Shown here: in pieces, positions 1 through 64,000 of the stretch
Layout of the letters: each line of letters begins with the position of its first letter
Numbering within the stretch: the first letter of the stretch is position 1
Source of the DNA: Candidatus Tepidiaquacella proteinivora
Lineage (GTDB): Bacteria; Bacteroidota; Ignavibacteria; Tepidaquicellales; Tepidaquicellaceae
Direction: 5' to 3'
NCBI GenBank assembly: GCA_013348845.1
Contig: CP054675.1
Coordinates: forward strand, 1,311,501-1,375,500
Length of the DNA stretch: 64,000 nt
The notes under the pieces: model-generated
The model's database searches: none
What the model was told of the DNA's origin: nothing
The model's input: only the letters and a program-made list of their open reading frames with translations
Made by a program: the position numbers and the translations under genes

Positions 1-1
1 A

Positions 2-382
2 AATATAGGGGCAAATATAGGGACTGTTTTTCTTTCATCTTATCTTAATCAGTTTATATCTACCTACTTACCATTTATTTTAAGTACTGATATCAATTAT
101 GTCGAGACACAAAGCGGAAGTTTAGCAGAATCCACGGATATAAGATTTACAGCAGGTCTTGGAGATGCAACAATTAGATTTGGCGGACAAATACTTACAG
201 ATTTATCAAATACTAACTTTTTACTTGAATATCCATTAAACAAATTATTTAAGATTAAAAGTGTAAGTAATAATCTTATTTTCAAATTTGAAAGAATAAT
301 AGACCCATATTCTCAAAACACAACAACCACTACAACAAATAACCGTACGGGCGCTTCTTTAATTTACAGAATAAAATTTTAA
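2..382 (+). CDS. TamB-type translocation/assembly protein, C-terminal end (partial)
   Basis: Only the last 126 codons lie in the window, open from base 2 to the TAA at 380-382. The segment alternates short polar and hydrophobic beta strands, has a Thr-rich stretch (six Thr in a row) near the end and finishes ...LIYRIKF with a terminal Phe. This is the pattern of the DUF490/TamB C-terminal domain, which meets an outer-membrane barrel. Known role of the family: large periplasm-spanning proteins involved in outer-membrane protein or lipid delivery. The N-terminal anchor is outside the window. RNase R follows 5 bases downstream and is probably co-transcribed. Assignment rests on the C-terminal pattern alone. 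Confidence 0.6.
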   Translation, partial: NIGANIGTVFLSSYLNQFISTYLPFILSTDINYVETQSGSLAESTDIRFTAGLGDATIRFGGQILTDLSNTNFLLEYPLNKLFKIKSVSNNLIFKFERIIDPYSQNTTTTTTNNRTGASLIYRIKF

Positions 383-387
383 AAGCC

Positions 388-2481
388 ATTAACATACAAA
401 AAGAAATAATCAGGGTTTTAAGAAAAGAATATAAACCTATTAAATTTAATCCGCTTCTTTCAAGATTAGGATTAAGCAGAAAAAATAAAACTGCATTAAG
501 AAAAGAACTAAACAAAATGATTAATGAAGGATACATAAAGAGAAAAGGTAAATATTACTCTTTGGTTAAAGAAAATAATATTGAAAAACAGAATAACTAT
601 ATATTTAAAAATAATGAAAATGCAAAAGATATAAACGAATTTGTAACAGGGACTTTAAGAAAATCAAGAGGTGGATACTGCGTCATTCCCGATTCTAAAA
701 TCATAAAGAGAATAATTCATATAGAAGAATTTAATATATCAAACGCAAAACCAGGCGATAAGGTTTTATGTAAGATAAGCAATATCTATGATATTGATAA
801 TGAATATGAAGAATTATACGGAAAAATTATTAAAATATTTGGAAAAGCAGGAGATAAAAATACAGAATTAATTTCACTTATATACAAGTATGGCTTTGAA
901 AAAGAATTTAATAAATCAATTTTAAAAGAAGCGGAAGAAATTGAAAAAGCAGCAAAGGCTGAATTAAGTGTTCTTAAACAAAGCACCAGAACAGTAAAAT
1001 ATAACTTTTATGATATATGGAATACTCTAAATGAAAAATCAAAAACGAAAAAAAAGAGTAAAGAGATATTCATCAATGACAGAGTTGACCTCAGACATCT
1101 TGAATGTTTTACAATTGACCCCGAAGACGCAAAAGATTTTGACGATGCTATTTCCATTGAAGAAATAAAGGACAAAGAAGATAATGCTTACTTAATAGGT
1201 GTACATATTGCAGATGTTTCTCACTATGTTGCAGAAAATTCCGTTATTGATAAAGAAGCATTAAAAAGAGGTACCAGTGTTTATCTTGTAAATATAGTAG
1301 CCCCTATGTTACCTGAAAAATTATCCAATGGAATCTGTTCATTAAAAGAAGGGGAAGATAGACTAACTTTATCCGTATTAATTAAAATAACCAAGAAATG
1401 CAAAGTAACAGATTTTAAAATATTCAAATCAATTATAAATAGCAAAAAGAGATATACTTATGAAGAAGTACAGGAGATAATAAATAATAAAAAAGGATAT
1501 TTATATAAATCAATAATCTTATTAAATAACATAGCGAAACAATTAAACAAAAAAAGAATAAAAGAAGGAGCAATTGATTTTGAAACGCGGGAAGTAAAAT
1601 TTATTTTAGATAAATATGAAAATGTAAAGGAAATTAAATCACTGGAAAGATTAGATTCAATGCGATTAATTGAAGAACTAATGCTTATTGCCAATAGGTG
1701 TGTGACAGAATTTGTAGATTCCCTGTCTCAAAAAGAGGAAAGAGAATATCCATTTATATATAGAGTTCACGACGAACCGGAACCTGAAAAGTTAAAAGAT
1801 ATACAGGAATTCATAAGGCAATTCGGTTATAGAATTAACTTAAAAGATAAAGCAGATATAAAAAATTTAGTTTCTCTAATTAAAGATAAACCAGAGGAAT
1901 ACATAATAAATAATATGTTGATTAGAGCAATGGCAAAAGCCATTTACACCGATAAAAACATCGGTCATTATGGTTTAGGCTTTGAAAATTACACTCATTT
2001 TACTTCCCCTATAAGAAGATATCCAGATTTATTTATCCATAGATTATTAAAATTATATCTTTACGAAAGGTCTTCAATTACCGATAAGCAATTTCTCAGC
2101 CAGGTAAAAAAATATAAGAAAATAATTGGAAGAGTTTGTAAAAATTCATCTCAACAGGAGCAGCAGGCATTAAACGCCGAAAGAGATGCGATTAAACTTA
2201 AACAGGTTGAATATCTTTCAAAATTTATCGGTCATAGTTTTGAAGGAATAATATCAGGGATAGTTAATTACGGGTTTTTTGTTGAATTGAAAGATTTTCC
2301 AGCTGAAGGACTTGTAAGATTTCAGGATATTACAGACGATTATTATAGATTTGATAATAGAAAACATTTAGCAATCGGAAACAGAAAGAAAAAAATATTC
2401 CGTGCGGGTGATACTGTAAATGTTGTAGTTCTCCGCACGGATATAGAAACAAGAAAAATCGATTTCGGAATTATTGAATAA
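388..2481 (+). CDS. rnr: Ribonuclease R (RNB-domain 3'-5' exoribonuclease)
   Basis: A processive 3'-5' exoribonuclease that degrades structured RNA in the cytoplasm. In order it has a winged-helix N-terminus, a cold-shock-type OB region, the RNB catalytic domain (IDPEDAKDFDDA, with the metal-binding Asp residues) and a C-terminal S1 domain (FEGIISGIVNYGFFVEL). The first ATG is at 517, but the frame stays open upstream. The codons from 388 encode a winged-helix segment (KEIIRVLRKEYKPIKFNPLL followed by SRLGLSRKNKTALRKELNKM) that family members normally have. No ATG, GTG or TTG occurs there, so the most likely start is the ATT at 388, 5 bases after the preceding stop. The product is certain; the start is inferred. 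Length from 388 is 697 aa. Confidence 0.9.
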   Translation: MNIQKEIIRVLRKEYKPIKFNPLLSRLGLSRKNKTALRKELNKMINEGYIKRKGKYYSLVKENNIEKQNNYIFKNNENAKDINEFVTGTLRKSRGGYCVIPDSKIIKRIIHIEEFNISNAKPGDKVLCKISNIYDIDNEYEELYGKIIKIFGKAGDKNTELISLIYKYGFEKEFNKSILKEAEEIEKAAKAELSVLKQSTRTVKYNFYDIWNTLNEKSKTKKKSKEIFINDRVDLRHLECFTIDPEDAKDFDDAISIEEIKDKEDNAYLIGVHIADVSHYVAENSVIDKEALKRGTSVYLVNIVAPMLPEKLSNGICSLKEGEDRLTLSVLIKITKKCKVTDFKIFKSIINSKKRYTYEEVQEIINNKKGYLYKSIILLNNIAKQLNKKRIKEGAIDFETREVKFILDKYENVKEIKSLERLDSMRLIEELMLIANRCVTEFVDSLSQKEEREYPFIYRVHDEPEPEKLKDIQEFIRQFGYRINLKDKADIKNLVSLIKDKPEEYIINNMLIRAMAKAIYTDKNIGHYGLGFENYTHFTSPIRRYPDLFIHRLLKLYLYERSSITDKQFLSQVKKYKKIIGRVCKNSSQQEQQALNAERDAIKLKQVEYLSKFIGHSFEGIISGIVNYGFFVELKDFPAEGLVRFQDITDDYYRFDNRKHLAIGNRKKKIFRAGDTVNVVVLRTDIETRKIDFGIIE

Positions 2482-2514
2482 GAATCTAAATGATAATCAG
2501 ATTAAATTTTTACC

Positions 2515-3027
2515 TTATTCTCCAGAAGCGGGTGGAGTAAAGGTTCTTTTACTCAATTCAGAATCTATCATAAATAAACCGGGACCAGATTCACCAGTTA
2601 ATTTAACTCTATTTAATAATCTGGAAGCAGTTGCTTCTTCTTCTATCTGCTCATCAACATACCATTTCAAAAAGCTTACCAAAGCATGGTCATTTTCCTT
2701 AATTGCTAAATCCATTAAATCATTAATTGATTTAGTAATAAACTGCTCATGTTCCAGTGTTTTTTCAAATGCTTCAATTGCTGAATTGAAAGTCACTGGC
2801 GGAGCAGGAATTTCTTTTAGTACAACCGTTCCACCCCTATCAATAAGGTAATTAAATAATTTTAAAGCATGGAAATGCTCTTCCTGAGTCTGGACGAAGA
2901 AGAAATTCGCAATACCGTCTAAGTCTCTCGATTTAAAATAAGCTGCAATAGAAAGATAAATGTATTCTGAATGCAATTCTTTTTGAATTTGTTCATTAAT
3001 TGCATCTTGAAGTTTCCTTGATAACAT
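2515..3027 (-). CDS. ftnA: Ferritin (non-heme, FtnA type)
   Basis: An iron-storage ferritin of 170 aa, typical bacterial length, which oxidises Fe(II) and stores it in a 24-mer shell. All ferroxidase-centre residues sit at the standard FtnA positions: Glu17, Glu50, His53, Glu94, Gln127 and Glu130. The start is supported by an AAAGGAG sequence a few bases upstream on the minus strand. The gene is convergent with rnr (about 30 bp apart) and divergent from the secreted protein at 3224, so it is probably monocistronic. The 196-bp upstream region is very AT-rich; I could not identify a specific iron-regulator site. Confidence 0.95.
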   Translation of the reverse strand: MLSRKLQDAINEQIQKELHSEYIYLSIAAYFKSRDLDGIANFFFVQTQEEHFHALKLFNYLIDRGGTVVLKEIPAPPVTFNSAIEAFEKTLEHEQFITKSINDLMDLAIKENDHALVSFLKWYVDEQIEEEATASRLLNRVKLTGESGPGLFMIDSELSKRTFTPPASGE

Positions 3028-3223
3028 ATTATTTCTCCTTTATTTTATTTATAAAAATAAAACAAATTTGAAAATAAAAAAGTTTAAAAATTCGTTATAA
3101 TACCACCAGCAATTATACCGCACTTTTAAAAAAAATAAAAAACATAGTTTTGTTATTTATGTTGTATTATAAAAATTTATATATTAAATTTTACTCAAAA
3201 TTAAAAAACTAAATTTATAAACT

Positions 3224-5263
3224 ATGAAAAAGAATATTCTACTTCTTTTAATTTTTTCAGTTTTGCTATTTTCTTTCACATTTGAATCTCATCAACCATC
3301 TATGATTAACAATATAGTTGTTCAATTTGTAGCAACTAACGGATATGGGAATAATTTATATGTTGATAACTTAATGTTAGGGGTTCAATATCAATATGAT
3401 GTTGCGGTAAGTTCTCTTAATAATATACCGAAAGATTCAAATTACACGTTTACAGGAACAAATCCTTTTAAAATTGCCCCGAATGTAACCATTCTAAATG
3501 TTGGGACTGCAACTGCAAGCAGTTTTAATGTTACAATGATAGTCGGAAGTTATAACAGTACAAAACCGGTTTCAAGCATTAGTTCCGGAGGAAGTATTGA
3601 TGTTATTTTTGATTCTCTTACAATTACTCCTAATGTTCCGATGAATATAACAATTTATTCTTCCTGGAGTTTAGACCAGAATAAAACCAATGATACACTA
3701 AAGCAATTTACTTACTATATGCCGGGAGCAAGAAGAAATGTAGTATTTGAAGCATATACGAGTTCTACCTGTGCGCCTTGCGCATCACAAAATCCCTATC
3801 TGGATGCATTCATTTCAGCAAGGTTTGATACAATTGTACCAATTAAATATCATATGAATTGGCCCTCTCCCGGAAATGACCCAATGTATCACGCTAATCC
3901 TACACAAAATAATGAAAGAAGATATTACTATAGCATAAATGCTGTTCCGACATTAGTAATTGATGGGGTGCACATTCAGGTTAGTGGATATTCAACTCTA
4001 TCAAATTTACTGAACCCGTATACTGCAAGATTACAGAAAGGTTCACCTTTATCTGTAACTGTTACTGACACAAAAATTGCGGGAGATTCAATCTTAGCAA
4101 ATGTAACTGTAAATGTAATTTCACCACTTCCAAGTGGTAACTATAAATTAAGAGTATCATCAATTTCAAGAAGAATTACTTATTCTTCACCTCCGGGGAC
4201 AAATGGTGAAACAGATTTCAAAGATGTATTCAGGTTTATGTATCCAAATACAACAGGCACGACGATATCAACAACTCCCGGTACATACAATTTCCAGTTT
4301 AAATATAAGCTAACACCATTAGCAAATGCTGTTGACACAATTTATTATACTGCCGCATTTGTACAAAACGATGTAACAAAAGAAATAATAAATGCTGCAA
4401 AAGGCAGAAACTATCAGGTCGTTACTAAAGTTCAAACCCAACCTAATCCAGAAAACACAAAACCAATTCAGGCTCCTTCATTTATAACATCAGATGGAAA
4501 AATAATAAGCGGAAGCAATACATATCAAACAATGGCAGGTTTCAATTATGAACCATTTGAAGGAAACTTCCCTCCTGCCGGTTGGACAATAATAAACCCT
4601 GACAATGGATTAACCTGGGTACAATATATAGGTGCAAATGGTCCTATGTTCTCCGGAACAAAGTCAGCAAAAATGCCTTTCTATGACTACAGTTCAACAG
4701 GACAAATTGATTATCTGGTTTCTAAAGTATATAATGGGCTGGATTACTCCGATTCAATAAAATTCAATTGGGCTTATGCTCAATATCCTGGTTATACTGA
4801 TGCTTTACAAGTAAAAGTATCAACTGACGGAGGTACTTCATTCCCATATACAATTTTCAACAGGTCCGGAGCAACACTTGCAACTGCTCCATCGACATCT
4901 TCTTCTTTTGTTCCTACTGGTCCAAGTCAATGGGGGCACTTTGCAGTGTTAATAGGTTCCTTCATTAGTAATATAAAGAAAATAGGTTCTGAACTTCCGG
5001 ATAAATTTATACTTGAACAAAATTTCCCGAACCCGTTTAACCCTATTACCAACATAATATACTCAATACCAAAGAATACTAAAGTTACACTGAAAATCTA
5101 TGACATAAAGGGAACGCTTATAGCAACTCTTGTTGATGAATACCAGACTGCAGGTATATATTTAAGTCAATTTGATGGAAAGGATCTCTCAAGTGGAGTT
5201 TATTTCTATAAATTAGAAACATCAGATTTCGTTTCAGTTAAAAAGATGTCATTAATAAAATAG
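3224..5263 (+). CDS. Secreted Omp28/thioredoxin-like protein with choice-of-anchor J region and T9SS sorting domain
   Basis: 679 aa, exported. The N-terminal signal peptide is MKKNILLLLIFSVLLFSFTF. Residues about 165-290 hold a thioredoxin-like/Omp28-type domain with a CAPC dithiol (STCAPCASQNP), then a beta-rich segment. About residues 445-580 form a jelly-roll, choice-of-anchor-J type region (FEGNFPPAGW start). The last ~80 residues are a type A T9SS sorting domain (LEQNFPNPFNP, then LKIYD, then SSGVYFYKLE and a basic tail). From family knowledge the product should cross the outer membrane by type IX secretion and stay on the surface or be released. The CxxC site suggests redox or metal chemistry; substrate unknown. 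A strong terminator follows at 5302. Confidence 0.8.
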   Translation: MKKNILLLLIFSVLLFSFTFESHQPSMINNIVVQFVATNGYGNNLYVDNLMLGVQYQYDVAVSSLNNIPKDSNYTFTGTNPFKIAPNVTILNVGTATASSFNVTMIVGSYNSTKPVSSISSGGSIDVIFDSLTITPNVPMNITIYSSWSLDQNKTNDTLKQFTYYMPGARRNVVFEAYTSSTCAPCASQNPYLDAFISARFDTIVPIKYHMNWPSPGNDPMYHANPTQNNERRYYYSINAVPTLVIDGVHIQVSGYSTLSNLLNPYTARLQKGSPLSVTVTDTKIAGDSILANVTVNVISPLPSGNYKLRVSSISRRITYSSPPGTNGETDFKDVFRFMYPNTTGTTISTTPGTYNFQFKYKLTPLANAVDTIYYTAAFVQNDVTKEIINAAKGRNYQVVTKVQTQPNPENTKPIQAPSFITSDGKIISGSNTYQTMAGFNYEPFEGNFPPAGWTIINPDNGLTWVQYIGANGPMFSGTKSAKMPFYDYSSTGQIDYLVSKVYNGLDYSDSIKFNWAYAQYPGYTDALQVKVSTDGGTSFPYTIFNRSGATLATAPSTSSSFVPTGPSQWGHFAVLIGSFISNIKKIGSELPDKFILEQNFPNPFNPITNIIYSIPKNTKVTLKIYDIKGTLIATLVDEYQTAGIYLSQFDGKDLSSGVYFYKLETSDFVSVKKMSLIK

Positions 5264-5301
5264 TATAAATTCTAAATAGATATTTTCCTTATCATAAAAT
5301 A

Positions 5302-5332
5302 AAGAGGCTGTCATAAAAGACAGCCTCTTTCT
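5302..5332 (+). terminator. Rho-independent terminator of the 3224 gene
   Basis: Perfect 11-bp inverted repeat AAGAGGCTGTC / GACAGCCTCTT around a 6-base loop, followed by T-rich sequence, 39 bp after the stop codon. The stem core AGAGGCTG is shared with the opposing terminator at 5589, suggesting a common hairpin family. Confidence 0.85.
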
Positions 5333-5588
5333 TATATAAACTTTAAATATGATTAATTTCCGCGGAAAACATTTACTGGTTCTTTCTGAAATATTACATA
5401 ACTTACTCCATTGGTTTTGAAAAATAAAGTGTACCACTTTTTTTGTACTGAATAAAAGCACATTTAATCTCTTTCTACGCTTACAATTTCTGATTTTGGA
5501 AATCAATTATCATAAGGGTTCTAAATAATATAAAATTGTAAAAATGAAAAAATTTCTTAAAAATAAAATCAAGAAAAATTAAAAACGG

Positions 5589-5630
5589 ATATAAAAAAAC
5601 AGAGGCTGCATTAAGATGTAGCCTCTGTAA
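5589..5630 (-). terminator. Rho-independent terminator of the 5660 gene
   Basis: Inverted repeat CAGAGGCT ... AGCCTCTG (5600-5607 / 5621-5628) with a further partly paired GCA/TGT step. On the minus strand it is followed by a run of seven T (plus-strand AAAAAAA). It sits 30 bp downstream of the minus-strand gene that ends at 5660. Confidence 0.8.
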
Positions 5631-5659
5631 TTTAGAGTTAAAATTGAATTATGAATATG

Positions 5660-8332
5660 TTATTTAATTAATAACATTTTCTTTGTATCAATAACATTTC
5701 CATTTACGATTAATGAATAGAAATATACTCCTGAAGAAAGTTTTGATGCATTATATGAATACTTAACTGTTCCGGCCGTTAACTCCTGATTGTTAATTAA
5801 TACATCTACTTCTCTTCCTGTAATATCATATATTTTTAATGATACATTACTTGTTTTAGGCAAAGCAAATTCGATTGTTGTAACAGGGTTGAATGGGTTC
5901 GGATAGTTTTGTTTTAATTCATAATTTGTTGGTATTAAGTGAGACCATTCAATACCTGTTGGAATAGGTGGTAATGCTCTTTTAAAAATAGCACCACTTG
6001 ATAAACCGACAAAGACTGAGTCACTTGCTCTTATATAAGATGAGTATGGAGTAAGTGCTCCTCCTAAATTTTCAAGCGTCCAGGATTGGCCTGCATTTGT
6101 AGTTCTGAGCGTACCACCAGAAGTAGTAAATACATATCCAATGTTATAATTTAACCAAGCCATTGTATAAATACCAGAAGTAACAGGCATATAAACAGTG
6201 TCAAAAGTTGTGCCGCCATTTGTTGTTCTGACTAATCTCGCACCAGATGTTGCGGAAACATATCCTGTATTTGCATTGAAGAATTTCATACTATAAATAT
6301 ACCCGCTACCCATAGGCGCGGAAAGTAAAGTCCAGTTTGCACCCTGATTAGTTGTTTTCATAACTTGTGGGGTATAGTTTGCAGCATAAGCAGTATTTTG
6401 GTCAGTTACTGATATTGCATAAATTCTATCATCTATTCCAGTATAATTTGTAGTCCAGGTATTTCCTCCATCAGTCGTAATAAAATAGCCACCTGTGCTA
6501 CTTGCAGTTTGAGTTACAATACCTGTGTTCGCATCGAACCAGTGCATTTTCCTTAAGATATTTGATGATACCCATGGCATTGGAGATGGAACAGAATCCC
6601 AGTTGGCACCACCATTAGTAGTTTTTCTAACGACACCATAACTACCACAAATATATCCAGTATTTGAATTTAGCATAAATATATCATATAGGCTACTGTA
6701 AGAAGAACCGGGATTTTGACTTACCCAGGTGTTTCCACCATTTGAAGAGTAAAGAATTCCGGTAGTACCTGTACCTCCTACTGCAAAAACTTTACCTTCA
6801 TTATACTCTACCCATAGCCCATAAATAATATTAGAAGAAAGGAATGTAGTCAAAGTAGTCCAGTTTGCACCATTATTCGTAGATTTATTTAATAAACCAA
6901 ATCCACCACCTAAAAGTAAATTATTCTGATATGAAGTTAATGTATAGGATGTTGCGGCATAGACTTGCCCTGGTGCTATATAGCCTAATAACGACCAATT
7001 TGCGCCTAAATTAGTTGTTTTAACAAGGAAGGAAGCATCACCTACAGCATAAATATCATAAGTAGAAGAAGATTGTCTAAGTACTGTAACATTATCAAGA
7101 TAGCCACCGTTCCCATCAGTATTTACATGTTGGAAAGCAATGTAGATATTCTGACCAGCAAAGGAATTTAAACTATATGCAAATCTTGTCCAGGTATAAG
7201 GAGCAACAGCAGTATTAATAGCAGCAATTGTATTGGTAAAACTTGCAACAGCCGTATCTGTGGTAGAAACTTTTATGTATAAAGAATCCGGTGGATAAGC
7301 AGATGAAAAATCATTCTTCCAATAAAATATTAGTGAATCACCGGCTTGAATTGACCATTGAGGAGTAACAAGCCAATCATTTCCTGGACCCGGATAATCA
7401 TATTGAATATAAGCACTCGCAACTCCCTGATAGTATTGATATGTGGAACGAACCCAGGTAATTGAAGGACCTGAAATATTTTTTATATGCCACCCTGTTG
7501 GTGGAAATGTCGTGCTTTCAAAGCCTTCGAAATATGCTTCTCCGCCGGGAGCTGTGCTTTGAGCTGCATATAATTCATAAAGAGTAGAGGTTACTCCTGA
7601 AGTATATCCAGTCCAGTTGATACCACCGTTAGTAGTTCCTCTTATATTACCACTTGTTCCGCAAACAAAGCCGGTATTTGAATTGATAAACAATGCATCA
7701 TAAACAGTAAAACTTGCACCAGTATTATAGGAAGTAAAGCTTGAACCACCGTTAGTAGAAATTAAAATATTACCAGAGGAAGTCGGAGCATAAACATTAT
7801 TCCCAAGGGCATAGATATTGTAAATTGAGGTTGTTACTCCGCTTGTTAAAGCGACCCAGTTAAGACCGGCATTTGTGGTTTTTAAGATGGTACCAGAAAC
7901 ACCAGCACAATATCCAGTGCTGTTATCAATAAAATGTAAGCCATATAAAGCACTTGTTGTACCAGTACCAATAGAATCCCAGTTTAAGCCGCCATTAGTT
8001 GTTCTTGCAATCCAGCCGGATGCACCGCAAACCAAGCCAGTATTCTGATTGAAAAACCAGCCACTATATAACACTTTACCAACTCCATTTGTAGAGTAGC
8101 CACCGCAATTATGATAAACTAACCAGTTAACTCCACCATTTGAAGTTTTCATAAAAGTACCATAGTAACCAACTGCATAGTAATTGTTTGCGTCAAACAT
8201 TTTCACCCATCTTAAAGTGTTACCTTGCGGTTTTTGATGAACCCATTTCCAGTTTGCTCCTTCTTGCGAGAAAACGGAAATGTTTAACAAAATAAGAACA
8301 AAAAACAGAATAAGATAAATTGTTTTTTTCAT
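5660..8332 (-). CDS. Secreted YCF48/BNR-repeat beta-propeller protein with T9SS sorting domain
   Basis: 890 aa with signal peptide MKKTIYLILFFVLILLNISVF. It contains many repeats of the kind TTNGGxNW ... NTGYxxG, each about 42 residues, typical of YCF48-like or sialidase-like beta-propeller blades. A choice-of-anchor-J/MAM-like jelly roll (FEGFESTTFPPTGW, roughly residues 255-425) is inserted between blades. The C-terminus is a T9SS type A sorting domain (LKQNYPNPFNP, LKIYDITGREV, SSGVYFYSL). Expected to be a surface-displayed adhesion or binding protein; ligand unknown. It is very repetitive at DNA level, so copy number of blades could vary between strains. Its terminator is at 5589. Confidence 0.82.
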   Translation of the reverse strand: MKKTIYLILFFVLILLNISVFSQEGANWKWVHQKPQGNTLRWVKMFDANNYYAVGYYGTFMKTSNGGVNWLVYHNCGGYSTNGVGKVLYSGWFFNQNTGLVCGASGWIARTTNGGLNWDSIGTGTTSALYGLHFIDNSTGYCAGVSGTILKTTNAGLNWVALTSGVTTSIYNIYALGNNVYAPTSSGNILISTNGGSSFTSYNTGASFTVYDALFINSNTGFVCGTSGNIRGTTNGGINWTGYTSGVTSTLYELYAAQSTAPGGEAYFEGFESTTFPPTGWHIKNISGPSITWVRSTYQYYQGVASAYIQYDYPGPGNDWLVTPQWSIQAGDSLIFYWKNDFSSAYPPDSLYIKVSTTDTAVASFTNTIAAINTAVAPYTWTRFAYSLNSFAGQNIYIAFQHVNTDGNGGYLDNVTVLRQSSSTYDIYAVGDASFLVKTTNLGANWSLLGYIAPGQVYAATSYTLTSYQNNLLLGGGFGLLNKSTNNGANWTTLTTFLSSNIIYGLWVEYNEGKVFAVGGTGTTGILYSSNGGNTWVSQNPGSSYSSLYDIFMLNSNTGYICGSYGVVRKTTNGGANWDSVPSPMPWVSSNILRKMHWFDANTGIVTQTASSTGGYFITTDGGNTWTTNYTGIDDRIYAISVTDQNTAYAANYTPQVMKTTNQGANWTLLSAPMGSGYIYSMKFFNANTGYVSATSGARLVRTTNGGTTFDTVYMPVTSGIYTMAWLNYNIGYVFTTSGGTLRTTNAGQSWTLENLGGALTPYSSYIRASDSVFVGLSSGAIFKRALPPIPTGIEWSHLIPTNYELKQNYPNPFNPVTTIEFALPKTSNVSLKIYDITGREVDVLINNQELTAGTVKYSYNASKLSSGVYFYSLIVNGNVIDTKKMLLIK

Positions 8333-8586
8333 TTTTTTATCCTTTCTTTTGTTTTATAAAAGATATTAATTCTGTATCTTTTTTTCAAGAAAACAAAGCA
8401 GAAAATTTATAAGTTCAAAAGTATAAAACAACATTCTTTATAGAACTTAAACGAATATATACATATTGAGTAGTAAAAGCAATATTAATAATTAATAATT
8501 GATTATTACGTATATCTTTAAATAATTTTGAAGTTAATTGAATAAAATAAAGAAATGAATTAATTTTGATTAATTAATTTAAAAAA

Positions 8587-9276
8587 ATGAAATATATAAT
8601 TAATCTTTCCACATCATTATTTATTATCCTTTTATTATTAATCTTTGGAGGGTGCAATAAAGAAGATAATAAGGAAACAAATTTTGAGGCTCCAAAAGAG
8701 TATTCTTCTGATAAAGAGCGGGAATTAAGTGTAAAGGAAGAAATTCTTAACCAAAGACAAAAAGAACTTGATGAACGAGAAAGAAATCTGAATATTAAAG
8801 ATTCAATCCTTACAGCAAGGGAATTAGCGTTGAATTCCGGAAAAATCGATACAACTTCAAAATCAGACCTAACTAAAAAAGAAATAAAAGAAAAGAAAAA
8901 CTTAGAAAAGGAAAAAGAATTAAACAAAAGATTAGACAATCCCAAAAATACAATACAAGACTATCTTGAATATATAAAAAGAGCAGTTGAAGGTGGTAAT
9001 TTCGATGATAATATGAAAAAAGCGAGTGACCAATGGGAAGGAAGAACTGTTGAATCATTTAAGAAGAATTATAAAAATATAAAAAAATTCTCAACACTTG
9101 ATGAACCAACAGTTTTAAGTCAAAAAGGAAATACTGCAAAGGTCAAAGTAAAAATAAAACAGACAGAAGTAAAAGATAATAAAGAAGTAGAATCGGTTCT
9201 AACCGTAATTTACAATCTTACAGTAGATAAAAATGGAAAATGGAAAATCAAAAGTAATATAATTGATAAAAAGTAA
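8587..9276 (+). CDS. Putative lipoprotein with charged coiled-coil segment
   Basis: 229 aa, not assigned to a named family. The N-terminus is a lipoprotein signal (hydrophobic stretch, then LIFGGC), with acylated Cys at residue 22. Residues about 35-115 are dominated by Glu, Lys and Arg with heptad-like spacing, indicating a coiled coil. Residues about 120-229 look like a small alpha/beta fold (YLEYIKRAVEGGNFDDNMKK ... LTVDKNGKWKI) resembling NTF2/DUF4878-like domains, but this is weak. It is 18 bp upstream of sucD and may share its transcript. Function unknown. Confidence 0.6.
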   Translation: MKYIINLSTSLFIILLLLIFGGCNKEDNKETNFEAPKEYSSDKERELSVKEEILNQRQKELDERERNLNIKDSILTARELALNSGKIDTTSKSDLTKKEIKEKKNLEKEKELNKRLDNPKNTIQDYLEYIKRAVEGGNFDDNMKKASDQWEGRTVESFKKNYKNIKKFSTLDEPTVLSQKGNTAKVKVKIKQTEVKDNKEVESVLTVIYNLTVDKNGKWKIKSNIIDKK

Positions 9277-9294
9277 AAATTAAATATTTAACCT

Positions 9295-10275
9295 ATGAGC
9301 ATATTAGTCAATAAAAAATCTAAAGTCGTAGTTCAGGGAATTACTGGTAGTGAAGGAACTTTTCATACACAACAAATGCTGGATTACGGAACAAATATAG
9401 TTGGAGGAGTTACCCCCGGAAAAGGTGGTACACTATTTCAGGAAAAAATTCCTATTTTTAATTCAGTAAAAGAAGCCGTTGATGTAACCGGAGCAGATGT
9501 ATCTGTTATTTTCGTTCCTTATGCATTTGCTGCCGATGCTATAATAGAAGCAGCAAATGCCGGTATTAAAGTTATTGTTTGTATTACAGAAGGAATTCCG
9601 ACAAGGGATATGGTTAAGGTATATAATTACCTCAAGACCTTAAATGCGGAAGGAAAAGAAGTAAGATTAATTGGTCCAAATTGTCCGGGAATAATAACCC
9701 CTGAAGAATGTAAAGTAGGAATAATGCCGGGATTTATAACAAAGAAGGGCAATGTTGGGGTAGTTTCAAGAAGTGGAACATTAACTTACGAAGCAGTAGA
9801 TCAATTAACTAAATTGGGAATTGGCCAGAGCACCTGTATAGGAATTGGCGGAGACCCGATAATAGGGACAACATTTCTTGATGCGATAAAATTATTTAAT
9901 AAAGATAAAGACACAAAAGCAATATTAATGATTGGCGAAATTGGAGGTAATGCGGAAGAACAGGCAGCAGAATATATTAAAAATAAAGTTACGAAACCAG
10001 TAATTGGATTTATTGCAGGTAAAACAGCTCCTCCAGGAAGAAGAATGGGTCATGCCGGAGCAATAATTTCAGGTGGGAAAGGAACAGCTGAAGAAAAGAT
10101 AAAGGTAATGAAAGAATGTGGAATAATAATAGCAGAATCTCCGGCAGATATCGGCATAACAGTAAAAGCAGCGCTGGAAACATATTTAAAGAAAAAGAAG
10201 AAAGCAAAAAAGGAAAAATCAAAGAAGAAAGAAAATAAATTAAAAAAATCCAAAAAGGCAAAGAAAAAAGGCTAA
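9295..10275 (+). CDS. sucD: Succinyl-CoA synthetase (ADP-forming) alpha subunit
   Basis: The alpha subunit of succinate-CoA ligase, which interconverts succinyl-CoA and succinate with substrate-level phosphorylation in the TCA cycle. It has the CoA-binding Rossmann start ([17 protein letters not shown]), the GPNCPGII segment and the phospho-His loop GHAGAI with His253. The family is normally about 290 aa; this one is 326 because of a C-terminal tail of about 32 residues made almost entirely of Lys with some Ala, Glu and Ser. sucC is not adjacent in this window. The tail is real in frame and is reported separately as an oddity. Confidence 0.95.
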
Positions 10276-10281
10276 ATTATT

Positions 10282-10644
10282 TTGGAATATACGATAATAC
10301 GAATAAATAAAGCACGGTTTTATGGTTTCCATGGAGACCATGAATACGAAAGACAGTTTGGCAATCAATTTGAAGTTGACATTGAAATGAAATGTGACCT
10401 GACTGAACTTGATGATACAGACAAGTTAAGTAAAACCGTTGATTACCTCTCGGTTTACAATACAGTAAAAGATATTTTTCAGCAGCATAAGTTTTATTTA
10501 CTTGAAACTGTAAATATGAAAATATGTAGAACCTTGTTAGAAAAATTCCCGCTTATAAAAGAAATAAAAGTAAATGTGAGAAAACCAAACGCTCCGCTTG
10601 GAATAATAGATTCGGTTGAAGTATCAAATACATTGAAACGTTAA
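10282..10644 (+). CDS. folB: Dihydroneopterin aldolase
   Basis: Folate pathway enzyme converting 7,8-dihydroneopterin to 6-hydroxymethyl-7,8-dihydropterin. 120 aa, family length, with typical features: RFYGFHG near the N-terminus, the Glu-rich VDIEMKCDL strand, VDYLSVYNTVK, LLETV and the C-terminal VNVRKPNAPLG. It starts with TTG at 10282, 6 bp after sucD. Its TAA overlaps the ATG of folK by one base, so the two consecutive pathway steps are translationally linked. Confidence 0.93.
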   Translation: MEYTIIRINKARFYGFHGDHEYERQFGNQFEVDIEMKCDLTELDDTDKLSKTVDYLSVYNTVKDIFQQHKFYLLETVNMKICRTLLEKFPLIKEIKVNVRKPNAPLGIIDSVEVSNTLKR

Positions 10645-11159
10645 TGGCAGGGGTTTTTCTTTCCTTAGGTTCTAATTTAGGTGATAGATTAGCATATATT
10701 AGATCTGCAATAAATGAATTAGAAAAAGAAGAGAAAATAAAACTATTGAAATTTTCCTCAGTTTATAATACTCAACCTTGGGGTAAAAAATTAAAGAATG
10801 ACTTCTTAAACTGTGTTTTAAAAATTTCTACTGATTTATCCCCGATTATTTTATTACAAAAAATAAAACAAATTGAAAAAAAAGTAGGAAGAAAAAACAA
10901 TAGAAAATGGTCTAACCGGGAGATTGATATTGATATATTATTATACGATAATCTTATTTTTTTATCAAAGTATTTGATTATACCACATCCTGAGATACCA
11001 AATAGAAGGTTTATTTTGGTGCCTTTATCAGAAATTGCAAAAACTTTTATACATCCGACATTACAACAATCTATATCAAATTTGCTAAAAAATACCAAAG
11101 ATAACTTAAAATGCGAGATTTTTATGACGTCAAAAGATATTATGATAGTCAATAAATAA
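10644..11159 (+). CDS. folK: 2-amino-4-hydroxy-6-hydroxymethyldihydropteridine pyrophosphokinase
   Basis: HPPK, the folate step after FolB: it transfers pyrophosphate from ATP to 6-hydroxymethyl-dihydropterin. 171 aa. It shows the signature start LSLGSNLGDR, the SSVYNTQPWG pterin loop, the REIDIDILLYD metal/ATP motif and HPEIPNRRFILVPL. The ATG overlaps the folB stop. The C-terminal ~20 residues are poorly conserved. Confidence 0.95.
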   Translation: MAGVFLSLGSNLGDRLAYIRSAINELEKEEKIKLLKFSSVYNTQPWGKKLKNDFLNCVLKISTDLSPIILLQKIKQIEKKVGRKNNRKWSNREIDIDILLYDNLIFLSKYLIIPHPEIPNRRFILVPLSEIAKTFIHPTLQQSISNLLKNTKDNLKCEIFMTSKDIMIVNK

Positions 11160-11220
11160 TAAAAATAAATCCTATTTTTTATTAAAAATAACTATTAAAT
11201 TTAAGTATAAAAAAATAAGA

Positions 11221-11865
11221 ATGTATATAGCAATAGAAGGAGTAATCGGGGTTGGAAAAACCTCGCTTGCTAAAAAACTTTCAGAAAGGTTAAATGCAAA
11301 ATTAATTCTTGAAAGTTTTGAAGATAACCCTTTCCTTGAAAAATTCTACAATAATCCTGAGAGGTATGCTTTTCATACACAAATACACTTCTTACTTTCA
11401 AGATATAAACAGTTAATAAAACTTAAACAGGAAGATTTATTTTATGATTATATAATTTCAGATTATATTTTTGAAAAAGATAAGATATTTGCTTATATGA
11501 ATTTAAAAGATGATGAACTTGAATTGTATGAACGAATATCTCAACTCATTGAAAAAGAAATAAGAACACCTGATTTAGTTATTTATTTACAATCCACAGT
11601 TGACCGGCTGATGAACAATATAAAACAAAGAAATCGCCATTATGAAAAAGAAATAACAAAAGAATATATTAAAGATTTAAACGAAGGTTACAATTACTTT
11701 TTCTTTAGATTCCGGGCAACAAAAGTTTTGATTGTTAATGTTGCAGAAATAGACTTTGTAAATAATGAAAATGATTTTGAAGAATTAGTAAAAAAAATAC
11801 TTTCACCTGAACACGCTCAGTTAGAATATTTCAATCCCGTTAATAAAAAAGCAATATCAAGATAG
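11221..11865 (+). CDS. Deoxynucleoside kinase (deoxyadenosine/deoxyguanosine kinase type)
   Basis: 214 aa, dNK family P-loop kinase that phosphorylates salvaged deoxynucleosides. Walker A is EGVIGVGKTSLAKKL at residues 6-20. An ESFEDNPFLEKFY segment (substrate-binding Glu) follows, then the SDYIFEKDKIFA region (DRS-like position) and the lid with an Arg-rich RNRHYEK. It follows folK in many related genomes. Specificity (dA/dG versus dC) cannot be read from sequence by eye. Confidence 0.88.
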   Translation: MYIAIEGVIGVGKTSLAKKLSERLNAKLILESFEDNPFLEKFYNNPERYAFHTQIHFLLSRYKQLIKLKQEDLFYDYIISDYIFEKDKIFAYMNLKDDELELYERISQLIEKEIRTPDLVIYLQSTVDRLMNNIKQRNRHYEKEITKEYIKDLNEGYNYFFFRFRATKVLIVNVAEIDFVNNENDFEELVKKILSPEHAQLEYFNPVNKKAISR

Positions 11866-11871
11866 TATATA

Positions 11872-12066
11872 ATGATTAGATTGTTTTTCATTATTTTTTT
11901 TGTGTTAATTATATCTCTAATTATTAGACTAATAGCTCTAATAATTAGAGGAAATAAGTCTCTTAAAGTAAAAAGAGTTATTAGGGATACATCTAAACCG
12001 AATGAGTCAGCAAGTACGAAAGAAAATAAAAAAATCATTGATGCTGACTACGAAGAAATTCAATAA
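11872..12066 (+). CDS. Small single-pass membrane protein of unknown function
   Basis: 64 aa. One very hydrophobic segment (about residues 3-27, Ile/Leu/Phe-rich) is followed by a Lys/Arg cytoplasmic stretch and an acidic end ...IIDADYEEIQ. That ADYEEI-type tail recurs in small DUF4834-like Bacteroidota membrane proteins. It is packed between the deoxynucleoside kinase (6 bp) and the GT9 gene (14 bp), which supports it being real. No function can be assigned. Confidence 0.55.
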   Translation: MIRLFFIIFFVLIISLIIRLIALIIRGNKSLKVKRVIRDTSKPNESASTKENKKIIDADYEEIQ

Positions 12067-12080
12067 AATATTCATCCGAT

Positions 12081-13163
12081 TTGCTACAAAAAATAATAAG
12101 ACCTTTAATAGATAAAAAGCCTGCTGATATAAACAAGCTAATCCCTGAAAAAGTAAAAAATATTTTAATAGTAAAACAACATAATCAGTTAGGGGATATG
12201 CTTTGCACCTTACCGCTTTTTGCAGCAATACGAAAGAAATTTTATAACTCCCATATAACGCTGGTAGCTTCAAGAGATAATTATGAGGTGATGAATAGTA
12301 CAGCAAATAGATATTTAGACAGAGTTATTCTTTTTGCAAAATCACCTATTTCTGAATACAATCGATTCTTTAAAAATTTAAAGGACAGAAAATATGATAT
12401 AGGTATTGTTCCATCAACAGTTTCATTTTCAAGAACTTCACACTTAATCAACTATTTATCAGGCGCTAAAATAAGAGTTGGGGTTAAATCAGCAGACGGA
12501 AGATACAATAAAAATGAGTATTTACTAAACCTGAAATCCGATTTTGTATGGGATAAAAATAAATTACATCAAACAGAAAGATTTTTAGAGATAGGAAAAC
12601 TACTTAACTGCAATTTAAGTGATAAAGAAAAAAAAGAAGTTAAGTTATTTTTAAGCAAAGAGGAAATGAATTTTGCAAAGGAATTTATAGATAAAAATTT
12701 TCCGGATAAGAATAAATATATATTGGGTTTCCACTTAGGTGCCCGAAAAATTAAAAACAGGTGGGGTTTAAATAATTTTTTAGAATTAATAATTAAGTTA
12801 TATAAGAAATTTAATAATTATATTCTACTGACAGAAGGACCAATGGATAAAGAGTTTACAGCAAAATTAAATTATGATTTGATTTCAAAAGGCATAACAA
12901 CCGTAACGATAAGCTTTAATATAAGATTGGATGCTGCTATTTTATCTCAAATAGATTTATATATTACTAATGATACAGGACCTATGCATACTGCAAGTTT
13001 TGTCGGGACACCGCTAATTGCATTATTTGGACCAACAAATGGTTTTGAATGGGGGCCTCTAAAACAAAATCAAATTTATATTCAATCTCCGACAAGTGAT
13101 ATAAACGATATAAAACCTGATATGGTATTCAAAAAAACTATTGAATTGCTAAATAAATTATAA
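12081..13163 (+). CDS. Glycosyltransferase family 9 (heptosyltransferase-like)
   Basis: 360 aa, GT-B fold transferase of the WaaC/WaaF class, expected to add heptose or a related sugar to LPS core at the inner membrane. It has LGDMLCTLPLFAAIRKKF near the N-terminus, HLGARKIKNRWG in the donor domain and the signature NDTGPMHTASFVGTPLIALFG near the C-terminus. It starts with TTG at 12081 and abuts the next gene (TAA immediately followed by ATG). The acceptor sugar cannot be told. The link to envelope genes (kdsD/lptC at 17-19 kb) is consistent. Confidence 0.85.
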   Translation: MLQKIIRPLIDKKPADINKLIPEKVKNILIVKQHNQLGDMLCTLPLFAAIRKKFYNSHITLVASRDNYEVMNSTANRYLDRVILFAKSPISEYNRFFKNLKDRKYDIGIVPSTVSFSRTSHLINYLSGAKIRVGVKSADGRYNKNEYLLNLKSDFVWDKNKLHQTERFLEIGKLLNCNLSDKEKKEVKLFLSKEEMNFAKEFIDKNFPDKNKYILGFHLGARKIKNRWGLNNFLELIIKLYKKFNNYILLTEGPMDKEFTAKLNYDLISKGITTVTISFNIRLDAAILSQIDLYITNDTGPMHTASFVGTPLIALFGPTNGFEWGPLKQNQIYIQSPTSDINDIKPDMVFKKTIELLNKL

Positions 13164-14714
13164 ATGAATAAAATATTAGCCGCAATAGATATTGGTACAA
13201 ATTCTTTTCATCTTATAGTTGTAAATGTAACAAATAATTCAGGGTTCACCATTTTGACAAGAGAAAAAGAGGTTGTAAGACTTGGGAAAAGTTCCCGCGA
13301 TATGAAATACATAACTCCCGATGCAACTTTTAGAGCAGTAGCGACTTTAAAAAGATTTAAACTTATATGCGAATCCTTTAAGGCGGATATTAGGGCAGTA
13401 GCAACAAGTGCTGTAAGAGAAGCATTGAACAGTAACGATTTCGTTGATGAAATCTTTAACAAAACAGGAATTAGAATAGAAACTGTTTCGGGATATGAAG
13501 AAGCAAGGTTAATTTATCTGGGAGTATTACAAGCATTACCTATATATGAAAAGAAAATATTACTTTTTGATGTTGGAGGAGGCAGTACAGAATTTCTCGT
13601 TGGGGAAAAGAGTGAAGTTCTATTTGCAAATAGTTTAAAAATTGGTGCAGTAAGATTAACTGAAAGATTTTTTAGCGAACGCAAATTCAGACCCGAATTA
13701 ATTGAGGAAGCAAGATTATCAATTAAAACTATATTATTCCCAGTTTTAAGAGACATAAAAAAATATAACTATGAATTAGTAATAGGAACTTCCGGTACTA
13801 TCCTCAATCTTGGAAACATTATTAAGCAATATGAATATGTAGATTCTTATGATAATTTTAATATGAATAATTTTTCTATTAATAAAGAATCATTATCTAA
13901 AATAATCAAAAAAATAACCAAATGTAGTAATACTAAAGAGATTGAAAATATCAAAGGGGTAGATCCCGATAGGGTAGATATTTTAACAGCAGGAGCTTTA
14001 ATAGTTGAACAAATATTCAGTGGGTTAAATATTGATAAAGTAACACTTTCAACATATGCATTAAGGGAAGGAATAATACTGGATACAATAGATAAATCAA
14101 TTGGTGTAAAGAATTTAAGCTTCATAACAAATGTTAGATACAAAAGTGTTTTACAACTTGCTGAACACTGCAATTATGATAAAAAACATTCGGATAAGGT
14201 TACATATTTAGCTTCTAAAATATTTAATTTTATAAAAGAAAATTTTGAAGAATACAATCTTTCCGACGCAGACAGAGAATATCTTGTCGCAGCAGGCATT
14301 TTACATGATATAGGGCATAGTATTTCTCATTCACAACATCACAGGCATTCTTATTATTTAATAAAAAATAGTGAATTACTCGGCTTTAATAATGAAGAAA
14401 TAGAAATAATAGCCAACATAGCAAGATATCACAGAAAATCTCATCCAAAACTTAAACACGATAATTTTGCTAAATTAAGTTCAATTAACAAAGACAGGGT
14501 TAGGAAACTTTCTTCAATATTAAGAATTGCAGATGGTCTCGACAGAAGTCATCGTGCATTGATTGATGATATAAAAATTGAAAGAAAAAATAATACTTTA
14601 AATTTTTATTTAATTTCTAAATCCAAAGAGTTATCGCTGGAAATTTGGGGAGCAAATATGAGAAAAGATTTGTTTGAAGAAACTTATAATTTAAAACTAA
14701 ACATATTAGTATGA
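13164..14714 (+). CDS. Ppx/GppA exopolyphosphatase / guanosine pentaphosphatase
   Basis: 516 aa. The N-terminal actin-like ASKHA domain carries AAIDIGTNSFHLIVV and the second phosphate loop LLFDVGGGSTEFLVG (about residue 135). From about residue 340 a C-terminal HD-type domain follows, with HDIGHSISHSQHHRHS. This is the full two-domain architecture of PPX/GppA enzymes, which hydrolyse polyphosphate and/or pppGpp. It starts right after the GT9 stop and its TGA overlaps the bshA ATG by 4 bases. Polyphosphatase versus GppA activity cannot be separated here. Confidence 0.92.
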   Translation: MNKILAAIDIGTNSFHLIVVNVTNNSGFTILTREKEVVRLGKSSRDMKYITPDATFRAVATLKRFKLICESFKADIRAVATSAVREALNSNDFVDEIFNKTGIRIETVSGYEEARLIYLGVLQALPIYEKKILLFDVGGGSTEFLVGEKSEVLFANSLKIGAVRLTERFFSERKFRPELIEEARLSIKTILFPVLRDIKKYNYELVIGTSGTILNLGNIIKQYEYVDSYDNFNMNNFSINKESLSKIIKKITKCSNTKEIENIKGVDPDRVDILTAGALIVEQIFSGLNIDKVTLSTYALREGIILDTIDKSIGVKNLSFITNVRYKSVLQLAEHCNYDKKHSDKVTYLASKIFNFIKENFEEYNLSDADREYLVAAGILHDIGHSISHSQHHRHSYYLIKNSELLGFNNEEIEIIANIARYHRKSHPKLKHDNFAKLSSINKDRVRKLSSILRIADGLDRSHRALIDDIKIERKNNTLNFYLISKSKELSLEIWGANMRKDLFEETYNLKLNILV

Positions 14715-15850
14715 AAATAGCAATTGTTTGTTATCCAACTTATGGTGGTAGTGGAGTTGTTGCAACAGAGTTAGGAAAGTACCTTGCTAACAGAGGACAT
14801 CAAATTCATTTTGTATCGTATGCTATACCTTCCAAACTCTCTACTTTTTGTGATAATATTTTTTTTCACGGGGTAGAAATGTTTACCTATCCCTTATTTG
14901 AATTTCCATTATACTCAATAAGTCTCTCAAGTAAACTTGTTGATGTAGCAATTTTCAATGATATTGACCTCATTCATGTCCATTATGCAATTCCACACGC
15001 AACCAGTGCATATTTAGCAAGAGAAATTCTAAAATATGAAAAACATAATAAAAGAATAAAAATTATAACAACATTACATGGAACAGATATCACACTTGTA
15101 GGTTTAGAACCTTCTTTTCAAAAAACACTAAAATTCAGCATAGAACATTCTGATGGAGTCACCGCAGTATCAAAGTTTTTAAAAGAAAAAACAATTTCTT
15201 CTTACAATATACAAAATGATATTGAAGTTATTTATAATTTTGTTGATACAGAAAAATATAAAAAGCTTTCAACACCAGAATTAAAAAAACTAAGAGAGCA
15301 TTATGCCCCAAATAATGAAAAGATATTAATTCATACATCAAATTTTAGAAAACTGAAAAGGGTAACAGATGTAATAAAAATTTTCCATAATGTTGCAAAA
15401 AAAATATCATCAATTTTAATTTTAATCGGAGATGGTCCTGAAAGAAGCGAATGTGAAAAATTATCAAGGGAATTGAATATCTCGGGAAAAATTTATTTTA
15501 TGGGTAAACAAGATTCGATAACAGAATTATTGTCAATCGCAGATATTTTTATAATGCCTTCAGAATCAGAAAGTTTTGGATTATCTGCTCTTGAAGCTAT
15601 GAGTACTTCTTTACCCGTCATATCATCAAATATCGGTGGTTTACCTGAACTGAATATCAACGGTGTAACCGGGTATACTGTTGATGTTGGTGATATAGAA
15701 AGAATGTCTGATTTGACAATAGATTTACTTTCTAACGAATCAGAGTATAAAAAGTTTAGTATAAATGCAAGAAAAAGAGCTGAAGACTTTAAAGCGGAAA
15801 AAATTATTCCCCTATATGAAAAATATTATGAAAAAATTTTAAGTAAATAG
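14711..15850 (+). CDS. bshA: N-acetyl-alpha-D-glucosaminyl L-malate synthase
   Basis: A GT4 glycosyltransferase that makes GlcNAc-malate, the first step of bacillithiol synthesis. 379 aa, starting MKIAIVCYPTYGGSGVVATE, a hallmark of BshA. The middle holds VHYAIPHATSAYLAR and TTLHGTDITLVG, and the C-terminal half the GT4 motif ESESFGLSALEAM. The 4-base ATGA overlap with ppx indicates a shared mRNA. bshB and bshC are not in the window. Bacillithiol is the usual low-molecular-weight thiol in Chlorobi/Bacteroidota relatives, so the call fits the lineage. Confidence 0.92.
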   Translation: MKIAIVCYPTYGGSGVVATELGKYLANRGHQIHFVSYAIPSKLSTFCDNIFFHGVEMFTYPLFEFPLYSISLSSKLVDVAIFNDIDLIHVHYAIPHATSAYLAREILKYEKHNKRIKIITTLHGTDITLVGLEPSFQKTLKFSIEHSDGVTAVSKFLKEKTISSYNIQNDIEVIYNFVDTEKYKKLSTPELKKLREHYAPNNEKILIHTSNFRKLKRVTDVIKIFHNVAKKISSILILIGDGPERSECEKLSRELNISGKIYFMGKQDSITELLSIADIFIMPSESESFGLSALEAMSTSLPVISSNIGGLPELNINGVTGYTVDVGDIERMSDLTIDLLSNESEYKKFSINARKRAEDFKAEKIIPLYEKYYEKILSK

Positions 15851-17275
15851 CTATTGCCGTTTTGGCTTATCTTCATAAATTATAAATTCGGGAAGAAATC
15901 TTTCAACAGTACTTATTAATATTTCTGGGACATATTTACCATTAGGATTTTTTTCAATTTTGACTCTTTTTACTTTTTGATTTGTATCAAAATAAATTGT
16001 CATATTTTCTCCATCAATAAAATTTATTCCGTTTGCTTTTTTACCTTCGTAAGAATAATATATTCCAATCGCATTACTATCTACAAATACAGAACTTAAT
16101 TTACTACCCTCGAAATTCATAATTATATTATTACCTTTAATTTGGTCATACCTGTCAGGAAAATTAGAATCGCTTAAAGAAATGATGAAAGAAAATCTAG
16201 AATTTTTTAAATTATGTAATCTTTTGGTATAAACTGTTTTTATTCTATTCTCTATTAATTCAGCATATATAGAATCAGCAACCATTTGAAGATCTTTCTG
16301 CCACACAATAGGATTTTCAGAAAAAGTAACAACATCTACACTATCGGATATGCCGGTATAGTATCTTGACATTCCACACTTAGCAAGAAAATCAGTTCTT
16401 ATAATATTTACATTTTCTTTTGCAAAGTAATATTCAGGTTTTTTTCTGAATGCTTCAAGAATATTACAATAAATGTATAAGGTATCTCCTGATTTTTCAG
16501 GTCTTATAAGAACAGCATTACCTTTAATTAATGTGTAAAGTGTATTTTCATAGTTTTCGAGATAATCACCAATCGCATACATTCCTGTTTTATAATCATT
16601 AATCTTTACATTTCCAAAACCTATTGTTTTTTTCTCATTGGAAAAATCTATTAAAGTATCTGAGAAGATCAAAGTACTATCCTTTTCAATAGATACTTTT
16701 TGATGAGCAAAAGTTTTTCCTATTTGTTTATAAAAGTCAATATACTCAGCTTTGATTATTGAGGACTCTGTTTTTACGACTACATTTCCTTTGCAAAAAG
16801 AATCCTCTGTATTTCTCATATAAATTAATTCTTTTGCAGTTATTTTATACTTAGGATTTACAATAATTACATCTCCGGTGAAATGAGCTTTGTTCTCATT
16901 AAAATAATAAATACCCTTGTCGGCTCTTAGAGTTGCATTCGGGTCTTTAAGTGTTATACCATTTTCGCATATCGCTTTTGATTCATTTCCAAAGTAATAT
17001 GCCTTCTCGGTATATAATGAAAGTGTGTCCTTAAATATTCTTACATTACCTTTTAACTCTATTCTGTTCTGCTCAACAAACTGAATTGCATAATTACAAT
17101 ATATACTCGTATTACTGTGAACAAAATGAACATTACCGGTAGCTTCTCTTATTGTTTGATTATTTTCATACTTGCCTTCAAGTTTATCAGCTTTCTTCAG
17201 TTCAATTTTTTCCTGAGCATATAAAATATTAAAAAATACAAATAATGATAATATGCAAATGTATATTCTGATCAT
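15851..17275 (-). CDS. OstA-like (LptA/LptD N-terminal type) periplasmic beta-taco protein
   Basis: 474 aa with N-terminal signal (MIRIYICILSLFVFFNILYA, predicted cleavage before QEK). The body is a long series of short beta strands with recurrent GNV, AK..YY and A..IYY patterns, as in the OstA_2/LptA jelly-roll family that carries lipopolysaccharide across the periplasm. It overlaps lptC by 4 bases (ATGA) and is convergent with, and directly adjacent to, bshA. It lacks an LptD-type outer-membrane barrel, so it is more likely a soluble LptA-like bridge than LptD. The operon kdsD-lptC-this gene supports a role in LPS synthesis and export. Confidence 0.75.
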   Translation of the reverse strand: MIRIYICILSLFVFFNILYAQEKIELKKADKLEGKYENNQTIREATGNVHFVHSNTSIYCNYAIQFVEQNRIELKGNVRIFKDTLSLYTEKAYYFGNESKAICENGITLKDPNATLRADKGIYYFNENKAHFTGDVIIVNPKYKITAKELIYMRNTEDSFCKGNVVVKTESSIIKAEYIDFYKQIGKTFAHQKVSIEKDSTLIFSDTLIDFSNEKKTIGFGNVKINDYKTGMYAIGDYLENYENTLYTLIKGNAVLIRPEKSGDTLYIYCNILEAFRKKPEYYFAKENVNIIRTDFLAKCGMSRYYTGISDSVDVVTFSENPIVWQKDLQMVADSIYAELIENRIKTVYTKRLHNLKNSRFSFIISLSDSNFPDRYDQIKGNNIIMNFEGSKLSSVFVDSNAIGIYYSYEGKKANGINFIDGENMTIYFDTNQKVKRVKIEKNPNGKYVPEILISTVERFLPEFIIYEDKPKRQ

Positions 17276-17844
17276 TTTGTAAGAATCCCTGTAACTTTAA
17301 ATACTTTATAGTTCTTTAGGTTCTGGTCTGACTCAAATCCAAATCCTTCTATTTCTTCTTTTTCAGTTTTGATTTTAACAAATGCATCTGAATAAACTCT
17401 TTGTTTCTCATTGTTCCAGTTCATTCTCTTTGTGGTTACAAGTGTATTATTCTTTTTCCCAACAACGATAACACTATCATACATCTCAATATCTTTAGAA
17501 GGTTCTAAAACTTTTCCCCTTTTACCAGTAAGGGTAGAAACAACTTCTCCATTCCTATCGTAAAAGTCCACAATTGCACCATCATCTACTAAAGTATAAT
17601 TTCTGGAATTGTAAACCGAAATATGGCCTGCTTTTAAAATTGCTTTAATCCTGCCTGAGTCAGAAAAGATTACAGTTGAATTCCAGCTTTCCTGATCAGG
17701 AATTTCCCCAGTTTTATAGTCCGTACGGGGAGGGCCAAATTTATTTTCACAAGAAATAATAAAACATAAGGAAAACAAAAAAATGAATAACATTTTAAAT
17801 TTTCTTATTATAAAAAAATACTTATATATAATATTCAATATCAT
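17272..17844 (-). CDS. lptC: LPS export periplasmic protein LptC (lipoprotein form)
   Basis: About 190 aa. The N-terminus has a hydrophobic run ending FIISC, a lipobox-like site (Cys32), and the remainder is the LptC beta-jelly-roll (DSGRIKAILKAGHISVY, VVSTLTGKRGKV, VTTKRMNWNNEKQRVYSD, GFGFESDQNLKNYKV). LptC couples the LptBFG transporter to the periplasmic bridge. An internal ATG at 17793 (MLFIFLF) is an alternative start but would give a signal without basic residues, so the upstream ATG is kept. It lies 33 bp downstream of kdsD and overlaps the OstA-like gene. Confidence 0.82.
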   Translation of the reverse strand: MILNIIYKYFFIIRKFKMLFIFLFSLCFIISCENKFGPPRTDYKTGEIPDQESWNSTVIFSDSGRIKAILKAGHISVYNSRNYTLVDDGAIVDFYDRNGEVVSTLTGKRGKVLEPSKDIEMYDSVIVVGKKNNTLVTTKRMNWNNEKQRVYSDAFVKIKTEKEEIEGFGFESDQNLKNYKVFKVTGILTK

Positions 17845-17877
17845 TAGCGGTTGTTAAAATCACCCATTCTATAATAT

Positions 17878-18855
17878 TTATTTTAATCCTAATTCTACGA
17901 GAGTGTGCATATGAATTATTCCATCAATTCTATTTTTATTATTACTAACTATGAGTTGAGTAATTTTATTTCTTTCCATAATTTCAAGCGCATTTACAGC
18001 TAATGTATTTCCGGGAATTGTTTTAGGATTCTTAGACATAACATCTTTGGCTTTTACTTTCTCAATGGAAGTATTCCTTTCCAGCATTCTCCTAAGGTCC
18101 CCATCTGTTATAATGCCTTTAATCTTTCCTTTTTCAGTAACAATAGCACACCCGAGTCTTTTAGATGAAATTGTATAAATAACATTTTTCATCCATTCAT
18201 TTATATTAACAATTGGAACTTCATCTCCTTTATGCATAATATCTTCTACTTTTAATAGTAATTTTTTCCCAAGTGTTCCACCGGGATGAAATAAAGCGAA
18301 ATTTTCTTTTGTGAAACCTCTCTTTTGTAACAGAGCAATTGCAATAGCATCCCCCAAAACCAAAGAAACTGTGGAAGACGATGTAGGGGCTAAATTATAA
18401 GGGCATGCTTCTTCATTGATGGAAGTTTCAAGAACTATATCAGCATCTTTAGCAAGTTTAGAATTTTTATTTGCAGTAATTAAAATAATTTTATTTTGAA
18501 ATTCTTTAAAAACAGGAACTAATCTTTTAATCTCACTCGTATCACCACTTTTAGAAATAATTATAATAGTATCTTCAGGTTTAATCAATCCCAGGTCTCC
18601 ATGTAAACTATCAGATGAATGTAAAAACATTGAATATGTTCCTGTTGAATTAAAAGTTGACACAATTTTTTGCGCAACTATCCCGGATTTTCCAAGTCCG
18701 GTAACAATAACTTTACCTTTACACCTGTAAATAGTATCAATTGCTTCTTTTAAATTCTTCTTAAATTCTAAGTCTGAAAATTTTTTCTCAAGTTGTATAA
18801 TTGCCTTTCTCTCTTTACTGACGACAATTTTTGCATTTTTTATATCATTATTCAT
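17878..18855 (-). CDS. kdsD: KpsF/GutQ-type arabinose-5-phosphate isomerase
   Basis: 325 aa, converts ribulose-5-phosphate to arabinose-5-phosphate, the first step to KDO for LPS. The N-terminal SIS domain (VTGLGKSGIVAQKIVSTFNS, HGDLGLIKPEDTIIIISKSG, NEEACPYNLAPTSSSTVSLV) is followed by FHPGGTLGKKLL and two CBS domains (about residues 205-325: VEDIMHKGDEVP, GIITDGDLRRML, DVMSKNPKTI). It is first in the minus-strand LPS operon with lptC and the OstA-like gene. Confidence 0.93.
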   Translation of the reverse strand: MNNDIKNAKIVVSKERKAIIQLEKKFSDLEFKKNLKEAIDTIYRCKGKVIVTGLGKSGIVAQKIVSTFNSTGTYSMFLHSSDSLHGDLGLIKPEDTIIIISKSGDTSEIKRLVPVFKEFQNKIILITANKNSKLAKDADIVLETSINEEACPYNLAPTSSSTVSLVLGDAIAIALLQKRGFTKENFALFHPGGTLGKKLLLKVEDIMHKGDEVPIVNINEWMKNVIYTISSKRLGCAIVTEKGKIKGIITDGDLRRMLERNTSIEKVKAKDVMSKNPKTIPGNTLAVNALEIMERNKITQLIVSNNKNRIDGIIHMHTLVELGLK

Positions 18856-18943
18856 ATTATAATTTTTATAAAAATTATGTAATTTATTTATTGATTACAA
18901 TTATAAAGAAATTTCTTTTAATTTATTAATAATAATTATTTTT

Positions 18944-20404
18944 ATGCAAAAAGGTGAAATAATTGAGGTAGAAATAATATCATTAAACTCTGAGGGAGAT
19001 GGTATCGGAAAGTTGCAAGACGGTTATGTAATATTTGTGAAAAATACCTTACCGGGTGATAAAATCAGAACGAAAATACAAAAAAAGAAAAGAAATTATT
19101 TAATAGGTTCAGTTATAGATATAATTGAACCTTCAAAATCAAGAATTAAGCCGACCTGTAAACATTTTGGTATTTGTGGTGGCTGTAAATTTCAGAATTT
19201 AAACTATGAATCACAATTAAAATTTAAATCACAAATAGTTTTAGATTCTTTTACAAAAATTGGTAATTTTTCTAATCTAAATGTTAATAATATTTTAGGC
19301 TCTGATAACATTTATCATTATCGTAATAAAATGGAATTTACTTTTTCTGATGATGTATGGATTGAGGAAAATAAAATTTCTAATCTGGCAACTATAAACG
19401 AAGAACTAACATCAATTTCAGATAATAATGAAAAAAGAAAAAAAATGTTTGGTTTAGGATTGCACATTCCAAATTTTCACTCAAAAATTGTTGATGTAAA
19501 AGAATGTTATCTCCAATCAGAAATTTCTTATAAAATAGTAAATTTTGTCAGGGAATTTTTCAAAAAGAGAAATAAAAGTATATATACTATAAAAACTCAC
19601 ACTGGCTATCTTCGCTTTCTCATTATAAGGCAAAGTTTTAATACAAAAGACATAATGGTAAATCTAATTACTAATGAATATGAAAAAGAATTAATTAATG
19701 AATTCAAGGATGAATTACTGGAGAATTTCACCGATATAACTACAGTTGTGAATTCTATTTCCACCAAGAAGGCACAAGTAGCATTAGGTGAATATGCAGA
19801 AACAATTTGGGGAAATGGACACATAATAGAAATTCTCAACAACGGTATAAGAAATTTAAAGTTCAGAATTTCTCCAAATTCCTTTTTCCAAACAAATACA
19901 AAGCAATGTGAGAAGTTATTTAAAGAGGGGCTTAATTTACTTGATATTAATCAAAATGATTCAGTCCTTGATTTATATTGCGGTGCAGGAGCAATATCGA
20001 TTTTTATTTCAGAATATGTAAAAAAAGTATTTGGGGTAGAATTACTAGAAGATGCTATAAAAGATGCAAAAACTAACGCTAAATTAAATAATATTAATAA
20101 CATAGATTTTATCCAGTCGGATATTAAAGATTTTTTAAAAAGTAACGAAAACTTAGAACAGAATTTTAATATAGTTATTTTGGATCCGCCTCGTTCAGGC
20201 TTACATCCTGATATATGTAAAATACTTTCAGAAACAAATTTCGAAAAAATCTTGTATATAAGTTGTAATCCATCGACACAGGCAAGAGATGTTAAAATTA
20301 TATGTTCAAAAGGAAAATACAAAATTTTGAAACTACAACCGGTTGATATGTTTCCAAATACTATTCATGTTGAAAATATATGTTTACTATCTTCGTTAAA
20401 TTAA
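18944..20404 (+). CDS. rlmD: 23S rRNA (uracil-C5)-methyltransferase, RlmD/RumA family
   Basis: 486 aa SAM-dependent methyltransferase of the TrmA/RumA family. It has an N-terminal TRAM domain, a 4Fe-4S motif (CKHFGICGGCKF, about residues 68-79), and a SAM domain with LDLYCGAGAISIF. The catalytic region is ILDPPRSGLHPDI, then YISCNPSTQARD, including the nucleophilic Cys. The C-terminal VDMFPNTIHVENI is also typical. The expected target is a uridine in 23S rRNA; the exact position is a family inference. Divergent from kdsD across 88 bp. Confidence 0.9.
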   Translation: MQKGEIIEVEIISLNSEGDGIGKLQDGYVIFVKNTLPGDKIRTKIQKKKRNYLIGSVIDIIEPSKSRIKPTCKHFGICGGCKFQNLNYESQLKFKSQIVLDSFTKIGNFSNLNVNNILGSDNIYHYRNKMEFTFSDDVWIEENKISNLATINEELTSISDNNEKRKKMFGLGLHIPNFHSKIVDVKECYLQSEISYKIVNFVREFFKKRNKSIYTIKTHTGYLRFLIIRQSFNTKDIMVNLITNEYEKELINEFKDELLENFTDITTVVNSISTKKAQVALGEYAETIWGNGHIIEILNNGIRNLKFRISPNSFFQTNTKQCEKLFKEGLNLLDINQNDSVLDLYCGAGAISIFISEYVKKVFGVELLEDAIKDAKTNAKLNNINNIDFIQSDIKDFLKSNENLEQNFNIVILDPPRSGLHPDICKILSETNFEKILYISCNPSTQARDVKIICSKGKYKILKLQPVDMFPNTIHVENICLLSSLN

Positions 20405-20451
20405 TATTTTAACATTTATTTTTAATAAAAAATGTGTTATTCTTAAATAAT

Positions 20452-22017
20452 ATGGAAGAAAAATATAACATCTTATGGGTAGATGACGAAATTGACCTTT
20501 TGAAGTCAAATATATTATTTCTGAAGCAAAAAGGATATAATGTGTTTGAAGCTACAAACGGGGAAGACGCAATACAATTAATTAGAGAAAACGATTATGA
20601 TATTATTTTTATGGATGAAATGATGCCAGGAAAAGGAGGCCTTGAAACCCTGTTGGAAATAAAAGAAATAAAGCCATGGCTACCGGTTGTTATGGTAACA
20701 AAAAATGAAACGGAATCATTAATGGAAGAAGCAATTGGGAAGAAAATATCAGACTATTTGATAAAGCCTGTAAATCCAAATCAGCTGCTTCTTGTATGTA
20801 AAAAATTATTAGAATCACAAAAATTAAAAGGGACACAAGTTGCGAAAGATTTTATTAAGGAGTTCAATAATATAAATCAGTTTTTAATGCTCGAACAAAG
20901 TTGGGAGAATTGGATAAATATACATCAGAAATTGACAGAATGGGAAATTATACTGGATGACCATCCCGAACTTGGACTGAAAGAAACAGCATTAGAACAA
21001 AGGAAAGAAATAAATGTAGAGTTCTCTAAATTTGTAGAGAGAAATTACAGAGACTGGGTGAATTCAGAAAAAGACCATCCTGTATTTTCAAATGAGATAA
21101 TTGAAAAATATGTGTTTCCTCTTTTAGAAGATTCTTTATCAGTATTCCTTTTTATTGTCGATTGTATGAGATTAGATCAATGGCTTGTGATGGAAAAATT
21201 CCTTTCTGAATATTACAAAATAACAAAAGATTACTATTATTCAATTTTACCAACAGCTACTCCATATTGCAGAAATGCGATATTCGCTGGTCTATTTCCC
21301 TATGAAATTGAAAAACATTATAGTAATTTGTGGGCTTCAAATGAAGATGATGAAAATTTAAAGAATAATTTTGAGCGGGAATTTCTGTTAAAACTCATTC
21401 ATCGCAAAAGGATAAAATTAAGAAATGAACCGCGTTATACAAAAATTATGGATTCTGATTTCAGCAGAAATATAGAAAACAAAATTTTATCATTTACATC
21501 AAGTCATTTAAACACAATTGTAATTAACTTCGTTGATATGATTGCCCACTCAAGAAGTGACACTGCTATATTGAAGGAAATTGCTCCTGATGAATCAGCT
21601 TACAGATCCTTAACCGCTTCCTGGTTTGAGCATTCTTCATTCTTCGGTATGCTAAGAAAATTATCTACTCAGAGAAAGATAAAAATTATTATAACTACTG
21701 ACCATGGCAGTATTAGATGTTTACATGGCGTAAAAGCTTTTGGTGATAGAGAATCAGCCCCGAATTTACGATACAAATATGGGAAAAATGTAAAAGCTGA
21801 CCCAAGACATTCATTATATATAAATCATCCTGCTGATTATAAATTTCCAATTAGAAATGGATTAGTTAATTATATAGTTGCAAAAGAAGATTTTTACTTT
21901 GTATATCCAACTGATTATCACAAATTTTTAAATCAATACAATGACACATTCCAGCATGGAGGCATTTCAACAGAAGAAATGATTTTACCAATAATTACTT
22001 TAGAACCAAAAATATAA
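20452..22017 (+). CDS. porX: PorX-like response regulator with alkaline-phosphatase-type domain
   Basis: About 521 aa. The N-terminal receiver (YNILWVDDEIDL; phospho-acceptor in FMDEMMPG) is followed by a helical linker and a PglZ/alkaline-phosphatase-superfamily effector domain (VDCMRLDQW, TPYCRNAIFAG, NFVDMIAHSRSD, TTDHGSIRCLHG). This is the architecture of PorX, the regulator of the type IX secretion system. Two T9SS cargo proteins in this window fit that role. The ATG at 20452 is preferred over an upstream in-frame GTG (20434), since MEEKYNILWVDDE matches a normal receiver start. No PorY histidine kinase is adjacent. Confidence 0.9.
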   Translation: MEEKYNILWVDDEIDLLKSNILFLKQKGYNVFEATNGEDAIQLIRENDYDIIFMDEMMPGKGGLETLLEIKEIKPWLPVVMVTKNETESLMEEAIGKKISDYLIKPVNPNQLLLVCKKLLESQKLKGTQVAKDFIKEFNNINQFLMLEQSWENWINIHQKLTEWEIILDDHPELGLKETALEQRKEINVEFSKFVERNYRDWVNSEKDHPVFSNEIIEKYVFPLLEDSLSVFLFIVDCMRLDQWLVMEKFLSEYYKITKDYYYSILPTATPYCRNAIFAGLFPYEIEKHYSNLWASNEDDENLKNNFEREFLLKLIHRKRIKLRNEPRYTKIMDSDFSRNIENKILSFTSSHLNTIVINFVDMIAHSRSDTAILKEIAPDESAYRSLTASWFEHSSFFGMLRKLSTQRKIKIIITTDHGSIRCLHGVKAFGDRESAPNLRYKYGKNVKADPRHSLYINHPADYKFPIRNGLVNYIVAKEDFYFVYPTDYHKFLNQYNDTFQHGGISTEEMILPIITLEPKI

Positions 22018-22020
22018 ACA

Positions 22021-22458
22021 TTGCAAATTATCATAACTAAATCTGCTGATGAAACACATCTGGTTGGAAAAAATTATGCAAAAGAAAATATCAGGACGAA
22101 TAATATAATAGGTTTATATGGACCACTTGGAAGTGGTAAAACAGTTTTTACAAAAGGTATCGCATCATACTTCAATGTAAAAGATATAGTTAATAGTCCA
22201 ACTTTTATAATATCAAATGAATATAAAGGAATTGACCCAATAAATAATAAAGAAGTTACAATAATCCATTTTGATTTTTACAGAATTAATAAAACGGATG
22301 AATTATATTCAATTGGATTTCAGGAATATTTTAACAGGAAAAATTCAATTTTTATAATTGAATGGCCTGAATTAGCAGAAGAATTCATTGGAAAAAAAAT
22401 TAAAAAAGTAGAATTTTTATATGGAAAAACAAAAAATCAAAGGATTATCAAATATTAA
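22021..22458 (+). CDS. tsaE: tRNA threonylcarbamoyladenosine biosynthesis ATPase TsaE
   Basis: 145 aa P-loop ATPase needed for t6A37 modification of ANN-decoding tRNAs with TsaB, TsaC and TsaD. Walker A is LYGPLGSGKTVFTKGIA; VNSPTFIISNEY and HFDFYRI follow, and IIEWPE is near the C-terminus. It starts with TTG at 22021, 3 bases after the porX stop. tsaB is the next gene, so this is a t6A sub-operon. Confidence 0.93.
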   Translation: MQIIITKSADETHLVGKNYAKENIRTNNIIGLYGPLGSGKTVFTKGIASYFNVKDIVNSPTFIISNEYKGIDPINNKEVTIIHFDFYRINKTDELYSIGFQEYFNRKNSIFIIEWPELAEEFIGKKIKKVEFLYGKTKNQRIIKY

Positions 22459-22494
22459 AATTATTCATTATTTTCATATCATTAATTATTTATT

Positions 22495-23151
22495 TTGAAT
22501 ATTTTATTATTAAATACATCAACAAATAAAATAGAGTTTGGCTATTTTGAAAATACACAGGTTATTTTTGAAAAATCATTAGAGAACGAATTTAACGCAG
22601 ATATTCTTAACTATTTGTTACTTGACAGTTTTAAAAATAATGGGAAAAAAATTAAAAATGTTGAAGCAGTCAGTATTGTTAATGGTCCAGGTTCATTTAC
22701 AGGACTCAGAGTTGGTTCAGCAATAGCAAAAGGTATCTGTGCAGTAACAAATTCATTACTTATTGAAATTAATGCTTTAGATTTAATTTGTAATAAATAT
22801 AAGGATAAATTGGATAGAAAAATGACCGTAGTGCCTTTAATACCAGCTAATACAAAAGAAATGGAATTTTATTACGCTGAATATTTAATTGAAAATAAAA
22901 AAATGAATAGGATAAGTGACTATAAAATTGATATTTTTGATAATATTTTTAGTGAAGAAAGTTTTTTTTTAATTAATGAAAAAGTAAAGTATAATTTTTC
23001 TAAAAATACAGAAATTATTAATTTAGAAAATATAAGTAATATAAAATCTCAATTTGAACTTACAGAATTGAAAATATCAAATAAAGAAATATCAGATTAT
23101 AAAACATCGGAACCGTTTTATATAAAAAAATTTACACCATTAAAAAAATAA
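22495..23151 (+). CDS. tsaB: tRNA threonylcarbamoyladenosine biosynthesis protein TsaB
   Basis: 218 aa ASKHA-fold partner of TsaD. It begins NILLLNTSTNKIEFGYF and carries the family signature VNGPGSFTGLRVGSAIAKGI. The C-terminal half is short and divergent, rich in Asn/Lys/Glu, as expected for this AT-rich genome. TTG start at 22495. It lies 36 bp downstream of tsaE and 24 bp upstream of accD. Confidence 0.9.
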   Translation: MNILLLNTSTNKIEFGYFENTQVIFEKSLENEFNADILNYLLLDSFKNNGKKIKNVEAVSIVNGPGSFTGLRVGSAIAKGICAVTNSLLIEINALDLICNKYKDKLDRKMTVVPLIPANTKEMEFYYAEYLIENKKMNRISDYKIDIFDNIFSEESFFLINEKVKYNFSKNTEIINLENISNIKSQFELTELKISNKEISDYKTSEPFYIKKFTPLKK

Positions 23152-23175
23152 TTTCAGAATTTAAATTTTTAAAAT

Positions 23176-24018
23176 ATGGCATGGTTTAAAAGGGAAAAAG
23201 AAAATATAACTACAGATAAACCGAAACAGGATTTACCAGATGGGATGTGGATTAAGTGCGAAGAATGCGGAGAACTAATCCATAAAAAACAATGGGAAGC
23301 AAATAAATATGTATGTTTTAAATGTGATTACCACTTTAAAATCGGAAGCGAAGAATATATTAAAATTATACTGGATGAAAATACTTTCCAAGAAATGGAT
23401 AGAGAAATGCGTTCTGTTGACCCTTTAAATTTTGTTGACTCAAAACCTTACAAACAAAGAATAGAAGAACAAATCGAAAAAACAAAATTGTTCGATGCTA
23501 TTAGAACAGGTACAGGTAAAATAAATAATATTGATGTTGTCTTTTGTTGTATGGATTTTAAATTTATCGGTGGAAGTATGGGAAGTGTTGTTGGAGAAAA
23601 AATTGCAAGGGCAATTGATAAAAGCATAGAAACAAGATTTCCGTTAATAATAATATCTGCAAGTGGAGGTGCACGAATGATGGAAGGTGCGTTATCTTTG
23701 ATGCAGTTAGCAAAAACAAGTTCAAGATTAGCAAAACTTGCAGAAGAAAAAATTCCATACATTTCTGTAATGACTAACCCAACTACCGGAGGAACAACCG
23801 CATCTTATGCTATGCTTGGCGATGTAAATCTTGCAGAACCGAATGCTCTTATTGGGTTTGCCGGTCCACGGGTAATAAGACAGGCAACAGGGAAAGATTT
23901 ACCAAAAGGTTTCCAGAGATCTGAATTCTTATTGGAACATGGCTTTGTAGATAAAATAGTCCACAGAAAAGATTTAAGAGAAACATTAACAAAATTATTA
24001 ATTCACTTTGCTAATTAA
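23176..24018 (+). CDS. accD: Acetyl-CoA carboxylase carboxyltransferase beta subunit
   Basis: 280 aa, transfers carboxyl from carboxybiotin to acetyl-CoA in the first step of fatty-acid synthesis. An N-terminal four-Cys zinc ribbon (Cys28, Cys31, Cys47, Cys50) is followed by the crotonase-fold carboxyltransferase core (SASGGARMMEGALSLMQLAK, NPTTGGTTASYAMLGDVN, GFAGPRVI). Full family length. accA is not in the window. Confidence 0.96.
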   Translation: MAWFKREKENITTDKPKQDLPDGMWIKCEECGELIHKKQWEANKYVCFKCDYHFKIGSEEYIKIILDENTFQEMDREMRSVDPLNFVDSKPYKQRIEEQIEKTKLFDAIRTGTGKINNIDVVFCCMDFKFIGGSMGSVVGEKIARAIDKSIETRFPLIIISASGGARMMEGALSLMQLAKTSSRLAKLAEEKIPYISVMTNPTTGGTTASYAMLGDVNLAEPNALIGFAGPRVIRQATGKDLPKGFQRSEFLLEHGFVDKIVHRKDLRETLTKLLIHFAN

Positions 24019-24043
24019 TTTTAATTAACTAAAATAATAGTCC

Positions 24044-24910
24044 TTGAAAGTAATAAAAGATATTAAAGCCCTGCAAAATATTTCAGATTATTTCAGGGCA
24101 ACAATCAAAACTATAGGATTCGTCCCAACGATGGGATACTTACACGATGGACATACCTCATTGCTTCAAAAAGCAAGAATGGATTCCGAAGTTGTTGTTG
24201 TAAGTATATTTGTGAATCCAACTCAGTTTTTACCTCATGAGGACTATAATGAATATCCAAGAGATTTTTTAAGAGATTATCATATTTGTAAAAATTATGG
24301 AGTAGATTACATTTTTTACCCAGATATGAAAAGCGTTTATCCTGATGACTTTCTGACTGAGGTTCGTGTTAAAGAAATTTCTGACAGACTTGAAGGTATT
24401 TACAGACCCGGACACTTTGTGGGAGTTACAACTATTGTTACAAAACTAATTAATATTGTAAAGCCACATTATATTTATCTTGGACAAAAAGATGCACAGC
24501 AATCAATAATACTTAAAAAAATGTGCGAAGACCTTAATATTGACACTGAAATAAAAATATGTCCAACCATTAGAGAAAAAACAGGATTGGCTTTAAGTTC
24601 AAGAAATATTTATCTCACAGATGAACAAAAGACAGAAGCAACGGTTTTATATGAAGCATTAAATGAAGGTAAAAAAATGATTCTTGACTATAAAGTTGTT
24701 GATACTGATTCAGTAAAAAAATATGTTTCAAACTACATAGCAAGAAAATCAAAGAACATAAAGTTACAATATTTCGCTATAACTGATAGTTATCTTATGA
24801 ATGAAATTGAAAATCTTAAAAATTATAAAGGTGATGTTGTATTATCTCTTGCTGCCTTTATTGGTAAAACGAGACTGATTGATAATATTTTTTTCAATTA
24901 TACTAATTAA
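24044..24910 (+). CDS. panC: Pantoate--beta-alanine ligase
   Basis: 288 aa ATP-dependent ligase forming pantothenate from pantoate and beta-alanine. Nucleotidyltransferase motifs are [17 protein letters not shown] (HIGH-like DGH), [27 protein letters not shown] and the KMSKS-like [12 protein letters not shown] start at 24044. panD, which supplies beta-alanine, follows 20 bp downstream, so two consecutive steps of coenzyme A precursor synthesis are paired. Confidence 0.95.
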
Positions 24911-24930
24911 AGATTAAAGTTATTGCTCCT

Positions 24931-25290
24931 ATGCAAAGAGAAATGTTAAAATCTAAAATTCACAGAGCAACAGTAACTCAGGCAGAACTCAATTATGAAG
25001 GTTCACTAACGGTTGATATTGCTTTACTCGAAGCTGCAGACATTAAACAATTTGAAAAAGTGCAGGTGGTTAATTTGAATAATGGTAACAGATTTGAAAC
25101 TTATACAATACCTGGTAGAAAAAATAGCGGGATTATTTGCTTAAACGGACCAGCTGCAAGACTCGGGAATGTTGGAGATGAGATAATAATAATTACTTAC
25201 TGTCAATATACAGAAGAAGAGTTAAAGAAACATAAACCAAAAACTATATACGTAGATAAAAAAAATAGGATAAAGAAAATTAAAATATAA
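24931..25290 (+). CDS. panD: Aspartate 1-decarboxylase (pyruvoyl-dependent)
   Basis: 119 aa proenzyme that self-cleaves between Gly24 and Ser25 (NYEGSLTVD) to make the pyruvoyl cofactor and decarboxylates aspartate to beta-alanine. [40 protein letters not shown] and GDEIIIITY match the family throughout. The length is typical. Coupled to panC. Confidence 0.96.
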
Positions 25291-25295
25291 TATTA

Positions 25296-26054
25296 TTGCT
25301 TGCCACAATAATACTCGCTGCCGGTAAAGGTAAGCGGATGAAAAATCCTCATAAAGCCAAAGTAATGTACACTCTGAGGGGGAAGCCCTTAATATCTTAT
25401 GTTATTGATTTATCATTAAAAATAGAAAGTGATAAAATTATAATTATTGTAGGCCATCAAAGAGAAAGTGTTATTAATTTCATATCTAAGGAATATAATT
25501 CTGAAAAAATTCATTTTGCAATTCAGGAGGAGCAATTAGGTACTGGACACGCTGTTATGCAAACCTACCCCCAGCTCAAAGATTTTGATGGTAATGTGTT
25601 AATACTCTCCGGTGATGTACCCTTACTAAAAATAAAAACAATAAAAGAATTTATAAGTTATCACAATAAAAACAGCTTTGATGCTTCTTTAATTTCCGCT
25701 AAGTTAGATAATCCATTTGGTTATGGAAGAATAATAAGGAATGCATTAAATGAGTTTATATCTATAAAAGAAGAGAAAGATGCAACAGAAGAAGAAAGGA
25801 AGACAGATGAAATTAACAGCGGAATATATATAGTAAAAAGTAAGTTACTTTTTGAAGCATTAAAGATATTAAAACCTGATAATGCTCAAAAAGAATATTA
25901 CCTTACAGATATATTCGAATATTTTATCCAAAATAATCATAAGATTGGAGCATTTCTTATTGAAGACCAGAAAGAAATATTAGGGATTAACACAATACAA
26001 CAACTTCAAGATTTAGAAAACTTATATGTTAACTCAAATGACAATGAAGAATAA
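25296..26054 (+). CDS. Sugar nucleotidyltransferase, GlmU pyrophosphorylase-domain type
   Basis: 252 aa. This is the N-terminal uridylyltransferase half of GlmU: TIILAAGKGKRMKNPHKAKV, IQEEQLGTGHAVMQT, ILSGDVPLL, GYGRIIRN, EINSGIYIV and EYYLTD. The left-handed beta-helix acetyltransferase half of bifunctional GlmU (total about 450 aa) is missing. The protein should make UDP-GlcNAc from GlcNAc-1-P and UTP, with acetylation done elsewhere. TTG start at 25296, 6 bp after panD. Its end overlaps glmM, the preceding pathway enzyme, which supports the GlmU-like substrate. Confidence 0.85.
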   Translation: MLATIILAAGKGKRMKNPHKAKVMYTLRGKPLISYVIDLSLKIESDKIIIIVGHQRESVINFISKEYNSEKIHFAIQEEQLGTGHAVMQTYPQLKDFDGNVLILSGDVPLLKIKTIKEFISYHNKNSFDASLISAKLDNPFGYGRIIRNALNEFISIKEEKDATEEERKTDEINSGIYIVKSKLLFEALKILKPDNAQKEYYLTDIFEYFIQNNHKIGAFLIEDQKEILGINTIQQLQDLENLYVNSNDNEE

Positions 26055-27372
26055 AAAATTAATTGTTTCTGTTTCCGGGATAAGAGGAATTTTAGGAGAA
26101 ACACTAACGCCACAGGAAATAATAAGATATGTATCTGCATTCGCTGAATTTATGAAACGTAATTACAAAAATAAAAATGTAATTATTGGAAGAGATGGCA
26201 GAAAAAACGGAGAAATAATTTATTCACTTATTATTTCCACGCTTGCTATGTATGGATTCAAGGTTTATTTTATCGGAGTAGCTCCTACACCAACAATCCA
26301 AATCGCTACTTCTGAGACAAATTGTACAGGTGGGATTTCTGTAACAGCTTCCCATAATCCACAAAACTGGAATGGATTAAAATTCCTTAATCCTGATGGA
26401 ACATTTATTGATGTTAAAATAACAAATAAAATAAAAAGGCTTGCTGAAAAAAATATATTCAAATTTGCGAATGTTAATAACATTACATCTCCAATCCCAT
26501 CTTATAACTGGATATATAAACATATAGAGAAAGCTTTATCCCTTAAATATATCAATCCTAAGATTATTAAGAAAAGAAAATTTAAAATTGTTGTTGATGC
26601 AGTGAATTCCTCTGGTTCAATAATTATGCCATTATTCTTAAAGGAATTAGGTTGTGAAGTCATAAATTTATATTGTGATTGCAGTGGTATTTTTCCACAC
26701 CAACCAGAACCATTACCTAAGAATTTAAAATCTCTTTCTAATGCAGTTTTAAAGTATAAAGCTGATTTAGGAGTTGCTGTTGACCCTGATGCAGATAGAT
26801 TAGTATTAATAACGGATAATGGAAAACCTTTCGGGGAAGAAAATACAATTGCAACCGTAATTAATTTCATTCTCAGAAAAAATAAAGGTGGAAATGTAAC
26901 TGTTAACTTATCTACAACAAGAGCAGTTGAAGATATTGCAAAAAAATATAATTCAAAAGTTTTTAGAACCCCGGTAGGAGAAATAAATGTGGTAAATGAA
27001 ATGAAGCGTAATAATTCAATTTGTGGTGGTGAAGGTAGTGGTGGAGTTATTATACCAGATTTTTTAGGCGGTCATTATGGTAGAGATTCATTATTTGGAA
27101 TTGTAATCATTTTGCAGGAACTTGCCGAAATGAACAAAAAAATCTCAGAATATAAGATGACACTTCCCTCTTATAAAATTGTAAAGACGAAATTGGATAA
27201 TGTCAAAAACCCTGACTCCTTTTTAGACAACATAATAAAAAGTGCAAAGAATAAAGATTGCAAAATAACAACAATTGATGGAGTAAAGCTTGATTTTCCG
27301 GATTATTGGATACATTACCGAAAATCAAATACAGAACCAATAATTAGAATAATAAAAGAGTTTAAAATATAA
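26044..27372 (+). CDS. glmM: Phosphoglucosamine mutase-type phosphohexomutase
   Basis: About 442 aa alpha-D-phosphohexomutase. The active-site phosphoserine loop is SVTASHNPQNWNGLKF, the metal loop GVAVDPDADRLVLI, the sugar loop GGEGSGGVI and the phosphate-binding end RKSNTEPIIRI. Overlap with the GlmU-type gene points to glucosamine-6-P to glucosamine-1-P. Three candidate ATGs (26026, 26038, 26044) lie in the overlap; 26044 gives MKNKKLIVSVSGIRG, the best family match. A phosphomannomutase activity is an alternative. Confidence 0.87.
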   Translation: MKNKKLIVSVSGIRGILGETLTPQEIIRYVSAFAEFMKRNYKNKNVIIGRDGRKNGEIIYSLIISTLAMYGFKVYFIGVAPTPTIQIATSETNCTGGISVTASHNPQNWNGLKFLNPDGTFIDVKITNKIKRLAEKNIFKFANVNNITSPIPSYNWIYKHIEKALSLKYINPKIIKKRKFKIVVDAVNSSGSIIMPLFLKELGCEVINLYCDCSGIFPHQPEPLPKNLKSLSNAVLKYKADLGVAVDPDADRLVLITDNGKPFGEENTIATVINFILRKNKGGNVTVNLSTTRAVEDIAKKYNSKVFRTPVGEINVVNEMKRNNSICGGEGSGGVIIPDFLGGHYGRDSLFGIVIILQELAEMNKKISEYKMTLPSYKIVKTKLDNVKNPDSFLDNIIKSAKNKDCKITTIDGVKLDFPDYWIHYRKSNTEPIIRIIKEFKI

Positions 27373-28637
27373 TGTTCACACTAATAAAGAATATAACCAA
27401 TCTAATAACCTGTAAAGATTCTGCAAAAAAACCAAAAAAAGGTAAAGAACAAAATAAAATTGATTTAATAAATGATGGATTTGTAGTTTATAATCGGAAA
27501 GGGATTTTTTGCGTAGGGAAAATGATTGAACTAAATAAAATACTAAAGAAGGAAAAAATTATATTAACTGATGAAATTGATGCAAAAGGAAAGGTTGTAA
27601 TGCCAGGTTTTGTTGACACTCATACACACTTTGTATTTGCCGGCTCACGCTCAGATGAATATGAAATGCGTATAAGAGGCTTTACCTATGAAGAAATCGC
27701 ATCAAAAGGTGGAGGAATTAGAGTTACTGTAAATGCCGTCAGGAATATATCAAAAGAAGAATTGGAAAAAATTACAATAAAGCGATTAAAACGATTTATA
27801 GAATATGGGACTACTACAATTGAAGGGAAATCTGGCTATGGATTGGATTTAGATAATGAAATCAAAATCCTTGAAGTTATAAAATCATTAAATAAAAATA
27901 ATCCATACTTTTTAGATTTATTCCCAACATTTTTAGGTGCACATTCTATTCCCAGTAATAAAACCAAAAAGGAATATATAAATGAAATTTGCAATGAAAT
28001 GATCCCAGAAATTTCGCGGAGAAAACTTGCAATGTTTATCGATGTATTTTGTGAAAAGGATTATTTCTCCCCTAAAGAAACAGATAAAATTCTCTATACA
28101 GGTAGAAAATTCGGGCTAATTCCAAAAGTTCACACTGATCAATTTAATTCTATTGGTGGAATTAAAGTTGCATTAAAAAACAATGCCGTTTCTGTTGATC
28201 ATCTGGAAGTATTAACACATAGAGATATAAAACTTTTATCTTCAGCTAAACACAACATCATAGCAACATTATTACCAGGAGTATCTTATTTTCTCGATAT
28301 TCCTTACCCACCAGCAAGGAAGTTAATTGAGCATAATGTACCAGTCGCTCTGGCAACAGATTTTAACCCAGGTAGTTGCATGACTGAAAATATTCAAATT
28401 ATTATGTCATTAGCATCTATAAAAATGAAAATGTCAATTGAGGAGATAATCAATGCCGTAACTATTAATGCTGCATATGCGATAAAATACAATAACTATA
28501 TAGGAAGCATTGAGAAAGGAAAACAAGCAGACATCATAATTTTCGATACCCCTTCTTATAAAGATATTATATATAACTTCGGAACTAATCAAATAAAAAC
28601 TGTAATAAAGAAAGGGAATATAATCTTAGAAAGATAA
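27372..28637 (+). CDS. hutI: Imidazolonepropionase
   Basis: 421 aa amidohydrolase of histidine degradation, hydrolysing imidazolone-5-propionate to N-formimino-L-glutamate. It has the metal site VDTHTHFVFAGSR (His84, His86), EGKSGYGLDLDNE, PTFLGAHSIP, KVHTDQF, SVDHLE and LATDFNPGSCMTEN, all characteristic. The ATG overlaps the glmM stop (TAATG). Other hut genes are not in the window, so its place after glmM is probably an opportunistic operon extension. Confidence 0.94.
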   Translation: MFTLIKNITNLITCKDSAKKPKKGKEQNKIDLINDGFVVYNRKGIFCVGKMIELNKILKKEKIILTDEIDAKGKVVMPGFVDTHTHFVFAGSRSDEYEMRIRGFTYEEIASKGGGIRVTVNAVRNISKEELEKITIKRLKRFIEYGTTTIEGKSGYGLDLDNEIKILEVIKSLNKNNPYFLDLFPTFLGAHSIPSNKTKKEYINEICNEMIPEISRRKLAMFIDVFCEKDYFSPKETDKILYTGRKFGLIPKVHTDQFNSIGGIKVALKNNAVSVDHLEVLTHRDIKLLSSAKHNIIATLLPGVSYFLDIPYPPARKLIEHNVPVALATDFNPGSCMTENIQIIMSLASIKMKMSIEEIINAVTINAAYAIKYNNYIGSIEKGKQADIIIFDTPSYKDIIYNFGTNQIKTVIKKGNIILER

Positions 28638-28640
28638 GTT

Positions 28641-31448
28641 TTATTTATCCTTTAAAAAGTCGTGTAATATTCTCAGGTTATTTTCAATATATCCTATATT
28701 AAATGATTGGGCACTTTTTTTCAATTTAAGGGCAATTTCTGATAAAACATTAACATTATACTTAATACTAATTTCATTTAGTTTATCAGAAAAAATATAA
28801 ACATCTTCAATAACTAAGCCTTCTAACAGATCTGCTAATGATTGGGATAGTTCTTCCTTTAGTTGGCGGTAAATTTCTTCTGAAAGATTTAAATTTTCAA
28901 ACGTTATTATATCTTTACTCTTTTTAGTATCATCTTCCTGCTTTTTAATTTTATGGGGCAAGAATTTTTTAATTTCATTAACCAATGATCTTCTGCTCAC
29001 TGGTTTTCTAAGAAAGCCATCGAAATTCTTTCTAATTTTATTTATCTCATCTTTTAAACTATATGCAGTAATTGCAATAATTTTAATATCCGCTGTTTCT
29101 TCCCTTTCTCTTAAAATTTTTGCTGCTTCATAGCCATTCATTATTGGCATCTGTATATCCATTAAAATTAAATCTGGTTTATATTGTTCAGTAATCATTA
29201 TTGCTTCTTCCCCATTATCAGCTTCTAAAATTTTTATATTAAAAGGAGTTAAATAATCTTTCAATAAAGTTCTGTTAGATTCAATATCCTCTACAATTAA
29301 AATCACAGGGTTTTCAAAGATAATATTTTGTAAATCTTCTTCTGTTTCGATTTGAGCATATTCTTCTGTTAGTATACTTGAAACACTAACATCCTTGAAT
29401 TTCACAATAAATTTAGACCCTTTTCCAACTTCACTTTCAAGCGATATTTCACCATTCATTAATTCTACAAGTCTTTTAGTAATTGACAGTCCTAATCCTG
29501 TTCCTCCGAATTTTCGAGTACTCTGTCCTTCAGTTTGGATAAATTGTTCAAATATAATTTTTTGTTGGTCTTTAGGTATACCAATACCAGTATCTTCAAC
29601 CACAAAAGTTATATCAATCTTACTACCGACATGATCTTTTTCTTCAACAAAAGCAGATACTTTGATATTCCCTTTCATCGTAAACTTGACAGCATTCCCT
29701 ATTAAATTGAACAGAACCTGTCTTATTCTGGTCTCATCCATAAGAATGCATTTGGGCAATTTTTCATCAACATAAATTTCAAAATTTAAATTTTTTTCTT
29801 TTATTTTCAGAGAAAATATCTTTTCAATATCGCTTATTATATTATATGGATTAATAGGTTCATAATTGATATCCATCCTACCTGCTTCTATCTTAGAAAT
29901 GTCAAGAACATCATTTATTAGGTTCAGCAAATTTCTGCCACTTGTTTGTATCCCTTCAATATAATGAGTACATAAATCATTATCTTTTAATTGTTCTTTT
30001 AAGAGTTCTGAGAAACCAAGGACAGCATTTAATGGAGTTCGTATTTCGTGACTCATATTAGCAATAAATTCGCTCTTTGCTTTGTTTGCATTTTCAGCAT
30101 CTTTCATTGATTGAACTGCTCTTTCTTGTGCTTTTTTTCTTTCTGTAATATCAAAAGCAATCTGCAGTCTAACGTATCTGTCACCAAACCATTTAATTGC
30201 TTTTTCACTTACGGAATAACATTTCGAATTAATTTCACTTAAAAATTCATATCTAAAAGCATCAGAAGGCTTCCCGTCCTTATTAAAGAGAAGTTGTTTT
30301 GGAGTTAATTTATTTCTATCCTCCGCTCTCATTTTAAAAATATCGAAAAATTTTCTGGATTCAATATTGTTAAGAGATAGTGCTGACATACCATATTGAT
30401 TTATATATAATACTTCATCTGTATCTAAATCAGAAGTAATTACAATTGCATCTAAACTATCAAGTACATTAAAAAGAATTTTATTTAAATCAATTACTGC
30501 TTTCTCTTTTTCCGTTAATTCTTTGTTAATTTCTATAAGTTTAATATGTTCTTTCTTACTTTGATTCATTATTACAAAAAACACAAATGAAATCGCAATA
30601 ATAATTAAAAAGGTTGTTATCATAATTGGTAGATTAATACCAATAGATGACTTTATAGTTTTACTATAGTCTAATAAAAATACAAGGCCGTATTTTACAT
30701 TGAATATTTTCAAAGGATAATATGCAGTAATTAATTTAATTTCTTTATCGGCTAAAATTAAATTATTTTTTATTGAATTTTGAAAACCCATCTCAATATC
30801 TTGGGTAATAAGTTTTTTATCGCTCACTTCTGCACCAATTGGTAAATTTGATGTTAATGTTTCACCTTTCACGTCAATAAATGAAGTATATAATCCTTCT
30901 TTCCGATACTTTGAAATAAGAACATTATGAATATATTTAACAATATCAATAGTAAATTTAATATTTCCTATTAATTCATTTTTATTATAGAAAGGAAAAA
31001 TTAATGTAAAATATTTTGAACTTTCTTCATATTTCACTTTAAAAGTATCTTCAAGTGAGAAGTTTTTAATCGAATCATAAAGACTGATAAAATAATTTTT
31101 ATCATCTTTTCTTTCTGAAAATAATTTACCTTTCTGATTTATTATTTTTATTTCATAAATAAGGTCATTATATTTTGACAGAAAATATCTGACCTTTTTT
31201 TCAACCTGATTTCTTTCTTTGGAATCTAAAAAAATCTGTTCAATATCTTTATAATAAAATGAATATTTTAAATCATACTCAATATCGGAAATTACTTTTT
31301 CTATATTTATTCCTTCAAATTTAACATTCTGGCTTAGTTTTATTTTTTCATTCTCAAACTGCACATCATAATTATAGATATAATAAAACACATTAAAAAA
31401 AAGTACAAGAAATATTATAACCAAAAGTAGAATATATACCTTTTTCAT
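28641..31448 (-). CDS. Hybrid sensor histidine kinase with Cache-type sensor, PAS, receiver and degenerate HPt-like tail
   Basis: 935 aa inner-membrane kinase. TM1 is about residues 4-26, an extracellular Cache-like region about 30-270 and TM2 about 272-295. A PAS region (about 320-440) is followed by HisKA with His467 (ANMSHEIRTPLNAVLG) and an HATPase with NLIGNAVKFT, DTGIGIP and GGTGLGLSI. The receiver (VILIVEDIESNRTL) has phospho-acceptor Asp764 in LMDIQMPIMNG. The last ~100 residues are helical and positioned like an HPt domain, but the expected His is absent (ALKLKKSAQSF). No output regulator is adjacent. The Cache lipoprotein gene ends 10 bp upstream and is probably co-transcribed. Confidence 0.9.
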   Translation of the reverse strand: MKKVYILLLVIIFLVLFFNVFYYIYNYDVQFENEKIKLSQNVKFEGINIEKVISDIEYDLKYSFYYKDIEQIFLDSKERNQVEKKVRYFLSKYNDLIYEIKIINQKGKLFSERKDDKNYFISLYDSIKNFSLEDTFKVKYEESSKYFTLIFPFYNKNELIGNIKFTIDIVKYIHNVLISKYRKEGLYTSFIDVKGETLTSNLPIGAEVSDKKLITQDIEMGFQNSIKNNLILADKEIKLITAYYPLKIFNVKYGLVFLLDYSKTIKSSIGINLPIMITTFLIIIAISFVFFVIMNQSKKEHIKLIEINKELTEKEKAVIDLNKILFNVLDSLDAIVITSDLDTDEVLYINQYGMSALSLNNIESRKFFDIFKMRAEDRNKLTPKQLLFNKDGKPSDAFRYEFLSEINSKCYSVSEKAIKWFGDRYVRLQIAFDITERKKAQERAVQSMKDAENANKAKSEFIANMSHEIRTPLNAVLGFSELLKEQLKDNDLCTHYIEGIQTSGRNLLNLINDVLDISKIEAGRMDINYEPINPYNIISDIEKIFSLKIKEKNLNFEIYVDEKLPKCILMDETRIRQVLFNLIGNAVKFTMKGNIKVSAFVEEKDHVGSKIDITFVVEDTGIGIPKDQQKIIFEQFIQTEGQSTRKFGGTGLGLSITKRLVELMNGEISLESEVGKGSKFIVKFKDVSVSSILTEEYAQIETEEDLQNIIFENPVILIVEDIESNRTLLKDYLTPFNIKILEADNGEEAIMITEQYKPDLILMDIQMPIMNGYEAAKILREREETADIKIIAITAYSLKDEINKIRKNFDGFLRKPVSRRSLVNEIKKFLPHKIKKQEDDTKKSKDIITFENLNLSEEIYRQLKEELSQSLADLLEGLVIEDVYIFSDKLNEISIKYNVNVLSEIALKLKKSAQSFNIGYIENNLRILHDFLKDK

Positions 31449-31458
31449 AATTGATTAT

Positions 31459-32478
31459 CTAATTACTTATAATAATTTTAATTAAGAACCAATCAAATTC
31501 TGGTATCATATTAGCAATAAAGTGATAACCCTGACCATTATAATTTATATAATGATATTTTATCTCCTCAGACGATGACTTAATAAAATATTCTCTGAAC
31601 TCTTTGATTTTATGATTTATAACTTTGTGTGATTGTGGTCTATATGTGTTTTCAGTAATAGTCCCGAAATATCCATCTCCTTCAGATGTCGGTAAGTATA
31701 ACAAATTAGAAATATAATTATTTGAAGCAACAAGTGTCCCATTTTTATTTATAATAATAACATTATTATATTTATCCTTTAAAAATTTACTAATCAATTT
31801 TCTGATAATAATATCCACACCGAGCACTCCTTGCAGAGTATCATTATGATAAACGGGTGCAATACAGGATATCATCCATCCTCTACCAGCTGGATCAAGG
31901 TAAGGCTCATAGATCCAAACAACCTTTTTCTCGGGATTATGATTTTTATCTGCCAAGTAATAAAAGTTGAACTTCGTAATATCAATATTAGGTTCATATT
32001 GAACAATTACATCTAAGAAAGGATAAATTCTATGATAAGAATGCCTATCATTATAATATATTTGTACGATGTTCGTATCAAGATTCTTATATGAGTATTC
32101 CATTATAGCTTTAAATACAGAATCCAAAGGTTCGGTTAAATTTACAATATTGATAATTTTTTCATCAACTTTATGATAACCTGAGACAAAAACAGCAGCT
32201 CCTCCATCATTTCTCTTTTTATACAGAACCCCATTTTCATTTATATCGAAAATATCTTTCTTATTTATATTTCTTACCTGTTTATTATATAATCGAGAAG
32301 TGAAATTAGAAACATCCAGCACCAAATCATTAATAATTTGAAATTCTTTCTTAATTTTGTTTTCTAACTCTTCTAATTCATTATAGAGGTTATTAATTTC
32401 ATAATTATTTAACTTTTCATTTCCGCATGAAAATATTAGTAAAATTAAAATAATAACTGATAATATAAAATTTTTCAT
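31459..32478 (-). CDS. Stand-alone Cache-domain lipoprotein (putative sensor partner)
   Basis: 339 aa. The N-terminal lipoprotein signal ends LIFSCGNE (Cys18). A helix with heptad character (about residues 25-60) precedes an extracytoplasmic double-Cache-like domain (VWIYEPYLDPAGRGWMISCI, APVYHNDTLQGVLGVDIII). That YxPY..P...W..S...PV...G...GVLGVD pattern is typical of ligand-binding dCache modules. It has no kinase or methyl-accepting region of its own. The hybrid kinase starts 10 bp downstream, so I infer that it presents a ligand to that kinase. Role and ligand are not known. Confidence 0.75.
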   Translation of the reverse strand: MKNFILSVIILILLIFSCGNEKLNNYEINNLYNELEELENKIKKEFQIINDLVLDVSNFTSRLYNKQVRNINKKDIFDINENGVLYKKRNDGGAAVFVSGYHKVDEKIINIVNLTEPLDSVFKAIMEYSYKNLDTNIVQIYYNDRHSYHRIYPFLDVIVQYEPNIDITKFNFYYLADKNHNPEKKVVWIYEPYLDPAGRGWMISCIAPVYHNDTLQGVLGVDIIIRKLISKFLKDKYNNVIIINKNGTLVASNNYISNLLYLPTSEGDGYFGTITENTYRPQSHKVINHKIKEFREYFIKSSSEEIKYHYINYNGQGYHFIANMIPEFDWFLIKIIISN

Positions 32479-32517
32479 TATTTTTAAATTACTTTTAAAA
32501 TTAAAATCTCAGATAAT

Positions 32518-33435
32518 TTAATTTTTATTGGAAATCGTTTTAAATCTTTTTTTTATTTCTAAACTAATCATTGGAGGGGTAAGATTCTCATAGTTCAGAA
32601 CATCATTAACAGCCCCAGGTTTAAACCATTTATTCTCAAATGCAATAGGCATTATGTTTGTCATTAATTTATTTCTCACTGCTATTTCTGATAAAATTGA
32701 AAACAAACCACCGGTTATAAAATGGTCTTCTATGGTAACTAATAATTTACTTTCTTTTAGACATTCAATAATAATAGTTTCATCAACTGGTTTTAAAGTT
32801 CTTAAATTTATTAATCTAACATCAAATCCATCTTTTTGGAGTAATTTCTTAACTTCGTATGCTTCAAAAAACAGATATCCGTAGACAAGTATAGAAATAT
32901 CTTTCCCATCATCAAATTTCTCTGCTACTCCGATTTCAAATTCAGGATTATGTTCAATATTAGTTTCCCTATTGTTAAATCTGATATACCAAGGAGATGA
33001 GTCATTTATAACAGTTTCCAAACCAATATCTAAATCATCATCGTCAGCAGGACAAAATATCTTCATATTTGGAATACCCCTCATTAAAGATATATCTTCA
33101 AGCGCTTGATGAGTTGGACCATTCGGACCAGATAACAAACCAGCAAAGCTACCAACTAATTTTACGGGTAAATTTGCGATCCCAATATCACTTCTTATAA
33201 ATTCAAAAGCGCGCATAGTCATAAAAGCAGAATAGCAATGGCATATTGGAATTCTTCCCCTCAAAGCAAATCCTGTTGCAACTCCAATCATAGTCATTTC
33301 GTTTATCCCAGTATCAATAAATCTTTTATCAGCATAAAGTGGAATTGTTTTTAAAGCTGACCTATCCTCTGTTGTAAGTATAATAATACTTTCATCATTA
33401 AGTAAGATTTCTCTTAATTTATTTTCGTAACTCAT
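32518..33435 (-). CDS. Transketolase-family protein, C-terminal (pyrimidine-binding) subunit
   Basis: 305 aa, corresponding to the second half of transketolase or the E1 beta subunit. It has FIDTGINEMTMIGVATGFAL (Glu for ThDP activation), SGPNGPTHQALEDISLMRGI and the C-terminal domain VTIEDHFITGGLFS. The start overlaps the N-terminal subunit stop by 4 bases, so the two chains form one split transketolase-like ThDP enzyme. Whether it is a true pentose-phosphate transketolase or a dedicated C2-transfer enzyme (as with many split pairs) is open. Confidence 0.88.
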   Translation of the reverse strand: MSYENKLREILLNDESIIILTTEDRSALKTIPLYADKRFIDTGINEMTMIGVATGFALRGRIPICHCYSAFMTMRAFEFIRSDIGIANLPVKLVGSFAGLLSGPNGPTHQALEDISLMRGIPNMKIFCPADDDDLDIGLETVINDSSPWYIRFNNRETNIEHNPEFEIGVAEKFDDGKDISILVYGYLFFEAYEVKKLLQKDGFDVRLINLRTLKPVDETIIIECLKESKLLVTIEDHFITGGLFSILSEIAVRNKLMTNIMPIAFENKWFKPGAVNDVLNYENLTPPMISLEIKKRFKTISNKN

Positions 33436-34274
33436 AAATGAACTTTTTCAGTTTTTGTTTTTCTATACAATTCCTTTATTAGTTTTTCTGATTCCTCTTC
33501 AGTTAAATGTACAAACCATTTATCTACTTTCGCTTCTATGCTCGGAACTCCATATCCTCTGACTGTATCAGCAATAACTACAATAGGTTTAAATATCTTC
33601 TTTGGAAGTAAAGAAAAAGTACTATGAATTTTTTCAAAATTGTTCCCATCAGTTTTTCTTACTTCCCACCCGAAAGCCCTAAACTTATTGTTTAAAGGTT
33701 CCAGTTTAATTAGTTTTTCTGTTTCAGTATTTGCTTGTAATTTATTTCTGTCAATAATAGCAATTATATTATTTAATTTTCTTGAACCTGCATAAAGAAT
33801 TGCCTCCCAGTTTGAGCCTTCATTTAATTCTCCATCTCCAAGCAACACAACAACTTTGTTCTTTCCCTTCCGTAATTTTATATCCTCTGCTACACCGCAA
33901 GCAACACTCATTAAATGTCCTAAAGAACCAGAGTGGAATTCAACCCCTTTAATATTCGTGTTTGGTTGCCAATAAATATAATCATTAGTGCTTAAATGAT
34001 TTTCCAATCTTTTCTCATCCAAAAAACCAATCTCAACAAAAACAGAATATAAAACAGAAACTACATGTCCTTTAGAAAGGAAAAAATAATCCCTGTCAAG
34101 ACTATTCAAATTTTCTAATTTTATATTTAAAAACACCTTATATAAATATAATATTAAATCAGCACAAGATAATGATGCTCCCAAAAAACAACCACCCTTG
34201 GTAGCCATTTTTATGACTCTTTCCCTTACTTTCAGAGATGATTTTTTAAGAACATCCAATGAAATATTTTTCAT
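33432..34274 (-). CDS. Transketolase-family protein, N-terminal (ThDP-binding) subunit
   Basis: 280 aa with the ThDP/Mg site VVLLGDGELNEGSNWEAILY, then IIDRNKLQAN, plus GCFLGASLSCADLILYLY and FLSKGHVVSVLYSV. It is the first half of a split transketolase, 4-base overlap with the C-terminal subunit. The region upstream (34275-34432) is AT-rich and divergent to the Wzi-like gene. Substrate unassigned. Confidence 0.88.
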   Translation of the reverse strand: MKNISLDVLKKSSLKVRERVIKMATKGGCFLGASLSCADLILYLYKVFLNIKLENLNSLDRDYFFLSKGHVVSVLYSVFVEIGFLDEKRLENHLSTNDYIYWQPNTNIKGVEFHSGSLGHLMSVACGVAEDIKLRKGKNKVVVLLGDGELNEGSNWEAILYAGSRKLNNIIAIIDRNKLQANTETEKLIKLEPLNNKFRAFGWEVRKTDGNNFEKIHSTFSLLPKKIFKPIVVIADTVRGYGVPSIEAKVDKWFVHLTEEESEKLIKELYRKTKTEKVHL

Positions 34275-34432
34275 ATAAATAAAGACCTTTTAACAAATTT
34301 AAATATAACTTTAACACTTAACAAATTTATAAAACTCAAGGTAAATAAAATATTCATTTTTATTTTGAAAACTGAAATAACTAATATTTGGAATCAATAT
34401 TTATTATTTTATATTTAAGAAAAAATATTTAT

Positions 34433-36109
34433 ATGAAAAAAGTCTTCTTAATTTTTATAGTTCTTTTCTGGGTTAGTGAAATATATTCACAAGTTGAAAA
34501 TGTGCCGCTTTCTTATCCGGTTTATGACTTTTTAAAAGAAATGTCAGTAAAAGGCATTATTGATCTAAATGATGATAATCCGAATCTTTCGCGATTTGAA
34601 GTTGCTGACTACCTAAAAATAATTGAAGAAAACAAATTAGAATTAAGTAAGACTGAAAGAGACCTCTTAAATAAATATAAAGTAGAATTTATTTATGAGG
34701 AATCAAATGAATCTAATACGTGGAATCTGTTCGGAAGCGGAAAGAATTTTATTAAAAATTTAGAAGATTTTTTTTCAAATAAACAAAAATATATTTTCTC
34801 ATACGGAGAAAAAGGAAACAATGTTTATGTAGAAGGTTTAGGAAATATTTACGTAGGTAGAAAAACGAAACCAAATAAGAATGTCAATGTACTGATGACA
34901 GATGGAGGATTAAGAGCAAGGGGAACCGTATTTAATCACCTTGGTTATTTTTTCGAATATAGTAAAGGGGCAATAATAGGTCAAAAAGAATTAGCACCTT
35001 TAATTGAACCACGATTAAGATCTGATTTCAAGTTTAACGAAGATGCAGAAAAAGTTTTAAGTTATGATAATACTAGTGCATATATAAAATATTTTATTGA
35101 ACCGATGGATAGGTTTAAACTTTCTGGTCAAATAGGTAGAGAAAGATTAACTTACGGATATGGTTATGGAAGTAAAGTTATTTTAAGCGGTGATAATCCA
35201 GATATGGATTTTTTCAAATTCAGTGCAGATTATGATTTGTTCCATCTCTCCGGAATTTATGCTTCCACTGTTGGTTATTTTTCAAAAAACAGAGATGAAA
35301 GATATACAAAATATTTTTCAGCACACAGACTAAAAATTGCAATCAAAAATGTTGTTGATATAGGGGTTACAGATGTTGTTATTTATAATGGAAGAATAGA
35401 TTTTGCTTATCTAAATCCAATTTTATTCTGGTTATTCGCTGAAAAATCATTACAAGACAGAGACAATAAAAATGTTTGCTTTGACTTTAGAACAAGATTT
35501 TTAAAAAATACAGAATTTCAAGGCACAATATTTATTGATGATGATGAAGGATTTGCTATTTTATCAGGAAAGACAAACAGAGAACAAAAATTTGCATATC
35601 AGCTTGGTGCATATTTTTATGAACCTTTATCAATCAAAAATCTTTCATTCATAATTGAATACACAAAAATAAGACCTTATACATATACTCATTATGATTT
35701 AAAGAATAATTACACAGCATATGGTATTAATCTCGGTCATCCTATAGGTCCCAATGCTGATGAGGTCTTTACACGATTATCATATAATATTTCAGACTGG
35801 GGAAGAATAAATCTTGAATATAGATTTATTAGAAAAGGAAATAATATATTTGATGACAATGGCAATCTTATAAAAAATGTTGGCGGCGATTTAATTCATG
35901 CATTCAGAGATGGGATAGATGACGAAGACGCAAGATTCCTCGATGGTGAAAGGGTTAACACAAATAATATAATATTAAACTTTAGACTTATCCCTATTAG
36001 AAATTATATAATTAATTTCTATTTTGTATATAATATTGATAATAATTTAACTAAAGGTATAAAAAGCGACTACAGTTACGCTTTCGTCAGGATTAATATA
36101 GAATATTAA
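34433..36109 (+). CDS. Capsule-assembly Wzi-like outer-membrane beta-barrel protein
   Basis: 558 aa with signal peptide MKKVFLIFIVLFWVSEIYSQ. It has a short helical/periplasmic segment with SLH-like or Wzi-N-type character (YPVYDFLKEMSVKGIIDL, SRFEVADYL) and then a long beta-barrel with many aromatic-ended strands, finishing VRINIEY. Wzi-family proteins sit in the outer membrane and attach polysaccharide. The ATG at 34433 is preferred because it begins the signal peptide; the frame extends upstream to a TTG at 34388. Next to a divergent sugar enzyme pair, which fits polysaccharide metabolism loosely. Confidence 0.7.
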   Translation: MKKVFLIFIVLFWVSEIYSQVENVPLSYPVYDFLKEMSVKGIIDLNDDNPNLSRFEVADYLKIIEENKLELSKTERDLLNKYKVEFIYEESNESNTWNLFGSGKNFIKNLEDFFSNKQKYIFSYGEKGNNVYVEGLGNIYVGRKTKPNKNVNVLMTDGGLRARGTVFNHLGYFFEYSKGAIIGQKELAPLIEPRLRSDFKFNEDAEKVLSYDNTSAYIKYFIEPMDRFKLSGQIGRERLTYGYGYGSKVILSGDNPDMDFFKFSADYDLFHLSGIYASTVGYFSKNRDERYTKYFSAHRLKIAIKNVVDIGVTDVVIYNGRIDFAYLNPILFWLFAEKSLQDRDNKNVCFDFRTRFLKNTEFQGTIFIDDDEGFAILSGKTNREQKFAYQLGAYFYEPLSIKNLSFIIEYTKIRPYTYTHYDLKNNYTAYGINLGHPIGPNADEVFTRLSYNISDWGRINLEYRFIRKGNNIFDDNGNLIKNVGGDLIHAFRDGIDDEDARFLDGERVNTNNIILNFRLIPIRNYIINFYFVYNIDNNLTKGIKSDYSYAFVRINIEY

Positions 36110-36116
36110 AAGTAAA

Positions 36117-36761
36117 TTATTTTAGAAGATTCAAACCTTCAAGAGCTGAAGAGTCATCTGGGCTAATTAAAAGAACCTTTTTAAATAAAATTTCAGCTTC
36201 TTTTCCTTTACCGAGTTGATAACTCGTCCAGGCAAGCATAAGATTTGAATAATAATCAAAAGGATATAGATTTACAATTTTTTCAAAACATTCATAAGCT
36301 TTTTGATAATCAGGTCTGTAGTAATATATCAATCCAAGTCTATAAAGTACGATAGTATTATTGGGGTCAATTTTTAAAATCTCAATGTATGTATCAGCTA
36401 CTTTACTCCAATCTTCTATAGCGCTTAAAGGATAAGTATATCCTAACTTTGCTTCTATTGCATAAGGCATGAGATTCATAGCAATCTTATAATAGTCCAT
36501 CGATTCTGAATATTTTTTGTTTAAATAACATAACCAGCCAAGTCTAAGATTAATCTCATAGTTATTTGATAAGTAAACCTTTTTCAGAGCATCTATTGCT
36601 GCCGGGAAATTTCCCTCAGATTCATATTTATAACTCAACTTGAAAGCGTTCTGTAAATCATCATAAGGTACTGAAGATTCTTTTTGAGCGTTTATTCCTG
36701 ATGCAATAATGAAAACAGCAACAATAATAATTAAAGATTTTACTTTTTTTAAAAGAGCCAT
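36117..36761 (-). CDS. Secreted TPR-repeat protein
   Basis: 214 aa, last gene of the six-gene minus-strand operon. Signal peptide about residues 1-25 (SLIIIVAVFIIASGINAQ), then about five tetratricopeptide repeats (e.g. AAIDALKKVYLSNNYEINLR, ALYRLGLIYYYRPDYQKA-type units). Probably a periplasmic scaffold that binds a partner of the same operon. The start overlaps the preceding gene by 13 bases and has a good AGGAGG ribosome-binding site 5-6 bases upstream. Confidence 0.75.
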   Translation of the reverse strand: MALLKKVKSLIIIVAVFIIASGINAQKESSVPYDDLQNAFKLSYKYESEGNFPAAIDALKKVYLSNNYEINLRLGWLCYLNKKYSESMDYYKIAMNLMPYAIEAKLGYTYPLSAIEDWSKVADTYIEILKIDPNNTIVLYRLGLIYYYRPDYQKAYECFEKIVNLYPFDYYSNLMLAWTSYQLGKGKEAEILFKKVLLISPDDSSALEGLNLLK

Positions 36762-38086
36762 TTTATACCTCCTATAAATTTATGAATATAAATATTTTCA
36801 GTTGTTTTAATATTTTGAGAACTTGAAAAATATTTTGTTGATGTCATCTCCTGTGGATAGAATTGATACCTCAGTGACAATTCTAAATTAAAAGAAACTG
36901 GGAAAAGAAAAGTTAATTCATATTTGTATTTAATTTTCTCAGTATTATTATAAACAATGAAAGCCGAATTCTCATGATAGTTAATAATATCGCCAGAAGT
37001 GAAATTACTCTCAACCCAAACTGCATCTGAAATTTTTAAACCTGCTTTTGTGAAATATAAAAACCTTGTTATATAATTTTTGTCTCCATTGTCTTTATTC
37101 GAATGAAAAATATAATTGTTAACAAAATACAAATTTAAATTACCGAAAGGATACCAAACAATTGACAAAGAATTCTGAAGTTGGTGTGCATTATTTAATC
37201 TTGAAAAGCCAGCTGCAATTCCAAAATCAAAATGGCTAATTCTTTTGCCTAATTCAAAAGAAAACACATAATCATTAAAAGATTGTGTGATTTTATCAAA
37301 GTCGTTTTTACTAGGTTGTTTAATTATATCCTCTGTTTTTACATTTAAATAGTGAAATGAACCTGATAAAGTAAATCCCTCTCCTAAATATATGCTCGAA
37401 TTAATATAATATTCATTTTGAGATATACTTATATCAAAATTCCGAAAATTATTAGGTTGTATCTCAAACCGTTTTGTAAAATTAAAAGTATTATTAATAT
37501 ATCCATGAAATACTGTTATCCTTTCATCAAAACTGTGAATAAAATCAATATTAAAGTAAATCCCATTTTTAGGAATTATTTGTTCGCCGGATATTTGTTG
37601 ATTACCGGATATTTTTTTATTTTTCCATTTCTCATAGTCACCATTATACAAATATCCACCTTCCGTATAAATTCCTTTAAAAAATTTAGGTTGTTTGTAA
37701 TCTATTTTAGTTTTCAATGATGAGGGAAATTCTTTCGCTAAAATATTGGCATCATTAGTTAAACCGGAGAAAAGATAAGAATAATATAAATATTCCATTG
37801 CAATAGTATCATTCTTATTCATCAAAAGGGCTTTTTTAAAGTGCTGTATTGAAGACATATAATTTTTATTTTCATAATAAGCAATACCCACCCGCATTCT
37901 TAAATAATAAAAATCTATTCCTTTGCTAAAAGCACTATCGGCAATATCTATCATTTCATCATATTTTTTATTCTTAAAAAGTTCATAAGTTTTTATATCT
38001 ACAGATTTATCATAATTTTTATCCTGCGCAAAAGATAAACCTGCAATAAATAATAATATTATGATGATTTTTCTTCTGTTAAACAA
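36749..38086 (-). CDS. TPR plus outer-membrane beta-barrel protein
   Basis: 445 aa. Signal peptide (IIIILLFIAGLSFAQ), two or three TPR-like repeats (about residues 30-125: FYYLRMRVGIAYYENKNYMS), then a beta-barrel of about 300 residues with aromatic girdles and a terminal Phe (GGIKWLF). The architecture resembles YaiO-type outer-membrane proteins, but I cannot assign it with certainty. TTG start at 38086, overlapping the urea-transporter/M23 gene by 28 bases. As part of the PqqD/ATP-grasp operon it may export or anchor the operon's product in the outer membrane. Confidence 0.68.
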   Translation of the reverse strand: MFNRRKIIIILLFIAGLSFAQDKNYDKSVDIKTYELFKNKKYDEMIDIADSAFSKGIDFYYLRMRVGIAYYENKNYMSSIQHFKKALLMNKNDTIAMEYLYYSYLFSGLTNDANILAKEFPSSLKTKIDYKQPKFFKGIYTEGGYLYNGDYEKWKNKKISGNQQISGEQIIPKNGIYFNIDFIHSFDERITVFHGYINNTFNFTKRFEIQPNNFRNFDISISQNEYYINSSIYLGEGFTLSGSFHYLNVKTEDIIKQPSKNDFDKITQSFNDYVFSFELGKRISHFDFGIAAGFSRLNNAHQLQNSLSIVWYPFGNLNLYFVNNYIFHSNKDNGDKNYITRFLYFTKAGLKISDAVWVESNFTSGDIINYHENSAFIVYNNTEKIKYKYELTFLFPVSFNLELSLRYQFYPQEMTSTKYFSSSQNIKTTENIYIHKFIGGIKWLF

Positions 38087-40257
38087 TTTGCAATAAATGA
38101 TTTATTTTTAAAATTAACTTTAAAATAACAAATTCCTTTATTCGATATTTCAATATCAAAACTATATTTTTTCGTTTCTTTATTAAAGAATGATTTAACA
38201 ATTTCTGATTTCAGGATTATGCTTGTAGGGGAAATTTCATCATTCGCACTAAGATAATACAATAAATAATCTGCTTTTAAAAATATATAAAACGGAGCTA
38301 TAAAATCCTGTAAGAATAACCCTGCCTTGTTGTAAATATGATGTATTGCTATAGTATCATTAACCTGTAAATGATTATAGAAACCAAGCGGTACTTTATA
38401 AAATGCTAAGAAAAAATAGTACAACAACGATTTCTTACTACCAATAAAATTATAAAAATAAAAGACTTTATTATCATTAGTAAAATAAGCGTAAGAGTTT
38501 GTTTTCTTACAATAAATGTAAGAAATATTATAAATATCAGTAAATACCTCCCATTCTACTTTTTTCTTTCTCCCTTTTTCTTCGACTACAAACTGAAGTT
38601 TTTTTTGTGGATATAAATTAAATGAACTTTTCATAAATTCGTTCACTTCAAGATTAAACACTATTTCATTCTTACGAGGTCTTTCATAAGAATTATATTT
38701 AATTTGATTGTTAACCCTACTTAAATAAATACCAAATGGATAATCAATTGTTTCCGCCCCGACAACCGGAAGGGTTTGCAATTGAAAATGAATATGTGGT
38801 TCAGGAGAGCGGCCGGAATTACCGCAAGAAGCAATAACCTGCCCACCTTTCACATAAGCACCTTTTTGAACCTTGAAAGACCCGGGTTTTAAATGACTAA
38901 TCTGAGAATAAAAACCTTCTCCATGCCTTAAAATAATTGAATTCCCCCAATTTTCTTCAATATTAATTTTACCTATTGGATTATCCGGTATGCCATCAAC
39001 AATTTCTTCTACATATCCATCAGCGGGGGCTAATACTGCTTTATCATAACAATAGTAGTCTTCTAAAGCAAGACCTTGATTATTAAATGTCTTTCTATCA
39101 GAATCTATTATAACAAAATCATAAGCATATCTCCATTTGTCTTTATGTGTAATATCACCATTATGAGATTGTGATACTACCCATTCACCATAAAATGGTA
39201 ATCTGATCGAATAATATACCTGATTTCTATAACGATGATTATTATTCACAAAATTATAGAGATTAGTCTCCGGTGAATTCATTTGAATATAGACTTCAGA
39301 AAGTTTAGCGGATCTGTAAAATCTGGATTTAACTACAAGTAAAAATAAAAGCACCGTAACAATAAACGGAAGTGAATAAACTATTAATCCCCATATAGAA
39401 AAAATTCTGTTTGTAGCAAGAAAAATTATCGCGGTAACAGGTGTAAGTACAATTGACCATATATAAGTAGATACTGAGGGAATCATAAAGTATCCCCCTA
39501 TTGCAATAGCGGTAAGAATAAAATTAAAACCAACATAAGCAAAAATGAGTTCAGGATAATTAAGACCAATTAGTTTAAAAAAGTAATAAACGGAATAATA
39601 TCCAATTAAAGATAATGTAAATGAAATTCTCGAATAAAAAAGCAATCCTATTGCTATCAAAAATCCAGCAAATACTTTATGGGGAAAGAAAATAATAGAG
39701 CCAATAGAAGAGAAATAAATTCTGATAGATTCGACAATTTCAAAACTACGAATCCATAAATATTTATCCAATAGTTCTTTACCACCTAACTGATAAACAT
39801 AATTAATAAAATATATATCTCTGTTAGCAAGTTGAATCAAATTAACTTCTTTAATTGCAAGCGAAAGCAACCAGAAGGAAAATAAAAACGGTAAACTTAA
39901 GTAAGGAAGCGAATATTTAGTGAGAAAATTTTCTAAACCAATTGTAATAAAGAAACAAAAAATGGAACTTAAAATAATAAATAAAACTAAAATCCAGTTT
40001 GCTTCGAGCCCAATACTAATACCAATACCAAGCAAAAGAGAATTAAAACCATAATAACCTTTTTTTATGCTAAATCTGTCAAATCCCAATAAATCAGCAG
40101 TAATATTAGCAGTAATTAATGCAATTAACCCACATAATCCGGAAAATGGTTCTAAAAATGTAATTGCTAAAATAATTATTGCAAAAAAAACTTTGTCAGA
40201 AAAAAATATAATTGAATAACTATTTAAAATCGCTCTTATATGTTCTCTAATGCTCAA
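38059..40257 (-). CDS. Urea-transporter-like membrane domain fused to M23 peptidase domain
   Basis: 732 aa. Residues about 15-315 are a polytopic domain of the bacterial UT family (LNSYSIIFFSDKVFFAIIIL start; KKGYYGFNSLLLGIGI, the conserved GLyGFN..L.G loop). Residues about 365-510 are a LysM-less M23/LytM-type domain (THKDKWRYAYDF, then VLAPADGYVEE, GNSIILRHG, CGNSGRSPEPHIHFQL with the HxH zinc site). A further ~220-residue beta-rich domain follows. TTG start at 40257. The peptidase would face the periplasm. The operon links it to a LysA-like decarboxylase and an ATP-grasp enzyme. Actual substrate (urea, amide, peptide) unknown. Confidence 0.8.
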   Translation of the reverse strand: MSIREHIRAILNSYSIIFFSDKVFFAIIILAITFLEPFSGLCGLIALITANITADLLGFDRFSIKKGYYGFNSLLLGIGISIGLEANWILVLFIILSSIFCFFITIGLENFLTKYSLPYLSLPFLFSFWLLSLAIKEVNLIQLANRDIYFINYVYQLGGKELLDKYLWIRSFEIVESIRIYFSSIGSIIFFPHKVFAGFLIAIGLLFYSRISFTLSLIGYYSVYYFFKLIGLNYPELIFAYVGFNFILTAIAIGGYFMIPSVSTYIWSIVLTPVTAIIFLATNRIFSIWGLIVYSLPFIVTVLLFLLVVKSRFYRSAKLSEVYIQMNSPETNLYNFVNNNHRYRNQVYYSIRLPFYGEWVVSQSHNGDITHKDKWRYAYDFVIIDSDRKTFNNQGLALEDYYCYDKAVLAPADGYVEEIVDGIPDNPIGKINIEENWGNSIILRHGEGFYSQISHLKPGSFKVQKGAYVKGGQVIASCGNSGRSPEPHIHFQLQTLPVVGAETIDYPFGIYLSRVNNQIKYNSYERPRKNEIVFNLEVNEFMKSSFNLYPQKKLQFVVEEKGRKKKVEWEVFTDIYNISYIYCKKTNSYAYFTNDNKVFYFYNFIGSKKSLLYYFFLAFYKVPLGFYNHLQVNDTIAIHHIYNKAGLFLQDFIAPFYIFLKADYLLYYLSANDEISPTSIILKSEIVKSFFNKETKKYSFDIEISNKGICYFKVNFKNKSFIANCLTEEKSS

Positions 40258-40270
40258 ATTCTATATTTTA

Positions 40271-41632
40271 TTATTTCTTTAGCTTCAGATGTTCAGGAAC
40301 TGATTCGATTGAGTTAATCATTTTTGTCGTTTCACTTTGCCTTATAACATAAACATCACCTTTTGTAGAAATTAAAACAACTCTTGGTCGCAAAGTTATA
40401 AATTGCATCCATTGAGTCATATTGTAAGCCCCTATTCTACTTATGACTACATTATCACCTTTTTTCAGTGGTGGTAATGAAACAGATTCTCTTAATTGAT
40501 CAATATTCATACAAAGCGGACCGTAAAGTACAGTATTTTCATAATGATGAGAAAAATCCTGGGCAGGGGTAATTTTATGTTCATACCAGAAAGATGTAAA
40601 AAGAATATTAACACCTATATCAAGTATTGTTGCATTTCTGCCATCGGAAAGTTTTTTATTTGCTACTACAGTACCAATTAAGCTCCCCGCATCATCAATC
40701 AGTGCTCTTCCTGTTTCAAGAATTAAAACAGGAAGGTTAGATGGTTCTATTTGCGAATTAATTAATGCTGATGTAATAGCTTCTGCAAAATCATCAAATG
40801 ACGGTGAAACATCAGTACCGGTAAGGTATGAACCCTTAAGAGTATTTTTAGAAGAAAAGCCACCTCCTATATCAATGTATCCAATACTATGATTGAATTT
40901 TCGTTTCAGACTTACTGCTAAATCAGCAAGTTTAGAAGCAGCAATAGCATAAGCTGAAGGTGAAAGAATAAAAGTACCTATATGAGTATGAATTCCAACA
41001 AGACTTAATTTTTTACTAAGCATAATTCTGTTTAATGCTTCCCATGCTTCACCATTTTCATAATTGAAACCAAACCTATCCCAGATAGGATAAATACCGG
41101 TATCCATATTAACTCTAATAGCGACCTTTGGTTTCTTTTTATGTTTATCAGCAATTTCTAATAATGTAAAGAGTTCATCAAAATGGTCAATATGTATATA
41201 AGAACCATTATCAATTGCGGTAATCAAATCACTCTCTGATTTATATGGTCCATTAAAAATAATCTTATTACCTGGCACACCGTTCAAGATTGCTTTTTCG
41301 TATTCGAAGCCGGAAACAACCTCCGCCCAGGAACCTTCCTGATGAAAGATATTACATACTGCGTTTAAATAATTTGTTTTGTATGACCAGGCAAACTGAA
41401 CCTTAGGATATCTTGTCTCAAAAGCCCGCTTTGCTTCGGCAAAGGTTTCCCTTATAGTTTTTTCAGAAATAACAAAAAGTGGAGATCCATATTCTCTAAC
41501 CAGTTCTTTTACAGGAATATTATCAATATGCGTTATTGGTTCGAATTCGGTTTTTGTTCCGAATTTACTTGAAATTCCAATACTTATTTTCCTGATAATT
41601 GGTCTTTCAAAAGTTAATTTTTTTGTTTTCAT
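40271..41632 (-). CDS. LysA-like fold-type III PLP-dependent decarboxylase
   Basis: About 453 aa. The PLP TIM-barrel contains FAWSYKTNYLNAV (Schiff-base Lys), GIHTHIGTFI, YIDIGGGFSS and the C-terminal barrel LETGRALIDDAGSLIGTVV, with GPLCMNIDQL at the site of the DAP-decarboxylase Cys. It belongs to the Orn/DAP/Arg decarboxylase-2 family, but the sequence is more diverged than housekeeping LysA and the gene sits behind an ATP-grasp ligase and PqqD. The ATG at 41632 (MKTKKLTF) is used because the upstream one (41677) would overlap the ATP-grasp gene by 32 bases and lacks homologous-looking sequence. Substrate unknown. Confidence 0.8.
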   Translation of the reverse strand: MKTKKLTFERPIIRKISIGISSKFGTKTEFEPITHIDNIPVKELVREYGSPLFVISEKTIRETFAEAKRAFETRYPKVQFAWSYKTNYLNAVCNIFHQEGSWAEVVSGFEYEKAILNGVPGNKIIFNGPYKSESDLITAIDNGSYIHIDHFDELFTLLEIADKHKKKPKVAIRVNMDTGIYPIWDRFGFNYENGEAWEALNRIMLSKKLSLVGIHTHIGTFILSPSAYAIAASKLADLAVSLKRKFNHSIGYIDIGGGFSSKNTLKGSYLTGTDVSPSFDDFAEAITSALINSQIEPSNLPVLILETGRALIDDAGSLIGTVVANKKLSDGRNATILDIGVNILFTSFWYEHKITPAQDFSHHYENTVLYGPLCMNIDQLRESVSLPPLKKGDNVVISRIGAYNMTQWMQFITLRPRVVLISTKGDVYVIRQSETTKMINSIESVPEHLKLKK

Positions 41633-41645
41633 AATTAATAATAAT

Positions 41646-42695
41646 TTATAATTCTGCGTAAAGAGATAACTTTTCAAACTCTTCTATGTCAGTAATTAAA
41701 TCATAAGAATACCGTATGAAAATTTTACCGACCTGATATTTTTTAAATGGTTTTACTTCAATACCAAGAGCAAGTTTTACTAAAGCTTCAGGTAAGTTTT
41801 GCCCTGCACCAACAGATAAATATACCCAGGCTGGTAAGCGTGGATTGATTTCAACAAGGTAATATTCATTACTTTTTGTTTTTATAATCTCTAATTCCAT
41901 ACCACCTCTCCATTTAGTCTTTCTTATTAGTTTCTTCGTCATTCTTATTAAATTATCGTCTGATAATGTTATACCAGCCCATGCTTTTCCTTTGTCAGTT
42001 ATATAAAGTTTTCTCATTGGTACTGCACCTATGGTGTTTCCTTTGCCATCACCAAGAGCAACAACATTTACTTCAGTACCGGAAACATATTGCTGAATAA
42101 TAATTGGGAAACCCCATTTAGCAGATATTTTCCTTAAATATGTTATCGCTTGCTCTCTATTATAAGAAAGTTCCGCTTCATAAAATTTACCTTTAACATA
42201 AAAAGGATACTTAATGAATTTCTCAACTTCACCTAAATCTTTTTCTGAAAATATTGCTCTGCTTTCAGGAACTTTTACCCCATATTTTTTCCCAAATTCA
42301 GGGAGATTAGATTTATGTCGTTCTTCATATTGCTCAAGAGTTGGTAAAAATGTTTTTATCCCCATTTTTTCAAGTTTATCAGCTGCTTTCATAAATGTAT
42401 AAAGTTCAGCATCAAAATTTGGGATAAGTACATCTATGTTTTCAATATTATTTATATATTCCAATCTTTTAATTAACACACCAGACCCGGCAGTTGGGTA
42501 AGGAATATGATATGATTTCTTAACTAAATTATGCATATAAATACCGGGTTCCAAATTTTCATAAGCGAGGCCAATTATTTTAGCACTAAAAAAATCAGAG
42601 TCAAGAACACCTCTTATAAATGGGATACCAGGTCCAGGATTATCAGTATTATTTAACCCTGTTGCTGCAATTGTAATACGCTTTTTACTCATCAA
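41646..42695 (-). CDS. ATP-grasp ligase (carboxylate-amine ligase type)
   Basis: 349 aa. An N-terminal pre-ATP-grasp Rossmann segment (RITIAATGLNNTDNPGPGIP) is followed by an ATP-grasp fold with PFYVKGKFYEAELSY, IIQQYVSGTEVNVVALGDGK and the metal-binding C-terminus MELEIIKTKSNEYYLVEINPRLPAW (split here only by description; conserved E...NPR). Such enzymes form amide bonds using ATP and a carboxylate. Overlap of 11 bases with pqqD-like and 13 bp to the decarboxylase. Acceptor unknown; a peptide bound by the PqqD-like protein is a reasonable guess. Confidence 0.8.
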   Translation of the reverse strand: MMSKKRITIAATGLNNTDNPGPGIPFIRGVLDSDFFSAKIIGLAYENLEPGIYMHNLVKKSYHIPYPTAGSGVLIKRLEYINNIENIDVLIPNFDAELYTFMKAADKLEKMGIKTFLPTLEQYEERHKSNLPEFGKKYGVKVPESRAIFSEKDLGEVEKFIKYPFYVKGKFYEAELSYNREQAITYLRKISAKWGFPIIIQQYVSGTEVNVVALGDGKGNTIGAVPMRKLYITDKGKAWAGITLSDDNLIRMTKKLIRKTKWRGGMELEIIKTKSNEYYLVEINPRLPAWVYLSVGAGQNLPEALVKLALGIEVKPFKKYQVGKIFIRYSYDLITDIEEFEKLSLYAEL

Positions 42696-42930
42696 TCAAA
42701 ATCTTAAATGTCCTCAATGAACTGATAAAATCATTTAGTGATTTTTCTAAAACAGTTTTACTTACCTCATATTTTTCTAATAATATTTTTATAATGTCAT
42801 CTAAATCTTTACCTTTTCTTAAATATTCGATTATTTCCAATCCAATCGGGTTTAATGAGTATGAATCACCTGTAGAGGTATCGTAAACAAAACCCGTTTC
42901 GCTGAATGCGACTTTTTTATTTATTTTCAT
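42685..42930 (-). CDS. PqqD-family small peptide-binding protein
   Basis: 81 aa. It has the PqqD/RRE-like pattern: VAFSETGFVYDTSTGDSYSL, NPIGLEIIEYLRKGKDLDD, then IIKILLEKYEVSKTVLEKSL and a last helix FISSLRTFKIL. PqqD-type domains bind leader peptides of RiPPs or act as peptide chaperones. Here it is the first gene of the six-gene operon. I looked in the 300 bp upstream and saw no short ORF with leader-peptide features. The overlap with the ATP-grasp gene supports joint action. Confidence 0.75.
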   Translation of the reverse strand: MKINKKVAFSETGFVYDTSTGDSYSLNPIGLEIIEYLRKGKDLDDIIKILLEKYEVSKTVLEKSLNDFISSLRTFKILIDE

Positions 42931-43230
42931 AATGATTTTTCTGTTTTATAATGCAAATTTTATACCAGATTATTACCCTTTCATTAAATAACATAAATAT
43001 ATGTATTTTAGTTATTTGATATATTATAGTAAATATTTTAAATTTTTACAATACAATATCTATGAAAAATTTGACGAATTTAATAAAATAATTGTTAGAA
43101 AATTGTCAAAATTTATTTAAATATATAAAGGGATTTTATAAATAATAACAATTTAAACTATAATGAATATTATATTAATAATAAAAAATGTAGTTTTGAT
43201 TTCAATTCTAATCTAATTATCTTAAAGTTT
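42931..43230. other. Divergent AT-rich intergenic region (pqqD-like / MFS)
   Basis: 300 bp, above 80% A+T, between the minus-strand pqqD-like operon and the plus-strand MFS gene. It must contain both promoters, but I could not fix a clear -7/-33 pair. No precursor-peptide-like ORF, hairpin or RNA was seen. Confidence 0.5.
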
Positions 43231-44481
43231 ATGAATGAAAAGCAAATTAAGCATAAAGGGTGGTTAGTCACTATATCCGGCTTTATTATTAGTATTTCTC
43301 TTGGCATCTTATATTCCTGGAGTATTTTTAAAACTGAAATTGAACAAAAAATAAAAAGCGGAATTCCCAATACTTTTGATTGGTCATTATCTTCATTAAA
43401 TGACCCATATTCTGTATCTGTTCTTGTTTTTTCTTTTTCAATGATAATAACCGGAAAAATTCAGGATAAAATAGGTCCAAGAATAGCTATAATTATTGGT
43501 GGATTTTTTATAAGTCTCGGTCTCTTTTTATTGTCTCAATCTACAGATTATATAATATGGGTTTTGGGCTTTGGAATTATGTTAGGAATAGGAGTCGCCT
43601 TTTGTTATGCATCTATTACTCCAGCTGCAATAAAATGGTTTAGTCCTGAAAAAACTGGTTTAATTGCCGGAATAATTGTTTCCGGACTTGCTTTGTCATC
43701 GGTTTATATTGCTCCTTTATCTACATATCTAATTGGTAAATTTGGAATTCACTCTACAATGTTATATTACAGTATTGCCTTTTTTCTGGTAATTGTAATT
43801 TTTTCTTTCTTCATTTCTAATCCCCCACCTAACTATTTGGTTACTCCCAGTCATCAAAACAAAAAATTAAAATATAAACAAACAGAAAAATCCCCTCTCG
43901 ATTTTCTAAAAACCGGAATGTTTTATAAAATTTGGTTTATATATTTTATTGGTGCTGGCGTTGGACTAATGGTTTTCAGCTTTATTAATGATTTAGTTAA
44001 AACAGGATTACAGGAGCTTGCATTTTGGGGAGTCATAATTATTGCTTTAGGAAATGCAAGTGGCAGAATTGTTGGTGGCGCTTTATCTGATAAGTTAGGA
44101 TCTAAAAAAACATTGTTAATTATGTTTATTTTCCAGCTAATTCTAATGATTATTTCGACCTTGATTACAATTATCAATCATTACCATCCGGCAACACTTT
44201 TAATTCTATCTACATTAATTGGATTTGCATACGGAACAAATCTTGCGATATTTCCACATATAACAAAAGAGTTATATGGCTTAAAAAATTTTGGTGTGAA
44301 TTACGGAATAATGTTCGTTGCATGGGGACTGGGTGGTTCTCTACTCAGCAGAATTTCTCAGATGCTTTATTCTAATACAAATAGTTTTTCATCATCTTTT
44401 ATTACTGCAATTTTTCTTTTGCTCATAGGTATATACCTAATTCTAAAATTAAAAATGTCAAATAGAAATATGCAACTATAA
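43231..44481 (+). CDS. MFS transporter of the oxalate/formate antiporter (OFA) type
   Basis: 416 aa inner-membrane protein with about 12 hydrophobic segments. The N-terminus WLVTISGFIISISLGILYSW, then IFKTEIEQ, is the OFA hallmark. GKIQDKIGPRIAIIIGG is the TM2-3 loop motif, GRIVGGALSDKLGSKK the TM8-9 loop motif. Substrate is a monocarboxylate or dicarboxylate by family inference. Its TAA at 44479-44481 is followed, in the same frame, by the 12-bp repeat array described separately. Confidence 0.85.
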   Translation: MNEKQIKHKGWLVTISGFIISISLGILYSWSIFKTEIEQKIKSGIPNTFDWSLSSLNDPYSVSVLVFSFSMIITGKIQDKIGPRIAIIIGGFFISLGLFLLSQSTDYIIWVLGFGIMLGIGVAFCYASITPAAIKWFSPEKTGLIAGIIVSGLALSSVYIAPLSTYLIGKFGIHSTMLYYSIAFFLVIVIFSFFISNPPPNYLVTPSHQNKKLKYKQTEKSPLDFLKTGMFYKIWFIYFIGAGVGLMVFSFINDLVKTGLQELAFWGVIIIALGNASGRIVGGALSDKLGSKKTLLIMFIFQLILMIISTLITIINHYHPATLLILSTLIGFAYGTNLAIFPHITKELYGLKNFGVNYGIMFVAWGLGGSLLSRISQMLYSNTNSFSSSFITAIFLLLIGIYLILKLKMSNRNMQL

Positions 44482-44494
44482 TATTTCATTATTT

Positions 44495-44626
44495 CTGTTA
44501 AATTAGTTGCTAAATTAGCTGCTAAATTAGTTGCTAAATTAGCTGCTAAATTAGTTGCTAAATTAGCTGCTAAATTAGTTGCTAAATTAGCTGCTAAATT
44601 AGTCGCTAAATTAGCTGTTAAATGCG
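44495..44626 (+). repeat. 12-bp tandem repeat array (11 units)
   Basis: Eleven consecutive 12-bp units of the form YTGCTAAATTAG. They alternate TTGCTAAATTAG and CTGCTAAATTAG, giving a 24-bp higher-order period, with variants at both ends (CTGTTAAATTAG first, CTGTTAAATGCG last, TCGC in unit 10). The array begins 13 bp after the MFS stop. In the MFS frame it reads without stop as a Lys/Ala/Leu/Val repeat up to a TAA at 44644. Confidence 0.95.
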
Positions 44627-44907
44627 ACTTTATTAAAAAAAATTAATAAACCTTTATTCTGAATAAATATTGTATCCAATTATAAACTTTATCATTATAT
44701 ACGCATAATAATTTTTGAGAATTTTCAACATAACTAATAATCAGGTATATTACAATAAAAATGGTGTAGGCTAATAGTTATTGAAAATTTAAAATAAAAA
44801 ATTTATTTTGCTATGTTAAAATTTATTTCATACTGATATCTTTACTATAATACACTATTGATTATTACTTAATACTCGATATATACTTTAGAAGTTCTTT
44901 GAATTTT
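44627..44907. other. AT-rich spacer
   Basis: About 280 bp between the tandem repeat and the degenerate tRNA-Asp. Very AT-rich, no ORF of note, no hairpin terminator seen. Confidence 0.5.
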
Positions 44908-44928
44908 AGCCGTAGTTCAGTTTGGTTA

Positions 44929-44944
44929 TCCCGATAAATCGGGA
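44929..44944. repeat. 16-bp palindrome, copy 1
   Basis: TCCCGATAAATCGGGA: perfect 6-bp arms TCCCGA/TCGGGA with 4-base centre TAAA. It replaces the D-arm 3' part of the degenerate tRNA-Asp. Confidence 0.9.
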
Positions 44945-44965
44945 TGACTTTCACTCAGGAGGGCG

Positions 44966-44981
44966 TCCCGATTATTCGGGA
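44966..44981. repeat. 16-bp palindrome, copy 2
   Basis: TCCCGATTATTCGGGA: same arms, centre TTAT. It lies in the T-arm position of the degenerate tRNA-Asp, at the same site as copies 3 and 4 in the GIY-YIG units. Confidence 0.9.
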
Positions 44982-45013
44982 AGTCTCGAAGATTCGCAAG
45001 TTCTTTAATATAT

Positions 45014-45088
45014 GGAGCCGTAGTTCAGTTTGGTTAGAACGCCTGACTGTCACTCAGGAGGTCGCGAGTTCGAGTCTCGTCGGTTCCG
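45014..45088 (+). tRNA. tRNA-Asp (GTC)
   Basis: The acceptor stem GGAGCCG pairs with CGGTTCC (45081-45087), discriminator G at 45088, CCA not encoded. The anticodon stem CCTGA/TCAGG encloses the loop CTGTCAC, anticodon GTC, so Asp. T-arm GCGAGTTCGAGTCTCGT is normal. A terminator follows at 45099. Its 3' end (AGTCTCGTCGGTTCCGC) is repeated twice downstream at the ends of the GIY-YIG units. Confidence 0.95.
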
Positions 45089-45098
45089 CAAAAATATA

Positions 45099-45122
45099 AA
45101 CCCGTACTTTTACGGGTTTTTA
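45099..45122 (+). terminator. Terminator after tRNA-Asp
   Basis: CCCGTA / TACGGG stem (45101-45106 and 45111-45116) with a 4-base loop, followed by TTTTT. It is 10 bp after the tRNA and 5 bp before the first GIY-YIG ATG. Confidence 0.85.
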
Positions 45123-45126
45123 ATTT

Positions 45127-45393
45127 ATGGCTTATTTCACTTACATCCTCAAAAGCAAAGTCAAAGACAGATATTATATTGGCTTTTGCGAAAATCTATT
45201 TAAAAGACTTGAAAAACATAATTCCGGAAACAGCAGATCAACAAAAGCATATATCCCCTGGGAAATTGTTTATTGGGAAAAGTACCACATAAAAAAAGAT
45301 GCCATCAAAAGAGAAAGACAACTAAAAAAATTGAAAAACAAAAAGTATATCGATAATTTAATCAAAAACCACTCAGGAGGTCGTCCCGAGTAA
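45127..45393 (+). CDS. GIY-YIG nuclease-family protein, copy 1
   Basis: 88 aa. A single GIY-YIG domain as in UvrC N-terminus and YhbQ: FTYILKSKVKDRYYIGFC (Y-I-L ... Y-I-G), Arg in the first helix (NLFKRLEKHNSG), and Glu in WEIVYWEKY. The C-terminus HSGGRPE is encoded by tRNA-Asp sequence (ACTCAGGAGGTCG) running into palindrome copy 3; the stop TAA lies in the palindrome centre. It follows the tRNA terminator directly, so expression depends on its own promoter or read-through. The linkage suggests a mobile or homing role, but that is inference. Confidence 0.85.
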   Translation: MAYFTYILKSKVKDRYYIGFCENLFKRLEKHNSGNSRSTKAYIPWEIVYWEKYHIKKDAIKRERQLKKLKNKKYIDNLIKNHSGGRPE

Positions 45394-45399
45394 TCGGGA
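45384..45399. repeat. 16-bp palindrome, copy 3
   Basis: TCCCGAGTAATCGGGA: same arms as copies 1 and 2, centre GTAA. It sits between ACTCAGGAGGTCG and AGTCTCGTCGG, replacing the CGAGTTCG T-loop bases of the genuine tRNA-Asp. Confidence 0.9.
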
Positions 45400-45427
45400 A
45401 GTCTCGTCGGTTCCGCAAAAATATAAA

Positions 45428-45449
45428 CCCGTACTTTTACGGGTTTTTA
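45428..45449 (+). terminator. Terminator, repeat copy
   Basis: Identical copy of the CCCGTA/TACGGG hairpin plus T-run, here between the two GIY-YIG genes. A third copy would begin at 45755 but is cut off after AAACCC. Confidence 0.8.
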
Positions 45450-45453
45450 ATTT

Positions 45454-45720
45454 ATGGCTTATTTCACTTACATCCTCAAAAGCAAAGTCAAAGACAGATA
45501 TTATATTGGCTTTTGCGAAAATCTATTTAAAAGACTTGAAAAACATAATTCCGGAAACAGCAGATCAACAAAAGCATATATCCCCTGGGAAATTGTTTAT
45601 TGGGAAAAGTACCACATAAAAAAAGATGCCATCAAAAGAGAAAGACAACTAAAAAAATTGAAAAACAAAAAGTATATCGATAATTTAATCAAAAACCACT
45701 CAGGAGGTCGTCCCGAGTAA
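45454..45720 (+). CDS. GIY-YIG nuclease-family protein, copy 2
   Basis: Identical 88-aa product to the gene at 45127, in the second 327-bp unit; no substitution was seen in the coding sequence. Identity at DNA level indicates a very recent duplication, gene conversion or an assembly artefact. The same GIY-YIG residues (Y, YIG, Arg, Glu) are present, and the same tRNA-plus-palindrome C-terminal coding end. Confidence 0.82.
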   Translation: MAYFTYILKSKVKDRYYIGFCENLFKRLEKHNSGNSRSTKAYIPWEIVYWEKYHIKKDAIKRERQLKKLKNKKYIDNLIKNHSGGRPE

Positions 45721-45726
45721 TCGGGA
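45711..45726. repeat. 16-bp palindrome, copy 4
   Basis: Same as copy 3 (centre GTAA), closing unit 2 and followed by the third AGTCTCGTCGGTTCCGC fragment. Confidence 0.9.
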
Positions 45727-45863
45727 AGTCTCGTCGGTTCCGCAAAAATATAAACCCATGTAATGTACCCATTAGATCAAATAAATAAAAAATGATTTAA
45801 TTTAAGAAATTACTTTTAAAATCCCTTTTTATAAAATACAACTTTTTATATTTAAATTCTGAC

Positions 45864-47558
45864 TTAAATATTTTTATTATACATTGTAAATTGCAATGTG
45901 AAATCGAAATATTCCCCTTTAGTGTAATGGTAGCACATAACTCTCTGAAAGTTAGGGTTGTGGTTCGAATCCACAAAGGGGAGCCATTTTGAACGGTTTT
46001 TCAAACCTATATAAGAAGGAACAAAAGAGGGTGATACTGGCTCACCGCCAGCAGTCGCCCTCGCAGTTCCACCGCTCTGGCTTTGTGCTGGCAGGTTCGC
46101 TCTGAAATTCGGCAGGTAAAACAGATTAACTCCTATCTCGTCTTTCCCGTAAATTATGTCTTTAATAAGGTATTGAAACAAATAAGGTTTTTCTTCGTCT
46201 TTAATTTCTTGAAGTCGCTCAACAAAATTTCTTAAATTCTCTAAAACAATTTTTGCTTCAAATTTTTCCTTCATTTCTTTCTGAATTGAAAGTCCCACCC
46301 CCTCTAAATCAAATTCTAATATCTTTTTCTCTTGCTCTAATCCTGATAATTCCTTCCTCACTGTTGGGAATAGACGGTCATCTGATTCAGATAAAAAAGA
46401 AACCAATTTTTTGATTTTGCTATTAAGTTCATCAATCCTTGTCTGTATCTGTCTTTCTTTTTCTCTCAAAGGAGACAATCTCTGTTCCTCATCGTGATTT
46501 ATCCTTCTGACAAGTTTTTCAATACTTGATTCATCTTTGCTTATTTCAACTAATTTTTTTGTTATAAATTCTTCAACCCTGTTAGCATTTACATATTTGA
46601 TACTGCAACTTTGCCAATCGTGTTTACAGGTTTTGGTACAACGATAATAATAAATGTATCTTTTACCAGTTTTCTCTTGCTTCAAAGTATAAGAAGGTGT
46701 CATAACCGAATCGCATTCTTGACACTTCAATAAACCACCTAACAAAAAAGGTCTTTTTATTTTTGTTTCAGGTCTAATCTGAATTCTCCGTAAACTCTGA
46801 ACCTTCAAAAACATTGCTTCAGGGATAATTGCTTTATGAACACCATCAAATAATTTGCCTTTGTGTTCTATTTTTCCAATATAAATTGGATTTCGTAGAA
46901 TATTATCAATTGAACCTTTACAAAAAATGTTCCCTTTCTTCGTTTTGTAACCGAGTTGGTTTATTCTTCTTCTGGTTTCAGCAAGCGATTGTGTCTCAAG
47001 AAAAATCTGAAATATTTTCTTAATTCCTTCTGACTCATTTTCATCTATCTCTAATTTTTTATCCACATTCTTATAACCATAAGGCACTAATCCACCGTTC
47101 CACAATCCTTTTTCTCGTCTCTGTTGCATTTTGTCTTTTGTCCTTTCGGCTGTAAGTTCTCGTTCAAATTGTGCGAAAGTAAGTATTATGTTCCGTAGTA
47201 ATCTCCCAGACGGAGAGGAAGTATCAAAATTTTCTGTAACAGAAATAAAAGAAACTCCATACTTATCAAAAAACTCAATGAGGTTATAAAAATCCTTTGG
47301 TGAACGGGTAAGACGGTCAATTTTATATGTGAGAATACAGTTTATTTTACCTTCTGTTATATCCTTAAATAATTCCTGTAATGCGGGTCTTTCTAAACTT
47401 GCACCTGAATAACCAGCATCACTATAAATTTTATAAACTTCTAAATTTTCCTGACTTCTGATAAAAGATTTTATTTTCTCTGTCTGTGCTTCGCAAGAAT
47501 TAAATTCCTTTTCAGCCTGATTATCAGTTGATACTCTTGTATAAATTGCACATTTCAT
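45864..47558 (-). CDS. Large serine recombinase (resolvase/invertase family)
   Basis: 564 aa. The N-terminal resolvase domain has catalytic Ser10 (AIYTRVSTDNQAE), YSDAGYSGASLERPAL and TYKIDRLTRSPKDFYNL. A recombinase domain (KGLWNGGLVPYGYKN, SIDNILRNPIYIGKI) and a zinc ribbon (LKCQECDSVMTPSYTL, CTKTCKH) are followed by a coiled coil (about residues 350-440). The C-terminal ~40 residues (KWLPFVDSNHNPNFQ...) are antisense tRNA-Gln translation. A GC-rich stretch at 46020-46110 encodes QSGGTARATAGGEPVSPS. It likely integrated the island carrying the genes to the right. The real C-terminus might end earlier in other alleles. Confidence 0.9.
   Translation of the reverse strand: MKCAIYTRVSTDNQAEKEFNSCEAQTEKIKSFIRSQENLEVYKIYSDAGYSGASLERPALQELFKDITEGKINCILTYKIDRLTRSPKDFYNLIEFFDKYGVSFISVTENFDTSSPSGRLLRNIILTFAQFERELTAERTKDKMQQRREKGLWNGGLVPYGYKNVDKKLEIDENESEGIKKIFQIFLETQSLAETRRRINQLGYKTKKGNIFCKGSIDNILRNPIYIGKIEHKGKLFDGVHKAIIPEAMFLKVQSLRRIQIRPETKIKRPFLLGGLLKCQECDSVMTPSYTLKQEKTGKRYIYYYRCTKTCKHDWQSCSIKYVNANRVEEFITKKLVEISKDESSIEKLVRRINHDEEQRLSPLREKERQIQTRIDELNSKIKKLVSFLSESDDRLFPTVRKELSGLEQEKKILEFDLEGVGLSIQKEMKEKFEAKIVLENLRNFVERLQEIKDEEKPYLFQYLIKDIIYGKDEIGVNLFYLPNFRANLPAQSQSGGTARATAGGEPVSPSFVPSYIGLKNRSKWLPFVDSNHNPNFQRVMCYHYTKGEYFDFTLQFTMYNKNI
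45913..45986 (+). tRNA. tRNA-Gln (CTG), CCA encoded
   Basis: The acceptor TCCCCTT pairs with AAGGGGA, discriminator G, then CCA at 45984-45986. D-arm GTGTAATGGTAGCAC. Anticodon stem TAACT/AGTTA with loop CTCTGAA, anticodon CTG. T-arm TGTGG-TTCGAAT-CCACA. The whole gene lies antisense within the 3' end of the serine recombinase ORF, so it probably holds the attachment site of the island to its right. Confidence 0.9.
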
Positions 47559-47614
47559 AAGAAATCCTTAAAACTCAAATACCTAATAATTTTAAAATTG
47601 CGTCTTGTATAACC

Positions 47615-47706
47615 TGTGGAAGTTGAACTTTTGTTGCTATGTACGAAAGGGTTACACAAACCAACAAACGCCGAATGGCTCGAAAAACCGAGCAATGGAA
47701 TATAAC
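47615..47706 (-). repeat. Dispersed ~92-bp repeat, copy 1
   Basis: From TGTGGAAGTTGA to TATAAC. It matches 49843-49935 with few differences and shares GTTGCTATGTACGAAA, AACGCCGAATGGCTCG and AAAAACCGAGCAATGGAA. It contains a GCTCG/CGAGC hairpin (47678-47693). It is notably more GC-rich than the host background. Confidence 0.85.
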
Positions 47707-47787
47707 GATCCCAGCATAAACGAAGTTCCGCCGAAGGCAGAATTTGGGTGAGTGCCGTAAGGCACGAACCTTTTATGCTGTGTTATG
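47701..47787 (-). other. attC-like recombination hairpin 1
   Basis: TATAAC at the left and GTTATG at the right are near-complementary outer boxes. Inside are perfect 9-bp arms CAGCATAAA (47712-47720) and TTTATGCTG (47772-47780), and an inner GTGCC/GGCAC hairpin. This is the outer-box/inner-arm layout of integron attC sites. It lies just 3' of the HsdR-N-like gene, as a cassette attC should. No integron integrase is in the window. Confidence 0.45.
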
Positions 47788-47806
47788 TGAAGTTCCGCCA
47801 TCTCAA

Positions 47807-48853
47807 TCACTCAATCATCAATATATCGGATGAAACTCCAAATTTTTCTAATAGCCGCTTGGTATAATTTATACAGCTAGCAGTACTATAATTTGTTTCT
47901 ATCCACAATCCATTTGAAAGTTTTTTGGGAGCACGAAAATCATCACCGTACTTGTGCTTCGGCTCCTTGTTAATAATGTTTCTTTTCCCCCGTCCAATCC
48001 CTACTGGGCAGTCGGAGGGTTTCAACTTGCCACTCTTTATGAGCCAATTGGCAGTATTTACTAAAATCTCAAAAGAATTGCGGAGTTCAAAGACTTCATC
48101 TTTTAGTTTCATTTTTCGTGGAGTTCCACCTCGCCATGATATGGATTCTATAGGGGTCTCAGTCGGAGTCTCTTCCTCAGATGGACCTGAAATTATTTCC
48201 TTGACCCTTTCTTTCAACAAATCCTCAATTTCTGTGTCTTCAAACTGATAGTCTGGATAACCTTGACTGATAATCGACTTAACCACAGGCATTAGACCCT
48301 TAATCATTTCTTCAGGCTCATCCAAGAGAGATTGCCAGATTTCATCCAATATTTGAGCTTTCTTCACTAAAACTTCTATATGCTCGATGTTAGTTTTTGA
48401 GATTGCCACTATCTTTCTGAGAACCGCTGGCAGTTCTTCATTTTCTAAATCTGCTTTCCAAACGATTCGCTCAGTTAAAGTAGTCCCCTCCTCGAATGAC
48501 CTAATCAGTATCCATACTGCGCCGTTGGTCAATACGCCGTACTTTGTTCCCTCGCTAAAAGAGTACTTCGCTAATTGGCGAATGACTTCTTTTTGTTCAA
48601 TATCAACACTAAGTTTTTTTGCTTCAACGAATAGGATTTTCTTTCCATTCTTGATCAAAGAGTAGTCAGGTACGCCTTCTTCTGTATATACATTAGGCTG
48701 AACTTCTTCGGGATTTTCAGGATTCCATCCAAGATTCCTCAAAATGGGATTTACAATTTGATCCCTCACTGCCATCTCGTTCTGTTCGTACAGAGAACGA
48801 AACTTCTTTATTTTCTCTACTATTGGCGCTAACGCCTCATTTAAATTGTTCAT
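47807..48853 (-). CDS. Type I restriction HsdR-N-like protein (PD-(D/E)XK nuclease fold)
   Basis: 348 aa. The N-terminal half resembles the HSDR_N/DUF4145-neighbour nuclease module: RDQIVNPILRNLGWNPENP, then GVPDYSLIKNGKKILFVEAKK with the Asp and Glu-x-Lys of a PD-(D/E)XK site at about residues 63-79, then QLAKYSFSEGTKYGVLTNG. No helicase motor follows; instead a linker and a C-terminal region (LSNGLWIETNYSTASCINY). It is therefore a stand-alone protein, not a full HsdR. Start preceded by AAAAGGAG. It lies between attC-like sequences and may be a cassette. Target unknown. Confidence 0.7.
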   Translation of the reverse strand: MNNLNEALAPIVEKIKKFRSLYEQNEMAVRDQIVNPILRNLGWNPENPEEVQPNVYTEEGVPDYSLIKNGKKILFVEAKKLSVDIEQKEVIRQLAKYSFSEGTKYGVLTNGAVWILIRSFEEGTTLTERIVWKADLENEELPAVLRKIVAISKTNIEHIEVLVKKAQILDEIWQSLLDEPEEMIKGLMPVVKSIISQGYPDYQFEDTEIEDLLKERVKEIISGPSEEETPTETPIESISWRGGTPRKMKLKDEVFELRNSFEILVNTANWLIKSGKLKPSDCPVGIGRGKRNIINKEPKHKYGDDFRAPKKLSNGLWIETNYSTASCINYTKRLLEKFGVSSDILMIE

Positions 48854-48932
48854 TTTTTCACACTCCTTTTTATTGGCGAAATGGCGTATAGCCGCTGTTG
48901 TGTGTAGGCATTCTTTTTTTTATGATAAGAGT

Positions 48933-49489
48933 TCACAAATCAATCCAATAAATATTTACAAGTTTTTCTTCCATGTCAGGAATCTCTAAAAGTAGATTGC
49001 CTGTATATATTTTTGTTTCTGTTAAAATACCACCGCATTTTTCTATTGTTTTGATAGACGGTAAGTTGTCCGAAAAACATCCTAACATCAACTTTTTAAT
49101 ACCCAGCGATTTAGCGTATTCGATTCCCATTTTCAAAATTTGTGTTGCATAGCCTTTTTTTCTTTCGCTTGGTCGAACGGAAAATCCTATATGACCACCG
49201 TATTTCGCTAAAAATTCATTTTCTAAATTATGTCTAATGTCGATTACTCCGACAATTTTATTATCTGTTTTCTGACAGCAAAAAATGTAGTTGCTGGTAC
49301 CCAATTAGGACTGGCAGTGCTTTTGTGTCTATTTTTTACATTGTATTCCAGCCATTCTTCATATTCCATTTGGTCAAGCAAAGCACTTCCGTTTATAACC
49401 GTTTCCCCATTTTCAAAAAATTCCCTTTTGAAATCTTCCGCTGTTTTTTTATGCTCTAAAGTTGGTAGCTGTAATTCTAATTCATTCAT
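48933..49489 (-). pseudogene. GNAT acetyltransferase, frameshifted
   Basis: Two overlapping minus-strand frames join into one GNAT protein. Residues 1-81 from 49489 (MNELELQLPTLEHKKTAEDF ... NWVPATTFFAVRK) continue in the other frame as DNKIVGVIDIRHNLENEFLA, HIGFSVRPSERKKGYATQIL, ending at 48933. The break is at an A run (plus-strand TTTT at 49268-49271); one additional A would restore the frame. The acetyl-CoA motif RPSERKKGYAT is intact. Either a real pseudogene, a sequencing error in a homopolymer, or slippage. It lies between cassette-like boundaries. Confidence 0.78.
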
Positions 49490-49541
49490 ATAGATTTATT
49501 CTTTTTATATGTAGTTATTTTCTAATTTTCCACTGCTTGCA

Positions 49542-49663
49542 CACAACGGTTCACAGGTTGGTAGCGTTTTAGCTACTCAACCAATGCAAAGATAGTAAAT
49601 TGTATTGAAAAAACAAAGCATTGTTTGAAAAATTTTTAAAAATTCTACCAACCTGCTGTTATG
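49542..49663 (-). other. attC-like recombination hairpin 2
   Basis: Outer boxes CACAAC (49542-49547) and GTTATG (49658-49663). Inside, an 11-bp perfect inverted repeat CAGGTTGGTAG / CTACCAACCTG (49554-49564 / 49645-49655) and a nested GTAGC/GCTAC hairpin (49561-49576). It lies upstream of the GNAT gene start. The core arms are far enough apart (80 bases) to form a cruciform on single strands. Confidence 0.45.
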
Positions 49664-49842
49664 TTTTTGTTGCGAAGTTTGATGATTTGTAGCTCTGGCA
49701 TAGAAATTTGTCTGCTATCCTTCACCATTCACATTGTTAGTCGGTATTATTTGTGATAGTAGCTCTCTTTCTCTTTTTCTTTTTTATGCCTCGTAAAAAT
49801 TTTATGACAGAGCGTTTTCAGCGAACCGTTGCCCGAAAAAGT

Positions 49843-49935
49843 TGTGGAAGTTGATCTGTTGTTGCTATGTACGAAAAGGATTATACAGACCAACTAACGC
49901 CGAATGGCTCGAAAAACCGAGCAATGGAATATAAC
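49843..49935 (-). repeat. Dispersed ~92-bp repeat, copy 2
   Basis: Second copy of the 47615 repeat, including the GCTCG/CGAGC hairpin and the trailing TATAAC. The sequence diverges right after TATAAC, where copy 1 enters its attC-like hairpin and copy 2 enters another inverted repeat. Confidence 0.85.
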
Positions 49936-50056
49936 AGCTGGCAGTATAAAACGTTGGGGATTGCGGGCTTCGTTACTATCCGCCGATACAAACGCCGATG
50001 CGGGACAGAACGCTTGATGTAGCCGCCTAAACCCCAATGTTTTTTACTTATAGTTT
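49930..50056 (-). other. Possible third attC-like hairpin
   Basis: TATAAC followed by AAAACGTTGGGG (49948-49959), pairing with CCCCAATGTTTT (50032-50043) with a single mismatch. The intervening 72 bases are GC-rich. Layout similar to the hairpin at 47701, but no clear right outer box. Confidence 0.3.
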
Positions 50057-50214
50057 CAGTGTCGGCACTACGTCGTTGTCCGGTGGATAGCCGTATTTTC
50101 TCAATATCTTTTTTACTTTTAATTGCATCTCTGCCTGCACGCTCTCTCTTTGAGTACAGTCTATGGCTTTGCCAAAAAACAAACATGCATTCCTTTATAA
50201 GATATGGTTTCTAT

Positions 50215-50382
50215 TTGTTATAAAAATAAACCTTCTTTCCAATGACACATAATTATTTACTTGCTCCTTCAAGATTTTTATTTCGTCTTCGGTTAATTGT
50301 AAAGTTTGTAAACTAACTGGTCAATCTGGCGTTCAAGATTAGAGATATATGTTTGAAGGAATTGTTTTACTAACAAAAACAT
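50215..50382 (-). pseudogene. Broken C-terminal tail of a type II R-M-like protein
   Basis: On the minus strand, MFLLVKQFLQTYISNLERQI continues DQLVYKLYN and then stops at 50293. One frame over, the reading resumes LTEDEIKILKEQVNNYVSLE. The motif ERQIDQLVYKLY-LTEDE is the usual C-terminal tail of Eco57I/type IIG enzymes (IDxLVYELYGLTEEE). Only this tail remains, broken by a frameshift. Two related tails are at 53203 and in the DUF3644 gene. Confidence 0.65.
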
Positions 50383-50387
50383 CTCAA

Positions 50388-51149
50388 TTATAAATCACCT
50401 TTATCTTTGATAAATTCCAAGAGACCAAAAAATTCAATAAAGGAAGTGAGTGGTAAAATTTGTTTTAAATATTTTTTGCTGATTTTTTCGGCAAGTTTTT
50501 TGTAATCATTGGTTAACGGATATATTTCAATTAAGTTTTTCAGAAAAATAGCCATCCTTTCATTTTTATCAGATTCGTAAATAATCATATAAAGAGGCAC
50601 GATAATATTGAAAAACATTTCCAGTTTTCTTGAGCGTCCCAACCCGCCAAAAGACATAATATGATTTACAATATTTTTTATATTTTTATTGTTTAATTCA
50701 TCACAAAAAGAAGACTCTATCTTTTCTTTAAAAAAATTAAAGATGCTTTTTTCAATAGTTTCAGCAAGTAGATATGATATTTGAGTAATTCTATTTTCTG
50801 GATAGTTTGCGGGACGGGTTTCTTTATGTGTCCAGGCATCTTTGGGCATTGTTAAAGAAAAATCAAAAAAATCAGGAATAAGTGATTTGTCAGTGATAAA
50901 TCCCGCACGATAAAGTAGTGCTTTTTCTATGATTTCTCTTTTTCCAATCTTTCTTACTTCTGAATATGGCAATAGAGTAGCTAATTCAAGAAAAGGAAGC
51001 TTGTTGTGTTTATATCCAAGTGATAGCATTATTTCTCTATACAATGCTTCATCTGGAAGCGCAATTTTTAAAAGGTTTCGCATCCTTTGTTTTTTGTTCT
51101 CAAAACGTTGAAGACCGAGATTCACAAAATTAGGTATTTGTTGGCTCAT
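50388..51149 (-). CDS. DUF2851-like protein (C-terminal-type fragment)
   Basis: 253 aa. The segment LQRFENKKQRMRNLL, then DEALYREIMLSLGYKHNKLP, then FLELATLLPYSEVRK resembles the middle of DUF2851 proteins, which are normally over 400 aa. The N-terminal part of the family seems absent, so this may be a truncated or shortened member. No catalytic residues can be assigned. Start overlaps the four-helix-bundle gene stop by 4 bases, arguing for a functional operon. Function unknown. Confidence 0.6.
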   Translation of the reverse strand: MSQQIPNFVNLGLQRFENKKQRMRNLLKIALPDEALYREIMLSLGYKHNKLPFLELATLLPYSEVRKIGKREIIEKALLYRAGFITDKSLIPDFFDFSLTMPKDAWTHKETRPANYPENRITQISYLLAETIEKSIFNFFKEKIESSFCDELNNKNIKNIVNHIMSFGGLGRSRKLEMFFNIIVPLYMIIYESDKNERMAIFLKNLIEIYPLTNDYKKLAEKISKKYLKQILPLTSFIEFFGLLEFIKDKGDL

Positions 51150-51721
51150 TGTTTATTATCTCTGAAGTTTTTTCTTAGTCTATACATCCTTTCTGTAAAA
51201 CCGCCCTCCCTTAAAAACTGCTCTTCAAGGCTTCTTTTTTGCTGGTCTAAGAGGTAATTTGTCTGGTGAATAAGGCAGATGATGGTATTTGCTGCTACTT
51301 CGGGAGAAGCGCTTTCAATATAGGTCCTATATGACATATAAGATCTATCCTTTATCCGTCCTAACTGTCTTATCTCAACAGCCTTCGTGTCATTCTTTTG
51401 CCATAGTTTAAAGCCATTTTGCCTTAAATAGTCCTCAAAATCCTGCAAAAGTTCTTCAAGGCTTGCTCGGGCAATACCTATCAACTTCAGTTCTGTCTTT
51501 TTTGATGTCCCCGATGCCATGCTACCTTCAACTATATTTTGCTTACCACTTCGTGCAGCTTGAACCATCTGGTCAAAAGTTCTGGAACGCTTATCAATAA
51601 ACCGCTCACAAAACTTTACCGTTGCATCGTAAACTATCTCTGCCATCTGGTATGACACAAGATTTCTGTAGCCACCGTGTGGTGGGATAAGGTTGTTGTT
51701 TATATCATTATTATTAATCAT
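51146..51721 (-). CDS. Four-helix-bundle protein (23S rRNA IVS-protein related)
   Basis: 191 aa. The core has YRNLVSYQMAEIVYDATVKF, CERFIDKRSRTFDQMVQAAR, SGKQNIVEGSMASGTSKKTE and LARASLEELLQDFEDYLRQ-like segments, as in the four-helix-bundle suffix proteins and intervening-sequence proteins. These often form pentamers and turn up in accessory islands; biochemical role unknown. A longer C-terminal region distinguishes it from the ~120-aa IVS proteins. Overlaps the DUF2851-like gene and lies 4 bp from the ATPase gene stop. Confidence 0.72.
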   Translation of the reverse strand: MINNNDINNNLIPPHGGYRNLVSYQMAEIVYDATVKFCERFIDKRSRTFDQMVQAARSGKQNIVEGSMASGTSKKTELKLIGIARASLEELLQDFEDYLRQNGFKLWQKNDTKAVEIRQLGRIKDRSYMSYRTYIESASPEVAANTIICLIHQTNYLLDQQKRSLEEQFLREGGFTERMYRLRKNFRDNKQ

Positions 51722-51725
51722 TGAA

Positions 51726-53177
51726 TTATGGTTTTTCCTTTAAAACTTTTAATAAATTTATCATTTGCTTGATAGATATCTGTAAATCTTCTTGACTAAA
51801 ATTTTCTTCTTTCATTGTTAAATTTTCTGGATGATGTATTTTATTTCGTATAAAAGTTTGCAAGGTTACATCTTCTGCATTTTGTGCGTTACCATTAATT
51901 TCTTTTGTCCATTTTCTGACCTTTTGAATCCCTTTAGAAACTAAAAATTCATCAAATTCTTTTATTGTATATCTTTCACTTAATTCTTGTAAATATCCAT
52001 ACAGTTCATTATGAAACTCAACGGTAGGTAATTCATACGCAAAATAATTTATTTCGCCCCAAGAAGGACTCCAAGGAAATAACCCACCCGACTTGAAATC
52101 ATTTATTTCAATCGAATCATTATTTATTTTGGTAATAATTACTTTTACATTTTCTTTACCAATATACTCTTTGAAAATAAATGGTGAATGAGTTGAGACA
52201 ACTATTTGTATATTCTTAGATATTTTATAAAGATAATTCATCAATTTTATTTGCAAAATTGGATGTAAATGTAATTCGGGCTCGTCGATTAAAATTAATA
52301 TTTGTTCTTTAGAATAAGAAGCCAACGTCTCAAGAAACAATAATGATATTATCATTTCAATACCTGAGCCTAAATATTTTACAGGTAGATCTAGTAATCC
52401 TATTTTTTGGGATAAGAATGTCGTATCAAAGGGAGCTTGTGAATCAATAAAACATAATTTTACATCTGATAAACCTAAAGACACTAACTTTTTATTAAGT
52501 ATTTCTATAATATCTTTTTTATCTGCCAGATTTAATTTAGCAATTATTGAATTTTCTAATTCTTGTTTTTTAGCATAATATTCATCATCAGAATTAATAG
52601 ATTTCAAGAATCGCCAGTTGAAATCATCAATTATTGTTGAAAATGATGTATTGAAACCCTTTGTTATTTGTTTTTCTCTTTCTCTGCTAAAATAAAACGA
52701 TCTGATAAACTCGGCTTCTGCAATATTCAATGATAGTAATCTCTCATCAAATTTAAAATCCGAACCATTTTTTCTTTTTATTTTCCAACCATCATTTTCT
52801 CGATTTTGTATTGGGTTATAAAAATGTTCAACTACAACTAAATCATTAAATGCCTTTCCCGGCGCAGCCTTCTCTCGTTTTTTGATATTAAGTTGAATTC
52901 CTTTGCATTGAACTTGTTGTGTTGTATATCCGTCAGGAAGTTTTACATTAAATTTATTGGTCTGGATTTCTATTGAAATCGGAGCATTTTCACCTTTATA
53001 AAAATCCGTATGCTTAATTCTTCCGGATAAAAAATATGGTGAAAGTGCATAATTTATTGTTTCAAGAATTGAAGTTTTTCCAGTTTGATTATCTCCTATA
53101 AGAATATTAAAATTATTAAGCTCCAAAGATAAGTCTTTAATTACTCTGAAATTTTTAATAGTAATTTTTTCTATCAT
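51726..53177 (-). CDS. AAA-family ATPase (OLD/RecF-like, AAA_15/AAA_21 type)
   Basis: 483 aa. KITIKNFRVIKDLSLELNNF, then the Walker A NILIGDNQTGKTSILETIN, a long insertion, then Walker B ILILIDEPELHLHP and the switch VVSTHSPFI. This is the DNA-repair/defence ABC-type ATPase seen in OLD, PARIS-like and retron systems. No TOPRIM nuclease motif is visible in the C-terminus, so any effector would be another protein. The ATG at 53177 is preferred over 53189, because a strong GGAGGGG site lies 3-9 bases before it. Partner likely among the neighbouring genes. Confidence 0.78.
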   Translation of the reverse strand: MIEKITIKNFRVIKDLSLELNNFNILIGDNQTGKTSILETINYALSPYFLSGRIKHTDFYKGENAPISIEIQTNKFNVKLPDGYTTQQVQCKGIQLNIKKREKAAPGKAFNDLVVVEHFYNPIQNRENDGWKIKRKNGSDFKFDERLLSLNIAEAEFIRSFYFSREREKQITKGFNTSFSTIIDDFNWRFLKSINSDDEYYAKKQELENSIIAKLNLADKKDIIEILNKKLVSLGLSDVKLCFIDSQAPFDTTFLSQKIGLLDLPVKYLGSGIEMIISLLFLETLASYSKEQILILIDEPELHLHPILQIKLMNYLYKISKNIQIVVSTHSPFIFKEYIGKENVKVIITKINNDSIEINDFKSGGLFPWSPSWGEINYFAYELPTVEFHNELYGYLQELSERYTIKEFDEFLVSKGIQKVRKWTKEINGNAQNAEDVTLQTFIRNKIHHPENLTMKEENFSQEDLQISIKQMINLLKVLKEKP

Positions 53178-53202
53178 AATCCCCTCCATTTTTTATTTTT
53201 TC

Positions 53203-53397
53203 TCATACACTCCTTGCTTTATCTAATCTTGCTTTTACAAGTTCTGCTACTGACCAGTAGACCTCTTTGCGTTCGTCTTCGGTTAAGCCATAAAGTTTGT
53301 AAACTAACTGATTAATCTGGCGCTCATAGTTGAATATCGCTGTTTGAGAATATTGTTTTTGAGGATTTAGTGTGCCACTCTTTCTATTTGCAGCATA
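53203..53397 (-). pseudogene. Orphan C-terminal tail of a type II R-M-like protein
   Basis: An open frame without ATG reads ...NPQKQYSQTAIFNYERQINQ, then LVYKLYGLTEDERKEVYWSV, then AELVKARLDKARSV and stop at 53203. This again is the IDxLVYxLYGLTExE tail of type IIG enzymes. It begins at the stop of the anticodon-nuclease gene and has lost its main body. Similar to remnants at 50215 and the C-terminus at 55691. Confidence 0.7.
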
Positions 53398-53398
53398 A

Positions 53399-55678
53399 TT
53401 ATTGTGTTGAATTTATACTTTCACACAGCGCATCATAATGTTCTTTGTCTTTTTTTTCTAACATTAAAAGTATAGTTCTTACAGCAGTTTCAACTTCATT
53501 AATATCAGGAAATCTTTGAGTATGCTCTGGATTTTCTTCGTGTGAATATTCATCAAGAATTTTAAGAGTAGTTTTTGTCGCGGATTCATTTGCAGAATCT
53601 TTAAAAAATTTATATGTCTTCTCTTTAAATTTGCTCCCATCTGGATATTTTGTAAACAAATATAATTCAAGAAATCTTCTTGCAATATTCGGTAAGATAT
53701 AAAGTAATTCAAAATTGTTTTTATCGTTAGATTCGTTAAACCCCTTTAATATTGAAAAAAGATAATTATATTCACTTTTAAAATTTCTTAAAACCTTTGG
53801 CAACTCTGTTATTGTTGAAATTTTATCACCATTTGATTGAATCTTTTTAATTAAATAATAGTTTTCTTTATCTGTTTTACTTCTTCTATTTGGTGTTCCT
53901 TCGGGATCGCCTTTTACCATATCTTTTAAAAGATTATAAAAATCAAAATTATGTGTAGTAATAAACACCTGCCCGCAATCTTTTAATTTTTCCGATAAAA
54001 ATCCATAAACTTGAAAAGTATGATTACAATCAAGACTGGAAACTGGGTCATCAATAAAAACTTTTGCATTTGTTTTATCAAAATTATTCTCTTCTAACTT
54101 AGTTATAAAGTAAATCAAAGAAATAATATTCTTTTCTCCGGTACTTAAGTTTTTTGCTATATTTTCAGCTCGTTTTATTTGATAGGTTCCATCCAGAAGG
54201 GGTATTAATTTTATTCGATCGTCTCCAAAAAAATGTTTAAGATATTCGTTTATTTTGTCTGCTCCGATATTTGTCTGTTTTATTTTCGAATTTATATCAT
54301 TGATTAATTGCAAAATATTTTTATATTCCTCTTCTTTTTCATTTTTTTGTTTTTTTAATTTATCAATTTCTTCTTTTAACTCAAAATATTTTATTTCACC
54401 AATTGCTTTTGCTGAATAATGGTTTATAAGTGTTTTTTTAATCTGTTTCTTTTCATTTTCTAACTGGTTAATTTTATTATTGTTGTTAACAATTATGTCG
54501 TTAACATCATTCACATATTGATTAATTTGCTCTTCAAGTTTGGTTATGGAGAAATCAATATTCAAGCTGTCAAATGGTTTATTTCTTTTTTCTTTTATTT
54601 TTTCAAGTAGAGTATTTAGTGCATTTATATACTCACTTTGTAATTTATTCTTTAACTCTTCTTTCTTTTGTTCATAATCGTTTGTAAAATCTGGATAAAA
54701 TCTTGCTTTATCTACGTATTCAATTTTACTAATGTCGTTTTTATGGTTGTTTATTTGGTCCTCCAGTGATTTCAAATCTTGTATTAGGCTATCGTATTCT
54801 TCAGAAAAGTGTTTGTTTAATTTGTCAAATAAATCATCAGGCAACTTGTTGCCACAAAATTGACAGGATGTCTCATTACGATGTAAATCCAAACCTTTTC
54901 TAACCCATTGATTTAATTCAGGATTGTTTTTTAGCTTTTCAATTATTTGTTGTGCGGTTATCTTTCTTTCACAAATATTTTTTATTTCTTTATAAAGTGA
55001 ATCTGCTCTTAATGGAATAGAGAGAGTATTGATAGATTCATAATTCGTTTGATCTCTATATAGTCGAAGATTTTTATTTTCTTCATCGTCTGTTAAAATA
55101 TAATTTTGATCTTCTGAATTTATTTCTTCAATTTTTTGTTTTAATGTATTTTTATCAAATTCTCGCTGGTTAGTAATTCCTAATATCCTTCTTATATCAC
55201 TAGCTTTGTTTGTTAATTTTTCCTCTAATTCTTTGGTGTTTTTATCAAAATTTTCTTCAATGTTTTTCTTTTCCTCTTTAAGTTTTTGTTCTGTATTTTC
55301 ATAATCCTTTAACTTCTTTTGTAATTCAATTGATTCTGCACCTAAAATCAAAACTGGATGAATCCTATGGTTTTCATCATTCCATTTAAAATTTTCTTCA
55401 ACAAAATCCTCATTAAAGACACGGATAGTATAATTATTACCAATATCAGTTTGAGAAATATTCCCATTTTCTGTTTGCAATTTAAATTCCAAAGCAGAAT
55501 AATCTGGATGTAATTTTTTCTCTTCAAGACATCTAAATAATCTTGATAGCGTGGTCTTGCCCGAGTAGTTCCATCCATAAAAGAAATTAAATTGTTTAAA
55601 TTCAAGACAATTATAATCCCAGGAATAATTTTTGAATAACCCTAGATTTTGAATTTGAGAAATTTTCTTTATTCTCAT
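53399..55678 (-). CDS. RloC/PrrC-like anticodon nuclease with Zn-hook ABC-ATPase
   Basis: 759 aa. Walker A FFYGWNYSGKTTLSRLF (about residues 32-48), long coiled coil with a Zn-hook-like SCQFCG (Cys272, Cys275), then Walker B KVFIDDPVSSLD and TTHNFDFYNLL. The C-terminal part carries NIARRFLELYLF (Arg667 and Glu671) and EYSHEENPEH (His713), the Arg-x3-Glu...His triad arrangement of PrrC/RloC anticodon nucleases. Family role: when DNA restriction is compromised, it cleaves or excises tRNA anticodon nucleotides, blocking phage translation. The adjacent methylase and helicase genes fit the coupling of such enzymes to R-M systems. Assignment is by motif, not search. Confidence 0.75.
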   Translation of the reverse strand: MRIKKISQIQNLGLFKNYSWDYNCLEFKQFNFFYGWNYSGKTTLSRLFRCLEEKKLHPDYSALEFKLQTENGNISQTDIGNNYTIRVFNEDFVEENFKWNDENHRIHPVLILGAESIELQKKLKDYENTEQKLKEEKKNIEENFDKNTKELEEKLTNKASDIRRILGITNQREFDKNTLKQKIEEINSEDQNYILTDDEENKNLRLYRDQTNYESINTLSIPLRADSLYKEIKNICERKITAQQIIEKLKNNPELNQWVRKGLDLHRNETSCQFCGNKLPDDLFDKLNKHFSEEYDSLIQDLKSLEDQINNHKNDISKIEYVDKARFYPDFTNDYEQKKEELKNKLQSEYINALNTLLEKIKEKRNKPFDSLNIDFSITKLEEQINQYVNDVNDIIVNNNNKINQLENEKKQIKKTLINHYSAKAIGEIKYFELKEEIDKLKKQKNEKEEEYKNILQLINDINSKIKQTNIGADKINEYLKHFFGDDRIKLIPLLDGTYQIKRAENIAKNLSTGEKNIISLIYFITKLEENNFDKTNAKVFIDDPVSSLDCNHTFQVYGFLSEKLKDCGQVFITTHNFDFYNLLKDMVKGDPEGTPNRRSKTDKENYYLIKKIQSNGDKISTITELPKVLRNFKSEYNYLFSILKGFNESNDKNNFELLYILPNIARRFLELYLFTKYPDGSKFKEKTYKFFKDSANESATKTTLKILDEYSHEENPEHTQRFPDINEVETAVRTILLMLEKKDKEHYDALCESINSTQ

Positions 55679-55690
55679 ATCTTTTCCTTG

Positions 55691-56935
55691 TTATTTATTT
55701 TCAATTATTCTCACTTCTTTCTCACTCAACCCATACAACTCATACACCAACCTGTCAATCTCTTGCTCCCATTGGCTGGTATCTGCATGAGGATTTTGCT
55801 TTTTGGCAGAAAGGATTTTATCTACCAATGCTTCTATTTGCCGGACAATGGACTGATTGGATGCGGTGATGGGAGGACTAAATTGTTTAAATTTATCTAA
55901 TATTTTAGGATCATAGAAATATGTTGATTGCTTATTTTTGCTTTTAGGATTGTGAATTCTTTCGTAAACTAATTCATCTTCATTTATAATGTTTGGATTA
56001 TTTTTTCGATTGAACTTATACTTGAAATATTTTCTAAGTTTTTCAGCCTTTGAGTAGCTTAAATACGGTAAATGTTTCTTAATATTATCTCGTAGTTGTT
56101 TGTAATTAAGCGAAAATCGTGCTGGAATATCATCTTTTAAAATCGTTTTTTCCTTAATTAAAACAACACCCAAATTTTTTAGTTGCTCTTTTTGTTCTTC
56201 CGTTAAATCCTTTTCATGAATAAATCTTAAAGCAAGTGCATCTTTAGATTCATGATTTTTAACTTGAATCAGAACTGCTTTATATGAATACTGTGGACTT
56301 TCAAATATTTCTGTACTTAAAGAAGATCTAAATGACTTAATGAAATTTACAACTTCAGAAGCATTTTTATTTTTGAGTTCTCTACTGCTAAATTCAAGAA
56401 AGTTTTTTGGATTAGCGAAGAGTTGTAATGAAAACGATAAAAATTGATCTAGATAATATTTATAACCAAAATATTTTTTTAGATATTCGTTTAAATTAAT
56501 TACGCATGCTTGACATTCTGCATATATTGTAGCATCTAACTCAGGTAAGTTTCTATGAACAATTAAATTTCTCAAACAACTTAAAAATTTTATATTATGA
56601 TATACAGGATTGTTATTATTTCCTTTAAAAAATTCATTTAGACATTTTTCCAATTCCCACCATTTTTTATCTTTGATTTCTTGTCCATTTGGTAACTTTT
56701 CTGTAATTATTTCAAATCTTGGTTTTTTCTTTCCATTTTTTTTTCTATACCAAGGTTTTATTTTATTTTTTAAAAAATAAGCATGAAAAAAAGATGTCCA
56801 TGCTATGCATATCATCACAATGAAACCTTCGGATCTAAAAGATACAGCTGGTTTATTATAATATTCTATGGCAAGTAATGCAGAATCTTTTGCTTTTTGT
56901 AAAAGCTGTTTAACTATTATTGGTTCTCCTTTCAT
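55691..56935 (-). CDS. DUF3644 protein with R-M-type C-terminal tail
   Basis: 414 aa. The N-terminal half matches DUF3644: KDSALLAIEYYNKPAVSFRS, EGFIVMICIAWTSFFHAYFL, FLSCLRNLIVHRNLPELDA. A C-terminal ~55 residues (QSIVRQIEALVDKILSAKKQ, then WEQEIDRLVYELYGLSEKE, VRIIENK) is the classical tail of Eco57I-type methylases, not part of DUF3644. The protein is therefore a chimera or carries a grafted tail. DUF3644 proteins are common in defence islands but have no established activity. It lies between the RloC-like and methylase genes, 12 and 3 bp apart. Confidence 0.75.
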   Translation of the reverse strand: MKGEPIIVKQLLQKAKDSALLAIEYYNKPAVSFRSEGFIVMICIAWTSFFHAYFLKNKIKPWYRKKNGKKKPRFEIITEKLPNGQEIKDKKWWELEKCLNEFFKGNNNNPVYHNIKFLSCLRNLIVHRNLPELDATIYAECQACVINLNEYLKKYFGYKYYLDQFLSFSLQLFANPKNFLEFSSRELKNKNASEVVNFIKSFRSSLSTEIFESPQYSYKAVLIQVKNHESKDALALRFIHEKDLTEEQKEQLKNLGVVLIKEKTILKDDIPARFSLNYKQLRDNIKKHLPYLSYSKAEKLRKYFKYKFNRKNNPNIINEDELVYERIHNPKSKNKQSTYFYDPKILDKFKQFSPPITASNQSIVRQIEALVDKILSAKKQNPHADTSQWEQEIDRLVYELYGLSEKEVRIIENK

Positions 56936-56938
56936 AAT

Positions 56939-59900
56939 TTACCCCATATACATCTCTTCCACCATTTTATCCAATTCTTTTTGAATTATTTCCAGCTCTT
57001 TATCCAATTCCTTTTGAATTATTTCCAGTTCATTATCGGCTTCATTATCTTTTAATTGCTCTGAAAATATTTGCTTTTGTATGTTGTATGCTCTATTGAA
57101 AATATTTTCAAATTGCTTTAATTGTTCCGATGTGGGAATGATAATGGGAAGTTGACGAGCATCGTTAATTTGGAAGTGAATAGTAGTATTCACAAAAGAG
57201 TTTAAATAAATGCTCATTAATTTACTATTCAGTATCGCAACAAAATATTTTGCATCCAGAATTATTTGGAATAAACTCATGGTTAGTACATCATGAATAG
57301 AAACTTCCTTTATTCTTGCTTTGATATCTTTACTTACATCTGTCCAGCAAAACCCTTCACGGAAATAAAATTGTGGATTTCTTACAACCGGCATTCCTTC
57401 ACCCTTTTTACCGCTATTTTCTTTTAAAAATTTCACATTCTCTCTGCTCCAATCAATATAATAAGGAGTTGGAGCATACCAGCAATTGCCTTCTTTATCG
57501 CCTTTGTCGTATGGCACAAAAGTTTTGCTACCTTTTATTCCATTTAATTTTTCATCCTCCGTAAGATTTTCAACATCAGCAGTTTCATCTGGGCTTACAA
57601 TTCTATAAAGCCATCCCTGTCCAAAAATATCTCTTCCGTATTTTTCTTTAAGTTCATCAAACAATTGTCTGATTCTTTTTTCCGATAGGCTATTTAAAAA
57701 ATCCTGTGCTTGTTGTTTAGTCCGAATACCATTTTCTTCACAAAATTTACTTGCAAATAATAACTTTTTAGGTCTTTGTTTTCTAACATTCTCTGCCCAT
57801 TTGGTACCTTCTAATACTCCTATATATTTCCCATTGTTCCCTGTTTGTATACCCACTCCTCCTTCAGTAATCAGTCCTAAAAGCGTAACATCACCTGGTT
57901 TTAAGTTATTTCTGTATTGTTCAAGTTCTGCTTTAAATTTTTCTATGTTTTTACTGGTTGAAATCTTATCCCACCAGTCTATTAAAAGTTTGTTGACAAT
58001 CTTTCCAAAGCGTTCATAAATTTTTTTATTATAATCGGTAGGAATAAAAAATACCTGATTAGGACAGTTTTTATAGTCATTTTGTTGAATAGAATATTTT
58101 GTAGGGTTTAACAAGTTTTCTCTTCCATCCAGAAAAGTAACGATATGGTCAACTTTTGGATTGAGTTTTTGAATAATAGTTACGCAAGTATCTACCATTG
58201 CATTTTCAAATGGGTTTGCTGTGTTAAAGAGCTGCAAAATTTTATTTTTCAATAAAAGTTCTCTAAGATTTTTCTTGGTTTGAATAGTCCAAAATGTCTT
58301 GGAAGAAATGTAAGCAAGAATTCCATTTTCTCTTAATACCTCAATTCCTTTGAAATAAAAATGATTATAAGTATCATCAGCAAATCCGTAATGTTTTTCA
58401 AGCGATTTTTTCATTTCTTCATCTACACCTTTGGTAGAAATATACGGCGGATTGGCAATTACTATATCAAAACCCTTTTTTTCATGAAACACTTCAGAAA
58501 AATAAACTTCAAAATCAAACTCTTTGTGCCCATTTGATATTTCATATATAAGTTTATCTATCTTTTCTTTTAATTTTTGTTTTTTAGTTGGGTTTGTTTC
58601 GTTGAAATATTGAGGTTTTAACTTTTCAAGTTCTGCAAAAGCCTGCTGATTAAATAAATTCTTCTCAACTCCTAACAGTGAATTTCCGCAAGATACTTTA
58701 TAATCAAGGTTTGGGAGTGGTTTGATATTGTGAAAATCCTCTTCATCTACTATCAAAGAAAGCCAAAACCTTAACTTGCATATTTCAACTGCTCCAGGGT
58801 CTATATCAACTCCATAAAGTGAGCTTTCAATGCAATGTCGTTTTAGATCATAGGTCTTTCTATCTTCTTTAAGATAAATAGAAAGTAATCTTCTTAATTT
58901 TACAATCTCGTGTAGCATCCCCATAGGGAAAGCGCCTGAACCAACAGCAGGGTCGCAAACTGTTATATTAGCAAGAAGATTATCAATTTCTTTGGCATTA
59001 TTCCTTATATCTTCAGGTATCTGGCTTTCGTATTTTGTAGATTTAATCTCTCCATTTTCTATGGCTTGTTGTTTTTGAGAGGAGGTAATTTCTCTTTCTA
59101 AAACGGCATCACTAATTTTTACAAACCTTTCAATATTCTCTCTTTGTAGAGAAAGATGAGTTTCAAGATAATTTATTAAACTTTCCTGACACATATAATG
59201 GACAATCTCTCTTGGCGTATAATAAACTCCATATTCTTTATTAAACTTTGTTTCCTCTCCCTTTTTCCCAGATTTTAAAACTTTTACATATTCATCAAAA
59301 TTATCTTCTCTTATAGTATTTAATTTTTCATAGATTTTTCCAAGTAATTCAGGGTCTAGGGCAACCTCTTTTTCAAGTGGTTCATCTTCATTTACTGTAA
59401 AATTATATCTATCAAAGACATCTAAAATTCCATCTCCAATATCACCTTCTTTTGTTCTATTGGTATTTGAAAAGAGTTCATTAGAGATAAAAATGTCTTT
59501 CTCTACCCAATTATAATTATTTATTGGGTCAAAAAGTCCACCGTTTAAAAATGGTAGTTTGCAGTCAAATTTACTGTAATAATGGTCTGCATCACTTCTG
59601 TCACTCCGTAATGCTTCATAAAAGAGTGGCTCAAGAATATCATTAAAGAAGTTTTTATAATCTCCATATTCCTTGTTAAATATTTTTCTCATAAAATCTC
59701 TTGGACCTGTTCCCCAAGATTTTCCTTTTTCAACACCAAACCAACCTTTCTTCTGAAGAAAATAAAGAAATGTAATTTGACCTAAAAGTTTTTTAGCAAA
59801 ATCAACAGTGTTTATATTTTTACTTTCAAATTCCTGTTTTACAGCACTATCTTTTTTGATAATTTTATCAAGCTCTAATTTTGTTCTTATGAAAAGGTCT

Positions 59901-60514
59901 CTGTATTTTTGGAAAAACTCTTTTGTAACTACTTCAACATTAAATGCCTCTTCTAAATCCTCAAGTGTTGGGCTCCAGGTGTTATTTTCAAGTATTGGAA
60001 CAAATCTACACTGAGCAGTATGGCTTTTTTCATTTTTTCCAACTAAGAAAGACCATCTTTTTGCAGGTGTGAATTCTTCTTCGCCTTTTGGCCTGCCGGT
60101 TTTGGTTTGAGTAAGTTTGTATTCCATTTTAACCAGTGAGAAACGCCAGTCCTCAAGCCCTGGTGAAACAAAAGCTACAATGGCAGCGTCTTTCTCTGTG
60201 TCAGAACCATATTTGCCGGTTAGATAGCCAGCGATAAAATTTCTCTGCATGGTTCTTGCACGTTCAATAGATGTCTCTTTATTAAGATAAACTATTAGGA
60301 TGTCAATTCTTTTGTCTTCTGATTCATATTTGCCAATACGTTCATATTTGTTAATATATAGTTTAAAAGCTTCTGGTATATATTGTCCATAAAATTCAAA
60401 TGGTTCAAGTGAAATCTTATTAAACAGATTTTTTACAAACTTGATATACCTTTCTTTTTCAAAAGGTTTTTCAAATGTTTCCCTAATAAGATTTATAGCA
60501 GATTGTTTATCCAT
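56939..60514 (-). CDS. Type IIG / Eco57I-type DNA adenine methyltransferase (R-M enzyme)
   Basis: 1191 aa. SAM motif I is CDPAVGSGAFPMGML, then VDIDPGAVEICKLRFWLSLI; motif IV is DIVIANPPYIS, giving N6-adenine specificity. N-terminal region about residues 1-400 has an IDILIVYL start and may include a nuclease-like fold, but I could not identify a clear PD-(D/E)XK. The C-terminal third would recognise target DNA. The C-terminus has a 33-bp tandem duplication (56968-57033) giving repeated ELEIIQKELDK. Together with a helicase and YhcG-type gene it may form an ATP-dependent restriction system, like type ISP or methylase+helicase systems. Starts 3 bases after the nuclease gene end. Confidence 0.85.
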   Translation of the reverse strand: MDKQSAINLIRETFEKPFEKERYIKFVKNLFNKISLEPFEFYGQYIPEAFKLYINKYERIGKYESEDKRIDILIVYLNKETSIERARTMQRNFIAGYLTGKYGSDTEKDAAIVAFVSPGLEDWRFSLVKMEYKLTQTKTGRPKGEEEFTPAKRWSFLVGKNEKSHTAQCRFVPILENNTWSPTLEDLEEAFNVEVVTKEFFQKYRDLFIRTKLELDKIIKKDSAVKQEFESKNINTVDFAKKLLGQITFLYFLQKKGWFGVEKGKSWGTGPRDFMRKIFNKEYGDYKNFFNDILEPLFYEALRSDRSDADHYYSKFDCKLPFLNGGLFDPINNYNWVEKDIFISNELFSNTNRTKEGDIGDGILDVFDRYNFTVNEDEPLEKEVALDPELLGKIYEKLNTIREDNFDEYVKVLKSGKKGEETKFNKEYGVYYTPREIVHYMCQESLINYLETHLSLQRENIERFVKISDAVLEREITSSQKQQAIENGEIKSTKYESQIPEDIRNNAKEIDNLLANITVCDPAVGSGAFPMGMLHEIVKLRRLLSIYLKEDRKTYDLKRHCIESSLYGVDIDPGAVEICKLRFWLSLIVDEEDFHNIKPLPNLDYKVSCGNSLLGVEKNLFNQQAFAELEKLKPQYFNETNPTKKQKLKEKIDKLIYEISNGHKEFDFEVYFSEVFHEKKGFDIVIANPPYISTKGVDEEMKKSLEKHYGFADDTYNHFYFKGIEVLRENGILAYISSKTFWTIQTKKNLRELLLKNKILQLFNTANPFENAMVDTCVTIIQKLNPKVDHIVTFLDGRENLLNPTKYSIQQNDYKNCPNQVFFIPTDYNKKIYERFGKIVNKLLIDWWDKISTSKNIEKFKAELEQYRNNLKPGDVTLLGLITEGGVGIQTGNNGKYIGVLEGTKWAENVRKQRPKKLLFASKFCEENGIRTKQQAQDFLNSLSEKRIRQLFDELKEKYGRDIFGQGWLYRIVSPDETADVENLTEDEKLNGIKGSKTFVPYDKGDKEGNCWYAPTPYYIDWSRENVKFLKENSGKKGEGMPVVRNPQFYFREGFCWTDVSKDIKARIKEVSIHDVLTMSLFQIILDAKYFVAILNSKLMSIYLNSFVNTTIHFQINDARQLPIIIPTSEQLKQFENIFNRAYNIQKQIFSEQLKDNEADNELEIIQKELDKELEIIQKELDKMVEEMYMG

Positions 60515-60517
60515 ATA

Positions 60518-61547
60518 TTATTCCTTTAATCCTTTTTCTATATCTTTTTCGGTTGGTAATTTATTTTTTAATTTTGCAGGTAATTTTTTAATTATTTTAT
60601 ATCTGGACACGCCTATCGGTTTATCAATTCCTTTCAATGCATATTCTACTTCTAAGCGGTTTCGGTCTTTACAAATAACAATTCCGATAGATGGATTTTC
60701 TTCCGGTAATTTAACCTTTTCGTCAAGCAAATTAAGATAAAAATTCATCTTTCCTGCATATTCAGGTTTAAATTCACCTATTTTTAAATCAATTGCAACC
60801 AAACAACGCAAAAATCTATGGTAGAATAAAAGGTCAATAAAATATTCCTTATCATTTAACGCAATCTTATACTGGTTTCCAATAAAACAAAAACCTAACC
60901 CTAATTCAGTAAGAAATTTTTTTAAAATTATCCAAAAGTTTTCTCTCTAAGTCCCTTTCTAATAATGGTTTTGCAACATCCAGAAAATCAAGAGTATAGG
61001 TATCTTTCATTGCCAAATCTGCTTGTTCAGATAAATGGGCGGGAAGTGTTTTAGGAAAATTATGAAGTTTTATTGCTTTTGCCTGCTTATGTGCTTCTGC
61101 TTCTATTTGATGAATAAGCACATCCCTGCTACATCCGAATTGTATTGTTCCTTTAATATAAAATTCCCTATCTTTTATATTTTTAACTCTGGATAATATT
61201 ATCAAATTATGTCCCCAGGGAATTTCTCCAACAAGCTGTTGGAGATTTGGATATTCTTTATATTCCAGATAAAATTGTCGCATATACCATAAATTCTGAG
61301 CAGAGTATCCTTTTATTCCTGAAAACTCTTTTCTTAAATCATTGGAAAGTTTTTCAACAACGTTTTTACCCCAGCCGTATTTTTCCTGTTGTGCTACAAT
61401 ACTTTTTCCGATATCCCAATATAATTTTATTAACTCTTTATTTAAACTTTTATATGCTCTATTACGAGCACTTATAATTTTATTTTTTATATCCCGTAAA
61501 AATAAAAGGTAATCTTTTGATATTATTGCTGTTTTTTTATCAGACAT
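60518..61547 (-). pseudogene. YhcG/DUF1016 nuclease-like protein, frameshifted
   Basis: Residues 1-213 (SARNRAYKSLNKELIKLYWD, IGKSIVAQQEKYGWGKNVVE, GYSAQNLWYMRQFYLEY, LIHQIEAEAH) form the DUF1016 N-terminal region. The frame stops at 60906. The next frame continues KKFLTELGLGFCFIGNQYKI, then EYFIDLLFYHRFLRCLVAID, LKIGEFKPEYAGKMNFYLN, with the Asp ... Asp-x-Lys nuclease-like signature, to 60518. The break is at a T7 run on the plus strand (60917-60923); one base fewer would restore it. Possibly a genuine pseudogene, a homopolymer error or slippage. Confidence 0.8.
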
Positions 61548-61548
61548 T

Positions 61549-64000
61549 TCATTCTCCTTTTGTAACCAGATACTCAGAAAGTATTACTTCTCGTGGACCT
61601 GAAGGCTGTCCTGGCAATTCAGATATTGGTGCTGTAAAAAATGATTCTGGAATGGAACTCCTTATTATTCCATATATCTTCAGATGACTATTTTCTTTTC
61701 CAAGTTTTTTTATAATATTTTTTGATGTTTGTTTAGGCAAAGTTCCTTCTTCAAGGAGATTTAAAACCTTTCTCAGGTAGTCCTCGTCATCTTCAGTAAA
61801 GCCCTTCATTTTTAATATTGCCTTTATTATATTTAATAATCTTGCGTCACTACTTTTACCGCCTTTAGTCTTAACTTCCTGAATATCTTCAATTAATGAT
61901 AATTTAAAAGCATTTTTGTTCTTGTCTAAAAAATCGTAATATTTTTTGCCTATTTTTTCTCGCTTAGTGTTTTTATCTGCTTTCAATATTTCTACAGTTT
62001 GAAAGAAGTCAAGTTCTTTTGTCTCTTCTTCATTACTGATAAACATTTTTCTTAATTTACCTTTTCTGAAAAAGGTAATACAAGCATCCTGCTGGTGGTC
62101 ATTATATCTCAACCAGGATGGTTGAGTTACTTTGGCGCTTCTTGCTTTTTTAGGTAGGTGTTTTATTTTCTCAAATAAATTCGGTGCACTGTCTCTTATA
62201 TTTCTAATTTCAGAAAGATATTTAAGTTCTGACTCTTCTTGCTCTTCTCCTTCAATGACTTCTTTAGAATTCAACCTCTTAAAAAGCTCAAATGATGAAA
62301 CTTCTTCGCCATCAGTTAAATAAGCTGCATCTTCTCCAAGGATATCGTGAAAAGCCTGCAACTTTCCAATAGCCGCTTCTTCTAACTTTATTTCTTCATT
62401 GGATTGAACTGTTGGGAAAAAATTGTAAATAAAAATCTTGTCAAACTTTGTATCTACTCTGTTTATACGACCTACCCTCTGAATTATACGAATAGGATTC
62501 CATGGAATATCATAATTGATAACCACATTAGAGCGATGCAGATTAACTCCTTCGGAAAGGATATCAGTAGTAATTAATATTTTTATATCATCTTTAGGGG
62601 TTTTGCTCTTGGGGTCAAAGTTTTCTACTATCTTTTCTCTGACAGGAGCACCTGATTTGCTGGAATATGATATGACAGCGTCGTCATATATACTCTTTAA
62701 GTTCTGTTCAAGGTATTCTGCGGTTTCCATTGACTCGGTAAAAACGATTATTTTGTTTTCTTTCAATATTTTTTCTGAAGATAATTTGTGTTTAAATTCC
62801 TCAATTTTAGGGTCTGTGGTTATGTCCTTCCAGAGCGTTTTGATTTCTTTAAGTATTTTTAAATCGTCTTTCAGGTCTTTAATGAATTCTGGTATAAATT
62901 CATTCGCTTTGTAATCCCGGACTTTTTCTTTTTCAACTAATTTTATTATTTCGACTATATTGTCATTCTCTAAAAGGTCAAATATTTTATTTGTATATTT
63001 TTTGCTGATATAAATAGTCCCTTTATCAAACATGCTTATAAATTGTTCGTAGGAATATATAAATCTATCCAGTGTATTTTTAAAAGCAAAGAAACTGCTT
63101 TCAAGTCGTTTAACAAGCAAAACCTTCATAAACCTTCTTAAGTTACGTTGTCCTACTTCTTCTTCAGGTTCAGGATATTTTAAATACAAGAGTGGTGTAT
63201 ATCTGGCATATTTAAAAAGTTTTATTTTGGAAATAGTTTCATTAAATATGGTATTGGTTCTTTTATCAAATTGATAATATAGTTTCTTTGGTGGTTCTAC
63301 ATCCGGGAACTTTAATCCTTTCTTTTCAAGGTCTTTAATAAAATATTCTTTTATGTCTTTTCTTGTTCTTCGCACTATCAGATATTTTAGGACATCTTCT
63401 CTTATCTTTTTTGAGTTCTCTTTGATTATTGAGATGTAAGTATTAAAGTCGGTTAACCTATCAATTTCTTTTAGCCGATTCTGTAACGAACTAAAATACT
63501 TTTCCAAATTCTTCAAATTGGGAAGGGTGCTATTCCGTCCTTTCTGAAACAATTTTATTTGACTTAATATATCCAAAGGAGTATTATTTTGAGGAGTTGC
63601 AGAAATGAGAATAACTTTTTTACCCCAACATATCTGTTTTAATTTTTCATAAGTTTGAGTTGATTCATTACGAAAACGATGTGCTTCATCTATAAAAACA
63701 TTTTTATAGTTCCTCACCTTAATTTTTTTAATTATTTCGTCTAATTTACCTAATGATTCAACAGTTGCTGGAACATGAAAATCCTGGAATGTATTTTGCC
63801 AATAATCTTTAAGGATTGGCGGACAAATAATGAGATTACGACCATCTAACTGTTGTGCCAGCAGAGCAGAAATATATGTTTTCCCAAGACCCACTACATC
63901 TGCCAGAAATACACCGCCATACTCTTCTAATTTATTCTTAGCATCACTGACAGCTTCACGTTGATATTCAAGATTCATAAAATCCTGTGGAAAATAAGTC
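61549..64000 (-). CDS. SNF2/DEAD-type helicase-related protein (partial, N-terminus outside window)
   Basis: At least 809 aa. Walker A is LADVVGLGKTYISALLAQQL, then VFIDEAHRFRN (DEAH) and LISATPQNNTPLDIL. The second RecA domain has IIVFTESMETAEYL, ITTDILSEGVNLHRS and IIQRVGRINRVDTKF. The ATG at 63976-63978 is probably not the start: upstream codons in the window read FPQDF before NLEYQREA, as in longer relatives that begin with a PLD-like domain. The gene continues past 64000. It lies 1 bp upstream of the YhcG-type gene, so helicase, YhcG and methylase form one operon. Confidence 0.85.
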   Translation of the reverse strand, partial: TYFPQDFMNLEYQREAVSDAKNKLEEYGGVFLADVVGLGKTYISALLAQQLDGRNLIICPPILKDYWQNTFQDFHVPATVESLGKLDEIIKKIKVRNYKNVFIDEAHRFRNESTQTYEKLKQICWGKKVILISATPQNNTPLDILSQIKLFQKGRNSTLPNLKNLEKYFSSLQNRLKEIDRLTDFNTYISIIKENSKKIREDVLKYLIVRRTRKDIKEYFIKDLEKKGLKFPDVEPPKKLYYQFDKRTNTIFNETISKIKLFKYARYTPLLYLKYPEPEEEVGQRNLRRFMKVLLVKRLESSFFAFKNTLDRFIYSYEQFISMFDKGTIYISKKYTNKIFDLLENDNIVEIIKLVEKEKVRDYKANEFIPEFIKDLKDDLKILKEIKTLWKDITTDPKIEEFKHKLSSEKILKENKIIVFTESMETAEYLEQNLKSIYDDAVISYSSKSGAPVREKIVENFDPKSKTPKDDIKILITTDILSEGVNLHRSNVVINYDIPWNPIRIIQRVGRINRVDTKFDKIFIYNFFPTVQSNEEIKLEEAAIGKLQAFHDILGEDAAYLTDGEEVSSFELFKRLNSKEVIEGEEQEESELKYLSEIRNIRDSAPNLFEKIKHLPKKARSAKVTQPSWLRYNDHQQDACITFFRKGKLRKMFISNEEETKELDFFQTVEILKADKNTKREKIGKKYYDFLDKNKNAFKLSLIEDIQEVKTKGGKSSDARLLNIIKAILKMKGFTEDDEDYLRKVLNLLEEGTLPKQTSKNIIKKLGKENSHLKIYGIIRSSIPESFFTAPISELPGQPSGPREVILSEYLVTKGE

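Follow-up and report, generated by a model that had tools for sequence, protein, structure and literature searches.

What are six adjoining genes doing together when they encode a PqqD-like small protein, an ATP-grasp ligase, a PLP-dependent decarboxylase, a urea transporter (UT) fold fused to an M23 peptidase, and two secreted proteins? The question arose from the window analyzed here, a stretch of 64,000 nucleotides from Candidatus Tepidiaquacella proteinivora. A preliminary description of its sequence proposed that the six genes form one unit, a dedicated pathway that makes or modifies a peptide or an amino-acid conjugate and places it in the cell envelope. Here we compare the operon with its relatives in other genomes, suggest how its products could act, and weigh other explanations.

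Gene Layout and Conservation

An ORF check confirmed the six genes at 36117-42930, all on the minus strand. When the longest ORFs are used, the ATP-grasp and decarboxylase genes begin with TTG codons at 42695 and 41677, respectively, and the successive junctions are -11, -32, +13, -28 and -13 bases. However, ATG starts at 42692 and 41632 are conserved in relatives, and with these the junctions become about -8, +13, +13, -28 and -13, that is, three overlaps and two 13-base gaps. The single strand and the gene families originally given stand, but the statement that four of the five junctions overlap does not. An Rfam search over the window found only two tRNAs. Three operon proteins checked for phage origin had no match in PHROGs, and a role in anti-phage defence was discarded after none of the six proteins matched a PADLOC model at 1e-5.

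The gene arrangement is conserved to a degree well beyond what chance would give. Across 69 loci, the recognised family members are without exception collinear, on one strand and in the window's order, corroborating the proposal of a single unit. The set was seen in dozens of Bacteroidota genomes, including Ignavibacteria, Bacteroidales and Cyclobacteriaceae, and in one Marinimicrobia MAG. Among 395 sampled Bacteroidota, strong ATP-grasp matches and full-length UT-M23 proteins occur in an identical set of 34 genomes; the ATP-grasp gene is thus not routinely found without the others, an outcome that would have counted against a unit. A PqqD-like relative is present in 64 of the 69 loci, nearly always overlapping or abutting the ATP-grasp gene, and the TPR protein family is present in 63. 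The TPR-barrel family is found in 47, and in many class relatives it is replaced by a smaller, secreted barrel-like protein encoded after the TPR gene. Of 45 loci, 35 show an overlap of precisely 13 bases between the barrel and TPR genes. In one genome, G442, the PqqD/ATP-grasp/decarboxylase and UT-M23/barrel/TPR modules are found on different contigs, and neither has been lost. Approximately 14 Bacteroidales loci have mrdA- and rodA-like genes upstream. Literature searches found neither a published system with this gene combination nor a named pathway, in agreement with the initial view that no characterised system has such a composition.

The Decarboxylase and the ATP-Grasp Ligase

The decarboxylase gene (40271..41632, minus strand, probable ATG start) encodes an alanine-racemase-fold PLP enzyme with Orn_Arg_deC_N/C domains (PF02784/PF00278). 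It was first labelled LysA-like; the PLP decarboxylase family is right, but its specificity residues make FigC-like the better label. The window copy scores 217.7 bits against the lysA model TIGR01048, and the operon copies of all 44 carrier genomes score 207-250 bits, below the cut-off of 297.9. The best solved relative is the N-citrylornithine decarboxylase FigC/FslC (4.1e-59), with BtrK a weaker one (4.8e-24). The NCBIfam FslC model (NF041039) gives the window copy 234.1 bits against a cut-off of 500, making it a relative and not a member. With FigC it shares a two-residue deletion in the specificity helix, a Thr and a Tyr there, CM replacing CE, and GAYN, whereas canonical LysA proteins of the same genomes have LLRP, mostly CE, and GAYG. 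All operon copies compared have LFTS or LFTA for LLRP and CM for CE, and have lost the DAP-binding Arg and the acidic residue. T361, Y365 and C389-M390 are invariant, so the FigC-type Thr/Tyr pair and the Met after the catalytic Cys are both present; W364 replaces the second Thr of FigC. Changes of this kind fit the FigC pocket for an amino acid conjugated through its side chain (PMC7857480).

Judged by its sequence, the operon enzyme is not a DAP decarboxylase. That it nevertheless serves lysine synthesis, within a chance grouping of genes, might be argued from the window's genome, where no other LysA-type gene was found. However, G001 and G008, relatives that have no operon, likewise have no LysA match, and in 31 of the 44 carriers a true LysA, above the cut-off, exists alongside the operon copy. 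On the LysA scores, these separate copies and the specificity residues we rejected ordinary lysine synthesis, and strict operon conservation argues against chance grouping; we give this explanation next to no credence.

The ATP-grasp gene (41646..42692, minus strand, probable ATG start) matches ATPgrasp_Ter (PF15632, 4.1e-11), and K168 and E282-x-N284 are invariant in the family. The closest fold to its model (pLDDT 86.6) is 2pn1 (Z 28.4), itself without known function; the model also matches 3vot, an L-amino acid ligase (Z 25.2), as well as PylC (4ffr/4ffl, Z about 25). Such matches of a predicted fold do not identify the ligase substrates. The FigC-type active site predicted for its partner does lend support to the early idea of modification enzymes, in the form of a putative ligase-and-decarboxylase logic.

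The PqqD-Like Protein and the Search for a Precursor

The 81-amino-acid PqqD/RRE-like protein (42685..42930, minus strand) scores 45.2 bits against PF05402 (cut-off 23.4) and so carries the domain expected of a RiPP pathway. It matches peptide-chaperone models, with lasso B1 models matched in 15 of 15 members, and among solved structures TbiB1 and TfuB1 are its nearest relatives. For HPr-rel-A (TIGR04353), the window's PqqD_rel_X score is 35.8 bits (cut-off 35), and no HPr-kinase-like partner was found among the operon genes scanned. A Btr-type carrier is not indicated: the protein belongs to the PqqD family, and the candidate phosphopantetheine serine, in TG-[DE]-S, is not invariant, with T or C in its place in three of the 36 sequences. 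The window's genome has a second PqqD-like gene, between an oligopeptide transporter (OPT) gene and a dipeptidase gene.

These matches raise the alternative of a RiPP-like pathway, in which a precursor encoded elsewhere would be bound at its leader by the PqqD-like protein, modified by the enzymes, and cut by a cytoplasmic M23 domain before export. The predicted location of M23 in the same compartment agrees with this, and MccE is an alanine-racemase-fold decarboxylase that acts on a peptide conjugate (PMC7857480). However, a search of the loci for a conserved small ORF, covering 400 bases upstream of the PqqD genes and the gaps that separate the ATP-grasp and decarboxylase genes, found none, in line with what the preliminary description had noted for the window's upstream region. 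The gaps of the Bacteroidales loci consist of low-complexity repeats. Moreover, PqqD-domain genes also adjoin transporters and peptidases where there is no obvious precursor, as in the OPT-PqqD-dipeptidase cluster. A ribosomal peptide is therefore only a rival reading, which we consider unlikely but worth keeping in view.

The UT-M23 Fusion

The fourth gene (38059..40257, minus strand) encodes a UT-fold membrane domain (about residues 1-312; PF03253, 1.7e-55), an M23 peptidase (about 346-525; PF01551, 2.8e-14) and a beta-rich C-terminal domain (about 526-732) that has no Pfam match. In the model (pLDDT 85.5), the UT part gives matches with Z about 37 and the M23 part with Z about 14. The metal site of M23 is intact, with H371, D380, H455, H488 and H490 invariant. 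All 39 members examined (39/39) have an N-in/C-in charge pattern, and homology to UT-B, in which the matching loop is the one at the extracellular Kidd position, also places M23 inside. The M23 domain is thus predicted to lie in the cytoplasm, and its earlier assignment to processing in the envelope does not hold under this prediction.

The M23 family is known for hydrolysis of the cell wall, so a predicted cytoplasmic member is of interest in itself. The family's wall activity also suggests another explanation, envelope or peptidoglycan remodelling, with a periplasmic M23 domain acting on the wall and the enzymes making a wall substituent. Most M23 enzymes are peptidoglycan hydrolases, and these appear among the fold matches; separate M23 relatives in the same genomes bear signal-like or lipoprotein-like N-termini, and there are the upstream mrdA/rodA-like genes. 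However, the topology prediction opposes a periplasmic location, and the mrdA-rodA neighbourhood, confined to one lineage, was set aside as a link to the wall. We regard wall remodelling as quite unlikely.

The pore itself has changed: the Glu/Gln of the second repeat is replaced, and the Thr of LPxxTxPF is Ser. In relatives, the UT pore is known to pass only urea-sized molecules, and the conjugate itself may therefore not pass through. Of the 44 carrier genomes, 37 gave no urease alpha match and only one gave a strong match; ordinary urea use is therefore unlikely, and urea uptake coupled to urease was set aside. UT channels are passive and bidirectional, so that uptake and breakdown can be envisaged, with a small amide or peptide imported by the barrel and TPR proteins, admitted by the UT domain, and processed by M23 and the enzymes. 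The PqqD-like gene between transporter and dipeptidase would fit. Against this stand the scarcity of urease and the known cases in which an ATP-consuming ligase precedes a FigC-type decarboxylase, which are biosynthetic (PMC7857480). We think import improbable.

Secreted Proteins and the Upstream Regulator

The fifth gene (36749..38086, minus strand) encodes a protein with a signal-like N-terminus, an N-terminal TPR region (a weak match), a predicted C-terminal outer-membrane beta-barrel and a C-terminal aromatic residue. The last (36117..36761, minus strand) encodes a TPR protein (TPR_2, 1.8e-17), also with a signal-like N-terminus.

In 24 loci the operon is preceded by a gene for an AraC regulator with an HMA metal domain. 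These regulators form one clade, and in many genomes the regulator belongs to the system; it has no counterpart in the window's lineage and so was invisible to the preliminary description. Such a dedicated regulator makes a metal role possible. Under HMA-AraC control, the ATP-grasp ligase and the FigC-type decarboxylase might build a small molecule that binds metal, a Bacteroidota metallophore related to copper or zinc, for export by the operon, with M23 at work on the cytoplasmic face of the UT pore. We hold this rather unlikely; if true, it could represent a new class of metal-linked secreted compound. Upstream RND metal efflux, suspected in two loci (L141 and L151) from gene sizes, was not present there.

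Proposed Pathway

We suggest, with a confidence that falls just short of even, that the operon is a dedicated biosynthesis-and-export pathway. The cytoplasmic ATP-grasp enzyme would couple a carboxylate to the side chain of an amino acid, whether free or within a peptide or protein, with the PqqD-like protein as its substrate-holding partner. From this conjugate the FigC-like decarboxylase would then remove the amino acid's alpha-carboxyl to give an amine. At the inner membrane, the UT-fold protein may pass the product or a small by-product, the cytoplasm-facing M23 domain may trim a peptide part, and the TPR protein and outer-membrane barrel would complete passage to the surface. We infer the step order, the transport direction, the PqqD role and the identity of the product; the UT-M23 topology is predicted.

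Consistent with this pathway are the collinearity and co-occurrence of the genes, the G442 split, the enzyme families, the FigC-like residues, the M23 site, the metal-domain regulator, the match of the ATP-grasp model to amino-acid ligases and PylC, and the secreted appearance of both downstream proteins. BtrJ and BtrK offer one precedent for ligase-then-decarboxylase logic, and FigA and FigC offer another, the latter in PMC7857480. Against it, the presence of a PqqD domain normally points to a peptide as substrate, yet the loci yielded no such peptide. The operon represents a strictly conserved six-gene pathway, widespread in Bacteroidota and seen in one Marinimicrobia MAG, without a described function, and our proposal gives it a concrete, testable enzymatic logic.

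Comparison with Known Systems

Exporters of the PgaA and AlgK/AlgE type combine a secreted TPR domain with an outer-membrane barrel. The operon resembles them in having both, a likeness of architecture, but contains no polysaccharide synthase. It shares the full UT fold with the urea transporters dvUT and UT-B; unlike them, its UT domain is joined in one chain to M23 and another domain, has altered pore residues, and occurs mostly where urease is absent. As in PqqD/RRE-dependent RiPP pathways, a PqqD-type leader-binding domain sits beside modifying enzymes, but there is no precursor ORF found, radical SAM enzyme, or lanthipeptide or lasso enzyme. BtrJ is the ATP-grasp ligase of the butirosin side-chain set, and BtrI/BtrJ/BtrK follow the same three-gene logic of small protein, ATP-grasp ligase and alanine-racemase-fold decarboxylase, although BtrI is a carrier protein and not of the PqqD family, and the Btr set has no envelope module. 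The rhizoferrin pathway of FigA/FigC (FslA/FslC) uses an NIS synthetase in place of an ATP-grasp ligase and has no PqqD, UT-M23 or TPR-barrel protein, and citrate is not implicated in the operon; nevertheless, it too proceeds by side-chain amide ligation and then an alanine-racemase-fold decarboxylase, with the same features of specificity helix and Cys loop (PMC7857480).

A conserved six-gene unit

The six genes that the preliminary description placed on one strand are all present as ORFs on the minus strand (36117-42930), with the Pfam domains PqqD, ATPgrasp_Ter, Orn/DAP/Arg decarboxylase, UT plus Peptidase_M23, and TPRs. Measured on the longest ORFs, the five junctions come to -11, -32, +13, -28 and -13 bases. 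Four of the five had been described as overlapping; this number falls to three, because two are short gaps when conserved ATG starts are used. The genome is 2.4 Mb in one contig. Its named relatives, whose UT-M23 proteins are 82% and 59% identical to the window's copy, are Ignavibacteria MAGs, which makes an origin of the window in this group most likely.

A search with the UT-M23 protein (38059..40257, minus strand) recovered 31 named loci, labelled Ignavibacteria, Bacteroidales, Cyclobacteriaceae, Paludibacteraceae and one Marinimicrobia, as well as family and phylum relatives. Locus maps bore out the idea of one conserved unit, as the order PqqD, ATP-grasp, decarboxylase, UT-M23, [TPR-barrel], TPR recurs. 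Among 69 loci, which come partly from the same lineages and in which several absent genes reflect contig ends, members were found for PqqD in 64, ATP-grasp in 65, decarboxylase in 67, UT-M23 in 69, barrel in 47 and TPR in 63. The members found were collinear and on the same strand throughout, their junctions were mostly short or overlapping, and in 35 of 45 loci the barrel and TPR genes shared an overlap of exactly 13 bases. Many relatives of the window's class have no TPR-barrel between UT-M23 and TPR; 3' of TPR they carry another secreted protein, barrel-like and about 280 aa long. The outer-membrane part is therefore retained in altered form.

Several loci have peculiarities of their own. 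At L126:10922-13197 (genome G062) the UT-M23 gene is split into two overlapping frames, through a frameshift or a sequencing error. A MAG named Alphaproteobacteria (L057, SACF01000015.1) is probably misnamed or misbinned, since its operon and neighbours are near-identical in layout to those of a Bacteroidales MAG (L056). In Bacteroidales loci L039-L065, the ATP-grasp/decarboxylase gap of about 40-270 bases often holds short tandem repeats that vary between genomes.

A strong ATP-grasp match was seen in 34 of 395 Bacteroidota genomes and UT-M23 in exactly those 34; one additional genome had a weak and partial ATP-grasp match only. In G442, the genome of L037, ATP-grasp lies with adjoining PqqD and decarboxylase genes on a 36,706-base contig, and UT-M23, barrel and TPR lie on another of 78,154 bases. 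This natural split shows an enzyme module and an envelope module, both retained though unlinked. Divergent from PqqD in G442 is a gene for a 771-aa membrane protein resembling a spermidine-synthase-type protein (L189:6886-9198), a placement that may be due to chance.

The ligase and the decarboxylase

The ATP-grasp model (pLDDT 86.6) best matched 2pn1 (Z 28.4, 2.7 A, 289 residues). It also matched, at Z 25.2, the L-amino acid ligase 3vot and, at about 25, PylC (4ffr/4ffl). Many biotin carboxylases match at similar Z, and the modelled fold leaves the substrate undecided. E282-x-N284 and K168 are invariant in the family, a pattern that fits an active enzyme.

The solved structures closest to the decarboxylase are N-citrylornithine decarboxylase (4.1e-59), DAP decarboxylases (1.9e-39) and BtrK (4.8e-24). 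In the N-citrylornithine decarboxylase FigC, Thr, Thr and Tyr replace Asp or Arg residues in the specificity helix, fitting a larger conjugated substrate, and Met replaces the acidic residue following the catalytic Cys; FigC is grouped with SbnH, AcsE, MccE and BtrK, all of which act on conjugated amino acids (PMC7857480). T361, W364, Y365 and C389-M390 are invariant in the operon family, which also has a two-residue deletion in common with FigC. Canonical LysA proteins from six carrier genomes have the helix Arg and mostly Glu after Cys. In all carriers the operon copies score 207-250 bits against a LysA cut-off of 297.9, and a separate LysA above cut-off is present in 31 of 44. The window's genome has no LysA besides the operon copy. 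Replacement of LysA by that copy would account for this, but family-wide loss of lysine synthesis seems more likely, because the operon-negative relatives G001 and G008 also gave no LysA hit.

Predicted membrane topology of UT-M23

Residues 1-312 of UT-M23 form a UT-fold domain (Z about 37), and an M23-fold domain with a metal site invariant in the family spans about residues 346-525 (Z about 14). The Kidd blood-group residue of UT-B, N/D280, adjoins the extracellular pocket (PMC10541013), and its loop aligns with UT-M23 residues 231-235, which would put the C-terminus, and hence the M23 domain, inside. Loop charges average +6.1 net on the putative inside and -1.8 on the outside, with the same pattern in 39 of 39 members, and the M23 domain is predicted to be cytoplasmic. 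In the pore, Phe and hydroxyl positions are retained and the second-repeat Glu/Gln is replaced; we take all of these to be pore-function residues. Urease alpha was matched in 7 of 44 carriers, over the full domain in one only.

Candidate substrates and regulation

The PqqD-like protein has matches among peptide-chaperone models, and weak ones among lasso B1 structures. No leader-like precursor ORF had been noticed upstream, and our search of the loci for a conserved small ORF, covering 400 bases upstream of PqqD and the ATP-grasp/decarboxylase gaps, likewise found none. A secreted type IX sorting-domain protein of about 280 aa, FG-GAP-like in some loci, precedes or lies near PqqD in at least 10 window-class loci (L131-L152), and a relative occurs within a Bacteroidales locus (L059:7319-8137). 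This protein, not present in all loci, could be a substrate. The second PqqD-domain gene of the window's genome lies between oligopeptide-transporter-like and dipeptidase-like genes (L034:6244-10118; G000:C1 about 1076243-1080117), a trio loosely parallel to the operon.

Directly upstream of the operon in 24 of 69 loci is an AraC regulator whose N-terminal HMA-like domain, mostly CxCC, is weakly detected by the HMA model. The 23 operon-associated copies that were placed in a tree with 29 free copies all fell into one clade (support 0.93); they derive from Ignavibacteria, Bacteroidales and G062. Other members of this AraC family commonly adjoin HMA proteins and P-type ATPases. Among the upstream genes of other lineages are those for an ECF sigma factor accompanied by an LTXXQ/Metal_resist protein and, at L127, a ZupT-like ZIP transporter; at L128 they encode a YtkA protein together with a receptor that is matched best, under the cut-off, by the NCBIfam model of the TonB copper receptor. 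These neighbours suggest a metal role for the operon. The window contains none of them, only a divergent 416-aa transporter-like gene. Elsewhere in the window, two identical 88-aa GIY-YIG endonuclease-like ORFs (45127-45393 and 45454-45720, both plus strand) form a tandem duplication flanked by tRNA genes at 45014-45088 and 45913-45983.

A proposed pathway

We suggest that a partner would be ligated to an amino-acid side chain and the conjugate then decarboxylated, with a peptide part trimmed on the cytoplasmic face of the membrane and the product passed outward. The ligation and decarboxylation chemistry follows from the enzyme families and active-site residues; substrate, step order, direction and product are what we infer. 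Membership tests placed the operon neither with LysA, nor in the Btr pathway, nor among RiPP pathways whose precursor is encoded locally. As a system, made of known enzyme kinds, it looks new; in its proposed function its closest likeness is FigA/FigC combined with an envelope export module.

Follow-up and report, generated by a model that had tools for sequence, protein, structure and literature searches.

The large serine recombinase gene at 45864–47558 probably marks the left end of an integrated island. We consider it very likely that this island, 20,992 bp between its inferred ends, entered the 3′ end of a tRNA-Gln(CTG) gene by means of its own recombinase. The window is the stretch of 64,000 nucleotides analysed here (C1:1311501–1375500 of a single-contig genome of 2,403,876 bp); the right end of the island falls 3.0 kb past it, and positions beyond the window are given as extended positions in the same numbering. 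The recombinase, its overlap with the tRNA and the cargo genes were observed directly, as was the collinearity of the flanks in a sister species that has no island. The left end and the attachment sites comprise:

45864–47558, minus strand: large serine recombinase (integrase), 564 aa in the integrated state, with an ATG start and a 3′ end that crosses the attachment site
45913–45986, plus strand: tRNA-Gln(CTG), the target gene (ARAGORN)
45979–45982, plus strand: attL core GGGA, tRNA positions up to 72, common to the inferred attR
45981–45982, plus strand: probable crossover dinucleotide GA
45999–46007, plus strand: right arm of attP, TTTCAAACC, which recurs inverted as GGTTTGAAA at the element's right end
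Extended 66971–66974 (C1:1378471–1378474), outside the window: inferred attR core GGGA

The 564-aa protein has the architecture of the large serine recombinases, with an N-terminal resolvase domain containing the serine, followed by a Recombinase domain and a zinc ribbon, and all three Pfam matches are above the cut-offs (Resolvase, PF00239, 1.4e-39; Recombinase, PF07508, 1.6e-16; Zn_ribbon_recom, PF13408, 1.2e-10). The alignment columns checked at Arg8, Ser10 (within the YTRVST motif) and Arg83 are all kept, and the catalytic serine is conserved in all 17 aligned proteins. By sequence similarity the enzyme resembles the TP901-1 (1.6e-27) and A118 (1.3e-18) integrases and matches a PHROG integrase family (4.2e-120); it is not a Ccr recombinase of SCCmec, scoring 233.7 bits against a cut-off of 900 for the NCBIfam CcrB equivalog. 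In the tree it groups with proteins from Patescibacteria and Nitrospirota (support 100/99), a position that would fit horizontal transfer, and six tRNA-Asn recombinases of its own phylum form a separate clade (100/99). No match was found in viral contigs, those in plasmids and phages are all below 60% identity, and the home genome has just one further match, a decayed fragment interrupted by an in-frame stop (C1:569684–570034). This second, decayed serine recombinase is near a tRNA-Ser(GCT) gene (G000:C1:568863–571500; L002, L022) whose end, GCCATTTTCAA, resembles GCCATTTTGAA in the window, and methylase-like and other defence-like genes follow it.

The first-pass annotation had the recombinase frame running across the whole tRNA gene, and it does: the tRNA at 45913–45986 lies wholly within the ORF, antisense, and the inferred crossover leaves the codons of the C-terminal 38.7 residues on its tRNA side. 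Family profiles give no coverage beyond about residue 482, and the tail is probably under no protein-level selection because its readings differ among close relatives from Patescibacteria. Overlap of this kind exceeds chance, since 10 of the 16 related recombinases with a complete 3′ end finish inside a tRNA gene in antisense (nine Asn, one Gln), against a coverage of about 0.13% of the 2.40-Mb home genome by its 42 tRNA genes. A contig search contributed 13 loci, eight of them with a complete recombinase 3′ end: an ARAGORN tRNA is overlapped in four (L033, Gln; L034, L036 and L038, Asn), the recombinase of L037 terminates on a 3′ tRNA fragment, and no tRNA was found at the recombinase end in L031, L032 and L039; L035 and L040–L043, which are cut or broken, were excluded from the count. 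Among 395 genomes of the phylum, eight besides the home genome match the recombinase at E ≤ 1e-40, and six of these overlap tRNA-Asn(GTT); those of L045 and L046 do not. Four other tRNA-Asn loci (L111, L114, L120, L130) carry recombinase remnants with no intact gene, and the attachment end therefore outlives the element. The accompanying remark that serine recombinases are rarer than tyrosine integrases at tRNA genes is in line with PMC10654092 and PMC4701971, the former describing mycobacterial prophages with tyrosine integrases at tRNA genes and a PICI with a serine integrase that integrates elsewhere; within the recombinase group sampled here, however, more members target a tRNA than do not.

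Integration apparently rewrote the end of the target tRNA, which now reads GGGGAGCCA (also given, for the integrated state, as GGGAGCCA). Homologous tRNA-Gln genes free of the element (G007, G009 and G021) end in GGGGAAC, GAGGAAC or similar, with A73 and no CCA, and the last four bases of the window gene, GCCA, would thus come from the element. Because these homologues have no CCA and an encoded CCA is rare in the home genome (5 of 42 tRNAs), attR was sought as a site that restores the native tRNA end and mirrors the element side of attL. An encoded CCA was also considered as a general mark of such elements and rejected. It is missing in 2 of the 11 element-bound tRNAs, three of the five CCA-encoding tRNAs of the home genome have no integrase adjoining, and in the tRNA-Asn loci the expected association of an encoded CCA with a recombinase or relic was not significant (7/12 against 3/13, Fisher p = 0.11), a count that omitted L112, L136 and L138 (too little downstream DNA) and L121 and L122 (no tRNA-Asn). 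Relics likewise adjoin CCA-less tRNA-Asn genes (L113, L116), and at L135 the recombinase close to a CCA-less tRNA is intact.

The ends of serine integrase elements have only a few bases in common. The other attachment site had been expected to be a repeat of the tRNA-Gln end, but this 20-nt sequence is unique in the genome even when two mismatches are allowed, and the ends would share a 4-bp core instead; no useful local repeat common to both ends was found. The site at extended 66971, GGTTTGAAAGTTGTCTAATAATGGGAACAG, carries an arm that mirrors TTTCAAACC. It was initially chosen by eye and then scored for arm symmetry among GGGA sites, where it comes second among the 432 in 184 kb and leads the 24 of the bracket 64788–68241 (17.0 against 13.0 for the next). 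No other site in the bracket has both arms and, as here in GGGAAC, the AC needed to give back the native tRNA end. Once rejoined, the flanks fold into a tRNA-Gln that ends, as expected, in GGGGAAC, like the gene of three element-free relatives. A short common core with differing attL and attR flanks is thus predicted for the window element (GGGA), as for two relatives treated below, G384 and G085 (GGAGC).

Crossover would take place in the GGGA core of the acceptor stem, probably at the dinucleotide GA, as suggested by the symmetry of the attP arms and by the presence of GA in all 11 element-bound tRNA ends. The predicted attP sits inside the recombinase gene, towards its 3′ end. Integration would then couple the tRNA body to element DNA supplying base 73 and the CCA, changing A73 to G73, and would swap the recombinase tail from 25 residues encoded at the far end of the element (550 aa) to 39 antisense tRNA and host residues (564 aa). 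Excision is predicted to restore both genes, leaving an empty site with the tRNA-Gln end ...AAAGGGGAACAGATAATTG. The reading of the tail would be incidental, the underlying DNA being the attachment site.

Collinearity of the window with G002, one of the two same-genus genomes, starts close to the left edge of the window, reaches the MFS gene (43231–44481) and resumes rightward from extended 68241, with different DNA between these blocks except for the tRNA-Asp and GIY-YIG genes. Both same-genus genomes (G001 and G002) lack tRNA-Gln(CTG), the recombinase and the type IIG restriction gene. In the window the tRNA is completed; the recombinase and the tested cargo are absent from sister genomes that also lack the tRNA. 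Relatives sharing all genes across the site would have spoken against an island; collinear G002 has neither the tRNA-Gln, the recombinase nor the tested cargo. Integration at the tRNA, the position of the recombinase beside the attachment site, the left boundary and the continuation of the island past 64 kb, all claimed in the first-pass annotation, are supported. The recombinase is absent from all relatives among the 40 genomes searched, apart from a 32-residue match in G007 that falls antisense on the tRNA-Gln of that genome. The type IIG restriction-methyltransferase is present at 66% in G017, which lacks tRNA-Gln(CTG); this tRNA is sporadic in the family, with three other same-family genomes carrying it among the 40 relatives. 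None of the genomes searched has tRNA-Gln(CTG) in place without the element, and the empty site is a reconstruction. In G009 the tRNA-Gln(CTG) gene (C29:128652–128731, L028) adjoins a homologue of window 36117–36761.

The sporadic distribution of tRNA-Gln(CTG) and its absence from both same-genus genomes would also be expected if the element itself carried the tRNA and the true left boundary lay to the left of it. We regard this as unlikely, as the G009 gene lies beside the same gene block (collinear with window 36117–42930), with the home tRNA about 9 kb away, which suggests vertical descent and local movement; moreover, the predicted attR gives back the native tRNA end, and in two relatives the crossover falls within the tRNA end. 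It is similarly improbable that 66971 is a chance match and that the island really ends at another place on the right, for example past 68 kb or where the IS-like element has its edge. One GGGA site in the 184 kb, at 90620, does score higher (17.5), though it is past 68241, where collinearity with G002 resumes, and no other site in the bracket combines the two arms with the native tRNA end.

Much less probable than either is that the overlap is an effect of annotation, with a resident recombinase that has no stop before the tRNA and no recent integration. The lack of profile coverage in the tail and its varying readings among the close Patescibacteria relatives would be compatible with it, but the frequency of tRNA overlap among the relatives far exceeds the tRNA coverage and the sister genomes have no recombinase. 

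The left flank has several features of its own. A GIY-YIG nuclease gene is present in two identical copies (45127–45393 and 45454–45720) within a 327-bp tandem repeat at 45073–45757, just downstream of tRNA-Asp, with a tRNA-Asp remnant at the end of each copy; in G002, too, there are two copies at the tRNA-Asp, but these have diverged. The palindrome TCCCGANNNNTCGGGA occurs inside tRNA-Asp-like remnants at 44929–44944, 44966–44981, 45384–45399 and 45711–45726, its only four sites in the 2.4-Mb genome, all within 800 bp. A short tandem repeat array of the TTGCTAAATTAGC type (44499–44623) lies downstream of the MFS gene.

The cargo of the island consists mostly of restriction and defence (anti-phage) genes:

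47807–48853, minus strand: protein with an HsdR N-terminal nuclease-like domain (PF04313; Pfam)
48933–49304, minus strand: GNAT acetyltransferase (Pfam)
50388–51149, minus strand: DUF2851 protein, partial match (Pfam)
51146–51721, minus strand: 23S rRNA-intervening-sequence-like protein, below the Pfam cut-off
51726–53189, minus strand: AAA_15 ATPase, AriA/Old/PtuA/GajA-like
53399–55678, minus strand: AAA_13 ATPase (PADLOC PDC-S06)
55691–56935, minus strand: DUF3644 protein (PADLOC PDC-S19)
56939–60514, minus strand: type IIG restriction-methyltransferase, Eco57I-like
60518–60811, minus strand: YhcG_C nuclease part of a split DUF1016/YhcG gene
60906–61547, minus strand: DUF1016_N part of the same split gene
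61549–64000, gene extending to extended 64788, minus strand: SNF2-type helicase, PLD-like N-terminal part

The two ORFs of the DUF1016/YhcG gene (60518–61547) are probably the result of a frameshift. An IS-like transposase element lies close to the right end of the island (extended ~65170–66630). No conjugation or virion genes that would point to an ICE or a prophage were seen among the Pfam-scanned ORFs of 46–64 kb, five of which were also scanned against PHROG; the stretch 64.8–67.0 kb was viewed as ORFs only. A 93-bp intergenic repeat, 92% identical, is found inside the island at 47615–47706 and 49843–49935.

Both ends could be read in two tRNA-Asn relatives, the elements of G384 (36,752 bp) and G085 (22,514 bp), each with the core GGAGC. 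At attL the tRNA-Asn ends in ...GGAGC, after which come CA and a hairpin belonging to the element; at attR the arm (G)TTCGCAGG is followed by about 15 bases, GGAGC and a host-side terminator-like hairpin with a T-run, which matches element-free tRNA-Asn loci. The two element ends resemble each other as far as GGAGC and soon differ past it. A blind scan for the attR arm in six relatives was convincing in G384 alone, and the end in G085 was located later through collinearity with G384; the scan gave nothing in G281 and G195, and the right ends of G128 and G323 fell outside the stretches scanned.

When the circle is closed in G384 and G085, the recombinase ORF is in frame with a far-end ORF starting at the core, giving circular and integrated forms of 660 and 571 aa (G384) and of 661 and 572 aa (G085). 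The recombinase and this far-end module join in uninterrupted frames in four of four cases (660 codons in G384, 661 in G085, 653 in G128, 650 in G323), the frames of related elements not being independent of each other; G195 has a different frame at the core. These frames place the putative attP inside the recombinase gene, and integration would sever a conserved, HTH-like C-terminal module of about 108 aa and leave it at the far end of the element. G384 and G085 share about 50% identity in their modules, and with a profile built from these two, 21 of the 92 genomes in one family were found to carry the module. Among the 33 matches, 25 share a contig with a tRNA-Asn and eight are elsewhere; all 25 lie downstream of the tRNA-Asn 3′ end on the opposite strand, as predicted, and most full-length modules start at GGAGC, with an arm reading TTCGCA or TCCGCA before it. 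At least two modules stand in a row downstream of one tRNA in G120, G128, G190, G319, G453 and G457, as would be expected if elements stack at one site.

Ten positions are invariant in 19 modules. No solved structure and no confident Pfam family was found for the module, its HTH matches are weak and below the cut-offs, and a PHROG recombinase family matches 13 of the 19 (best 3.3e-6); together these matches suggest a DNA-binding C-terminal domain. Weak similarity was also seen to the C terminus of the recombinase of L046. The longest open frame around any module is at most 210 aa, so that no chromosomal module is joined to a recombinase; plasmids, phages and viral contigs likewise yielded no unsplit gene. 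Against a split gene as the whole account, codon 7 is ATG, GTG or TTG in 17 of the 19 modules, and the module may therefore also be translated by itself, perhaps to serve as a directionality factor. The window element is without a module, its predicted circular form having 550 aa with the 25-residue tail.

Large serine integrases of the TP901-1/A118/SPbeta type have the same domain order as the window recombinase and are similar to it in sequence; the sites of these phages are protein genes, and their attP adjoins the integrase gene and is not inside it. SSV1, in turn, integrates at a tRNA gene. A parallel is provided by streptococcal ICEs with a single serine integrase, where the att site lies inside the integrase gene, 3′ parts are exchanged so that the C terminus changes on integration at rumA, and the repeats are 2–21 bp (PMC4701971). 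In contrast to these elements, which target a protein gene, the window recombinase reads a tRNA 3′ end in antisense, no conjugation genes were seen, and the tRNA-Asn relatives lose a conserved module. By its described anatomy, phage Mx8 is also comparable, with attP inside the integrase gene and a 112-residue C-terminal sequence that integration replaces by 13 residues, giving a less active enzyme, although its integrase is of the tyrosine type (PMC4701971). The archaeal suicidal (SSV-type) integrases likewise have the recombination site in the integrase gene and its parts at both ends of the element; they are tyrosine enzymes whose catalytic part goes with the severed C-terminal fragment, and such self-disruption is said to be exclusive to archaea (PMC8371274). 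The window enzyme, a bacterial serine recombinase, lies outside that group, and a gene split is predicted in four of its relatives; contrary to the archaeal case, the serine enzyme would keep its catalytic domain and lose either the C-terminal module (relatives) or a short tail (window). Searches of open-licence papers for tRNA-targeting serine integrases and for attP sites inside integrase genes returned no description of this recombinase family.

On balance we lean towards regarding the tRNA-Asn relatives as a bacterial serine counterpart of the archaeal suicidal integrases, with an in-frame attP in a gene of 650–661 codons, exchange of the ~108-residue module for antisense tRNA sequence, a loss of the module that would set the direction of recombination, so that the split itself would act as the switch, and the window element as a reduced form that swaps a short tail only. 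The window element is probably a new member of the tRNA islands driven by serine integrases, to which this family would add a variant, an integrase gene cut at its own attachment site. Serine integrases of this family are directed at tRNA ends and keep the tRNA intact, a property of use in genome engineering, and the window element apparently changes the discriminator base of its target. If the split is true, a bacterial serine family also splits itself at tRNA genes, and the control of direction would be testable by comparing the circular (~660 aa) and integrated (~571 aa) enzymes.
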